Below the pieces are notes generated by a model, which was given only the letters and a program-made list of their open reading frames with translations, was not told where the DNA came from and did not search any database. From Planctomycetaceae bacterium (GTDB lineage: Bacteria > Planctomycetota > Planctomycetia > Pirellulales > PALSA-1355), in contig PLYM01000088.1 in assembly GCA_003153375.1 (NCBI GenBank), positions 1-45,939 of the forward strand: a stretch of 45,939 nucleotides of DNA, in the 5' to 3' direction. The position numbers and the translations under genes are program-made. Shown piece by piece: positions 1 to 45,939 of this stretch (position 1 is the first letter of the stretch; the number at the start of each line of letters is the position of its first letter).

Positions 1-2
1 CC

Positions 3-134
3 TGCGGTGAGGATGCCGGTGTGGAAGAGCTCCGCGAGGAGAATAAGCGAGTCCGCCAGCAACTCAAACGGGCCGAAATGGAACGGGAAATCTTAAAAAA
101 AGCCACGGCGTATTTTGCGAAGGAGTCGTTGTGA
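3..134 (+). mobile_element. IS3-family transposase OrfA, C-terminal remnant
   Basis: The frame is open from the window edge and encodes the charged coiled-coil end of an IS3/IS911-type OrfA, with motifs ELREENKRVRQQL and EREILKKATAYFAKES. OrfA normally carries the helix-turn-helix that binds the IS ends; that part lies outside the window or is gone. A run of seven A followed by G (94-101) matches the slippery site at which IS3 elements shift -1 to make the OrfAB transposase. The stop codon overlaps the GTG start of the next frame (GTGA), the usual IS3 arrangement. Completeness upstream cannot be judged. Identification rests on motif recognition. Confidence 0.8.
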
Positions 135-388
135 AGTACGCCTGGATTACCCGACATCGTGACTCGTTCCCCATCACCGCCAAGCGTCGGCTCAAGGCGG
201 CTAGCCTGCCGCCCGTGATTTCTCCGCATAGTTTTCGCTCGATGGCCGCGACCGACCTGCTCTTGCAGGGAGTCGCGCTGGAGGACGTGCAGTATTTGTT
301 GGGCCACAGCGACAGCCGGGTCACAAAGCTCTACGACCGCCGGAAAAAGCGGGGCACTCGCAATATTGTCGAGCGGATTTCGGTTTAA
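131..388 (+). pseudogene. Chimeric remnant: IS3 OrfB start fused to tyrosine recombinase C-terminus
   Basis: The first 15 or so residues (KYAWITRHRDSFPI) match the conserved start of IS3 OrfB. After about position 175 the frame becomes the C-terminal catalytic end of a tyrosine recombinase: box II HSFR, the LLGHSD histidine, and the nucleophile in TKLYDRR, ending NIVERIS as in planctomycete phage-type integrases. OrfB has no such motifs, so the frame joins two unrelated genes without a break. The OrfB DDE residues and the recombinase core-binding domain are both absent, so neither activity is expected. The most likely origin is a deletion joining an IS copy to an integrase gene. Confidence 0.8.
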
Positions 389-486
389 CGGATAGCGAGC
401 GGACAGTCAGTTTCGCGCCGCCAGAGCCGGCTACCCGATGCGGTCTGGATCAACCCTCCAGCCGCACCTGCCAAATCCTCAGATAA

Positions 487-699
487 TCCACTACCCGCGC
501 TACACTAAATTCCCAAGGTCAGTGTCTCAAAGTCGTTGACACGTTCCGCACCGATGCCGGGCCATTCAGCGACGCCATCGAATCGTTTCTCGATAGATGG
601 CCCGATGAAGGCGTTGGCAAGCCTTTTGCGATCCGCGTGACGAGCTCCGGCTGGGTCGGGTTGGCGAAAGAAGAAAACGGAGCACTCGCCGCTACGTAA
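487..699 (+). pseudogene. Orphan coding-like stretch without start codon
   Basis: A 70-codon frame opens after a TAA and ends at TAA. It reads like ordinary protein (VVDTFRTDAGPFSDAIESFL, then PFAIRVTSSGWVGLAKEENG) but has no ATG and no ribosome site. It follows the integrase remnant on the same strand, so it may be the tail of another accessory gene truncated at its 5' end. No family is recognised. The call rests only on residue composition and could be chance. Confidence 0.3.
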
Positions 700-817
700 A
701 TAACGCCACCCGCCGAGCGGTGCCAGGGCCTCGCTCGGCTCGCCACCCGTTATAGTGCAGCTCGCGGCGAGCCCCGAGTATTTGCCAGCCATGACGCGGC
801 AGCCGGCGGCGTTTTTC

Positions 818-922
818 TTACCGCCGATCCCTGAGCCAGACGACCAGGGCAGCGGTGGAGGACACGATCAGCAGCGAGCCGAAAACGTAGATAAGCAATC
901 GAAGTGTACCGAGGTCTAGCAT
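818..922 (-). CDS. Possible 34-residue single-pass membrane protein
   Basis: This short frame begins MLDLGTLRLLIYVFGSLL and continues with a hydrophobic stretch to the basic end WLRDRR, giving one membrane helix of about 24 residues with a positive cytoplasmic tail. It has an ATG start and TAA stop, but no clear Shine-Dalgarno is visible upstream. It stands alone between the integrase debris and the AlbA-like gene, on the opposite strand. Small one-helix proteins are common in bacteria and are often missed by gene callers. No function is proposed; a chance frame remains possible. Confidence 0.4.
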   Translation of the reverse strand: MLDLGTLRLLIYVFGSLLIVSSTAALVVWLRDRR

Positions 923-962
923 TTGAATGGCGGATCCGGCAGCGCTCGAAATCGTTAATCCG

Positions 963-1012
963 CCTATTCAGTAAGGCACGGAAACTCAGAAAAGCGGACG
1001 AAAATCCGCCAC
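963..1012 (+). repeat. Direct repeat A, copy 1
   Basis: About 50 nt (CTATTCAGTAAGGCACGGAA... through GCGGACGAAAATCCGCCAC) align with 2778-2826 in the same orientation, sharing GAAACTC, AAAGCGGACGAA and the flanks, with scattered mismatches. The two copies bracket the AlbA-like gene. Confidence 0.6.
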
Positions 1013-1027
1013 CTCGATATCGACGCT

Positions 1028-1049
1028 GGGCGGGCGGGGGCGTTTTTTT
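1028..1049 (+). repeat. Direct repeat B, copy 1 (G-rich plus T-run)
   Basis: GGGCGGGCGGGGGCG followed by seven T is repeated exactly (six T) at 2304-2324, near the 3' end of the next gene. This copy lies just before the start codon at 1065. It has no preceding hairpin, so it is not an obvious terminator here. Confidence 0.65.
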
Positions 1050-1064
1050 ACTAGGGGAAATCTA

Positions 1065-2504
1065 ATGCTTCAACTCGAAACCGAATCAGACCTAAAACTG
1101 CTGCAAACCAACGAGATTGAGGAAGGGCTCACACTTGAATTCAAGCGAGAGCTGGACCTAAGTGACCGGCCAAAGAAGGCGGAAGCCGCCAAGGATGTTT
1201 CGGCGCTCGCGAACGCGGTTGGCGGTCAAATTATCTTCGGCGTTGACGAGATCGATCGAGGTGATGGCGCGAAGGTCGCAGGCCCCATCGTCCCGCTCGT
1301 AGACGCCGAATTGCTAGATCGACTTCGCAACATTCTGAATTCGTCAATTCACCCGCGGCCGCGATTCAATCTGCGCCGCGTTGACGTCCCGGGAGGCTAT
1401 GCGCTGATCGCCGACGTCTTCCCGTCGCTGGGCAATGACTTGCACATGGTCACCGGCTTCAAGGATCTTCGATTCCACAAGCGCAACTCGAATGGCACGT
1501 TCGTGATGAGTGAACCGGAGATCCGAGAGTCATACATGCGGATCGCAATCAGCCGGCAAGCTCTTGACGCGACGATCGAATCCGCAATTGCGTCAGAGAT
1601 TCAGCATGTGCCGACCATGCAGGAATCGGTCTTTATTGTCCCATTGTTCGGCCATCGCGACCTTGTAAGTCCACAACAACTAGGACTTCATTTTGGAGAG
1701 AAGCTTGGTCATGGGTTTCACGATCCCACCTGGCCCTAGGCACTTTGCAGGTTGGAGATTTGCTCCGATGGCTATCGCAGTAACAGCGCGGACCGTGAGT
1801 GCTATGCCTGCGTTCGCCGAGCAGGCATCGTTCACTTTGCAACTGCGTTCCTTGGAAGTACTGCGTCTGGAAACATCGCGAAGATCTCTCTTCGGCGACC
1901 TTTTTCATCTATCGTTGCCGCGTTGGTGACTGCTCGCAAAGTGCTGGATCGATGCAATTATTGGGGGCCAGTTCGGATAATCTATCGCCTCAACATGGAC
2001 AGTCCCTTTTATTTGATCGATCCAACCAAGGGCCGCGAATACGAAGCGCTGATTATGAAAGCGCTACTTGCCGCCGGCGCCTATCTGCACACTGTGCCCG
2101 AGGTCAACTTCGGCGAGCTGGGCGGCGACATTCGGCCGATCGTTCGCGAACTGATGGACCAGGCATTCCAAACAAGCGGCGAGCCTCGCTGTGGTTGGTT
2201 CACCGCGGAAGGAGAAATCGACAGCCGCCATACTGGGCATTTCTCGGCGCCGATGCTCGAACAGCTGCAGCCGCCGACTGAGAGGCGGGACCTCGCGATG
2301 CCCGGGCGGGCGGGGGCGTTTTTTCTACCTTTCCCAGGTCCGATCGGAATTCCACAATCCCGGCCAGCGGCAGAAATCCAGGGCTGCAGTGATAGAGAGG
2401 CCGTTTCCGAGGACGAAAACGAAAATGAGCAACTCAATCGAGCCGACGGGAAACATCGTGCGCCCTTAAATTCGAGTCCGACGCGTTTGACGCCGGCAGC
2501 ATAA
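1065..2504 (+). pseudogene. AlbA_2/Schlafen-type DNA-binding domain protein with frame errors
   Basis: The N-terminal part (1065-1739, 224 codons) has the hallmarks of the AlbA_2 domain found in Schlafen-like bacterial proteins: EGLTLEFKREL, then AAKDVSALANAVGGQIIFGVDE, and a later RFHKRNSNGTFVM. Such proteins are usually putative nucleic-acid or nucleotide-binding regulators; the role is unknown. The frame stops at TAG 1737-1739. The segment around 1700-1770 reads better in the next frame (MGFTIPPGPRHFAGWRFAPM), and the original frame resumes with SDGYRSNSADRECYACVRRAG and runs to 2504. Two compensating indels, or sequencing errors, would explain this. The last ~70 codons after about 2290 read through a G-rich repeat and look non-coding, so the true stop is probably lost. 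Codon 1 follows GGGGAAA, a modest ribosome site. Confidence 0.65.
2304..2324 (+). repeat. Direct repeat B, copy 2
   Basis: This is the exact second copy of the G-rich/T-run motif at 1028. Here it is preceded by GCCCGGGCGGGC, which can form a 5-bp stem, so on the plus strand it could act as a weak terminator for the AlbA-like gene. Confidence 0.6.
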
Positions 2505-2511
2505 ACAAAAA

Positions 2512-2543
2512 GGGCCTGCTCCAGGGGGGCTGAGAGCAGACCC
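2512..2543 (-). terminator. Hairpin with U-tract on minus strand (1 of 3)
   Basis: Arms 2512-2521 (GGGCCTGCTC) and 2534-2543 (GAGCAGACCC) pair over 10 bp with one G-U. On the minus strand the hairpin is followed by CTTTTTG. No minus-strand gene is recognised upstream of it. Confidence 0.55.
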
Positions 2544-2651
2544 TTCGGGATCCATAAGGACCACCGTTTCGGCGGAGACTATAGCGAAGCGAGTCCGGGG
2601 CAGATAGAGGATTCTCGAGACGCTAGCAGCAGGTCATCGCGATAAAAAAAG

Positions 2652-2665
2652 ACCTGCCCCCAGGT
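2652..2665 (-). terminator. Short hairpin with U-tract on minus strand (2 of 3)
   Basis: A 5-bp stem (ACCTG 2652-2656 with CAGGT 2661-2665) has a 4-nt loop and is followed on the minus strand by C and seven T. It is weaker than its neighbours but shares the A-run plus CCTGCCCC sequence pattern with them. Confidence 0.4.
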
Positions 2666-2688
2666 TAGAAGGAGCCATCGAAAAAAAA

Positions 2689-2725
2689 GGGCCTGCCCCG
2701 TCATGCAACTAGCCAGGGCAGGCCC
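2689..2725 (-). terminator. Strong hairpin with U-tract on minus strand (3 of 3)
   Basis: Perfect 10-bp arms GGGCCTGCCC (2689-2698) and GGGCAGGCCC (2716-2725) have a 17-nt loop and are followed on the minus strand by eight T. It has the form of an intrinsic terminator for minus-strand transcription, although no convincing minus-strand gene lies between 2726 and 3080. Confidence 0.65.
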
Positions 2726-2763
2726 CAGGAAATTCCGCGCGGTGGCCTCGCGAGTCGCCACGC

Positions 2764-2778
2764 GGGAACGCCGTTCCC
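2764..2778. promoter_or_regulatory. 15-nt palindrome
   Basis: GGGAACGCCGTTCCC is a perfect inverted repeat of 7-nt arms around one base, directly abutting repeat A copy 2. It has operator-like form with no known regulator. Confidence 0.35.
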
Positions 2779-2826
2779 TATTTCAGGATGCACCGAAACT
2801 CTGGAAAGCGGACGAAGAATGCGCTA
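2778..2826 (+). repeat. Direct repeat A, copy 2
   Basis: This is the second copy of the ~50-nt repeat at 963-1012 (CTATTTCAGGATGCACCGAA... GCGGACGAAGAATGCGCTAC). The 13-mer TTTCAGGATGCAC within it also occurs near 16468-16480, suggesting a dispersed repeat. Confidence 0.6.
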
Positions 2827-3093
2827 CTACGCACTGAATTCGAGGCGATGCGATAGTTCTTTCCCCGCGAGTTGGGGGATCGCTGCCGCGCTGCGCAACT
2901 GGACAGCGGGTGGTCCACTAGACCCCCGGTGCACGTCATGACCTGGAACACCTCGAGAGCCATTTGAACGCGAAAAAATGTCGTGCCCTTGGGGAATAAG
3001 CTCGACCGAACTCGTCTCTAAGTCTATAGGCGGATAGCACAAGCCAGACTTCCTGCGCGTGCCGACGTCACAAAACATTAGGAGTTCCCGGTT

Positions 3094-3273
3094 ATGAAGC
3101 GAATCATCACGTTCTGCATGCTGTTGAGCCTAGCCACCGTCCTCACGGTCGGCTGCGATAAGAAGGCCACCGACGCCAAGAAAACGGAAACAACCGTCAC
3201 GACGCCGGCAGGTTCGACCACCGTCACGGACGAGCAAAAGGTAGAAACAAAGACGGCGCCGGACGCGAAGTAG
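3094..3273 (+). CDS. Small lipoprotein (59 aa)
   Basis: The start MKRIITFCMLLSLATVLTVGC is a lipoprotein signal peptide ending in the lipobox LTVGC, with Cys21 as the lipidated residue after signal peptidase II cleavage. The mature part is only about 39 residues, rich in Lys, Thr and Asp, with a TTVTTPAGSTTVT stretch; it is probably disordered and held at the membrane surface. AGGAG at 3080-3084 sits nine bases before ATG and fixes the start. It stands as a single transcription unit closed by a terminator at 3295-3320. Such short Lys/Thr-rich lipoproteins are common in planctomycetes; no function is known. Confidence 0.85.
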   Translation: MKRIITFCMLLSLATVLTVGCDKKATDAKKTETTVTTPAGSTTVTDEQKVETKTAPDAK

Positions 3274-3283
3274 TTTCCCGCAA

Positions 3284-3324
3284 GCATAAAGAAGCCCCAT
3301 CCGAGCCGGTGGGGTTTTTTATGC
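3284..3324 (+). terminator. Intrinsic terminator of the lipoprotein gene
   Basis: The stem CCCCAT.C (3295-3301) pairs with GGTGGGG (3308-3314) over about 7 bp and is followed by six T (3315-3320). Outer GCATAAA/TTATGC bases extend the symmetry. Confidence 0.85.
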
Positions 3325-3376
3325 GCTGAACGCGACACAGCCAGCCTAACGCACGCGAGGGTGAACGCCCCGCATA

Positions 3377-3496
3377 TCACCGCCGGCCCTTTGCGCTCAC
3401 CAGCACGTCGAACAGCTCATGGCGGCGGGTGCGCTCGATGCGCGGGTCGGAAAGATTTTCAAACGGTGAAAAAACTGCAACCAGGCGATCCGACAT
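3377..3496 (-). pseudogene. ISAs1-family transposase, N-terminal remnant
   Basis: 39 codons starting MSDRLVAVFSPFENLSDPRIERTRRHELFDVL match the DDE_Tnp_1-associated N-terminal segment of ISAs1/H-repeat transposases, whose signature is DPRxxRxxxHxLxDIL. After VLVSAKGRR the frame ends, where a full transposase would continue for more than 300 residues; the DDE domain is gone. The original ribosome site GGAGG is intact eight bases before ATG, so the scrap could still be translated. The break probably marks a deletion or insertion. Confidence 0.7.
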
Positions 3497-3639
3497 GATA
3501 AAACCTCCGAAAGAACGTGCTCCACGAAGGAATCAAAGCCAGCCCACTTGCCCTTTTCCAGCTACGCGAAATACTGCCGAAGAATTAGATGCGATTGCCG
3601 TGGGCTATACTGGGAAGCACACCTCATCAAGGAGACTCT

Positions 3640-3834
3640 ATGGTTTACATGAACGTCCGGGACCGCGAAAGCATTCAGGAAGCGGTCCGACGGTTCCGCA
3701 AATTGGTCGAGCGGAGCGGCACGAAAAGAGAAATGAGGAAACGCGAATACTACGTGAAGCCAAGCGAGACGATTCGCCATAATCGTCAGCGGGCGATCCG
3801 TCGTGCGAAGGCGGCAAAACTTGAGGGCGGCTAG
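3640..3834 (+). CDS. rpsU: 30S ribosomal protein bS21
   Basis: The 64-residue protein [27 protein letters not shown] has the bS21 signature and then the basic tail [32 protein letters not shown]. bS21 sits on the 30S platform beside bS18 and the 3' end of 16S rRNA and assists initiation on many mRNAs. The ATG at 3640 is chosen over an upstream one because AAGGAG (3629-3634) lies five bases before it and it begins the conserved domain. TATACT at 3606-3611 could be a -10 box. The gene is monocistronic here, between IS debris and a convergent large gene. Confidence 0.95.
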
Positions 3835-4176
3835 ACCCGCAAACCAGCGAGTTAGCCTCACGTGGTCACTTTTGGCCGTGGACTAGAAAACAAGAAATGC
3901 GCGGCGGACAGTAGGAATGCGCGAGTCATGAAATCCCATCTGTCCGCGATCAGCCTGGCAACACTCCACGCACGTGGGCCTGGCTTGCAACCGGTAGTTG
4001 TTAGCCCCCGTGCATCGTTAGCATACACCTCGCCCCACGTGTGGGCCGTGGCCTCGGTGTTTGCAGTCAACGTCGTCAGCTCGCAGGTTGCCAGATGACG
4101 CTGCGAATGTAGCACGCCGGGGGTCTTACAGTCTCCACTTGACGATCTTGAAGGAGCTAAATTGCAACATCGCGGC
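3835..4176. other. Intergenic, no gene seen
   Basis: This stretch lies between the convergent rpsU and the large glucan synthase gene. It contains the G/C-rich near-palindrome CCCACGTGTGGG near 4034-4045 but no hairpin with a T-run. Frames here are short and not protein-like. Confidence 0.6.
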
Positions 4177-7100
4177 TCATCCGATCTCCACATCTACGGA
4201 GTGTTCTTGGCGATCATCGATCAGATGAATGGCCTTGTCGAGTTGATCGACTCCGTCGAGGATAACTCGGGTAGCTTCGCGGCCACCATTGTTCTTGACG
4301 GTGACGTGATAAAACGTGTCGCGGTAGCGGTAGTGCAGTTTGAAGAACCGCCACTCGTCCGGCAGACACGGGAAGAACGACAGCTTATCGACTTCCAACC
4401 GCAGGCCAAGTAGCGACTCGACAATAAGCCGGTACATCCATGCGGCTGACCCGGTATACCAAGTCCATCCACCGCGACCGGTGTGCGGCGCGACGGCATA
4501 CACATCCGCGGCCACGACATACGGCTCGACTTTGTAGGTCGCAATGCCCACCGGCGTCGACCCGTGATTGAGTGGGTTGATGAGCGAAAGCAGTTCCCAC
4601 GCGCGCCGCTGGTTGCCCAGGGCGGCAAACGCCATCACGGTCCAGATCGCCGCATGCGTGTACTGGCCGCCGTTTTCGCGGACGCCCGGCACATAGCCCT
4701 TAATATAGCCCGGATCCAGTGGCGATTTGTCGAACGGCGGGTCGAACAACTGAATTAATGAGTGCTCTCGTCGTACAAGACGGTCGTTAACGGCCTCCAT
4801 GGCCTGCCGAGCTCTCTTCGGGTCCCCGGCTCCGGACAGGACCGACCAGCTTTGGGGGATCGAATCGATTTGGCATTCGAGGTTGCTGGCCGAGCCAAGT
4901 GGCTCGCCGCTATCGAAGTAAGCGCGGCGGTACCACCCGCCGTCCCAAGCGTTCTTTTCGATGTTCTCTTTCAATTGCGCGATCTGGGCGACACATTTCT
5001 CGGCAAAAGCCGCGTCGGCCCGCAGGTGAGCGACCGTCGAGAACTCCTGCAACACGTGAACCAGGAAGAACGCCAACCATACGCTCTCACCTTTCCCCTG
5101 CGCGCCCACAAGATTCATCCCGTCGTTCCAGTCCCCGCAACCAATCAACGGCAGGCCGTGATCGCCGAACCGCAAACCGTGCTCGATTGCACGGACGCAA
5201 TGCTCATAGAGAGTAGCGGACTGATCCGATCGACCAGGCAGGTCATAATATGCCTCCTCGTCCGGCTGGACTGGGCGGCCCTCGACGAACGGAATCTGCT
5301 CGTCGAGTACGCCCGTGTCGCCGACCTGTTTGACGTACTGGCATGTGGCCAGAGGCAACCATAAAAAGTCGTCGGAAAAATGCGTGCGCACGCCGCGTCC
5401 GGTGGGAGGATGCCACCAGTGCTGCACGTCTCCTTGGACAAATTGATGGCCCGCGGCCCGCAGCAGATGTTCGCGCATCAACCGGGGCTCTGCATGCACC
5501 AAGGCCATGACGTCCTGCAACTGATCACGAAACCCAAACGCGCCGCCTGACTGGTAGTAGCCGCTCCGCCCCCAAAGGCGGCAGGCCAAGGTTTGGTAGA
5601 GCAGCCAACCGTTGACCAAAGTGTTGACACCCTGGTCAGGGGTTTCCACGTACACGGTGCCCAGCGTTCGCTGCCAGTAATGCCAGACGCCTTGCAGGGC
5701 TCGGCGCGCCGGCCCAGCGCCTCGATAGCGCTGGATCAGTCCGCGCGCTTCCTCGATACTCGGAGCGGCTCCCAAAATAAATACTATCTCACGTTCCTGC
5801 CCTGGCGCAATGTCGAACTCCGATTGCATCGCACCACACGGATCGAGTCCCGGCCCGACCTTGCCCGAAAGTCGCGTACGGCCCATCGCCGATGGTTTGG
5901 CTGCCGTGCCATTGCGTCCGAAGAATTCGGTACGGTCGCCGGTAATTGTGCGGAGCGGCTCATTGAAATCGAGAAAGGCAACCCGGCCAGGAAACTCTGA
6001 GTTGTAGGGGTTACGAGCGAACAGCGCCCCGGTTTTAGGATCGACTTCGGTCAGCACGTGCATGAGCGATTGAGGACGCAACTCCGCCAGTACCCATTCC
6101 AGGCAGCAGGTCGCCGAAAGCCGGCGTGTTCGTTCGGATGTATTACTAACCTTCAGCGAAAAGAATTTTATCGGCGCGTCCATCGCAACGTACACCGTCA
6201 GCTCTGTTGCTATGCCATTTTCAGTCGTCTCAAAGACGCTGTAACCGAAGCCATGTCGGGTGACGTACGCGTTTTGGCCAGGCGCCGGCAGAGGCGTGGG
6301 AGACCAAAAGTGCCCACTTTCCTGATCTCGCAGGTAAAACAATTCGCCACTGCAGTCGGTGACCGGATCGTTGTACCACGGGGTGAGCCGAAACTCGTGG
6401 GCGTTTTCGAACCAGGTATATCCGACGCCGCTTTCTGTTACCACGGTGCCGAACTGAGGGTTGGCCAGGACGTTCGCCCACGGGGCCGGCGTCCGCTGAG
6501 AGGGCCCGGTCGTGATCACGTACTCGCGACCGTCGGGCGTAAAACCGCCCAGTCCATTCGCATAAATCAGCTCACGGAACGGCAACAAGTCCCTGTGGAC
6601 GACCTCGGCCCTGTGGCCGCGTATTGGGACAAGCGATGGCATGCTTATTTCGCGGCGGCCTCGCCGCTCGATCTGGTCCGCTAGGATACCGCCGCTATCG
6701 GTCAATACGACGCGAGCCACACTTTGCATGAGAATGCGGTCTTCGTCGGACATCTGCTCAGGCCGCCGCACAAAAATTCCGCCCGGTCGGTCGACGACAT
6801 GAGCCTCGGTGCTGCCAGCGATTAGGTTTAAGATGTCGTCCTGTAATAATTGCCGGTATCCCGACTGATCTTCGTTCCAAATCACGAGATCGACGGATAA
6901 CCCTTTAAATCGCCAATAGGCATGGGCATGGATGAGCTGACGCACTAGGTCGATCTTGCTTTGATCGGCAATTCGCAGCAGAGCAATCGGCAAGTCGCCG
7001 GAGATACCGTGTCCCCATAAACCCGATTGACCACGCACGTTCTTGCTAAGAACGCTGGCATTAGCACGGCACAACCCGCTGGAATAGATAATCGAACTCG

Positions 7101-10100
7101 CCAAGCGGCCGTAGAGTTGGGCTTCGGCCTCCGTGACGTTGAGTTGCTGCAAGATCACTTGGCCGTGCGTCCAGGCCAAGTTAAGTGAACGGTCGGCCAA
7201 ATCCCGGTCGTGGTATTTTTCGACGAGTCCTAGTGCCGATTCGCGCGTTTCCGCGACGCCGGAGACGACGTCGATCACGGCCGTTTCCTCAGGTTCAATG
7301 GTAACCGTGCAGCGAATGGCAACGATCGGGTCGAGCACCGAGCCCGCGCTGTTCGAAAGCGCCATCGGGCGGGCCATTGCCTGCGGGTCGGCAACATCGC
7401 GCCCACGGCCAAGAAACTTGGCTCTGTCGGTTTCATAGGAAGTCATGCCGGCCGACGTGCCATGCACAGAGATTAAATGCAACAGCCATGGCGGATGTTC
7501 TTGATGCGAACGGGGCCGGCGTGTACACAAAATGGCCTGAGAGTTGGGGATAATCTCTGTCTGGACGAACAAGTTACTGAAGGCGGGATGGGTCGCATCG
7601 GCAGCCGCGCTGGCCAAGACCACCTCTGCGTAGCTTGTCAATTCAACCGTGCGTGGAAATCGGGAACAGTTCGTAATGCTTATTCGGCGCAGCTCGACGT
7701 CATCTTCGGGTGATACGGTCACTTCGGTGTGCGTTTCCAACTCAGCGTCGCGTCGCCGAAATTCCGCCCGTGACTGAGAAAAAATAGCCTCGTAGGCTGA
7801 AGACGGCTTGAGCGTCGGCTGAAAACCTACGGACCAGACCTCGTTGGACGCAACGTCACGCAGATAGCAAAACGTGCCCATAGCATCGCGCGCGACATCT
7901 TCGCGCCAGCGTGTTACCGCGATGTCGTTCCAACGGCTATATCCGCCGCCCGCGTTAGTGATCATGACGTGGTAGCGACCATTGGACAGCAAGTGCACTT
8001 CCGGAACCAGCGTGTGCGGCGTTTTCAGGACGCGCATCAGGACCTCGGACCCAGTGGCAGGTCGAGGCGTCTCAGCGCTATCGGCCGAGCGTGGATAGAC
8101 GGGCGCCGACTTCGGAATTCGCTCGTGCAAGAGCAAGGCAGTGGCTTGAAACGGCGGATACGCCTCAAACCGTCGCTGCATCGGCCGATCGAGCAGTGCA
8201 TAGGCAAGAGACAAGAAACCCATCCCTTGGTGATGAGCCATGAACGACCGCACGACGGCAAATGACTGGCCAGGCGTGAGTCGCGCCGGCGTGTAATCAA
8301 TTGCCTCGTAGTAGCCGTATCTGCCTTCAAGGCCGGCAGCGGCCATGCGTCGCAGATTGGCGCATGCCGGCCTGGGAGCAACCATCAACGCCATCAGTGA
8401 AGCGTACGGCGCAACCACGAGATCGTCGGCAAGGCCCCGTTTGAAGCCCAAGCCGGGCACGCCGAACGCCCGGTACTGATAGTTCAAATGAACATCCGTG
8501 AGGTTATATCCCGACTCCGACATCCCCCACGGAACCTTGCGGCTTGCGCCGTAGGCGATTTGCCGCGCAACGGCCGTCTTGCATGTTTGGTCGAGCAGGG
8601 TGTCGTCAAAGCTGGGCATGACCAGTAACGGCATCAGATACTCAAACATCGAGCCGCTCCAGGAAAGGAGCGTGGGCGAGCCGTCAAATCCTGTCAACAA
8701 TCGCCCCAGTGCAAACCAATGCTCTTGCCGCAATTGACCTTGCGCGATAGCAACGAAACTAGTTAGCCGAGCCTCTGAAGCCAACAGATCGTAGAAGCCG
8801 GCGTCACGCCGGTGATCAGCTAAGTTGAAGCCAATCGCCAGCAATTTTCGAGACTCGTCGAACAGGAAGTCAAACTCAGCATCGCTGAACTCGAGGCACG
8901 TCCGGGCCAACTGTTCGTGGGTCGCCATCCGCGCAGCGGCGTGGCCGCTGACCTCGCTGATGCGCTGTTTTAGTTGCGCGAGCCAATCGCGATGTTCGTC
9001 TGGCTTCGCCAGAAGTACATCGAGGACTCCGGACAGGTCTAAGCTCAGTTGGGCGGTTTCCCGCAGAGTGACTTCGCCACCCAGCCGCGCAATTGCCGTG
9101 CGCAGTTGCAGCACTGCGTCTGCCTCGTCCGGCGCGGTGCTCTGCCAAAGAGAGGGGGGCGGTGGTGGCAACGCGATCAGCGGCGCCAATAATTTCACCT
9201 CGTCAAGCCAAGCTTGGGCTTGCCGCGTCAAGGCGTTTGCCCACCAGCGAACCTGCTCGTCGGGATGCGCCATTAATTCGGCGATTGCCGTGTGTTCGCC
9301 GCTGGCTAGGCCAGCGAGCAAATGACCATCGACTGCAAGCTTGGGCGATGTCTGCAAAAGCTCCTGTTGAAGCTGCTCAAGGCGGTGGAGCGGTTGCAGC
9401 CCTTCGTCGTCCGATGCGCGCCCGACCGGACGACGTTCGGCCGGTGCTGCCGTGCGTACCGCAGTGAGCAGGACCCGCAGTGTAACGCTCAGCCCAAGCA
9501 GGGCCATGGGCGGAAGAATGTTTTGATCAGCCAGTTGCAACAGCCCCTCACGCAGGGTGAGCAAATGGCCGACAAGGTTTCCACTATCGACCGTCGAAAC
9601 ATAGCGGGGATGAAGTGGCTCGAGCGTGCGGGTGTCGTACCAGTTGAAAAAGTGACCCCGGTACCGCTCTAGTCGCTCCATGGTCGCTAAGGCTTTGGTA
9701 GTCCGTTCCTCCATTTGACCGGCCGAAATAAATCCAAAGTCATAAGCGGCCAAGTTCGACAACAGCGCAAGGCCCATGTTCGTGGGCGATGTCCTGTGGG
9801 CAATGACGGCCACCGGATAATCCTGATAATTGTCGGGGGGAAGCCAGTTATCTTCTGGGCCGAAGAAAGTTTCGAAAAACCGCCATGTTTTGCGCGACAG
9901 CTCCTCGAGAAACTCCGTATCGTCCTGATTCAAACGAGCCGCGGTGCTGGGCAGCGGACGACTAAGCCACCAGGCGATTGCCGGAGACATCAGCCATAAA
10001 CCGAGCAGTGGAACGGAAGCCGGTAAAGCGTCTGCCCGAAATTCGGCAATGTAGCCTCCCAGAAGGAGTGCCGAGACAGGCGCGACCCACATCGCCCGAA

Positions 10101-13086
10101 GTGCGCCGGCCAAATCTGTCGGCGCGCCTTGTTCCGCGTCGGTGGACGTGCGCCATTGGAGCAAATTGCGTCTCGTAAGGGTCAACCGCGTCAGCGTGCG
10201 CAGCACCGCGTCCAAGTTGTAGTAGGCTTCGTCGGGCAAGAAAGCCAATGTGCACACCGCCTGCGCCGTATAACGACCCAAAGACCACAGGACGTCGCGC
10301 AGATGCAGCCGCCACGAAAGATCGGGCGGCCGCTTGATTGATTCAACGACTACCCGCAGGCCAACTGGCAACAGCATGATCGCCAGGACCAACAGGGCCC
10401 AATACGACGCTGGCCACACGGGAATCACCCAAGACAAGCCGAGCAAAAACATTAACGCGGCGGGCACCAGACTGCGCCGCAGGTTGTCTAAAATCTTCCA
10501 GCGGGACAACGCCGAAAGTGGGTTCTTTCCGAGCGATCCTTGTTGTTCAGGCGCCCATGGCAACGCCCACATTGCGATTTGCCAGTCGCCTCGAATCCAG
10601 CGATGCCGGCGGCTGGTGTCGGCGCCGTATTGGGCCGGGTAGGCCTCATACAGCTCGATATCGCTGATCAACCCGGACCTGGCATGGCATCCCTCCAGGA
10701 GGTCATGACTCAGGATCAGGTTTTCTGGAAACCGACGGCTCAAAAGCCTTTCAAAGGCATCCACATCATAGATACCCTTGCCGATAAATGAACCTTCCTG
10801 GAACCAATCCTGGTAGACATCCGACACGGCTCCCGTGTAGGGATCGATGCCGGCCTGGCCGCCAAAGATGCGAACGAACCAAGAGCGTCGCGCGCTAGGC
10901 AAGCTCAAAGCGACACGGGGCTGCAAGATACAGTACCCATCGCAGATCATATTCTTCTTGTCGTCGAAACAAGGCCGGTTCAATGGATGGGCCATGGTTG
11001 CGACTAACTTGCGGGCGGCTTCGCGTGGCAGCTGAGTGTCTGAGTCGAGGGTGATCACGTACTTTACTTCGCCAAACGAGCTTGTGTCTCCGACGATTAG
11101 CGAAAACCGATCGCGCACGCCGCCGCGAAGAAACGCGTTCAAATCGGCGAGTTTTCCGCGCTTCCGCTCGTAACCCATCCAGACTTGTTCTTGTGGGTTC
11201 CAGCGACGAGGCCGATGAAATAAGAAGAAAATATCGTTGCGTTCAGCTTTGTACTTTGCGTTTAGCGCCCCAATTCCTTCCCGTGCTTGGTCGAGCAGGG
11301 AATCGTCGTCGGGCATCACCTCGGAAGGGGCATCGCGCCAATCGGTCAGCAAAGCAAGATGGAGATGCTTATCACGGCTGGCGAGGTAACGAACCTCCAG
11401 CGCTTCAATCAATTCACTAACGCCCTGAGGACTAGTCAGCATCGTGGGTACGGCCACTAGAGTGCGACACTCAGGGGGAATCCCATCGGAAAAGTCCATG
11501 CGAGGCAGGGCCCTCGGGCTCACGAACATGGTTACCAGCCAGTTGACGATGGCCACACCGAGGTGGCTTGTACCCAGCAGAACCAGGAGTGTCATTGGCG
11601 CGAGGAGCCAGAGGCCCGCTCCATACCGCCACGCCTGGAACAGTGCTGCCGTGGTCACGGCGAGCGTGATCGATCCGGTCGCCCCCAGATAAAGCAATAG
11701 TGGATGCCGTTTGGCCGATCGCCCCAGTTTCTCACCCAGCGAAATGCCCGCCTCGGCGGCCGCTTCGAGTTGAGGCAATCCACGGTCGATTAAAAAATAC
11801 CCAACGTGAGCCGAACGCTCGCGAACCCCTTTCACGTCGGCGGCCTGTTTCGCCAACCGGACTGCCTCTGCGGCCACCTGCCACTCGGAAAGCCGGCTGC
11901 GTTTAGCAATCCGTTCGACGACATGGCGATATCGGTCGCGCGTGGCGAAATCCATTTCGCTGTAAACGTCTGAATACTCTTGTATGGCTTGAATGACCTG
12001 GCGATAGTCGCGTGAGCTATTGTTCAAATCACCGAAGTCGCCCGGAGAAAAACCACGCAAGGTCTGTTCGACGAAGCTGTGTGATTCGACAAACGTGCGC
12101 CAGTCCATGGCCGCCAAAAACTGCAGACTGCCGATACTGTTGCCAATTGAGACTTGATCAGCCGCATGTTGTTGCCCCTCGATCTGCATCAGCTGCTCGA
12201 CGGTGACAGCCTGTTCGGCCAATCGGTGTTCAACCCACATCAACGGCAACGCCATCGCATGAGTTTGTTCGTGCAGCCGGCGGGCAAACTCGGTCGCAAA
12301 CTCGCTGTCCATCGCCGGAGCCGCGCGAGTCATCTCCGCCATCACGAGGACCAAGGATTTTGGGTCCTTTTCGACTGCCTCGATCATCCGATCGGCCCAA
12401 GCATTGGCTTCGTCCCGGTGCAGACGGGCTGTGGTCATGCGCGCGGCAACGCGGCGCAGATTCTCAATCAACGCCAGGCGAAGCATGATCGGAATGGCCC
12501 ACAGTTCTCCAAGGGTGAGCGGAGTGACGGTTTGGTAGGCCGCTACGACGGAAGTCAGGCTTTCGGCACTCACTCGGCCGTCGACGTGCGAGATCAGCTC
12601 CAAGGCAATGTCGTACACCCGCGGAAAGCCGCTCGAGGGTCCTCGAAGCAGCCGCGGAAGCTCAGTACTATAGTTCTTGGGCAGATGGCGGCGGGCTGTG
12701 CGGATCTGCTCTTCGATCAGGTAGAAATTGTCCAGCAACCATTCGGCAGCCGGCGACGTTCGTCGGTTGGCTGCCACGGCGGCCGCGATCAATTGATAGG
12801 CTTTGAGCAGAACTGCTTCGTTCTTCTCTAGGCGACTGAGCAGCCGGTCCGGCCCGACCCGCTTGTCCACCTCATGCCAACCGGCCAAAGCTTTAGCATG
12901 CTGTTCAAGTTGGTCCGTGGTGAATAGCTCGGATCGCAACGGTTGCTCGTCACGCTCTTGTAGCCGCTCGTGCCTAGCGCGCGTCATCAGACTCAACATC
13001 CGTCGTCGCAAATCGCGATGCCAACCATCCAACCGATCTCTCCCTGCATAACTTCGGAAAAAAACAGACCAAGAGCAAATGGGCAT
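4177..13086 (-). CDS. ndvB: Cyclic beta-glucan synthase, NdvB/ChvB type (GT84-GH144-like-GH94)
   Basis: At 2969 residues it is close to the ~2800-2900 of NdvB/ChvB, which make periplasmic cyclic beta-glucan. In order: an N-terminal helical region (EWLLDNFYLIEEQIRTARRHLP near residue 120); membrane helices at about 465-530; a GT84 domain with ITLDSDTQLP near 680 and the UDP-sugar motif RRHRWIRGDWQ near 829; more helices at about 870-910 and 995-1040; a glycoamylase-like domain (PWGMSESGYN near 1520); then sugar-binding and GH94 phosphorylase domains with FRDQLQD near 2520 and the catalytic Asp in GCGDWNDGMN near 2655. By analogy the enzyme starts, elongates and cyclises glucan at the inner membrane and trims length by phosphorolysis. 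The start is uncertain: no ribosome site precedes 13086, and ATGs at 12999 or 12987 are alternatives. It is a single gene with no transporter or modifying gene beside it. Beta-1,2 versus beta-1,3 linkage cannot be read from sequence. Confidence 0.9.
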   Translation of the reverse strand: MPICSWSVFFRSYAGRDRLDGWHRDLRRRMLSLMTRARHERLQERDEQPLRSELFTTDQLEQHAKALAGWHEVDKRVGPDRLLSRLEKNEAVLLKAYQLIAAAVAANRRTSPAAEWLLDNFYLIEEQIRTARRHLPKNYSTELPRLLRGPSSGFPRVYDIALELISHVDGRVSAESLTSVVAAYQTVTPLTLGELWAIPIMLRLALIENLRRVAARMTTARLHRDEANAWADRMIEAVEKDPKSLVLVMAEMTRAAPAMDSEFATEFARRLHEQTHAMALPLMWVEHRLAEQAVTVEQLMQIEGQQHAADQVSIGNSIGSLQFLAAMDWRTFVESHSFVEQTLRGFSPGDFGDLNNSSRDYRQVIQAIQEYSDVYSEMDFATRDRYRHVVERIAKRSRLSEWQVAAEAVRLAKQAADVKGVRERSAHVGYFLIDRGLPQLEAAAEAGISLGEKLGRSAKRHPLLLYLGATGSITLAVTTAALFQAWRYGAGLWLLAPMTLLVLLGTSHLGVAIVNWLVTMFVSPRALPRMDFSDGIPPECRTLVAVPTMLTSPQGVSELIEALEVRYLASRDKHLHLALLTDWRDAPSEVMPDDDSLLDQAREGIGALNAKYKAERNDIFFLFHRPRRWNPQEQVWMGYERKRGKLADLNAFLRGGVRDRFSLIVGDTSSFGEVKYVITLDSDTQLPREAARKLVATMAHPLNRPCFDDKKNMICDGYCILQPRVALSLPSARRSWFVRIFGGQAGIDPYTGAVSDVYQDWFQEGSFIGKGIYDVDAFERLLSRRFPENLILSHDLLEGCHARSGLISDIELYEAYPAQYGADTSRRHRWIRGDWQIAMWALPWAPEQQGSLGKNPLSALSRWKILDNLRRSLVPAALMFLLGLSWVIPVWPASYWALLVLAIMLLPVGLRVVVESIKRPPDLSWRLHLRDVLWSLGRYTAQAVCTLAFLPDEAYYNLDAVLRTLTRLTLTRRNLLQWRTSTDAEQGAPTDLAGALRAMWVAPVSALLLGGYIAEFRADALPASVPLLGLWLMSPAIAWWLSRPLPSTAARLNQDDTEFLEELSRKTWRFFETFFGPEDNWLPPDNYQDYPVAVIAHRTSPTNMGLALLSNLAAYDFGFISAGQMEERTTKALATMERLERYRGHFFNWYDTRTLEPLHPRYVSTVDSGNLVGHLLTLREGLLQLADQNILPPMALLGLSVTLRVLLTAVRTAAPAERRPVGRASDDEGLQPLHRLEQLQQELLQTSPKLAVDGHLLAGLASGEHTAIAELMAHPDEQVRWWANALTRQAQAWLDEVKLLAPLIALPPPPPSLWQSTAPDEADAVLQLRTAIARLGGEVTLRETAQLSLDLSGVLDVLLAKPDEHRDWLAQLKQRISEVSGHAAARMATHEQLARTCLEFSDAEFDFLFDESRKLLAIGFNLADHRRDAGFYDLLASEARLTSFVAIAQGQLRQEHWFALGRLLTGFDGSPTLLSWSGSMFEYLMPLLVMPSFDDTLLDQTCKTAVARQIAYGASRKVPWGMSESGYNLTDVHLNYQYRAFGVPGLGFKRGLADDLVVAPYASLMALMVAPRPACANLRRMAAAGLEGRYGYYEAIDYTPARLTPGQSFAVVRSFMAHHQGMGFLSLAYALLDRPMQRRFEAYPPFQATALLLHERIPKSAPVYPRSADSAETPRPATGSEVLMRVLKTPHTLVPEVHLLSNGRYHVMITNAGGGYSRWNDIAVTRWREDVARDAMGTFCYLRDVASNEVWSVGFQPTLKPSSAYEAIFSQSRAEFRRRDAELETHTEVTVSPEDDVELRRISITNCSRFPRTVELTSYAEVVLASAAADATHPAFSNLFVQTEIIPNSQAILCTRRPRSHQEHPPWLLHLISVHGTSAGMTSYETDRAKFLGRGRDVADPQAMARPMALSNSAGSVLDPIVAIRCTVTIEPEETAVIDVVSGVAETRESALGLVEKYHDRDLADRSLNLAWTHGQVILQQLNVTEAEAQLYGRLASSIIYSSGLCRANASVLSKNVRGQSGLWGHGISGDLPIALLRIADQSKIDLVRQLIHAHAYWRFKGLSVDLVIWNEDQSGYRQLLQDDILNLIAGSTEAHVVDRPGGIFVRRPEQMSDEDRILMQSVARVVLTDSGGILADQIERRGRREISMPSLVPIRGHRAEVVHRDLLPFRELIYANGLGGFTPDGREYVITTGPSQRTPAPWANVLANPQFGTVVTESGVGYTWFENAHEFRLTPWYNDPVTDCSGELFYLRDQESGHFWSPTPLPAPGQNAYVTRHGFGYSVFETTENGIATELTVYVAMDAPIKFFSLKVSNTSERTRRLSATCCLEWVLAELRPQSLMHVLTEVDPKTGALFARNPYNSEFPGRVAFLDFNEPLRTITGDRTEFFGRNGTAAKPSAMGRTRLSGKVGPGLDPCGAMQSEFDIAPGQEREIVFILGAAPSIEEARGLIQRYRGAGPARRALQGVWHYWQRTLGTVYVETPDQGVNTLVNGWLLYQTLACRLWGRSGYYQSGGAFGFRDQLQDVMALVHAEPRLMREHLLRAAGHQFVQGDVQHWWHPPTGRGVRTHFSDDFLWLPLATCQYVKQVGDTGVLDEQIPFVEGRPVQPDEEAYYDLPGRSDQSATLYEHCVRAIEHGLRFGDHGLPLIGCGDWNDGMNLVGAQGKGESVWLAFFLVHVLQEFSTVAHLRADAAFAEKCVAQIAQLKENIEKNAWDGGWYRRAYFDSGEPLGSASNLECQIDSIPQSWSVLSGAGDPKRARQAMEAVNDRLVRREHSLIQLFDPPFDKSPLDPGYIKGYVPGVRENGGQYTHAAIWTVMAFAALGNQRRAWELLSLINPLNHGSTPVGIATYKVEPYVVAADVYAVAPHTGRGGWTWYTGSAAWMYRLIVESLLGLRLEVDKLSFFPCLPDEWRFFKLHYRYRDTFYHVTVKNNGGREATRVILDGVDQLDKAIHLIDDRQEHSVDVEIG

Positions 13087-14071
13087 TTCTATGATAGCCC
13101 ACTGACCGGTGCACCTCTACTTCGACCTGAAGAAGGTGTTCGAATAACGGAGGGAGCGCGTTCCGGTGCGACAAAAGTGGGGAAGGAGGGCTTACGCGAG
13201 TCAGTGCAGCACACGACTCGGACCACAGCAGCGTTGCTTCGCTGCATTTCCTCGAAGAACCATTTATTAAACCTGAGACGAACATCCCGCGTAAGGGCAT
13301 TGGGCGGTCGGTTCCCATTTCATCGAAGCGGCGGGGTTGCCACGATCATCAGCAATCCACGGCCGCAACTCATTGACGATGTCGATTGGCCGATTGATCC
13401 GTTTTTCCACGACATCCTAAGGGAATACCGCTTCATCGTTTTGGAAATCTCGCCGCTCCACACCCATTGCCGGCAATTGGGCACCCGTGAGATCCAATGT
13501 CTTTGCTTTGATTCCTGGACTTAAGTCCCCATTTTTTAGGACTCTCGATGGCCTCGTTCAGGCGAGAGAGACCCCAATTCTAGCGGATGGTCGCCGCGTC
13601 GCGATTCTTTTCCCGGCCATTTTTGTTTCGCCGCGCAACCTGGTGTCTTCGCCACATCAACCAAGGCAGCCGGCGCAACCTCGAAGACTTTCCTTGCCGC
13701 GATCATCACTGTTACTGTGTTCCAAAGGGGCACATGGGCTGTGCGGTGTAGGACCACTGTTGATCGAGTTTAGTGTCGGTTCGAGGGAGGGAACTCCGGC
13801 GAAGGCCAGCAACATCAAGGTTTGCTACTGGGTATCGCGGGCCGTCGCTACGACGAAAAACGTCTTGTCGTTCAAGACCCACGTGACGCAAAGACCAGCA
13901 CCGGACCGAACGATGAGACGCAGACTCGATCCGGCACGCGAGTTGCGGACGCTAGGAGGATCAGGGGCGCTAGCTGGCCGGCGCGAGCCGCGATACTCGC
14001 TGGCGAATAAGCAAGTCAGCCCCCCAATGCGAGCTCCCATCAACGCAACTTCTCACCTAGGAGATCGAGCT
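13087..14071. other. 985-nt region without a recognisable gene
   Basis: Upstream regions of the minus-strand glucan synthase and plus-strand csbD-like gene meet here. An open plus frame runs from 13487 into the CsbD gene, but its upstream part is Arg/Pro/Ser-rich and unlike protein. No transposase motif, hairpin terminator or RNA gene was found. Promoters for both genes must lie here but no good -35/-10 pair stood out. Confidence 0.5.
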
Positions 14072-14248
14072 ATGAGCGGAAAAAGCGAAGAAATCAAGGG
14101 GCGCATCAAGGAGGCTTCGGGGGCGCTCACCGGTGATGGCAAGCTGCGTCGCGAAGGTAAGTTGGATCAGGCGACTGGTAAGGTCAAGCAAGCAGTCGAA
14201 AAAGTCGTGGAAAAGACCGAAGACGTTCTCAAAGATCTGAAGAAATAG
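14072..14248 (+). CDS. CsbD-family stress protein (58 aa)
   Basis: The sequence MSGKSEEIKGRIKEASGALTG followed by REGKLDQATGKVKQAVEKVVEK is the CsbD fold signature (KGxxKExxGxxTGD, GKxDQxxGKxKQ). CsbD proteins are small, highly charged, soluble helical proteins induced in general stress in many bacteria; their molecular role is unknown. AGGAG at 14059-14063 lies eight bases before ATG and decides the start, although the frame is open 585 bases further upstream. The receiver-domain gene follows 153 bases downstream on the same strand, so cotranscription is possible. Confidence 0.9.
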   Translation: MSGKSEEIKGRIKEASGALTGDGKLRREGKLDQATGKVKQAVEKVVEKTEDVLKDLKK

Positions 14249-14401
14249 CAAGGGGGTTGCAGAGCTTACCAATTATTGCTGCCCTCGACAGCAATAGGGT
14301 ATACTTGCAGGATGCGGTTGACGCTGCATGCGAAGGGGATGTCGTTTCTGGGTATTGAAACTCGGACGATCGCGCCATTTCTAACTGAATGGGCCCAACC
14401 A

Positions 14402-14899
14402 ATGTCGTTTTCTCTACGAGTGGCAATTGCCGATGACGACCGTGGGATGCGAGAATCCCTTGAGCAAATGCTCGGCAATTTGGGACATGAAGTGGTCGCA
14501 GTGGCCGAAAACGGCGAGTCGCTCATCAATCAGTGTGCGATGACTGAGCCAGACGTGGTTATTACCGGCACCTTGACGCCCGAGATGTATGGGTCCGACG
14601 CTGCCGCGGTGGTCTACAAGAGCCGGCCGATCCCGATCATTCTCTACTCGGGCCATTGCGAGCCTGACCTCGTGCTCAATGCAGAGCACAAGCACGTCTT
14701 CATGTATCTCGCCAAGCCGATCTGCCAGGAGCACCTGCAGGCGGCATTGAAAGAATGCCGAGAATGCCATTGCATGGAATTAGACGAGCCGTCGGAAGGC
14801 GACGAGAAAAAGGTTGTCGTTGGCCCTGCGTCAGGATCTTTCGGCAGCGTGCCCTATCGTGAACATAGCCGCCCTCCGTATCGACAGCTGCCCCGCTGA
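14402..14899 (+). CDS. Receiver-domain protein lacking the phospho-acceptor Asp
   Basis: It opens MSFSLRVAIADDDRGMRESLEQMLG, a CheY-like receiver with the acidic pocket ADDD. Later signature residues are present: the Ser of IILYSGH and the Lys of YLAKPI. At the site where receivers carry VVITDIxMPxMDG, this protein reads VVITGTLTPEMYG, so the Asp that takes the phosphate is Gly. It should therefore not be phosphorylated in the usual way and may act as an atypical receiver, or be decaying. The C-terminal ~45 residues after KECRECHCMELDEP are low-complexity with no DNA-binding domain. The start at 14402 is set by the domain boundary; the frame is open from 14276. No histidine kinase is adjacent. 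Confidence 0.8.
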   Translation: MSFSLRVAIADDDRGMRESLEQMLGNLGHEVVAVAENGESLINQCAMTEPDVVITGTLTPEMYGSDAAAVVYKSRPIPIILYSGHCEPDLVLNAEHKHVFMYLAKPICQEHLQAALKECRECHCMELDEPSEGDEKKVVVGPASGSFGSVPYREHSRPPYRQLPR

Positions 14900-15138
14900 G
14901 GTAAAGACTCCCTCGCGATCTTGAGCAGCGTTTTATCCGACGTCACTTTGGTTTAACGATTTAGCGGGTTCAAACCGTTCGGTCGCCTTGTGGTTGAGCG
15001 TCTGTTGTAAAAAGACGGCCGTGCGATGGCCACTCCACCAGCCGGATGAGCTAGTAAGATCAGTGCGATTGGGCACAAGCTCGCGCTGAAGCAAGCAGTG
15101 TGGCCCCCTACGGCTGGATGCACTCCCAGGGCGACGGG

Positions 15139-15957
15139 TTAGTGCACGAGTCCGGCGTTACGGCGGGCGGTCTCAATCCAAACGCGACCCCGACCCTGAA
15201 CGCGTTCCATCCGCTTGCCCCAGTTCTTAACTGGTTCGAGCGATTCCACCTCGATTGCTTGCTTCAGCGCTTCCTGCGCGGCATCGGCACCAGCGAGGTC
15301 GAACGTCGCCAGGGCGCGATGGTAGGGATACAGGGCATTCTTCGGTTCGGCGCTGGCCGCGGCCTCGAACTCTCCGAGTGCCTCTCGCATTTTGCCTTGA
15401 CGAAACACGGTGATCCCCTTTTGGAAGGCAATCGATCCATCCTGACGCGCGCTGGTCGAGTGGTACGGTGATCGGTGAATACTGGCCAAACGGTCGCTGG
15501 GTGCAGTCTCCGGGGCGCTTTCCGCGGCCGGAGCCGGCTGCTCGGAAATGATGTTCGATTTGGACCTTCCGTCGGTAGAGGCCGACACGGTACAGGTTCC
15601 GCACGTGCAACCGCCGCGCACGCAGCCGCCGTAGCCACAGTTCGAACAGCCACAGCCACCACAGCCGGCACAACGGAGCTTATGGAACCATCCGTACTGG
15701 CCAAAGATTGGAAACAGGTGGTGGCAACGTGGCGCGCATCCGTAACCACACCGCGTAGCACCATAGCCCCCATAACCAAACCGCCAGGCGCTGCCGCAAG
15801 CTCCCCAACCGAGTCCGCAATTCTCGGCGCCGCCCCAGTAACCTGCGTAGCCGTAACATCCGGTGTTGCATCGCGCGCAGTACCCAAAAGCATCGGCCCT
15901 GTTGGAGATCATCGAACAAAGGACGACGGTGAACATCACGACCGATCGCTTAGCCAT
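15139..15957 (-). CDS. Exported Gly/Cys-rich protein with TPR-like C-terminus
   Basis: The protein starts MAKRSVVMFTVVLCSMISNRADA, a signal peptide, then has about 110 residues dense in Gly, Cys and Tyr (CARCNTGCYGYAGYWGG, CAGCGGCGCSNCGYGGC, CTCGTC). A Pro/Ser/Ala linker follows, then a TPR-like unit (AFQKGITVFRQGKMREALGEFEAAASAEPKNALYPYHRAL). This layout recurs in planctomycete exported proteins; the Cys clusters suggest a disulfide-linked surface or envelope layer. GGAG nine bases before ATG 15957 fixes the start within a longer open frame (to 16038). The shortened relative at 16694-17035 lies upstream on the same strand. Exact role unknown. Confidence 0.75.
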   Translation of the reverse strand: MAKRSVVMFTVVLCSMISNRADAFGYCARCNTGCYGYAGYWGGAENCGLGWGACGSAWRFGYGGYGATRCGYGCAPRCHHLFPIFGQYGWFHKLRCAGCGGCGCSNCGYGGCVRGGCTCGTCTVSASTDGRSKSNIISEQPAPAAESAPETAPSDRLASIHRSPYHSTSARQDGSIAFQKGITVFRQGKMREALGEFEAAASAEPKNALYPYHRALATFDLAGADAAQEALKQAIEVESLEPVKNWGKRMERVQGRGRVWIETARRNAGLVH

Positions 15958-16632
15958 GACTTTAGACTCCGGAAAAAGGTGTACTCGCCGGGGCCCCCGC
16001 GAACCACGGGCTACTGCTTGGCGCACCACGACCGTCATCGTCTCGCTCGGGAACGGTGCTTGATTCCTCGCCGCGGACTGCGGATTCGGCGCCGTAGAGC
16101 GAGATTGAGGCCCGCGACCAGCCCGTCACAGCATGGCGTCCCCGGCAGACTTTGCCCACTCCACTCGACCGGCGGCGGCTGCCTAACTGGCTCTGCATGC
16201 CCAAGAGCTTCAGGTGGCGCTCCGCTTCCTGGCACCTGCGAGCCAAGCTAGGGGTCCGACGCTCATTGCCTTTCCTCGCCTGGGGCGTTCCAGGAGCCGC
16301 CCACAGCATTAGTATTCGTATTCGAGACTGGGAGCGAGGAGAGCGCCTTGGACGAGCAAGGCAAAGTCGTAACAGCCGCAGCATAGGAACTTTCCAGCCA
16401 GGTCGGTGATCGTTCTTGCGGGCGAGGTCGCCGCCTTTCTTGGCAATGGTGAGGTAGAACTACCGTAAGCGTTTCAGGATGCACACCCCTGTTGTCACGA
16501 CGTGACCGACCGGGATCGACTGTGCAATTCACCACGGCAGCCATGCCGGCCAAATCTCACCAGTGCCAAAAACGGGGGGCTAGTTTGGAGTCCGAGAGAA
16601 CGGTTGATGCGACAGCTGAAGAGGAATAAAAA
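15958..16632. other. Intergenic, possible decayed coding traces
   Basis: On the minus strand a frame without start ends LAGKFLCCGCYDFALLVQG and a stop near 16310, which looks protein-like but matches no family I know. The 13-mer of repeat A (TTTCAGGATGCAC) occurs near 16468. Otherwise nothing is supported. Confidence 0.4.
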
Positions 16633-16667
16633 AACATCATTGCCCAACCAACGTGGGCAATGATGTT
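16633..16667 (-). terminator. Intrinsic terminator, minus strand
   Basis: Perfect 13-bp arms AACATCATTGCCC (16633-16645) and GGGCAATGATGTT (16655-16667) have a 9-nt loop, and the hairpin is followed on the minus strand by a run of T. It closes the TPR gene remnant at 16694-17035. Confidence 0.9.
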
Positions 16668-16693
16668 GGATGGAATTCCGTTTTCCAGGATCA

Positions 16694-17035
16694 TCAACCG
16701 CCAGCAGGCTGTGTGGCGGCATCCAGCACGACTGGGCCAGGCTGGTTCGGAACGGGTGGTCGATCTACTGCCGTATGTGCGCGAGCCGGCATTCCCGCCT
16801 GGAGCGCGAAGATGTCTCGTAGCTTCTGCGAGCCGAGGTTCTTGGGCTGCAAGTCGAGTGCCTTGTCGAATTCTACGACGGCTTGCTTGGGATAACCCAA
16901 ATAGCCGAAGTGGTAGCCCAACAGGAAGCGCATTGCGGCATCATCGGGCTTGGCGGTCCGTGCCCTTTCCAACGCCTTCAGTTGGTCCGTGTGGTTCTGA
17001 ACATTGGGATAGAGTTGCGTATAGTTCTTCACCAC
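16694..17035 (-). pseudogene. TPR-containing protein, C-terminal part of an exported planctomycete family
   Basis: The sequence VKNYTQLYPNVQNHTDQLKALERA leads into a TPR pair (DDAAMRFLLGYHFGYLGYPKQAVVEFDKALDLQPKNLGSQKLRD) and a Pro-rich tail. Members of this type usually begin with a signal peptide and a Gly/Tyr-rich segment, as in the neighbour at 15139. Here the frame has no ATG or ribosome site, only GTG-GTG at about 17035, and a stop about 30 bases above, so the 5' part is missing. The terminator just below is intact, suggesting a recently truncated gene. It could still be made from GTG. Confidence 0.65.
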
Positions 17036-17249
17036 GTTGCCCCATTCTCTCGGTGGTCGTGGCGCCGATCACGCCTGGCGTGTGCAAAGTCGGCGCGGTG
17101 ACGGTGATCGTGGCCGAGGCAGTGGTGCCGCATAGAATGAAAAAGCCGCCGTAGTGAGGGGGCGGCTTGAGCGTTGCATTCTCGACCGTCACTGCACTTC
17201 CTTGGCGACGTTCAGGATTTGCAGCATCACGACGGATTCGTCCAGCCGA

Positions 17250-17354
17250 TCAGCCTGGCTTGACGTTCTCGGCGCACGGCCCCTTCGGACCCTGACCTGC
17301 GGTGTAGGTCACTGTTTGACTTTCATGCAACTGCTCGAAGCTAACGCCCCACTT
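17250..17354 (-). pseudogene. Cold-shock domain protein, C-terminal remnant
   Basis: 35 codons after a TAA read GVSFEQLHESQTVTYTAGQG then PKGPCAENVKPG, the second half of a cold-shock domain (the GPKGPxAxNV end strand is diagnostic). The RNP1/RNP2 half that binds single-stranded nucleic acid is absent upstream in all frames I checked. There is no start codon, so it is a dead fragment of a CspA-like RNA chaperone gene. Confidence 0.7.
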
Positions 17355-17509
17355 TTAAGTGCTTCGCTTTCGCGCCTCTATCGCGCGTGAAAATTGCCCG
17401 ATGGGCTCGGCGAAATCACGGCGGCCGACTCGATCGCAACTGCAGCGGACAACTTTGCAAACGAATGGGCTGGTGCTCGATTCAATTCTGAAGCTTGCAA
17501 GGCCGCTAT

Positions 17510-17707
17510 TCACTCGATGCGACTGATAAGGTCCCTTGCTTGCAAGGCGACCGAGACGCTTGCTCCTTCTTCTTGCACAGTCCATGTGTTGGTTCGCGGA
17601 TCAAAGTCGACAAGCGTTACCGCAACCTCTCGCGATGCTGATGAACTGCCATCGACAGCGCGAAGATCAACCAGCCACCGCTCACCAGGTTTGGCACCGC
17701 CTGCCAT
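17510..17707 (-). CDS. Hypothetical 65-aa protein
   Basis: The sequence MAGGAKPGERWLVDLRAVDG then EVAVTLVDFDPRTNTWTVQE and VALQARDLISRIE is compact and alternates like a small beta barrel. GGAG seven bases before the ATG at 17707 supports this start over the ATG at 17737. It has no signal peptide, Cys or catalytic motif. It reads as genuine protein but I do not recognise the family. It stands alone between decayed pieces, with no clear operon partner. Confidence 0.6.
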   Translation of the reverse strand: MAGGAKPGERWLVDLRAVDGSSSASREVAVTLVDFDPRTNTWTVQEEGASVSVALQARDLISRIE

Positions 17708-18321
17708 TGTTCGTCTCCATGGTTCTTGTGACGTCACCGGATAGCTTGGCCGTTCTTTCGCACCCTGGCCAATAAAAGCATCGGGCGCCTTATATATCTT
17801 AAGGCGATTTTAGTCAAATGCTCGAAGTTCATGCTCGGCGAGCCGGCGGTCGCATAAGCATTGGCTGCTGCCTGAGCATCAGCCAGAAATCGATCGACTG
17901 ACCCCTCGGACGCAGATTGTCGCGTTGTAGCAATTTCGTGCAACGGAAAGCTGCTGCGGGAAATCGAGACGGCGGCCGAACATCTGTCACCCCAAAGACG
18001 TCTTCCATTGGCCCAGTGACGACCGTGTACCCGCATCGCATGGACAATCGGAGCCGTCAGGCGTTTGGCGATTGCGACGAGCCTGGAGGTGCGCGCCTGG
18101 GCACCCCGCGATCCGACTTGTCGCGAGAATCGACTGGATAACTGCTTACTGGTGGTGTAGCCTGGGTGTTGGTATGTCGCTTGCTTCGGCGCGGGACCGT
18201 GAGTTTCAGGCGCCCAATGTCGACGAGAATGCATGTCGGGCGTGCGGCACTCAATGATCCAGAACGCTCGATTCAACCAAACTTCAACGCGCCGCCTTTA
18301 TCTGCGGCGGTACGGCACAAA
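17708..18321. other. 614-nt region without a supported gene
   Basis: The 180-codon minus frame 17734-18276 is Arg/His/Ser-rich, has no recognisable motif and a poor start, and I do not accept it. The plus-strand frame upstream of 18322 is likewise not protein-like. No terminator or repeat was found. Confidence 0.45.
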
Positions 18322-18945
18322 ATGCTCGGAAAGATTTTGTTTACACAATGGACGATTAGCTTGATTCTGACGGCCCAGGGCGCGGATTATCCCCCGCTCT
18401 TTGATTCCGCGGAATCAACGGTTACGTTCAAGCTCAAGGACAAGGAAGGCAATACTCCGCGTTTGGTGCTTTTTCGCAAGGTTAATCAGGCGCTCACTGC
18501 CGAGAGCATCAATTTCCTTCGCGGTACCGTGGATTCCAAGCAGAGTGGTGTCGTCGTGGAATTTAAGGGCATTCGTTTTGTGCAGTCGATGGGTAGCGAC
18601 GATCTCGTGGTTCGTCTCGTGGGGATCAAAAACGAACTGGAACTTCCAACTACAATATCAACCCGCGAACTTGAGAGCGGCAAGGTGCAAAAACTTCATT
18701 TTGGGCCAACCACTATGGGCGGAGGTCCGGTTTCGGGTATCACCGATACGGAGATGGCCCTGCGCTACGATTCTGATAAACGCACGCTTTCAATACCGAG
18801 CATCTCCGGTCAATTTGAGTGGAGGCAATTGCTGGCTGACCCACAAAAGGATTCCGGATCGTTGAAGGACATCACGGGCGATATCGGTGAGCTTCCCACG
18901 AGCGGCTCGATTCTCAAAGCCACTCCCAAAGCCGCAGCTTCATAA
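18322..18945 (+). CDS. Hypothetical exported protein (207 aa)
   Basis: The start MLGKILFTQWTISLILTAQGADYP resembles a signal peptide cleaved near residue 21. The mature part is beta-rich and polar (STVTFKLKDKEGNTPRLVLF, LVVRLVGIKNELELP, GGGPVSGITDTEMALRYD) with no Cys, metal site or catalytic motif I recognise. The frame is open from 18166, but the region before 18322 is Arg-rich and unlike coding sequence, so the signal peptide sets the start; no strong ribosome site is visible. Neighbours are decayed fragments, so no functional context is available. Confidence 0.6.
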   Translation: MLGKILFTQWTISLILTAQGADYPPLFDSAESTVTFKLKDKEGNTPRLVLFRKVNQALTAESINFLRGTVDSKQSGVVVEFKGIRFVQSMGSDDLVVRLVGIKNELELPTTISTRELESGKVQKLHFGPTTMGGGPVSGITDTEMALRYDSDKRTLSIPSISGQFEWRQLLADPQKDSGSLKDITGDIGELPTSGSILKATPKAAAS

Positions 18946-19053
18946 GCCTTCGCTGCAGTAAATGGGTGGCCGACTTCTTGCTCGAGGTCCAGGATCTCTG
19001 CTGGATCTATCCTGATAGAAATGTCGCGGCACTCGACCACGTGACACTTTAAA

Positions 19054-19173
19054 GTCCGGCGACGAGAATACCTGGCGATCGTAGGACCGAGCGGCAGTAG
19101 CAAGTCGACATTGCTAAATATTCTGGGTACCCTCGACATGCCTACGCATGGCCAAGTGTGCTTTGCTGGGCGA
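19054..19173 (+). pseudogene. ABC transporter ATPase fragment with altered Walker A
   Basis: Forty codons read [20 protein letters not shown] then [20 protein letters not shown], the Walker A region of a LolD/MacB-type ABC ATPase. The P-loop is GPSGSSKST where the family has GPSGSGKST, so the last invariant Gly is Ser. A stop lies upstream and the frame loses homology after FAGR; the Q-loop, signature and Walker B are absent. It is a dead internal fragment of an export-type ABC gene. Confidence 0.7.
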
Positions 19174-19297
19174 GCCCCGGGCTGGGATCCGCGATCGCGA
19201 TGCACTGAGGGCCTGCGATGGCCCAGGAATGGCGGCATTCTCGGCGGACGCTCGCCCATTGCGGCAGCTGATATTCTTTGCGCTCAAATGTGCCACA

Positions 19298-20338
19298 TCA
19301 TCGCCAGGTGCCATGGAGCACCTTGCCCATTTCCTCAACGATCCTCTGGCTGGGCAGATTCATGCGCTCGTTGATGACGAGCACGAAGTTGTCAGCCAAT
19401 ATTTCTTCGGGATGAATCAGATATGAGGTATTTCGCCCGACCTGTTCCATGAAGCCCGGCACGCTGTTGGGTCTTAACAGCATGGGTTGGCCATTGACCA
19501 AAGCTGGTCGTCGCACACCGTCGCTATTTTCTAATACCATCAGCTTGAATTCCATGTAGGAAGACAGAGTTCCACCCCGATTAGGGTCGTAGTATTCGAC
19601 TGCGGAAAACAGCAGGGGCATCAATTCGACGGATCGGCCGTTGAGCGTGACCATAATATAATGGTCATTCACCGGGGCATCGGGGTTCGTGAGTTTTCGC
19701 ACACGCAGGGCCTTGGGCAACTCCACTTCATTGCAGGCCTTAAAGCCAACGATTTGATAGAGCGCCTCGCGCAGAGCGGGATTATGGCTGCTGGCGATGT
19801 GGAATATTTCGTGGGGAAGGACCATTTCGAGGACTTTTGTCCCCTTGCTGATCAAGGCTTCTGGGATCACGATGGCGGCGCCCCGGCAGTAGGCCGCATG
19901 CCCTTCCTCGCGCCCGGTGGTTTTGACCAAGAGGACCTCACGCGGGAGATTCAGCGTCCACGGCTCCAGCTTTTTGCCCATCGCCTCCAGGACAGGTGTG
20001 AGCTGTTGCACATCATCGTCGCTCCATGCCAAGACATTTGCGCCCATGAACGCCAGGAGCTCATGTTCGCTGACCTCGCGATCGGTTTGCAGGCGGACTT
20101 GTCGGTCAAAGGGGCCCATCTGTTTGATGTATTCATCCTGTCGAGTCAACGCCGCGACACCTTCGCGGACATCGCCGAAACGGATCACCGTGCCCCTGGT
20201 CGGAAGTTCGTCGCCGAGTGCTGCGAGGCATCCGCACCAAGCGATCAGGATGAGTAGGCCTGCCATCGAGAATGAGACACCGGAATGTCTCCCCGGAAGC
20301 CATCTGTCGCTCTTGGACACTCTGTTACGATGCGCCAT
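19298..20338 (-). CDS. Exported putative zinc metallopeptidase (HEIFH)
   Basis: The protein has a basic start, then the hydrophobic segment [19 protein letters not shown], consistent with a signal peptide or anchor. The centre holds [15 protein letters not shown] near residue 174, an HExxH zinc motif, and [20 protein letters not shown] near 310, where E or D could be the third ligand and ADNF resembles gluzincin-type sites. That makes a zinc-dependent peptidase outside the cytoplasm likely but unproven. The start may be ATG 20338 or 20266 (MAGLLIL); neither has a clear ribosome site. The gene lies 99 bases after the exported TPR/BamE gene on the same strand, so they may be cotranscribed. Confidence 0.65.
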
Positions 20339-20437
20339 GTTTCACCGGCTTTCAAAAAGCCACGGCCCGTTTCTTCGCCCGTTCGCTCGGCTTGACTTGG
20401 ATAACCATTCGCGAGCGACGTCGGGCCGCCTTGCCGA

Positions 20438-22441
20438 TCACTTCGTTCTGGTCCCGTCATAGCGCGCGGCGAGTTCGGCAAATTTTCTGGCGGCCGGACG
20501 GTCTCCAAGTCGCTGGTGCATGATCGAAAGGTTGCGGTACGGCTTGGCCAGCGCGGATCCGGCCAACGAACCCTTACTGATGGCTTCTTCCATCAATTTG
20601 ATGCCCTGGCTCGTTAGCCGGAATGCCTCCTTGTGATTTTCCACTTCCCAATACGAAACGGCCATGCTCGCAAACATTTCGCCTTGTTTTCCGCAATCCA
20701 AAAGGACGGACGCGGGTTGGCTTTCGAGTAGGGGCACCGCTTTGTCGAACCAGGTCACGGCCTCTTTGTTATCTGCCGGATCGACCACAGAGAGTGCTCC
20801 CAGCCGATAGTACGCACGCGCGCGCAAATAATCGTGCATCGGCAATCGCTTACCGAACATCTCGCCGAGCTCAAGATGAGTTAGCGCCGCCTTTCCCATC
20901 TCCAGGGCCTGCTCGCGGTGGGCTAGCGATTTTTCGACCTGCAGGGCATCGCTAAGCATTGTTCCCAAATTCCAGTTCAGCCGTGCTCGATAGGTGGGGT
21001 CGGTGGCTTCGCCTATCACAGTCTTTCCCAATTCGATCGCCGCATTCGTCCACTTCGTGATTGCCGGCGGCTCGACGACGCCGGCCAGGGCTGAGACTGC
21101 TTGCTCATTGACACGCAGCAACAGTTCTAGCGAGCCATGGTCTTGCGTCACTAACTCATCAGCCAAATCGGTAGCGCGATCGATCCACCTCACGATCACG
21201 TTCGCCTGATCGTCCCAAACTCCCCAACCAATATCGTGGGCGACCGCTAAATGCGCATCGATCAGTAATTCCTTGGCCTGGCGTCGCTCCTGAGGTTTTC
21301 GACTTGTCTTTAAGGGCTTTGCCAGATTGATCGCTTGTGTATGATGCTGAATTGCCTGCTGGTAATCGTGCGAGAGCCCCGCCGCCAAATAATCACCCCA
21401 CAAGCAATGCGCGTGAGCTGCCACGACCGGTGAAACCTTGTTGCGTTTCGCTACATCGCTGGCTTGCTGGATGGCCCCTTCGTAGTCGCCGCCGGCTGCA
21501 AGAATTTGGGCCAACGTCAAGACATACTCTGGCTCGGTCGATTGCAGTTCAATGGCTCGCTTCACGGATTTCAGTGCGGCTTCAAAATGGCCCGACCGCA
21601 GTTCCACTTCCGCTTGCAGCCAATAGGCACGGCCGTTGTCAGGAGCCAGTTGGAGCGATTGATTCACGTCCTTCATACACTCGGCGTAGCGAGTTGCCAA
21701 GCGCGCTTCCGCGCGCGCGATGAACGGCTTCGCGTCGATCGATTCGATGATAATTTGAGATACCTGGTCCTCTTCGGGCGGCGATGAAAATCGCAGCACC
21801 ACTCCTCGCTCCAGATAAGCGCGTCCGGAAACTTGGCCGTTTTCATCCAACACCTCGACCGGTTCGAATTCATCTAGGCCCATCCGTTTCGCAATCACGT
21901 CGGCCGCGATGGGACGTGAAAGGCGCGTGACTACCGACTTGACAACATCTCCCACAATCGTCACCCGCAGTTCATCAGGGCTGTGGTTCGTATAGAGTTC
22001 GCGCACACCGCCGGCGATCGGCTCAGTTTTCCAGGCAAATCCCCACCGGGTGTGCAGCTCATCGCTCGTGGTCCGGCCTGGCCGGATGCCATCCAGGGCA
22101 ATTGTTTCGATCAACTCGCGGTCCGAAGCGCGGTTCGAATGCGCTATCGCGCGATCCGTAGTGGAATCCTGAACTTCGGCCGCGGTTTCTGAATTCGATT
22201 TGGCGACCGGCGGGCCCGTGTCACCGGGTTCAGACTCTGGATATTCGTTGGCAGATTCGCCGGCCGGCGAAGTGTGTTCTTCTCCTAAGAGCCGCCTTTC
22301 CTCCTCCGAAATCACGATCGGGCGCACATCGATTTCGGTTTCCTGCGCGGCAACGTGGCCGGCTGTCAAAAATGCGTTGCAGACCACAATCATGGCCTGC
22401 AGAACGATCCACGTGCGAGCGAGCCTCACCTGCGAGCGCAT
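20438..22441 (-). CDS. Exported protein with BamE-like and TPR domains (667 aa)
   Basis: Start MRSQVRLARTWIVLQAMIVV...GHVAAQ is a signal peptide with cleavage after AAQ; AAGGA seven bases before ATG 22441 picks this start over 22537. After an acidic linker comes a BamE/SmpA-like segment (ALDGIRPGRTTSDELHTRWG near residue 125) and a second half around residues 160-200. The C-terminal 400 residues are TPR-like helices (DVNQSLQLAPDNGRAYWLQAE, FEAALKSVKRAIELQSTEPEYV). TPRs hold protein partners, so a periplasmic scaffold is plausible. The following gene encodes a putative exported metallopeptidase and could be its partner. Function unknown. Confidence 0.75.
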   Translation of the reverse strand: MRSQVRLARTWIVLQAMIVVCNAFLTAGHVAAQETEIDVRPIVISEEERRLLGEEHTSPAGESANEYPESEPGDTGPPVAKSNSETAAEVQDSTTDRAIAHSNRASDRELIETIALDGIRPGRTTSDELHTRWGFAWKTEPIAGGVRELYTNHSPDELRVTIVGDVVKSVVTRLSRPIAADVIAKRMGLDEFEPVEVLDENGQVSGRAYLERGVVLRFSSPPEEDQVSQIIIESIDAKPFIARAEARLATRYAECMKDVNQSLQLAPDNGRAYWLQAEVELRSGHFEAALKSVKRAIELQSTEPEYVLTLAQILAAGGDYEGAIQQASDVAKRNKVSPVVAAHAHCLWGDYLAAGLSHDYQQAIQHHTQAINLAKPLKTSRKPQERRQAKELLIDAHLAVAHDIGWGVWDDQANVIVRWIDRATDLADELVTQDHGSLELLLRVNEQAVSALAGVVEPPAITKWTNAAIELGKTVIGEATDPTYRARLNWNLGTMLSDALQVEKSLAHREQALEMGKAALTHLELGEMFGKRLPMHDYLRARAYYRLGALSVVDPADNKEAVTWFDKAVPLLESQPASVLLDCGKQGEMFASMAVSYWEVENHKEAFRLTSQGIKLMEEAISKGSLAGSALAKPYRNLSIMHQRLGDRPAARKFAELAARYDGTRTK

Positions 22442-22912
22442 GATTGGTTCCTTATTAGACGGTGACCGTTTTCCGCGGCCTGTTGGCCAGCGTTTTCTTT
22501 CCGACGGTGACTCGGTTTGCGCGAAGAATCGGGGCAAATCATGACGGTCGGCAGTGGCCGCGTCTAGGTCAATTGGGGTTACGGTTACATTGCCAGTCGT
22601 GATCTGAGGCCGAATGTCGTGTACGGGGAGGAAGAGGCAAGGATTTACACATGACTTGCTAGCGACAAAGTGACGAGTGAACTGGGTGTCGTAATGGTTC
22701 TTTAAAAGGCCGCTAGCATTGCTCAGGAATCTGGACTTATCTTTACGCCTTTGCGAGATGCCAGCGGCCCTGCTTTGGGGAGCCGCAACAGCAAGTCGGC
22801 TAGTGCCATGCGATTATCGTGGCACGCGTGCATGCCTTGGGCGGGGACTACTTACTGCCGCTGAGACCCTCCGAAGCTCCACCTGAATTGGTCAATCGCG
22901 CCGAAGGCGCGG
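22442..22912. other. Divergent intergenic region
   Basis: This is the upstream region of the minus-strand TPR gene and of the small plus-strand gene. It holds GTGCCA...TGGCAC arms near 22804-22826 but no convincing promoter pair or coding frame. A short plus-strand frame ending DDWPFDGANMSQR (stop near 22980) overlaps the next gene and might be a decayed start of it. Confidence 0.4.
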
Positions 22913-23242
22913 ATGTCGAAGCCGACGAGTGTGTCGGGGATGACTGGCCCTTCGATGGCGCCAACATGTCGCAACGGTGACTTCGACGGCGCCTTGGTCG
23001 CATACGACCTTTCAGGAGCATCGGCGGTGGCCAGGCGGAAGCGGAAACTGACTCCCACCGACAAGCAGGCGCGAAAGCAGAAGTACACGACGATCTTCAT
23101 CCGCGGAAAACAGACACGGGTGCCACGCCCACCGCTTGTCGGAGGTCTGCCCGTCGACGAATTCATCCGCAGGAACGCCGACCCAACCTGGCTACACCAG
23201 AACGAACTCTGGGAATTGATGCCACCGGAAGAGGACACGTGA
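22913..23242 (+). CDS. Conserved-looking hypothetical protein (109 aa)
   Basis: The C-terminal two thirds are compact and basic: RRKRKLTPTDKQARKQKYTT, then IFIRGKQTRVPRPP and GGLPVDEFIRRNADPTWLHQNELWEL. The final WLHQNxLWE pattern resembles small hypothetical proteins I associate with planctomycetes; no activity is known. GAAGG at 22903-22907 lies five bases before ATG. The N-terminal 35 residues (SKPTSVSGMTGPSM...) are low-complexity, and a parallel frame over the same stretch is also open, so a frameshift near 22960 cannot be excluded. It is monocistronic and convergent with the oxygenase gene. Confidence 0.55.
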   Translation: MSKPTSVSGMTGPSMAPTCRNGDFDGALVAYDLSGASAVARRKRKLTPTDKQARKQKYTTIFIRGKQTRVPRPPLVGGLPVDEFIRRNADPTWLHQNELWELMPPEEDT

Positions 23243-23294
23243 TCGTTCAAGTGTCGCGCAGTGTGGCTCAATGCTTTCGAGCTACCGATGGTGC

Positions 23295-25763
23295 CTAGCG
23301 ACTGAGCTTTTCTTCGATCACCTGTAACCGCTTCAGGTTTTCGCAGTCGCGCGCATACACGTGACAGGCCTTATCGTACGAGGCCGTGGTCTTGGTGCAG
23401 ACCAGGGTGTAGGGTCTGCCCCTTCGCGTTGTGACGTGCGTCAGATCGCAGCCACACTTGTCGATCATCTGATGGAGATGTTGTCGGCGGTCCTTAGCCA
23501 TGGGCAGGGGAAGGACGGATTCGTGGGCGTCGGCGAGGAACCGCCTCAATTGCTGGCAGTCGCCACACTTGCACGGTAGCTTGTCGGCGCGGCGAAAATC
23601 CGTTAGCGGCGCGGGCGCCTGTGCGGTGCGCCGTTCCAACTCGGTCCGGCAATGCCTCAACCATCGCGAGATGGATCGCTGGGACTTCTTCAGCTTGCGC
23701 GTCAACCAGGCTTCCAATCCAAAGATCGCCTTCAGGTGCACATCGGTCAAATCAAATTTGGCGCTGCCGGCGAGCATATGATCGATCAATCGAGCCAGCG
23801 GTTTTTCCGCTTCGACGGCGATCAGTGATCTGACGAGCGTCGTCAGCAACGCAGCGCGGTCGATCTGCGGCGTCCGCCAATCATCCGGCCAATTGTCATC
23901 GAGCGATTCTTCGTCCTCCCAGTCGTCGTCCAGCGAATCGTCGTCGGACGAGTCATTCTTTGGCTGTTGGCGGTCGATCTTGGACAGGGCGAGGATGGTA
24001 TGTTCCGCCAGGCGTTGGCAGAGAGCGATACGATTTGCATCTTTGTCGCGCTCGATGCAGAGAACCTCCAGCAACGCCGCGTTCCGCAATATTGTCGCCG
24101 GCGAAGTGGCATCCATCACCGCAGTCAAGGTCGGTTCGAAAGATTTCCAGCCATGTTGATTACAAAACGTCGGGAAGGCTTTGTCGAGCTGCACGTCGCG
24201 ATCCTGAGGCATGATCTGCGCCACGAACTGGCAGAGCAACTCCGGCGCGTCTAGTTCCTGAAGCATGAGCGGAAACACCGAGCGGTCGGTGGAGTCTCGG
24301 TCCCGATACGACGAATACCGATACCGTTGCGGCGCCCAGGTATCGATGATTGCCTTGGAAAATTCCAGGCAGGAGAGTCGCGTGGCTTGCTGCTCGGACT
24401 TTCGTGACCGTTTCCATTTCTTCATCATCTGCTCCAACCCGGTAATCGCCGCATCCGTGCCGGCGCTGCACAAGACTTGAAAATGGTTTTGCTGCGGCCA
24501 GACGACCACCGCCGCGCGATGGTACCAACGGTCGAGGGTCATCCCCGCATTGCCGGTATAGCCCTCGAATTCTTCGCGGCTGATCGTCCAGGCTGCGAGC
24601 GGCTGGCTGGAAACGACCTCTTTTTCATCCAGGTCGATCTCTCCCAAGGGCACCTGCTCGCCGTCACGGTCCGACCAATGGTCGGCTGACAGGCCTTCGT
24701 CGAAAACGTCGCCCATTTCGTAACCGCTCAGCGAGTTCTTCTCGTGTTGTGCCTCTTCATTCTCTTCGTCGGACCAGTCGCCGTAGCGCCGATGTCGCCG
24801 ATGGGAACGATAGGAGTAATCGTCGTAGTCTCCTCCTTCCGCGCTGCCGCTTTGCCAGTGGGTGACGAGGGCGAGGTGGGCCACGCAATCGGCTTGCTCC
24901 GCCGCGTCGAACAACACGTCGGCCCGCGGGCGATCGACGCCCTTGAGCGTATCGATCTTCAAGCCTTCTTGCGAATACTGATGATCGAGCGACACGGCGA
25001 TCTTCTGTACATCGTCTTTGGGCCAATTGCGGAGCAGCTTTCCGATGGCGGTGACTGCTGCGCCGGTTTGCGGAGCCGTGATTGGTTTCTTGCCCCGCGA
25101 GCGCGCCAGTGTCAGGTTGTAAACCAGACACAGACGGTAGCCGTTCTTGACCAGCCGCACTTCGTGTTCGCAATCGGCGTAGAAGGCGGCGTAACTCAAC
25201 TCGAGCCCGGACGCCGCGCCAGGGAACGCAATCTCATGCCGCTTCCCTTCGTGCGTGACGATCAATTCGCCGCCCGAGTGCGGCGATGGCAAAGCAATCA
25301 CAAGCGTGGCCACCATGCCGTCGAGCTTTTCGCCGTCGCGATGCGGTAGAAAGAAACTTCCCTTCTCGTACGCCAAGAGCTTGTAAAGATTGGCCGTCAG
25401 TTTGCTCGCCTCCAAGCCGAGCGCCTGCTGCGCTTCCTCGGTGACCGATGCGACCAGGTCATTCCATTTGGGATTCGTCAGTTTGAATTGGTCTGGATCG
25501 AGTTCCCATACCTGGCGCACGTCCGTATCGACCAGCGTCTGGGTTCCCTTGCCGTAAGGCGCCTGCGCGCAATGCTTGATGAGCTTGCGCGCCTGGGCCC
25601 CACCCAGCGGCAACCGAATCGCGCCGACTTTGTCGACTTCCAGCCCCGGCATCGTCAACGGCAGGTCGCGTGAAACGCAGACTGAGCCCGGACGATCGAC
25701 GTGAGCAAGGGCTTTCAGAAGTTGGCCGCGAAAATCCTTGGGAGTCATTGCTGAGCGCGCCAT
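23295..25763 (-). CDS. Large 2OG-Fe(II) oxygenase-like protein
   Basis: The N-terminal ~230 residues form a prolyl-4-hydroxylase-like double-stranded beta-helix domain: NLYKLLAYEKGSFFLPHRDGEK has the HxD iron ligands, LVIALPSPHSGGELIVTHEG is the middle of the barrel, and DCEHEVRLVKNGYRLCLVYNL gives the distal His and the basic residue for 2-oxoglutarate. About 550 residues of mostly helical unknown sequence follow, interrupted by a very acidic stretch (SSDDDSLDDDWEDEESLDD), and the end has CKCGDCQQL and KCGCDL, a possible metal-binding Cys cluster. The target is unknown; such enzymes hydroxylate or demethylate proteins or nucleic acids. The frame is open to 25844; ATG 25763 (MARSAMTPKDF) and 25748 are the likely starts, with no ribosome site to decide. 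Confidence 0.8.
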   Translation of the reverse strand: MARSAMTPKDFRGQLLKALAHVDRPGSVCVSRDLPLTMPGLEVDKVGAIRLPLGGAQARKLIKHCAQAPYGKGTQTLVDTDVRQVWELDPDQFKLTNPKWNDLVASVTEEAQQALGLEASKLTANLYKLLAYEKGSFFLPHRDGEKLDGMVATLVIALPSPHSGGELIVTHEGKRHEIAFPGAASGLELSYAAFYADCEHEVRLVKNGYRLCLVYNLTLARSRGKKPITAPQTGAAVTAIGKLLRNWPKDDVQKIAVSLDHQYSQEGLKIDTLKGVDRPRADVLFDAAEQADCVAHLALVTHWQSGSAEGGDYDDYSYRSHRRHRRYGDWSDEENEEAQHEKNSLSGYEMGDVFDEGLSADHWSDRDGEQVPLGEIDLDEKEVVSSQPLAAWTISREEFEGYTGNAGMTLDRWYHRAAVVVWPQQNHFQVLCSAGTDAAITGLEQMMKKWKRSRKSEQQATRLSCLEFSKAIIDTWAPQRYRYSSYRDRDSTDRSVFPLMLQELDAPELLCQFVAQIMPQDRDVQLDKAFPTFCNQHGWKSFEPTLTAVMDATSPATILRNAALLEVLCIERDKDANRIALCQRLAEHTILALSKIDRQQPKNDSSDDDSLDDDWEDEESLDDNWPDDWRTPQIDRAALLTTLVRSLIAVEAEKPLARLIDHMLAGSAKFDLTDVHLKAIFGLEAWLTRKLKKSQRSISRWLRHCRTELERRTAQAPAPLTDFRRADKLPCKCGDCQQLRRFLADAHESVLPLPMAKDRRQHLHQMIDKCGCDLTHVTTRRGRPYTLVCTKTTASYDKACHVYARDCENLKRLQVIEEKLSR

Positions 25764-25863
25764 CGCACGTGCATTCTTATCAGGGAAAAACAATGCGGAT
25801 CGCCCGGCGTCGTAAGCGATCGCCCGGCGCCGAGATCGATACATTGTAGCTCAGCAGGTTTAA

Positions 25864-26286
25864 GGCTGGAAAGGAGGGCAACGCTTTGCACGCCTTGGCG
25901 TTGCAATACCTGATCCAGAAGAGTCCGCGGACGCGTCGTTCTACTATCGCGTGGCGCTGCGGCTCAAACCGCACCTCTCGCTGGACGACCACAGCTACCT
26001 GTGGGCCAACAATCTGGCCTGGATGCTGGGTATCCATCGCGATCCGCGACTTCGCAATGGTGCCGAAGCGGTGCACTGGGCCCAGCAGGCCTGCGAAGTC
26101 GACGGTTACCAGCAGCCTGATCTCATGAACACGCTCGCGGCGGCTTATGCCGAGTCTGGAGAGTTCGACGAGGCGATCAAGCTCTCGGAAAAGGTGATCC
26201 ACTCGCCGAGCACGCAAGCCAATTTGGCGGAACGGGTGGCCAAATACCTCAAGCTCTACAGAGCGTCGCAGCCGCTGCGAGAATAG
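25864..26286 (+). pseudogene. TPR protein, C-terminal remnant
   Basis: After a TAA the frame runs QRFARLGVAIPDPEESADAS then FYYRVALRLKPHL and TPR helices LWANNLAWMLGIHRDPRLRN, AVHWAQQACEV, and MNTLAAAYAESGEFDEAIKLSEK. It ends normally at 26286, but the 5' end has no start or signal sequence and abuts the divergent oxygenase gene. This is the tail of a larger O-linked-transferase- or kinase-type TPR protein of the kind abundant in planctomycetes. An internal ATG at 25951 could give a 111-residue product. Confidence 0.6.
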
Positions 26287-26947
26287 ACAGCTTAGTGGCC
26301 TGAGCTGGTTCGTTTAGACGCCATCCTGGGCATTTCTTTGGCCCCTCGTCGCGCAGGAACACCTCTTCGGAGATCCCGGCAATCACGGCCGTGATTCCAA
26401 ACCGCGCGGCCGAGCCGGGCAGGGTAATTGCGTGTTATCGCGCTTTCCGTCTCCTAAAACGAAATGAACTCTTGATTTTCATCGTGAATCGACTGCCGAT
26501 TCAAGCCTGCTACGTTGCGGGCGAGGCGTGATGAACTGCCACGATTGGGCGTGGTCACGATCGACGGGAGCATCCTTGCTCGAGGTGGCCAAGGTGGCAT
26601 GGGTGACCCGGGAGCCCAACGCGCGAGCTGGACGGGCGGCTGCCGGCAACTTTGGGTTCAGATTCCGCGTCGACCGCCTGCTGCAATTGAGCGATTTGTT
26701 TTGCCCGTCGTCGCACCTGGTATTTGCAATTCTACTGCTGGTACGTCATGTCTGCAGGCCACCGCAAACAATGCTGTTCAATCCTTGGCACTTATCTTGT
26801 CGCGCGGTACGCTGGGAGCGAGGGCTAGTTTCGGCGGGCGTTCGACGTGGCCAGGACTAAATCAAGACGAGTCCGATGCCAGCACGAGAATTGTCCAGCA
26901 GCTCATCGCCTTGCCGAATCTTTCCAAAGAATTGCCAACGGATTGCC
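26287..26947. other. Upstream region of the malic enzyme operon
   Basis: A 660-nt stretch without a supported gene; the open frames at 26515 and 26528 are Arg-rich and motif-free. It contains a perfect 16-bp palindrome at 26381-26396 (listed separately). Promoter boxes were not convincing. Confidence 0.5.
26381..26396. promoter_or_regulatory. Perfect 16-bp palindrome, operator-like
   Basis: AATCACGGCCGTGATT is fully self-complementary. It lies about 550 bases before the malic enzyme gene, far for an operator but inside its only upstream region. No regulator gene is adjacent. Confidence 0.3.
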
Positions 26948-28588
26948 ATGACTGATACTCCTCGACAACCGCTCACCGGTTACGCGCTGCTTCATGATCC
27001 TCATTTCAACAAAGGAAGCGCATTCTCTGAGTCGGAACGCCTTGCTCTGGGCATCGAAGGGCTGCTGCCGCCTGTTCCCGCGACGCTGCAGATTCAAATT
27101 GCCCGCGTAACAATGCAGCTTTCGTTCCTCGACAGTGACCTGCAGAAATACCTCATTCTGTCAGATTTGCTGGCTCGCAACGAGACACTGTACTACGCGG
27201 TGTTAATGTCCGACCCGGCGACGTTCATGCCGCTGGTCTACACACCGACCGTCGGTGAAGCGTGCCAGAAGTTCGACCATTTTCTTCGCGCGCCGCGCGG
27301 CGTGTATCTTCCGATTACCGCACGGGGCCGCTTGGTCGAACTTCTCGGGAATTGGCCCGAGAAGGATGTGCGCTTTATTGTGGTGACTGACGGCGAGCGC
27401 ATTTTGGGCCTCGGCGACCTCGGCGTCGGCGGGATGGGAATCCCCATGGGCAAGCTTTCGCTCTACACAGCTTGCGCCGGCGTGCCCCCGAAGCTTACCC
27501 TGCCGATCACACTCGACGTCGGCACGAACAACGAATCCCTGCTCAATGATCCGCTTTATCTTGGACTGCGCCACCAGCGGGTGCGGGGCGCAGAATACGT
27601 GGCGTTCATAGAAGAATTCGTCCAGGCCGTGCAACAACTATTCCCCAAGTGCTGCCTTCAATGGGAGGACTTCGCAAACTTCAACGCCGTTACCATCCTG
27701 GAAAGATACCGCGATAAGATCTGCACCTACAACGACGACATCCAGGGCACTGCGGCGGTCGCCCTTGCCGGTATCTTTGGTGCCTTGCGCATCTCCAACG
27801 AGCAATTGACCGATCAACGGTTTCTCTTCCTCGGAGCCGGATCGGCGGCTACCGGTATCGCGGAACTGATCAGCGAGGCGATCACACTGGAAGGCGGCAC
27901 GATCGATCAAGGGCGCGCCCGGAATTGGCTCTTCGACGTCAACGGGCTGATGGTCGACTCGCGCAGCGACGTGGCCGACTTCCAAAAGCCCTTTGCCCAC
28001 TCGCACGCGCCCGTGAGCTCCTTCGTCGAGGCAATCGAAGCGATTAAGCCCACTGGCATCATTGGCGTGAGCACGGTGCCAAAGCTCTTCAACCGGCCGG
28101 TGATCGAAGCCATGGCGCGGATCAACAAGCGTCCGATCATTTTTCCCTTCTCAAACCCGACCTCACGGTCTGAATGCACGGCGGAAGAAGCCTACAAATG
28201 GTCCGGTGGCCGGGCCATTTTTGCCAGCGGCAGCCCGTTCCCGCCGGTCGAACTCGACGGCCAAAGATTCATTCCCGGCCAAGGAAACAATGTATATATC
28301 TTTCCTGCGATGGGTATGGCCGTGCTCGCCACTGGGGCCACGCGGGTCACCCAGGCCATGTTCATTAGCGCTGCGAAGGCAGTGGCCGAACAGGTGACAA
28401 ACGCCGATCGTGCCTCAGGCCTGATTTATCCGCCCCAGAGCCACATTCTCGACGCCTCACTCCATACCGCCGCCCGGATTGCCGAACACGTCTTCGACCA
28501 GGGTCTCGCTTCCGTCCCGCGACCGGAAAACATCGACGAGCACGTGCGGGCCGCTGCCTACCGACCGGTTTATTCATCGCCAGTATAA
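26948..28588 (+). CDS. maeA: NAD-dependent malic enzyme
   Basis: The 546-residue protein matches large-subunit malic enzymes of the SfcA/MaeA and eukaryotic type: start GYALLHDPHFNKGSAFSESER, the malic_N signature FMPLVYTPTVGEACQKF, ICTYNDDIQGTAAVALAGI, the nucleotide fold FLFLGAGSAATGIAEL, and the end PFSNPTSRSECTAEEAYKW with PGQGNNVYIFPAMGMA. It oxidatively decarboxylates malate to pyruvate and CO2 in the cytoplasm, with NAD likely the cofactor from family type. ATG 26948 is chosen because it begins the conserved domain; the frame is open from 26876 and the ribosome site is weak. Pyruvate decarboxylase starts 14 bases downstream, so they form one operon and pyruvate can pass straight on. 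Confidence 0.93.
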   Translation: MTDTPRQPLTGYALLHDPHFNKGSAFSESERLALGIEGLLPPVPATLQIQIARVTMQLSFLDSDLQKYLILSDLLARNETLYYAVLMSDPATFMPLVYTPTVGEACQKFDHFLRAPRGVYLPITARGRLVELLGNWPEKDVRFIVVTDGERILGLGDLGVGGMGIPMGKLSLYTACAGVPPKLTLPITLDVGTNNESLLNDPLYLGLRHQRVRGAEYVAFIEEFVQAVQQLFPKCCLQWEDFANFNAVTILERYRDKICTYNDDIQGTAAVALAGIFGALRISNEQLTDQRFLFLGAGSAATGIAELISEAITLEGGTIDQGRARNWLFDVNGLMVDSRSDVADFQKPFAHSHAPVSSFVEAIEAIKPTGIIGVSTVPKLFNRPVIEAMARINKRPIIFPFSNPTSRSECTAEEAYKWSGGRAIFASGSPFPPVELDGQRFIPGQGNNVYIFPAMGMAVLATGATRVTQAMFISAAKAVAEQVTNADRASGLIYPPQSHILDASLHTAARIAEHVFDQGLASVPRPENIDEHVRAAAYRPVYSSPV

Positions 28589-28602
28589 GGAACGCGTTCG
28601 AG

Positions 28603-30315
28603 ATGAACTCGGCCACGAACGAAGTGAAGATGCCGCGAGCCGCGAGCACCGTTGGCGGCCGTCTCGCCAGCCGAATTTTCCAAGCAGGCACGCGAGATTT
28701 CTTCGGCGTGCCAGGCGACTTCAACCTCGTGCTGTTGGATCAGCTTATCGCGCAACCGGGGCTGCGGATGATCGGCTGCTGCAATGAGCTTAACGCAGGC
28801 TACGCTGCCGACGGATATGCCCGCGCCACCGCCGGCCTCTCGGTCGTTGTGGTCACCTACATGGTTGGGGGCCTGAGCGTGATCAACGCCGCAGCCGGGG
28901 CTTACTCCGACGATCTTCCGCTGCTTGTGGTTTCAGGCGGCCCGAACACGCTCGACGCGCCGGCAAATCACCGCGTGCACCACACGATTGGCGAAGCGGA
29001 ACTTTATCAATGCGCGAAGTGTTTTGAGCCCGTGGTAGCCGAGACCCTCATCATCCGCCACCTTGACGACGCCGCTGGCATGATCGACCGCGCAGTAACG
29101 GTTTGCCTTACCCGTCGTAAGCCAGTTTATTTGGAAATTGCCTGCAACCTCGCGGGCATGTCACTTCCGAAACCGACGCCGATTACCCTGCCTCCATCCC
29201 GATCTGCTGCCGACCCGGTTTCGCTCGACGCCGCCGTTGCGGCGCTTACCGCGAGGATCGACGCCGCAGTAAAGCCCGTTCTTGTCGCCGGCGTCAAACT
29301 CCGCTCTGAGAACGCTACTGCCGCCTTTCGCAAGCTTGCTGACGCGCTGGGTTGCGCCGTCGCGGTCATGCCCGATGCAAAGGGACTTTTCCCAGAGAGT
29401 CATCCCGCGTTCGTCGGGACATATTGGGGCGAAGTCAGCAGTCTGAATTGTGCGGAAGTGGTCGAGTCGAGCGACTGCCAACTTTTTGCCGGTCCAATGT
29501 TCAGCGACTACTCCACAGCGGGCTGGACGACGCTCACACCTCCATCGAAACTCGTCCACGCTGGACCCGATTTCATGCGCATGGATAGCGCGGAATTTAC
29601 CGGCCTGCGGCTGGACTCCTTGCTTGATCGGCTCGCGTCAAAGGTCGCAAGAAACGCCGCGAGCCTGACCAGCTACCGACGCCTGCACATCCCGGCCGCC
29701 CTAGAGGCGGCGGCCCCGGAAGAAGCATCGCTTTCGCTCAAAGAGCTTCGCCGACAGGTTCAGTTGCTGCTTGCCGCGAACACTGACCTCGTGTTGGAAA
29801 CCGGTGACTCGTGGTTCAACGGACAGAAGCTGCATCTACCCGACGGTGCCTGCTACCACTTTCAGATGCAATACGGTTCCATCGGCTGGGCCACCGGCGC
29901 CACACTGGGCATCAGCTTGGGAGGGGGCGCCGAACGCCGCACTGTCGCGCTGATCGGAGATGGCTCGTTTCAGCTCACGGCGCAAGAGGTCTCGACAATG
30001 ATTCGCCACGGAGCAAATCCCATCATTTTTATCATCAACAATCGCGGCTATACGATCGAGGTCGAGATCCACGACGGCCCCTACAATAACATTAAGAACT
30101 GGGATTACGCAGGCTTGGTTGAAGTGTTCAATGCCGGCGAAGGCAACGGGCTTGGACTGAGCGCCGAAACTGCCGGAGAGCTCGCCGCTTCCATCGAGCG
30201 CGCAAAATCGCATGCGGGGCTGGCGCTGATCGAATGCGTGCTCGACCGCGACGATTGCACCGCCGAGTTGCTCGCATGGGGCAGCCGCGTTGCTGCCGCG
30301 AACGCGCGCCGCTAA
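28603..30315 (+). CDS. pdc: Pyruvate decarboxylase (thiamine diphosphate enzyme)
   Basis: The 570-residue protein has the PDC family features in order: DFFGVPGDFNLVLLDQL, the cofactor-activating Glu in CNELNAGYAADGYAR near residue 60, the active-site His pair in NHRVHHTIGEAE, and the ThDP/Mg motif GDGSFQLTAQEVSTMIRHG...IINNRGYTIE (from about residue 452) followed by GPYNNIKNWDYAGL. The HH pair and GYTIExxIHDGPYN favour 2-keto acid decarboxylases acting on pyruvate; indolepyruvate or phenylpyruvate decarboxylase is the main alternative. The product would be acetaldehyde and CO2. AAGGA about ten bases before ATG supports the start. It is the second gene of the malic enzyme operon. No alcohol or aldehyde dehydrogenase is in the window. 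PDC is uncommon in bacteria. Confidence 0.9.
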   Translation: MNSATNEVKMPRAASTVGGRLASRIFQAGTRDFFGVPGDFNLVLLDQLIAQPGLRMIGCCNELNAGYAADGYARATAGLSVVVVTYMVGGLSVINAAAGAYSDDLPLLVVSGGPNTLDAPANHRVHHTIGEAELYQCAKCFEPVVAETLIIRHLDDAAGMIDRAVTVCLTRRKPVYLEIACNLAGMSLPKPTPITLPPSRSAADPVSLDAAVAALTARIDAAVKPVLVAGVKLRSENATAAFRKLADALGCAVAVMPDAKGLFPESHPAFVGTYWGEVSSLNCAEVVESSDCQLFAGPMFSDYSTAGWTTLTPPSKLVHAGPDFMRMDSAEFTGLRLDSLLDRLASKVARNAASLTSYRRLHIPAALEAAAPEEASLSLKELRRQVQLLLAANTDLVLETGDSWFNGQKLHLPDGACYHFQMQYGSIGWATGATLGISLGGGAERRTVALIGDGSFQLTAQEVSTMIRHGANPIIFIINNRGYTIEVEIHDGPYNNIKNWDYAGLVEVFNAGEGNGLGLSAETAGELAASIERAKSHAGLALIECVLDRDDCTAELLAWGSRVAAANARR

Positions 30316-30401
30316 TTTCAGCCAATCACACACCGTTCGATTGCTGCGGCTTGCAGCAGCCGAAGCAGAGGGGATGGCGACGAAGGACGCGGGCCAGTCC
30401 G

Positions 30402-30692
30402 TCAGGTTCCTTGGCAATGAATCAAGTCAAGGAGACCAGGCACCGTTGGGACCGCACTTGGCCCGGCTGGCTGTGCTGCGCTGCTTGCCGCTGGGATAGG
30501 CGCTGGCGGCTGGTTCGGGCTATGGCTCTGGTTGTGTCGCAGCTCGAGCGCGATGGGGCGGCTAGTCTCGAGTGTTTTAAGCGACCCGAGAACGGCCATG
30601 CCGATTAGTGCCACAATCGCCGCATACTCGATGGCCATTGCGCCATGCTCGGATCTCGCGAACTGCCGGATTATTGCCTTGAGCGTTCGCAT
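30402..30692 (-). CDS. Flp-family type IVb pilin
   Basis: The sequence MRTLKAIIRQFARSEHGAMAIEYAAIVALIGMAVLGSLKTLET has the Flp prepilin pattern: short basic leader, processing site G-AMAIEYA with Glu+5 and Tyr+6, then one hydrophobic helix. A prepilin peptidase (TadV/CpaA type) would cut after Gly and the helix would pack into a Tad pilus. The C-terminal Pro/Ala/Ser tail is longer than in typical 50-70 residue Flp pilins. GAGAAG just before ATG 30692 supports this start; a GTG at 30704 is possible. It faces the PDC gene and is divergent from the DUF4114/TadE cluster, to which it probably belongs. Confidence 0.8.
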   Translation of the reverse strand: MRTLKAIIRQFARSEHGAMAIEYAAIVALIGMAVLGSLKTLETSRPIALELRHNQSHSPNQPPAPIPAASSAAQPAGPSAVPTVPGLLDLIHCQGT

Positions 30693-30792
30693 GGCTCTTC
30701 TCACTGCGGCGGGTTGTGGAATTGTCGTCGAATTTAGTCACCAAAAGATAGCTCGCCCTTGAGGCAAAACGGTTAACTCGCCCATTAAAAAA

Positions 30793-30822
30793 CACCCGCT
30801 CAGCAACAAAGCCAAGCGGGTG
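30793..30822 (-). terminator. Intrinsic terminator, minus strand
   Basis: Arms CACCCGCT (30793-30800) and AGCGGGTG (30815-30822) pair perfectly with a 14-nt loop; on the minus strand six T follow. It lies 46 bases below the end of the small membrane-protein frame and above the pilin gene. Confidence 0.8.
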
Positions 30823-30867
30823 CGCGAATGGTCCGCCAGCGGGAGCCACCGCCAGCGGCTTAGAAGT

Positions 30868-31047
30868 TTAAGACACGATTGGCCCCTCGGCCGGCTGGCC
30901 AAGGATTGAGCAGGCGCCTACGAGCGTCCCAGCAGCTATCGCTCGGCTTTTTCGCCGTTTTAGGGCTAGCTGTATGAACGGAATCGCAATCGCCGCGATG
31001 ACGCAGGTCCAAAGCAAGACCGCTAATAGCTAGCCAAGTTGCTTCAT
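30868..31047 (-). pseudogene. Small membrane protein frame interrupted by an amber codon
   Basis: From ATG 31047 the frame reads MKQLG, then TAG (31030-31032), then LLAVLLWTCVIAAIAIPFIQLALKRR and a tail with LVGACSILGQPAEGP ending in TAA at 30868. The hydrophobic run followed by KRRK is a clean membrane helix with an inside-positive tail, and a good terminator lies 46 bases below, so a transcribed gene is plausible. The amber codon either disables it, or translation starts later at TTG (codon 11). No family recognised. The gene sits between the Flp pilin and the divergent DUF4114 gene. Confidence 0.45.
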
Positions 31048-31161
31048 GGCCCTGAATCTTCCAGCGGCCACTTGGCTGCCCGTAAATTGAGAACAGTCGG
31101 AAAAGTCGAATTGCTCGCGATGGCAGCGTGGCGAAAACTCTCAGCTACTTCGCGACTGATT

Positions 31162-31189
31162 TTGACAACCCGGGAATCCGACATAGTTT
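31162..31189 (+). promoter_or_regulatory. Possible sigma-70 promoter
   Basis: TTGACA (31162-31167), 16 bases, then TAGTTT (31184-31189). The -35 is perfect and the -10 poor. It lies about 115 bases before the DUF4114-like gene in an AT-rich stretch. Confidence 0.35.
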
Positions 31190-31304
31190 TCAATATTAAT
31201 TACCGATTGCCGACAATTTTGAACGCATTTATTAGAACATCGTGCCCGCGTACGTCGGACCAAGGAACCAGCGGCTGACGTGCAGGACCCCAGGAGAAGT
31301 GACC

Positions 31305-32093
31305 ATGAAAACCTCGTACCCGATTCTTTTTATCGGCCTTTCGGTGGCGATGCTCACCGCCACCCCGGCTTCTGCACAGACCCAATCGAAATACCAGATT
31401 GCCGCTTCACAGTATATGCCGGCGCTGGTGGGGCCAGCGTTCCTGACAGGCACAGATACTGCGTCGGCCAGTTTTAGCAACGGATACCTCACAAATTATC
31501 TGAACATCGTGAAGTCAAAGCTGCCGGAGTCAGTGGCCTTTACGGGCATCGGCCTGAATCAGCTCGACGCTAAGCGGCTGTACTTTCAGTTTGCTTACGC
31601 GCCGCGGGTCTACTTCTTGTACGAGGGAGCCTGTTACCAGGACGCCCTGGGTTGCACCATCGCGACGGTCAGCGCTCCGACCAACAAACCGACTTCGGGC
31701 ACACCCTACACACTCTTCCCGAAAGTGCATTGTAGCATCAGCCCCGTTTGCGCGACTGGCTCAGGCATTCGCTCGGCTTCAGAGCCGCTTTATTTCGGAG
31801 ACTTCGTCCAGTTACCAACCGTGCAAGTTGGTCAGCAGTTGGCGTTTTTCGTGATGGCTAATCTCGACGGCACCGGCAATCCGGCCGACACATGGTACAA
31901 CGGCAGCACCAACAACTCGGACGGTTTTCAGCACATGATCGCCTTTTTCCCGGACAACAGCCAGTATGTCATCATTGGCTTTGAAGACATGGCAAACGGT
32001 GGCGACCAGGACTGCAACGATGTCATGTTCGTGGTCGACGTCGGGCCGAATAATGCCGCCGCCTGGCGAGTCCCCAGCGGCATGCCGAAATAA
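31305..32093 (+). CDS. Exported DUF4114-like protein
   Basis: Start MKTSYPILFIGLSVAMLTATPASA is a signal peptide cut after ASA. The mature 240 residues are beta-rich; the end has FQHMIAFFPDNSQYVIIGFE followed by DMANGGDQDCNDVMFVVDVG, which matches the DUF4114 pattern FEDxxGGGDxDxNDxxF, an acidic, probably calcium-binding loop found in extracellular proteins. Four Cys in the middle (GACYQDALGC, KVHCSISPVC) could form disulfides. AGGAG eight bases before ATG 31305 fixes the start. It precedes the TadE/TadG genes on the same strand with a 135-base gap holding a palindrome, so it may share their surface role. Confidence 0.75.
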   Translation: MKTSYPILFIGLSVAMLTATPASAQTQSKYQIAASQYMPALVGPAFLTGTDTASASFSNGYLTNYLNIVKSKLPESVAFTGIGLNQLDAKRLYFQFAYAPRVYFLYEGACYQDALGCTIATVSAPTNKPTSGTPYTLFPKVHCSISPVCATGSGIRSASEPLYFGDFVQLPTVQVGQQLAFFVMANLDGTGNPADTWYNGSTNNSDGFQHMIAFFPDNSQYVIIGFEDMANGGDQDCNDVMFVVDVGPNNAAAWRVPSGMPK

Positions 32094-32131
32094 GTGGCGA
32101 GCCAAGGCCAACAGCGTCATGACACAATAAA

Positions 32132-32145
32132 CCAGCGGCCGCTGG
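32132..32145. promoter_or_regulatory. 14-bp palindrome between DUF4114 gene and tadE
   Basis: CCAGCGGCCGCTGG is fully self-complementary, in the gap between two co-directional genes. No T-run follows, so it is not a classic terminator. Confidence 0.3.
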
Positions 32146-32228
32146 AACCCCAGATTTCAGTCGCGCCAATTCATTTGGATACGTGCGTAAAGTGGGTTGG
32201 AGCGAGCTAGAGAACAGGAAGCCGAAGT

Positions 32229-32687
32229 ATGCCAAGCACCGAGAGGGTAATTTCATGCCGACAGCGGCGATCGCGACGTGTCCCGTCAGATCGCCGCCGC
32301 GGAGTCGCGGCGGTGGAACTTGCCATATGCTTGCCGATTCTTGTGGCGGTCGGCTTTGGAATGATTGAGACCTGCAACGTCGTATTCGTGAAGGCGCGGT
32401 TGCAATCGGCAGCTTTCGAATCGGTTCGCCTCGCCACGCGCCCCACCACGGCCACCAACCTGGCCGCTACCGCACCTCAGGTGCAGGCAAGTTGCAACAC
32501 GTTGCTCACACAACTGGGAGTCCAAGGGGCCACGGTTGTGATCAGTCCCAGCAGCTTGGCTAACCTGGCCCCGCAGACCCTTGTCACTGTGACCATCTCG
32601 GCTCCCTTTTCGCAGAATTCGGTAACGTCGATGGTCGTAAGCAAGTCACTCGCTGTGAGTGCCTCGGCCACGATGATCATAGAATAA
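32229..32687 (+). CDS. TadE-like pseudopilin
   Basis: The basic start is followed by RRGVAAVELAICLPILVAVGFGMIETCNVVFVKARLQSAAFESVR, the TadE signature: a cleavage G, the AAVELAI segment with Glu+5, and a membrane helix. TadE-like proteins are processed by a prepilin peptidase and act as minor pilins in Tad pilus assembly. The remaining ~85 residues are a small beta domain. AGGA about nine bases before ATG supports the start. The TadG-like gene begins 10 bases after its stop, showing an operon. Confidence 0.85.
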   Translation: MPSTERVISCRQRRSRRVPSDRRRGVAAVELAICLPILVAVGFGMIETCNVVFVKARLQSAAFESVRLATRPTTATNLAATAPQVQASCNTLLTQLGVQGATVVISPSSLANLAPQTLVTVTISAPFSQNSVTSMVVSKSLAVSASATMIIE

Positions 32688-32697
32688 GGTTGTCCGC

Positions 32698-33864
32698 ATG
32701 TCTTGCCCACCAGGCCACATCCGCCGCTGCAGGCCAGATCGCCGCGGCGCCATTACGGTACTTGTCGCGATCATGATTCCCGTGCTACTGGTATTGGCGG
32801 CATTCGCCGTTAACGTCACTTACATGCAGATGGTGCGGGAGCAGCTGCGGGTGACGTGCGACGCCTCGGCCAAGGCCGCGCTCGTCAACTTCGGTGCCAC
32901 ACAGCAGCAATCTTCCGCGATTGCCCTGGCCCAAACTCTGGCGAGCCAAAACCTCGTCGCGGGGCAAACGCTAACCATTAACTCCACAAACCTGTTGTTC
33001 GGCAATGCGACGAAGGGGTCGGGCGGCGTCTACACCTTCAGCTCGGGCGTCTCGCCGCTGAACAGCGTTCAGTTGACGGGAAATATCGCCGCGCCACTGT
33101 TCATGACCACGTTTTTAGCAAAAAACAGCTTCAGTCCGACGCAGGTGTCGCTTGTTACCCGCATAAGCCACGATATCTGCCTGGTGCTCGATCGGTCCGC
33201 TTCGATGGCGTTCGACCTAAGCGTCAACGAATTCAATTACCCGGCTGACGTCGCCACAGGAAGGAATCCACTGCAGTGCTACTTCACTCCGCCCAGCACC
33301 ACAGCCAGCCGGTGGGCATCGCTGACCCAAGCGGTCAATAGTTTTGTGAGCGTGCTGCAAGCCCGCAATCTCGATGTGCACCTCGCCCTCGCGACGTACG
33401 CCGAGGCGTATACCTTCGGCACCTATAGTGCCACAGAGGCTACGCTCGACGTGCAGCTCACCAACAACTTCAGCCCTACTCTCCTTGCCATGAACAACTA
33501 CGGTCAGAATCCGCTGCTGGGAGACACGAATATCGCAGCCGGTCTGGCCCTCGCGCAGGGAGAGTTGACTGGGCTCCGTGCACGAGTTACCGCCAATCGC
33601 ACAATCATCTTGCTCACCGACGGCGTAGCGACCACGGGGAATACTGACATTCCCGGCATTGCGCTTTCGTACCGGCAGGCTAACAACATTGTCATGCACA
33701 CCATTACCTTCAGTGCTGAGGCGGGCACTCCCAGTGCGCAAGCCGCTATGCAGGGAGCTGCCACCAATGGTAACGGCATGTATTTCTACGCTCCGACTTC
33801 CGCCCAATTGCAGACGGCCTTTCAAACCATCGCAGACAGCCTGCCGGCCGTGCTGATTCAATAA
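32698..33864 (+). CDS. TadG-like protein with von Willebrand A domain
   Basis: Start RRGAITVLVAIMIPVLLVLAAFAVNVTYMQMVREQLRVTCDASAKAAL is the Tad/TadG-like N-terminus with one membrane helix. From about residue 158 a VWA domain follows, with a MIDAS set: DRSAS (LVLDRSASMAF), the Thr of GDTNIAAGL, and Asp in ILLTDGVATTG. VWA domains bind ligands through a metal ion, so adhesion or assembly at the surface is likely. The start ATG is preceded by AAGG nine bases above. It lies between two TadE-like genes in one operon, with 15 bases to the next gene if that starts at 33880. Confidence 0.85.
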   Translation: MSCPPGHIRRCRPDRRGAITVLVAIMIPVLLVLAAFAVNVTYMQMVREQLRVTCDASAKAALVNFGATQQQSSAIALAQTLASQNLVAGQTLTINSTNLLFGNATKGSGGVYTFSSGVSPLNSVQLTGNIAAPLFMTTFLAKNSFSPTQVSLVTRISHDICLVLDRSASMAFDLSVNEFNYPADVATGRNPLQCYFTPPSTTASRWASLTQAVNSFVSVLQARNLDVHLALATYAEAYTFGTYSATEATLDVQLTNNFSPTLLAMNNYGQNPLLGDTNIAAGLALAQGELTGLRARVTANRTIILLTDGVATTGNTDIPGIALSYRQANNIVMHTITFSAEAGTPSAQAAMQGAATNGNGMYFYAPTSAQLQTAFQTIADSLPAVLIQ

Positions 33865-33879
33865 GTGTCGCGAGCTCTG

Positions 33880-34341
33880 ATGAAGATGAATCCCTGTTAC
33901 GCTCCTAAAACGCGGCACAACATGAATCGCCAGCGACGAACAATTTGCCTTCGCCGCGGTGCTGCGGCTGTCGAATTCGCTCTCTGCGTGCCGATTCTGT
34001 TCACCTTCGTGTTTGGCATCATTGAGATTTCGCGGATGGCACAGATCCAACACACCGTGCGCGAAGCGGCTCTCGAGGGGGCGCGGGCCGGCGTTGCGAT
34101 TGACGCCGTCACGGCAGATGTCATGAACAAGGCGACGAGCATCACCGGTGCCGTGGGCATCGTGAGTCCTACAATCACCGTCACTCCCAACCCCATCACA
34201 TACACCAGTCCGACGGTTTCCGTGACGGTTTCCGCGGATTCGGCGAAGAACGGCTGGCTAATGAAGCTCTTTACCGTGGGTCAGCCGATTACTGGCAGTA
34301 TCACCATGACTCGTGAAGTTCAAGCGGTATCAGTTCCGTAG
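33880..34341 (+). CDS. Second TadE-like pseudopilin
   Basis: RRGAAAVEFALCVPILFTFVFGIIEISRMAQIQHTVREAALEGARAGV is a textbook TadE start: G|AAAVEFAL with Glu+5, then one helix, then the EGAR motif. The rest is Thr/Val/Ser-rich (TITVTPNPITYTSPTVSVTV), a beta domain ending SITMTREVQ. Starts at GTG 33865, ATG 33880 and ATG 33922 are all possible; none has a strong ribosome site and 33880 is my choice. It is the last gene of the tadE-tadG-tadE operon; pilus ATPase, platform and secretin genes are not in the window. Confidence 0.85.
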   Translation: MKMNPCYAPKTRHNMNRQRRTICLRRGAAAVEFALCVPILFTFVFGIIEISRMAQIQHTVREAALEGARAGVAIDAVTADVMNKATSITGAVGIVSPTITVTPNPITYTSPTVSVTVSADSAKNGWLMKLFTVGQPITGSITMTREVQAVSVP

Positions 34342-35273
34342 CACTGTCGCCCAACGCTCAGGCGGCGGCAAGATCGACGTCGCCTTCGCAACGCTGCTGA
34401 CAAACTTTTGCAATTCGCCAAGTGATTGCCGGCAGACGGGTCTGTATCCCGATGAAATCCGCAACGTGTCATTATCTCCGTCTGACACCGCATCGCGTCG
34501 ATGGAGACCAAAGCGCCCGAAAGCTCGATGATTTCCAGCAACTTGGGTAATCGACGGTAACCAGTCTTCTATAAGTGCCGGTCAGGGGACATATTGCCCC
34601 AGCTGCACCTGCTGGCCACGACGCGATCGATGGTCTCATCCTCATCGTAAATTAGTGCATTCAGTGGGCTGGGCCACCATTTCCGCTATCTGCTTCATGA
34701 TGTCCGACGTTTCCGCAGCAAGTTCGGCTCGTTCGCAGGGCAATTGGAAACAACCAGGCACCTCTCGCGGCGCGGCACATAGAATGTGACATTGACCCGG
34801 CCGGGGTGTTTCCGACCGCGTCGCGTGTTGAGTCTCCAGTCGGGGCTGCGGGGCTGCGCCCCTCCCTCCGACTCAACACGCGAACCAAAAAAGAACCGAT
34901 TCTCTCACAGACACTGGTACTGAAATCGGGAGGGGGTCAATCACCTGTGACGAAGTGCTGGACCTGGCCTATGGCTGACGGGGATTGCCCGTGGCCGTTC
35001 ACAGTCATCAAGTCGCAATGCTAGGTCTCGAAGGAATTCCACTGCTGGGAGAAGTCGTTGACCGGGGATTCTGACTCCCCGCCGGCATTGGGAGACGAAA
35101 CCAAACCATCGAAGCCGAGGCGCATGATCACGCGCCGCATCAAGAATAATGACCACTTGTCGAGATCAGGGCAGACATGTTTCGCCGATTGCGGTACCCG
35201 TTGACTACCACCAGCAGCATGGCACCGCCTTCGCGTTAATGCCGCTGGCGGCCTGTCGCTAGTTCGCAGTTGA
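34342..35273. other. 930-nt region without a supported gene
   Basis: The gap lies between the Tad-like operon and the convergent NRPS gene. Short frames (for example minus 34661-34888) show no motif. The notable feature is the long inverted repeat at 34822-34882. Nothing else could be supported. Confidence 0.5.
34822..34882. repeat. Perfect 12-bp inverted repeat with G/C-rich loop
   Basis: CGCGTGTTGAGT (34822-34833) and ACTCAACACGCG (34871-34882) pair exactly; the 37-nt loop contains GGGGCTGCGGGGCTGCGCCCC, which folds on itself. No T-run follows on either strand, so it is not a simple terminator; it may be a structured RNA or a small mobile or REP-like element. Confidence 0.6.
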
Positions 35274-37946
35274 TTACTGGGAAACTTCAATAACCGTACT
35301 GGCGTTGCTCCCAGGGGCGGCCGATGGATAACCGCCAAGTTGGGCCGCCAACGCCTGCAATTCCTTCCGATGGAGAATCTCCGCGTGGGTACCGGGCACG
35401 AGATACACTTCGATCGGTTGCGTCGTCCAGCGAGCCCAGCCGAGCGTTGGGTCAAAACTGGCGACCGCAGTCGAGGGTACCGCGTACTGGTGCGCGACAA
35501 ACAAAGTGATCTTGCCGTCGTAGATGCGAGGCCCGTAACTTCGCAACGCCTGCATATGGAGTCGGGCCACTTTGCGGCTGGAGGGCGACAGATCGAGGCC
35601 GATGATCACGTCATCGTCGTCTCGACGGAGATTGCCTCGCCGAATGCGCTCTGCCAACAAGCGTACACGGCTTCGCAGGTAGGACCACCGACCTCCGTCG
35701 ATGCCGTACCATAAAGTCCGGCAATGGATCCGCAGCCTTTGTGGAATCGACAACTGAACGGACTCAAGCGAGAGTTGGGAATCGAGCAGTGCCAGCAAAG
35801 CCACTTCTTCGCCTTGAGCGCTCAACTGATGCGCCATTTCAAACGCGACCACACCTCCCAGGGAATAACCCGCCAAGTAGAAAGGACCTCGCGGCTGGAT
35901 GGTGCGCATCTGTTGGATGCAATGAACTGCCATCTCAGTGATGGACTGATGCGGTAGCTGACCATCGTCCAAGCCTGCAGGCCGCAATCCATAGACCGGC
36001 TGCTCCGGACCAATTTGGCGGGCCAAGCCACGAAACTCCAGCACATTACCGCCGATGCCAGGCATGCAGAAAAGCGGTGGTCGGGCTTGTCCAGTTTGAA
36101 TTGTGACCACCGAGGACTTGATGTTCGTCGCGAGCGGGTTTCGCAGCAAGTCGGCCAACAGTCGCACGGTTGGCCGCTCGATGAGCACGTCGAGCGAAAA
36201 TAATTGGCCAAATTCTCGTTCGACGCGCGCGAAGAGTCCAGCAGCCAAAAGCGAATCGCCGCCCAGCTCGAAGAAATCATCCTCGACGCCGAGCGTTTCC
36301 AGCTCGAAGAACTCTTGCCAAATGTCAACCAATCTCTGTTCGTTTTCGTCTCTGGGGGCGACGGGACTGGTTGTTGCGCGCAATTGCTTCGGGTCAAACG
36401 CGGTGAGCGCCTGACGATCGACCTTTTGGTTTGCAGTCAGTGGCAGTCGATCCAGGACGACTAAATGCGCCGGGACCAGATACTCTGGCAGGGACTGCTG
36501 CAAGAAACGACGCAGCTCACGGGCCGTCGGCGTAGGCTCTCCGGACGCCACGACATAAGCCACCAGCTGCTTGTGACCCAAGTGTTCCTTCGCTACGGCC
36601 ACGGCCTGTCCGACCGAAGGGTGCTGGCATAACGCGGCTTCGACTTCACCCAGCTCAACTCGATAGCCGCGAATCTTCACCTGGCCGTCGATCCTACCGA
36701 GGAATTCAGTGGTACCGTCTGAACACAACCGTCCCAGGTCCCCGGTGGCGTAGAGGCGTGCCGTGGGTAAATTGTTCTGCAGATTGGTTATGAACCGCTC
36801 GGCCGTCAGCGCGGGGCGCCGTAGATAGCCGCGAGCCAGACCAAGGCCGCTAATATATAACTGACCAACTTCTCCCGGCGGGCAGACGCCCAACTGCTCG
36901 TTCAATACATGGATGCCCTGATTGGACATTGCTCGGCCATACGGAATGCTCTTCCAATGAGGCTCGCATGGGCCGATGAGATAGAGAATCGACCAGATCG
37001 ACGCTTCCGTAGCTCCACCCAGGCTAACCAATTGCGCCAACGGATTAATGGCCCGTACACGATCCGGCAGGGTCAACGGTATCCAGTCGCCACTCAAGAG
37101 CACCAAACGCAAGCTGTCCAGAACTTCGTCGCGCCGGCCCGTCTGATGAGCTACGAGCATTTCCATCGCGGCCGGCACCGAGTTCCAAATCGTCACCTGC
37201 TGTTGCAAAAGCAGTTGGGCCCAGCATGCCGGTTGGCGGGCGTCGGCCGGTTCGGGAATGACAACACTTCCACCGGCTGCCCATAGCCCGAACATGTCAT
37301 AGACTGAGAGGTCAAATCCGTAGGACGAAAGGGCCAGCACACGGTCGCTCGGCCCAATGCCGAAACGTCGATTCATATCGACAATCGTATTGACGACGGC
37401 TCGATGCTCGATCATCACTCCCTTGGGCTGGCCAGTTGATCCGGAGGTATAAATTACATACGCCAGATCGGTAGCGTTTGCCTCGACACCTCCCGGATCA
37501 TTGCTGGAGTCCGGTCCTTGGGCTCGCAGGTCGTCGAGGTAGACGACCTGCGCGGACGATAGCGGCAGTTCAGCCGCGAGCCGGCGCTGCGTTAGCAGCA
37601 CCTGGACTTCGGAGTCGACGATCATGAAAGATAATCGGTCGGCCGGGTAAGCCGGATCGAGCGGCACGTAGGCGCCGCCAGCCTTGACGATTCCCAGCAG
37701 ACCGACCGCTAGATCAAGTGATCGCTCGACGTGCAATCCGACTAGCGACCCGCGTTGGACTCCGCACCGTCTCAGTCGCTTAGCCACCGCCTCGGCACGC
37801 AGTTCGAGTTCACGATAACTAAGCAACCGGTCGCCGCAGACCACTGCAACTGCCTCAGGCGCATGGCGGGCCTGCATCTCGAATAAGCCGTGCAAGGTAG
37901 CCGGTGCAACGGTCTCAAGCGAGCGGTCTCTCGTCAGAGTGGCCAT
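35274..37946 (-). CDS. NRPS module: adenylation(Cys-type)-carrier-thioesterase
   Basis: 890 residues in three domains. Adenylation, about 20-500: VIYTSGSTGQPKGVM near 168, SSYGFDLSVYDMFG, LSGDWIPL, SLGGATEASIW, YATGDLGR, and the A10 lysine in NQKVDR. Carrier: DDFFELGGDSLLAAGL near 560, Ser carrying the phosphopantetheine. Thioesterase: GYSLGGVVAFEM near 695, ALLDSQ, and PGTHAEILH near 850 as the Ser-Asp-His set. Aligning by eye to the GrsA positions gives pocket residues D, L, Y, N, L, S, L, I, W plus the lysine, the known cysteine code. There is no condensation domain, so this module alone would load and release one amino acid, or work with a partner elsewhere. No modifying or transport genes are adjacent. 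No ribosome site was clear at the start. Confidence 0.88.
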   Translation of the reverse strand: MATLTRDRSLETVAPATLHGLFEMQARHAPEAVAVVCGDRLLSYRELELRAEAVAKRLRRCGVQRGSLVGLHVERSLDLAVGLLGIVKAGGAYVPLDPAYPADRLSFMIVDSEVQVLLTQRRLAAELPLSSAQVVYLDDLRAQGPDSSNDPGGVEANATDLAYVIYTSGSTGQPKGVMIEHRAVVNTIVDMNRRFGIGPSDRVLALSSYGFDLSVYDMFGLWAAGGSVVIPEPADARQPACWAQLLLQQQVTIWNSVPAAMEMLVAHQTGRRDEVLDSLRLVLLSGDWIPLTLPDRVRAINPLAQLVSLGGATEASIWSILYLIGPCEPHWKSIPYGRAMSNQGIHVLNEQLGVCPPGEVGQLYISGLGLARGYLRRPALTAERFITNLQNNLPTARLYATGDLGRLCSDGTTEFLGRIDGQVKIRGYRVELGEVEAALCQHPSVGQAVAVAKEHLGHKQLVAYVVASGEPTPTARELRRFLQQSLPEYLVPAHLVVLDRLPLTANQKVDRQALTAFDPKQLRATTSPVAPRDENEQRLVDIWQEFFELETLGVEDDFFELGGDSLLAAGLFARVEREFGQLFSLDVLIERPTVRLLADLLRNPLATNIKSSVVTIQTGQARPPLFCMPGIGGNVLEFRGLARQIGPEQPVYGLRPAGLDDGQLPHQSITEMAVHCIQQMRTIQPRGPFYLAGYSLGGVVAFEMAHQLSAQGEEVALLALLDSQLSLESVQLSIPQRLRIHCRTLWYGIDGGRWSYLRSRVRLLAERIRRGNLRRDDDDVIIGLDLSPSSRKVARLHMQALRSYGPRIYDGKITLFVAHQYAVPSTAVASFDPTLGWARWTTQPIEVYLVPGTHAEILHRKELQALAAQLGGYPSAAPGSNASTVIEVSQ

Positions 37947-38664
37947 ACCGGTGAGTTGACAAAGCCCAGCAGACGCTCCTTCTCTTTCTGCTCCCCCCCA
38001 TGGAAGCGCACAGTGGGTATCTTAATCACGGCCGTCCTCGGATGCCAGGTTTTTCCGTTTTTCTCTAGAGCGCAGTCCGCTACCGTCGATGCGGTCACGC
38101 TGCCAGCCAGTGCTCAGAAAGCATGGGGGGTAAAGTGCCGTGAAACGACGATCGGCAAAGTCATCGGCATAGTCGCCATGCCTTCGCCGGCCTGGACCAT
38201 GCCGCCACCGATGTGCCGCCCTCCGTACCCCATGTGCCGCGTCGTGGGCCTGCTTCGCCAGTTCGTACAAGTCGTCGCGTGCTCGAATCCTTAGGATCAG
38301 TACGCCATGGCTGGCCGCAGGTTGCACCAGGCCAAATTCCCCGGATATCATGAGCCGTTGGGTTGGCCGCTGGCCAACGGTCGCCCAGGTTGGTCCCGCC
38401 TGTGCGTGAACTTGGACGTTAGGCAAAAGAGAAGCACCACATGGCAGACAAGATAGCTGACGGCGTCCGAGTGGAGATACCGATGTTGGTGTACCCCGAT
38501 GCTGCGTCCTAGATCGACTTTTGCAAGACCGCATTTGGCCCCGTCAAACCAGCTCGCCGATCAGGTCCTGATGGAACCGCTACAGGCTCAGCTGGTTCAA
38601 AGGCGGAGCTGATTCAACAAATCTGCTGCCACGCAGCTTACTCAAATAAGGATCCTCTCAAGAC
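37947..38664. other. 718-nt region, possible coding remnant
   Basis: A minus-strand frame (38022-38534) contains one protein-like patch, RLMISGEFGLVQPAASHGVLILRIRARDDLYELAKQAHDAA in two parts, between Arg-rich, unlikely sequence. I cannot assign it; it could be a scrap of a PIN-like toxin. No terminator or promoter was convincing. Confidence 0.35.
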
Positions 38665-39438
38665 ATGAGATCACTTCACCGTGCACTGCTCCTGCTGGTC
38701 GGCATTCAACTCGCGTCGGTGGCCATTGCCGAGGAACCAGGCGATGAGAGATGTTTCGAATTGCGGATCTATACGGCGGCCGAAGGCAAGCTCGATGCGC
38801 TCCACGCGCGCTTTCGCGACCACACCATGAAGCTATTCGAAAAGCACGGAATGACCAATATTGGCTATTTCACGCCGTTGGATGAATCTGAGCAGAAACT
38901 CTTCTACGTCCTGGCGTATCCCAACCGCGAATCGCGGAAGAAGTCGTGGTCAAGTTTCATCCTCGATCAGGATTGGCTAACCGTGATGCGATCCTCGGAA
39001 CAAAATGGGAAGCTACTGACAAAGATCGAGTCCACGTTTTTGCATCCGACCGATTACTCGCCGCAACTCAAATCACCGGCCGACAATGGTCCCAGGGTCT
39101 TCGAGCTGCGTACCTATACCTGTACTTCTGGCAACCTTCCCCGGCTCCACCAACGATTTCGCGACCACACCATCAACTTGTTTGCTAAGCACGGCATGAC
39201 AAACTTGGTGTACTGGACCCTCGACGCCGACCAGCCGGCGGCTAACGACACGTTGGTCTATCTTCTGGCGCACCAATCAAAGAGCGCCCGTGACGCCAAC
39301 TTTGAGGCGTTTCGTCAGGATTCGACGTGGATTACCGCGAAAGGGGCCTCAGAGAAGGCTGCGGGCGGCTCACTGACAACGCCTGACGGGGTCAAGTCGG
39401 TGTTATTGAAGCCAACCGATTATTCGCCGCTGAAATAG
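38665..39438 (+). CDS. Exported protein with two NIPSNAP domains
   Basis: Start MRSLHRALLLLVGIQLASVAIAE is a signal peptide. Two NIPSNAP repeats follow: FELRIYTAAEGKLDALHARFRDHTMKLFEKHGMTNIGYF (from about residue 31) and FELRTYTCTSGNLPRLHQRF with DHTINLFAKHGMTNLVYW (from about 146), each with the typical ending LHPTDYSP / LKPTDYSP. NIPSNAP domains are ferredoxin-like folds related to small monooxygenase barrels; the exported tandem form is frequent in planctomycetes and its role is unknown. AAGGA lies about 12 bases before ATG. Monocistronic. Confidence 0.9.
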   Translation: MRSLHRALLLLVGIQLASVAIAEEPGDERCFELRIYTAAEGKLDALHARFRDHTMKLFEKHGMTNIGYFTPLDESEQKLFYVLAYPNRESRKKSWSSFILDQDWLTVMRSSEQNGKLLTKIESTFLHPTDYSPQLKSPADNGPRVFELRTYTCTSGNLPRLHQRFRDHTINLFAKHGMTNLVYWTLDADQPAANDTLVYLLAHQSKSARDANFEAFRQDSTWITAKGASEKAAGGSLTTPDGVKSVLLKPTDYSPLK

Positions 39439-39730
39439 CACGTATTCCGGATTTGGAAGGTCACAGTATTCCTCAGCAACTCGTCCGACCTGTCGCATTC
39501 CCGAAAAATGACGCTATCGCGGTACCGCTCGCGCGTCGTGGAATCTCGGTGCGTTTGGCGGCACCAGTCACTAGAATCATGGTTAGCGAGCAATCGCAGC
39601 GTGGCCCAAATTATTGAATGAAGAATCAACCTGGCTGTTCCCGTCGCGCAGAACCGCGGCCAGCTACGTATCGATTGTCAACCAGTAACTGCTGGGCGGA
39701 TAACTCTGAGCTGCACGGGGGGGACAACGC

Positions 39731-40665
39731 ATGAGTCGTGGGTTGCGACATTCTTCAACACCGTACTGGGAAGGGCCAGCGATCCGCTGTGCTCGTTTGG
39801 CGCGACTGCTGACCATGGCTTGGCTGCTGGCGAGCATCAGCGGCAGTGGCGCCGTCTTGGCTGACGACCAGTACGGTATTTTGTCATGAAAGTCGACGGT
39901 AGCGAGGTGCGCAAAGTCGTCCAGGTCGAGGGGTATGACTTCCATGCGGCGCCGCGCTGGTCGCACAATGGCCAGCGACTGGCCTTCGACGTGCGCAACG
40001 GTACGGACTACAGCGACAAGAAGATCTATCTGATCAACCTCGATGGAACGGGACTTCGTGAGTTCGGCCAGGAGGCGAATTGCGATTGGTCGCCCGACGA
40101 CAAGCAAATCGTGTGCAGCGTGTACGCCGGCCACCGCGAGCGAGAAGGAGTCTATGTCCAAAACGTTGACGGCGGCGGGCGCGAATTCCTCGTCTATGGC
40201 AGCAGCCCGCGCTGGAATAGCGATGGCAACAAAATTGCCTTTACCGATTGGCGAACGGTGAAGTTGTTCGACGTGGCCAGCGGCGAGCAGGAGACGCTAT
40301 TCGACGTGCAACTCGACGCGCGGCCGTTCCAATTCGACTGGTCACGGGACGGGCGACGGATCGGCTTTATCGCGCGACAACAGGGAGCCGCCACGCGCGA
40401 GCTGTACATTATTGACACGAATGAGTTCGTACACGAATTAAAGCCGCGCTGGAGCACGCCACTAGACTTTCCTGGCTTCGTGTCTTGGTCTCCTGACGGA
40501 AAGCAATTGGCTATTACTCCAGAACACTACATCCACATCATCGACGTGGAGGGCACCACAGAACCAAAGCGAGTGCCTGGGCAAACCGTGCCCAGCTACG
40601 AGCCACACTGGTCACCAGACGGCAAGTGGATCGTCTTTGCCCGCCGGCCTATTCCGAGAAGCTAG
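39731..40665 (+). pseudogene. Exported PD40/TolB-like propeller protein split by a frameshift
   Basis: The first frame (39731-39889, 52 residues) gives an N-terminus with signal peptide LARLLTMAWLLASISGSGAVLA then DDQYGILS and stop. The second frame (39886-40665) continues as a propeller: MKVDGSEVRKVVQVEGYDFH, PRWSHNGQRLAFD, CDWSPDDKQIVCS, SPRWNSDGNKIAF, VSWSPDGKQLAI, PHWSPDGKWIVF, the PD40/TolB repeats. The natural join is YGIFVMKVDG; a missing T in the run ATTTTG (39878-39883) explains the break, and the ATGA overlap makes it look like two genes. As it stands, the propeller part lacks export signals. Sequencing error or recent mutation are both possible; reinitiation at ATG 39886 too. Confidence 0.75.
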
Positions 40666-40786
40666 TCGCGTCGCAGGTAACTCGGTGGTCCCATGCACTT
40701 CGCGATGCGCTCGTTACCGGATCAGCGTTGCGCTGTCCATCCGCGCCGGCCAAGGACGGTCGTCGGCGAGCGTGTCCGAACGCACC

Positions 40787-40846
40787 TGCGTGCAGCACAA
40801 GGTCCTGGTGGGCGACGACGATCAGGACCTGGCCGCCGGCCTGATG
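40787..40846 (+). pseudogene. Response-regulator receiver scrap
   Basis: About 20 codons, CVQHKVLVGDDDQDLAAGLM, match the first strand and acidic pocket of a CheY-like receiver (VLVVDDDxDLAxxL). The frame loses similarity at once after LM. It is too short to be functional; it suggests a two-component gene once lay here. Confidence 0.45.
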
Positions 40847-41079
40847 GGGCAGGGCACCACCTCAGCGGCATTTGCTCACTCGGCAGTGGCCTCAAGCCAA
40901 CCATTTTATCGGGCCTCCCGAAATAGGACCCTGTTTTTGACACAACGGTCGCATGTCGGGAACTCAAGCGTTTGATGACATGGGTGGCCGCCCCGTGGCA
41001 ATTTATTCCGGCGACGGAGACGTACCCGCCGGACGAAGTCCGTCCGGATCGTTACGCCAGATCACGTGCGACTGAACTA

Positions 41080-41099
41080 CTACCGGCTGAAGCCGGTAG
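41080..41099. repeat. IS200-type end hairpin
   Basis: CTACCGGC TGAA GCCGGTAG is a perfect 8-bp stem with a 4-nt loop that overlaps the tnpA stop codon. IS200/IS605 elements carry such subterminal hairpins at their ends as the TnpA binding site. Confidence 0.6.
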
Positions 41100-41220
41100 G
41101 TTGGAGGAGATCGTCGGTGACGTTACCGCTGGATGCCACAAAGTAGCCGCGTGCCCACAAATGCCGGCCCTAGTACAATTTTGCAGATGCTTGAATTCCA
41201 TCAGCAGCTTCCGCGAGCGT
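41080..41220 (-). pseudogene. IS200/IS605 TnpA remnant
   Basis: The end of the frame reads GRHLWARGYFVASSGNVTDDLLQ and stops at 41080-41082; this is the C-terminal HUH-transposase (Y1) helix region whose family form is YWGRHLWARGYFVASSGNVTDE. The tryptophan before GRH is TAG here (41170-41172). Just upstream the matching sequence shifts frame (KLLMEFKHLQ in another frame), consistent with one lost A. The HUH motif half is not recognisable. The catalytic Tyr region is beyond the break, so the copy is dead. Confidence 0.7.
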
Positions 41221-41644
41221 GCATCGGCTATAGCTCTGCGGAACAAGGACCGCAAAAATGGCTCGGAGACTGCATTCGTCGAGCCGGCACAATTCGCCTC
41301 CATCATGGACGAGTCACATGTCACCTACTTGTCCAAACCGGGGAACTGCCCGAAATTGCGAATCGTGCATCGGGCGAAGCAGGCAATCGCCGAGAAATGG
41401 TTGGCTTCGAAGCGTCATTCGTAAATAATCAGAATGCAGGTGATGCGCACCGCGGCGAACGCTCCTTACTCCGAACTAGCTAGCTCCAGCCACCGTTTCG
41501 GCAAATACCTGCCAGTCGAACACCATTCCGCTCAGCCTGCCCACGAATGCGAAGGCAAGGAATCGAACCGTACGAACCAGCGTGCGATCGCTGCCTGGGC
41601 CGCTCGCTTCGCCTTCGCAGGGCGCATCGGCTATCCTCTCTGAA

Positions 41645-44356
41645 ATGAGCTTGAGCCTCGCGATCACGCCCAGCGGCAACCTGCACATCCTTTCGGATCC
41701 GGAGAGTCTGCCCGCCGTCTCCGAGCAGGGGGCCGCACGGCTCAACGAAGAACTCGGCCATTCGAATGCTGCCGGGCTATTGCTGTTGGCCTCGCAGGAG
41801 TTGGCCGAAGAACTGCCTCCGGCGCTGGTGTTCTGGCGGAGTTTTTCTCGACAGTTGATGCAGTCACTGTGCCAATTGGGAGATGGTGGCTTCTCGAAAT
41901 GGAAGACGGTTTCCCCGCCGGGCGAAGAGGATCTCGCACAAGCGGTTATTGATGCTCCGCCGATGCGCGGTCTGGAATATCTGACCGCCGACGTCCTGCG
42001 GCGACTGTGGTTTGAACTGCGCGACCACGTGGCGGCCTGCGCGGCAGCGAGTCGCGACGGTCCAGCCGGATATTTACGTGCAGTGAACCCGCTTTGGCAC
42101 TTATTGGGCCGCGTAACCTTTCATCTGGCAGAAAACAAGCGCGACTCCGAGCGTCCCTTCGCGTTCCTGGCCACGTTTACGCATCGACTGTCCAGCCAAG
42201 CGCGGCCGCAACACCTCCCGCTGGCCGAAGCCCTGGCGCGCTATGCCGGCGCGCGGGACAAGGCGACGCTCGACGTCCTGCTAGAGCCGGTACGGCGTGC
42301 TGCCGAAGCCAGCGATCTGGTTCGCGAGCTCTTGGAGACCAAGTCGCTGTTTTCACCACAGGCCTGGTCGATTCGTCAAGCTCACCGCTTCCTTACCGAA
42401 ATACCGCGGCTCGAGGCGGCCGGGGTCGTCGTCCGCGTGCCAGACTGGTGGTCGGCGCGAAAGCCCTCCCGCCCGCAGGTCGACGTTCGCATCGGGGGCC
42501 GGCCGGCAAGTTCATTGGGGATCGATCAATTGCTGGATTTCGAGGTTGCCCTGTCGTTGGATGGCCAGCGGCTGACCGAGGCCGAATGCCGCGAAATCCT
42601 CGCCAACACGGAGGGACTGGCGTTGCTCAGGGGCAAATGGGTCGAGGTCGATCGAGAGCGGCTGGCGCAGGCGCTCGACCATTGGAAGGAGCTGCAACGG
42701 CAGCATGCCGAGGGGATCGACTTCGTGGAAGGCATGCGGATGTTGGCCGGAGTGCGGTTGCAAGACGAGGGTGCAGCCGACGAGCGAGTAGCCGCGTGGT
42801 CGCGCATTGAGGCGGGCGACTGGCTTCATGAGACGCTTACTCGGCTCCGCGACCCTCGCGAAGCTGACTCCTGTCAGCCGGGCCGTGACCTGGCGGCTAC
42901 ACTCCGCCCGTATCAAAAGGAGGGCGTTCGCTGGCTGTGGTTCATGACCGAGATGCGACTGGGGGCCTGCCTGGCCGACGACATGGGATTGGGCAAGACG
43001 GTCCAAGTCATCGACTTGCTGCTCCAACGCAAGCGGCTCTCTCGCCGACAGGCGAAAGGTCCTGCTCTGTTGGTTGTCCCCGCTTCGCTGATGGGAAACT
43101 GGCGTCAGGAGCTCGCGCGTTTTGCCCCACAAATGCGAGCGTTCTTTGCGCATCGCGCGGAATGCGGCCTGGAAGAACTGACCCGCGTCGCAGAATCTCC
43201 GCAGGAGCGGCTGGCCAACTTCGACCTGGTGGTGACCACTTACGGTCTGGTGCGACGGTTGGAATGGCTGGCAAAAATCCGCTGGCCGTTGATCGTGCTG
43301 GACGAGGCACAAGCGATCAAGAACCCCACGTCGAGCCAAGCTCGTTGCGTGAAGAAGCTCCCAGGCGACGGCAAGATCGTGCTCACGGGAACACCGGTGG
43401 AAAACCATCTGGGAGATCTGTGGTCGCTGTTCGACTTCTGTTGCCCTGGTTTGCTGGGCACGGCTAGTCAATTCAGAAAATTCGTCAAGCGACTCAACGG
43501 GCGACAAGACCCTCAGGCCTTTGGAGCCCTGCGGCGCCTGGTTCGGCCCTATATCCTCCGCCGCCTGAAGACCGACCCGGGCATCGTGCCGGACCTGCCC
43601 GAAAAAACCGAGATGCGGACCGAATGCGGATTGTCGAAAAAGCAGACCGTACTCTACGGCCGGCTGGTGACCGAGTTGACCGCGCGACTCAAGCAGGCAG
43701 AAGGAATTGGCCGCCGCGGATTGGTGCTCGCGACGCTGATGCAATTGAAACAGATTTGCAACCATCCATCGCAGTATTTGGGATCGGGGCCATATGCGCC
43801 GGCAGACAGCGGCAAGTTTGAGCGGCTGCGGATGCTCTGCGAACCGATCGTCGAGCGTCAGGAGCGGATGCTGGTATTCACGCAGTTTCAGACGTTAACG
43901 CAACCGCTGGCCGACTTCCTGGCGACGATCTTCGACCGGCCAGGGTTGGTCTTGCATGGCGGGACGCCGGTCCGAAAACGGACGGAGCTGGTGGCCCAGT
44001 TTCAGGCGCCGTCCGGGCCGCCGTTTTTTGTCGTCTCCCTGAAGGCCGGAGGCAGCGGTCTGAATCTGACTGCCGCTTCGCATGTCGTGCACTTCGACCG
44101 CTGGTGGAACCCGGCCGTCGAGAATCAGGCCACCGACCGCGCGTTCCGCATTGGCCAGAGACGCAATGTGCTAGTGCACAAGTTTGTGTGCCGGGGCACC
44201 GTGGAAGAGCGGATCGATAGCCTGATCCAGAGCAAACAGCACGTCGCCGATCAACTGCTCAAGCAGGAAGGTGAAACCCTCTTGACTGAAATGGACGACG
44301 ACGAGTTGCTCGATTTCGTCGCGCTGGATATGCAACGGGCCGCCGCGGACGAATGA
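41645..44356 (+). CDS. SNF2-family DEAD/DEAH-box helicase (Swi2/Snf2 ATPase)
   Basis: The 903-residue protein has an N-terminal ~380 residues of the SNF2-associated bacterial type (SLDGQRLTEAECREILANTE, GLALLRGKWVEVDRERL), then the ATPase core: LRPYQKEGVRWL, Walker A ADDMGLGKTVQ near 445, VLDEAQAIKNP near 552, LTGTPVENHLGDLWSLFDF, and the second lobe with HGGTPVRKR, VSLKAGGSGLNLT, and FDRWWNPAVENQATDRAFRIGQ near 816. These ATPases translocate on double-stranded DNA and remodel DNA-protein complexes. Start 41645 (MSLSLAITPSG) fits the domain better than 41582. The SWIM-domain gene follows 169 bases later, a pairing seen in many bacteria. Confidence 0.93.
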   Translation: MSLSLAITPSGNLHILSDPESLPAVSEQGAARLNEELGHSNAAGLLLLASQELAEELPPALVFWRSFSRQLMQSLCQLGDGGFSKWKTVSPPGEEDLAQAVIDAPPMRGLEYLTADVLRRLWFELRDHVAACAAASRDGPAGYLRAVNPLWHLLGRVTFHLAENKRDSERPFAFLATFTHRLSSQARPQHLPLAEALARYAGARDKATLDVLLEPVRRAAEASDLVRELLETKSLFSPQAWSIRQAHRFLTEIPRLEAAGVVVRVPDWWSARKPSRPQVDVRIGGRPASSLGIDQLLDFEVALSLDGQRLTEAECREILANTEGLALLRGKWVEVDRERLAQALDHWKELQRQHAEGIDFVEGMRMLAGVRLQDEGAADERVAAWSRIEAGDWLHETLTRLRDPREADSCQPGRDLAATLRPYQKEGVRWLWFMTEMRLGACLADDMGLGKTVQVIDLLLQRKRLSRRQAKGPALLVVPASLMGNWRQELARFAPQMRAFFAHRAECGLEELTRVAESPQERLANFDLVVTTYGLVRRLEWLAKIRWPLIVLDEAQAIKNPTSSQARCVKKLPGDGKIVLTGTPVENHLGDLWSLFDFCCPGLLGTASQFRKFVKRLNGRQDPQAFGALRRLVRPYILRRLKTDPGIVPDLPEKTEMRTECGLSKKQTVLYGRLVTELTARLKQAEGIGRRGLVLATLMQLKQICNHPSQYLGSGPYAPADSGKFERLRMLCEPIVERQERMLVFTQFQTLTQPLADFLATIFDRPGLVLHGGTPVRKRTELVAQFQAPSGPPFFVVSLKAGGSGLNLTAASHVVHFDRWWNPAVENQATDRAFRIGQRRNVLVHKFVCRGTVEERIDSLIQSKQHVADQLLKQEGETLLTEMDDDELLDFVALDMQRAAADE

Positions 44357-44525
44357 AGCGAATCGGGCCGAATCCGCCGTCCGTCGCACCCACTCGACCG
44401 ACCACCAGCATTGCTGGCATTCGCTCTTGGCGATGTGGCGGACCGGCTATTAGACTGTTAGACGGTTGGCGTGACGTCACCGGGAGCCGATTCAGGAAAG
44501 CGCAGTGCTGACCTAAGGAGTTGCT

Positions 44526-45509
44526 ATGAGTTGGCAGGGAGCATGGAAGCCTTACGTTCCGGTCGCAGAGCGGCGGAACCGCGCCGTCGCTTACGCCAAG
44601 AAGCTTGCCAAAACGCAGAAGCGGTCGCTCGCACCCATCGAGCTAACAGGCCGCAAAATCACTACGACGTTCTGGGGGCAAGCTTGGTGCGACAATTTAG
44701 AGCGCTACAGCGACTTTGCCAACCGCCTTCCCCGCGGCCGGACCTACGTGCGAAACGGCTCCGTCCTCGACCTACAGATCCAGCATGGCAAAGTTGAAGC
44801 CCTGGTCAGCGGCTCTGAAATCTATCGCGTCACGATCGATATCCACACCCTGGCCAAATCGGTGTGGAAGCAGATCAAGCGTGATTGTTCGCAATCGATC
44901 GCTTCGTTGATCGACCTCCTGCAGGGACGCTTCGATCAAGGGATCATGCAGCGGCTTACGCAAGTCGAGGGCGGCCTGTTTCCCCAACCGCGCGAAATCG
45001 AGATGCATTGCACCTGCCCGGATTGGGCAATGCTTTGCAAACACGCGGCCGCGACCCTGTATGGCGTGGGGGCAAGACTCGACGCCGCCCCAGAGCTGTT
45101 GTTCTCACTTCGTCACGTGGACCATCTGGAACTGGTGGGAGAGGCTGCCGACGCGAAAAATCTGGCACGAGCCCTCACCGCGCCCGCTGCCGCGCCCCTG
45201 GCCGATCAGGATTTGGGCGAGCTGTTCGGAATCGAGCTGGAGTCCGCAACGAACCCGCCCAAGCCCGGCCGGCGCCTCAAAGCAGCCGCAGCGGCGCATG
45301 CCATTGCGGACACGAAGGCTCGCACTCGCAACCGGATCGACAAACGGAACACTCGCGTCGCGGCGAAGCGGTCGACTAATCAGGACTCGCAGCACAGCAA
45401 GTCCAAGGTCCGGTCGAAAGTCGTCAAGCAGCCGTCAAACAGGACGACCACCACCAAAGAACAAGGAATTCTCGGCAGAAAGCGTTCTCCCCCGCCTAAG
45501 TCTCGCTGA
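44526..45509 (+). CDS. SWIM zinc-finger protein (327 aa)
   Basis: The conserved start WKPYVPVAERRNRAVAYAKKLAK and TTFWGQAWCDNLERYSDFANRLPRGRTYVRNGSVLDLQI precede the SWIM finger MHCTCPDWAMLCKHAAA near residues 160-176 (CxC...CxH). SWIM fingers bind DNA or protein partners. The last ~100 residues are Lys/Arg/Ser/Thr-rich and disordered, a likely DNA-contacting tail. AAGGAG (44515-44520), five bases before ATG, fixes the start. It follows the SNF2 helicase gene, and in many genomes these two families are neighbours and probably act together on DNA. Confidence 0.93.
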   Translation: MSWQGAWKPYVPVAERRNRAVAYAKKLAKTQKRSLAPIELTGRKITTTFWGQAWCDNLERYSDFANRLPRGRTYVRNGSVLDLQIQHGKVEALVSGSEIYRVTIDIHTLAKSVWKQIKRDCSQSIASLIDLLQGRFDQGIMQRLTQVEGGLFPQPREIEMHCTCPDWAMLCKHAAATLYGVGARLDAAPELLFSLRHVDHLELVGEAADAKNLARALTAPAAAPLADQDLGELFGIELESATNPPKPGRRLKAAAAAHAIADTKARTRNRIDKRNTRVAAKRSTNQDSQHSKSKVRSKVVKQPSNRTTTTKEQGILGRKRSPPPKSR

Positions 45510-45557
45510 CTCGCACGCTTGCAGAGAATTCGACTGGACCGGCTCCGTCGGGCCGCT

Positions 45558-45835
45558 CCGGTGCTCAAGATACTGGGTCGGAACCGAGTAGTCGTTGCGC
45601 TCGAAGCGCACTAACGACAGAGAATTGGCCCGCGCTGGTTTCACCTGGCGGGCCTCGAACTCGTGGTGCGAGAGTGCCCGAAACCAAGCTTTCTCTGCCG
45701 GCAGGAGTTCTCCCTTGGGCGCCGGTTTCCCCCGCAACTTCCGGCTCGGATCCTGCCGGCAACGTTGCTCCAACTCAATATTAAGACCTTCCCGGCGGTC
45801 GATCTCGGGAACCGGCACTAAGTAGTCGTCCCTGA
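45558..45835 (-). pseudogene. IS21-family transposase IstA, internal remnant
   Basis: The frame reads DDYLVPVPEIDRREGLNIELEQRC, LRGKPAPKGELLPAEKAWFRALS, FEARQVKPARANSLSLVRFERNDYSVPTQYLEH. This is the region after the DDE core of IstA, where the family has LNxxLxxxC, LLAEE..., and VxxxSxVxFxxNxYSVP. A TGA stop precedes it, the DDE part is absent, and after YLEHR the frame loses similarity. The IstB ATPase gene is not seen. It is a dead IS21 piece behind the SWIM gene. Confidence 0.7.
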
Positions 45836-45892
45836 TAAATCACGGATGTCCTAGGAATTTGAGGGTGCATTGGACGCGACAGGGCGCTAGAA

Positions 45893-45936
45893 TTTGCCAG
45901 GTTTGGGTTCCGAAGGTCCCGAAAGCTGGCAAAAAA
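45893..45936. repeat. Short inverted repeat near window end
   Basis: TTTGCCAG and CTGGCAAA (8-bp arms, 28-nt loop) flank TTTGGGTTCCGAAGG. No T-run follows on either strand. It could be part of a mobile-element end; the window stops three bases later. Confidence 0.35.
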
Positions 45937-45939
45937 TGA

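Follow-up and report, generated by a model that had tools for sequence, protein, structure and literature searches.

The window, that is, the whole stretch of DNA analysed here (45,939 bases), is one entire contig (C37) of a genome assembled to 6.7 Mb on 291 contigs, with a completeness of 96.4% and a contamination of 4.18%. It carries a stand-alone gene for an 890-residue protein composed of an adenylation (A), a carrier (T) and a thioesterase (TE) domain (Table 1). The reading frame runs from an ATG at 37944-37946 to a stop at 35274-35276 with no internal stops. Pfam AMP-binding (residues 22-375, 305 bits), AMP-binding_C (residues 434-508), PP-binding and Thioesterase (103 bits) each matched above the gathering score, and the NCBIfam model AA-adenyl-dom scored 438.5 bits on the protein against a cut-off of 317.4. 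The A, T and TE domains are complete with their core motifs intact, and the motifs place the putative catalytic residues at Ser565 of the carrier and at Ser695, Asp722 and His854 of the thioesterase. This is a real and intact A-T-TE gene of the cysteine type without a condensation (C) domain; it represents a variant of the single-module NRPS and no novel kind of enzyme.

Table 1. Coordinates of the A-T-TE gene and of its domains in the window.
Feature	Position	Strand	Basis
Stand-alone A-T-TE gene, 890 aa	35274..37946	-	ORF list, Pfam, NCBIfam
Adenylation domain, residues 22-508, code DLYNLSLIWK	36423..37883	-	Pfam and code reading
Carrier (T) domain, residues 537-601, GGDSL with Ser565	36144..36338	-	Pfam PP-binding and motif
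Type I thioesterase domain, residues 623-867, GYSLGG	35346..36080	-	Pfam and motif

No Condensation domain was matched by Pfam in the protein, and the upstream Cy domain of a heterocyclising Cy-A-T module was found neither by Pfam nor by tblastn in the window. For the latter, seven C/Cy queries from relatives were used and none matched below E 0.01 (the best match, at E 0.011 with 26% identity over 102 amino acids, fell on a NIPSNAP gene); the sensitivity of this search is low, as the control locus L272 was matched by only two of the seven queries, its own domain and that of L274. The A-T-TE order described in the earlier note was borne out, as was, within that sensitivity, the missing C/Cy domain.

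On one side the gene is flanked by DUF4114, VWA/Tad and TadE genes and on the other by NIPSNAP, PD40-repeat and SNF2 genes. No biosynthetic genes, as the earlier note had already claimed, and no polysaccharide-assembly genes were found among the annotated neighbours in the window. The contig fits its lineage, because the SNF2 gene and the gene next to it are collinear in a genome of the same genus, G001 (51% identity over 907 amino acids and 48% over 139), and because the A-T-TE gene has an ordinary GC content and a GC3 of 0.652, inside the range of 0.635-0.727 of 11 window genes. The source genome also contains 47 PSD1 matches against none in 14 control genomes, which fits a planctomycete origin if PSD1 is, as we assume, a planctomycete marker. 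The gene itself is accessory and patchy in its presence: it is absent from G001 and from two genomes of the same family (G002 and G003) at cut-offs of 1e-60 and 1e-150.

The specificity of the A domain was read from its pocket. By motif correspondence with GrsA, the pocket positions are D212, L213, Y216, N255, L283, S285, L309, I317, W318 and K508, an alignment-based assignment. As a check on the mapping, a synthetase of Bacillus paralicheniformis (L100) was read in the same way. Its five A domains returned, in order, DGFFLGVVYK, DLYNLSLIWK, DAW-LGNVVK, DAKDIGVVDK and DGFFLGVVY-, a series that fits the Ile-Cys-Leu-Glu-Ile order of bacitracin synthetase BacA; codes with gaps are readings from pairwise alignments. 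The window code, which stands as the earlier note had read it, is identical to that of module 2 of this BacA-type synthetase. Both DLYNLSLIWK and DLYNMSLIWK are given in the paragraph on Cys-activating domains in the excerpted text of PMC12283262. For PchE of pyochelin, excerpts of PMC11253843 give the predicted code DLFNLSLIWK, one change from the window code, and name the pocket residues F, D, L, S, G, A, T, I, W and K; the window protein has these ten letters at residues 211-213, 285, 286, 312, 313, 317, 318 and 508, the residues being matched by their motifs and by how far the PchE row is offset in the structure search. Thus, the earlier note was right to ascribe the code to the bacitracin system, whereas the predicted code for pyochelin differs at one position.

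An A-domain tree of 39 rows, chosen by code pattern, placed the window domain in a clade of 23 rows (support 97/99) that all have DLxN codes, among them the BacA-type module 2. Only loci with an A domain covered as far as residue 505 were retained. L167 was included, and L238, L240 and L241 were left out as near copies, both here and in the tree with L167 described below. A separate clade of 12 rows (100/98) contains ten DLYD codes and two DLxN codes (L054 and L276), so code and clade do not agree everywhere; L070, with a DLYD code, falls outside both clades. Within the 23 rows there is a clade of 16 (100/99) to which the window domain does not belong, with Cy motifs upstream in 10 of its members and none in the other six. 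Among structures, the best PDB match to the window protein in one stretch is BmdB (346 bits), which according to excerpts of PMC8795117 makes Ala-Cys-thiazoline from alanine and cysteine; LgrA and 8xjz, matched in two stretches, outscore it in sum.

Since the BacA-identical code, the codes in the PMC12283262 excerpts, the DLxN clade, the BmdB match and the PchE pocket letters agree, cysteine is the likely activated amino acid, as predicted in the earlier note. Unlike the Cy-containing cysteine modules (BacA module 2, PchE and BmdB module 2), the window protein has neither a Cy or C domain nor a further module, so no thiazoline would be expected from it alone.

We looked for full-length relatives in overlapping draws of 146, 392, 396 and 397 genomes (relatives, phylum, order and class, respectively), and none exceeded 45% identity over nearly the full length; for the A-T part alone, identities of up to 49% were seen. 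The two top-scoring full-length relatives, from another family of the class, are in G951 (680 bits, 45%) and G1031 (679 bits, 43%); both have DLYD-type codes, and the G1031 protein has a Condensation domain by Pfam. The third, at 648 bits, is L158 in G640. The C-A-T-TE proteins of the planctomycete family f118 (L256, L272, L273, L274 and L275) form a group that, with two members which are the highest-scoring relatives over the length of the window protein, resembles it in the A domain (46-53% identity) and in the terminal TE. These proteins differ in having a Condensation domain upstream (by Pfam in L272-L275), codes of DLYDMSLIWK or DLYDFSLIWK, and a place in another A-domain clade; the protein of the GC-rich locus L271 was read from L256.

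Stand-alone A-T-TE proteins are not rare and occur, with other codes, in planctomycetes and elsewhere. Among the loci fetched there are at least 11 in which fewer than 100 amino acids precede the A domain as aligned: the window gene, L158, L070, L022, L037, L064, L073, L074, the second gene of L272, L277 and L278. All 11 have Pfam A, T and TE matches and no Condensation match, and only the window gene and L158 have the DLxN cysteine code. The Pseudomonas 'NRPS 3' and 'NRPS 5' in the excerpts of PMC8719888 are likewise stand-alone A-T-TE proteins. All of these bacterial proteins have the domain order and size of the window protein in common, but apart from L158 their codes are different (e.g. 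DAWTVAAVCK, DASTVAAVCK, DILQLGLIWK and DIEDIG-IIK; DLYDFSLVWK in L070). The chemistry had been called unusual for a planctomycete, and this has to be divided. A-T-TE proteins with other codes recur, and first modules with a cysteine code and no C/Cy domain occur in planctomycete exopolysaccharide loci; the DLxN code in a stand-alone A-T-TE protein was found only once more among the 11 fetched.

In L070 (Pedobacter foliorum), the A-T-TE gene at 9932-13087 is directly followed by a gene that looks GNAT-like by eye. The acidobacterial L073 and L074, with codes DIEDIG-IIK or DIEDIG-ICK, are surrounded by flippase-like, chain-length-like, sugar-transferase and polysaccharide-deacetylase-like genes, with genes for A and C domains nearby by eye. 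They differ from the window gene in code and clade.

An Asp of the A domain (Asp212 in the window protein) holds the amino group of the substrate and is as a rule missing from the A domains that take aryl keto acids. The fungal quinone and furanone synthetases have the same A-T-TE order, and excerpts of PMC9047271 and PMC12105029 describe such one-module enzymes joining two identical aromatic keto acids. By analogy, the window TE might join two cysteinyl units, one on its serine and one on the carrier, into Cys-Cys or a cyclic dimer; such a reaction would require no second protein and would suit an orphan gene. We nevertheless regard it as unlikely, because the fungal precedents use keto acids, the retained Asp212 sets the window protein apart from aryl-keto-acid synthetases, and no sequence feature points to iteration.

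Possible partners were sought in the source genome. At 96.4% completeness, no other NRPS module was found in it. The next match to the window protein has 29% identity and 109 bits and contains, by Pfam, AMP-binding domains only and no carrier; only a few of the weaker matches were annotated. One of these (L284, 1808-5329 on contig C290) is 1,173 residues long and combines an AMP-ligase, a carrier and a class I/II aminotransferase domain; it adds another type of loading enzyme to the genome. A single Condensation match (40 bits) lies in a 496-residue protein near a reductase-type gene, with a polyketide synthase of 3,954 residues about 5 kb beyond. The latter (L150/L151, contig C223) has KS, AT, KR and DH domains and five PP-binding matches, with reductase-type and acyltransferase-like genes nearby. 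Two matches to the phosphopantetheinyl-transferase family PF01648 could be the source of the pantetheine arm.

The suggestion of the earlier note that cysteine is handed to another protein found no support in this survey. The window module would have to supply it in trans to some other carrier or enzyme, and the carriers at hand are the five in the polyketide synthase and the one in the AMP-ligase/carrier/aminotransferase protein; use of an A domain in trans is on record elsewhere (excerpts of PMC12400406). With no other NRPS module found and a TE of its own, which argues for release, we consider such a supply very doubtful.

A different kind of context emerged when the same A-T-TE gene was looked for in other genomes and its neighbours compared, as the earlier note had advised. 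In G640, of the same order, L158 encodes an A-T-TE protein (Pfam) with the code DLYNMSLIWK and 42% identity to the window protein over nearly the full length, and it is the last gene of a wzx-wzy-wzz exopolysaccharide operon, overlapping wzz by 4 bases. The MatE/Wzx-type and Wzy_C proteins of this operon score above the Pfam cut-offs; the matches of the chain-length protein to Wzz and GNVR are just below them. A search with this Wzz in the family of G640 gave matches in 141 of 241 genomes, and the same query gave none in the source genome of the window, which is of another family. A locus came with 30 of the matches, each from a different genome. In the seven of these that match best (E <= 6.8e-103; three genera; G640, G857, G724, G863, G583, G543 and G679), an A-domain gene follows on the same strand; the other 23 have no such gene within 1.5-kb flanks (less at contig ends). 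G640, G679, G543 and G583 are genomes of 99-100% completeness.

In the six loci besides G640, flippase-like and polymerase-like genes, two glycosyltransferase genes and wzz precede a synthetase of 2001-2026 amino acids; the neighbours have Pfam names in L206 alone, where the polymerase-like and wzz products have no match, and those of the other five loci were named by position and likeness. The L206 synthetase (L162, in G679; 2002 amino acids, A-T-C-A-T-TE) follows a protein with 39% identity to the G640 Wzz and no Pfam match. The first code is DLYNMSLIWK in five of the six and DLFNMSLIWK in one, and the second is DVQ..AHV.K. In one further locus, L167 (G022, another family), a related wzz (37% identity) ends 198 bases before a synthetase of 2058 amino acids with the codes DLYNLSLIWK and DVQFIAHVVK. 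This brings the planctomycete loci with a cysteine-code NRPS gene after wzz to eight (L163, L206, L238-L242 and L167): by Pfam, each of the seven long synthetases has the order A-T-C-A-T-TE, and L163 is A-T-TE. In excerpts of PMC12283262, Val236 and Gln239 occur in 59 of 71 proline domains; since the second code fits this pattern, the second module of the long synthetases is probably proline-like, and their product would be Cys-Pro. No report of NRPS genes inside planctomycete exopolysaccharide operons appeared among the top results of an open-access literature search. This pairing of wzz and NRPS genes in relatives is a more interesting result than the window gene itself.

Like the window protein, the wzz-linked synthetases begin with a DL[YF]N[LM]SLIWK A domain with no C/Cy domain before it and end in a TE, and L163 has the whole A-T-TE order in common with it. 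They differ in lying just after wzz and, in seven of eight cases, in having the second, proline-like module; no wzz/wzx/wzy/glycosyltransferase neighbourhood of this sort surrounds the window gene. A joint clade of the window A domain with the operon copies gave an AU p of 0.35 with the first set of rows. With the seven operon copies without L167 the value was 0.71 and the joint tree was 9.7 log-units better than the free tree; once L167 was added, it was 0.057 and the joint tree was 7.7 lower. Because there are no polysaccharide neighbours and no Wzz match, and because these tests disagree, we did not file the window gene with the wzz-linked group.

The other two domains were compared separately. 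TE trees left the window TE with no supported kin. In one of them, from which rows L087, L093, L095 and L138 were omitted together with L158 and L162 as duplicates, the three nearest rows by path were operon TEs, without support. By score, the carrier belongs with those located in front of a TE: each of the 20 T domains that scored highest is followed by one, and the median score against the window T was 135 for 55 T-before-TE domains versus 119 for 80 others. In all seven A(Cys)-T-C-A(Pro)-T-TE genes it scored higher with T2 than with T1. An origin by deletion inside such a gene was considered and rejected, as carriers before unrelated TEs score equal or higher; the difference between T2 and T1 thus indicates only the TE-preceding type.

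The carrier type also bears on another reading, that of a relic or a transient gene, its A and T-TE parts joined by loss of the middle of some larger synthetase and without a useful product. A TE-preceding carrier behind an A domain several of whose nearby relatives are first-module ones would suit such a history, as would the patchy presence and the retention in G001 of the SNF2 gene and its neighbour without the A-T-TE gene. The 890 open codons with all core motifs present, the ordinary GC3 and the second A-T-TE gene with a DLxN code in the polysaccharide operon of G640 speak for a functional gene, and we hold the relic to be improbable.

The reading we tentatively prefer, with appreciable doubt, is that of a self-contained cysteine-activating NRPS module that works as a cysteinyl transferase (an A-T-TE aminoacyltransferase). 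The A domain would convert cysteine to Cys-AMP and load it onto the pantetheine arm of its own carrier at Ser565, and Ser695 of the TE would take over the cysteinyl group and pass it to a nucleophile. Given that the protein lacks a condensation domain and that the genome yielded no further NRPS module, this would most likely be an amine- or hydroxyl-bearing acceptor, either small or at the surface. The build would be that of a first-position cysteine module fused straight to a terminal T-TE, as in the G640 operon copy. That copy and the wzz-linked group suggest that such enzymes may transfer cysteine, or a dipeptide containing it, to a polymer of the cell surface or to the precursor of one, and by analogy the window protein might do the same. 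Domain order, code, clade, catalytic motifs, C/Cy absence and the context of relatives were read from the sequences, and from these we infer cysteine use, acceptor and transfer.

The BacA-identical code, the DLxN clade, the BmdB match, the core motifs, the TE-type carrier, the G640 copy and the two PF01648 matches are consistent with a transferase. Against it, the predicted TE might hydrolyse instead of transferring, the gene has neither exopolysaccharide neighbours nor a Wzz match in its genome, and it is not united with the operon copies in the trees. The two closest full-length relatives by score also appear not to be C-less (by Pfam for G1031), the TE has no resolved kin, the gene is absent from G001-G003 and the genome has its 4.18% contamination. 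If both the cysteine prediction and the transfer role hold, the protein would be a minimal cysteinyl transferase, made of one protein and independent of any assembly line.

A broader proposal, which we regard as a long shot, is that planctomycete NRPSs with a first cysteine module put cysteine or Cys-Pro on exported polysaccharide as a thiol-bearing coat, the window protein being a one-module, C-less cysteinyl transferase of that type outside the operon. If so, the conserved wzz-NRPS pairs would tie peptide-synthetase chemistry to planctomycete exopolysaccharide assembly, and a surface glycan that carries thiols would matter for metal binding, cross-linking and attachment. A more general link between TE-ended planctomycete NRPS genes and polysaccharide genes was tried in a crude phmmer screen and set aside: markers were found at 6 of 29 loci versus 1 of 14 control stretches, but L163 and L164, which are among the six, had supplied queries and so match by construction. 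The wzz comparison above is the better test. At L164 (G049, 367-13843), a locus rich in glycosyltransferases that also has a WecG-family gene, there is a C-A-T-TE gene (C by motif only) whose code is DLYDMSLIWK.

Two further observations concern the window outside the A-T-TE gene. On the forward strand, at 26876-30315, a malic enzyme gene is followed after 14 bases by a gene for a pyruvate/indolepyruvate-decarboxylase-like TPP enzyme, which scores below the NCBIfam cut-offs; the pair could convert malate to acetaldehyde. On the reverse strand, at 4177-13086, a protein of 2,969 residues contains glycoamylase and GH94 parts, a build that we take to be that of cyclic beta-1,2-glucan synthases.
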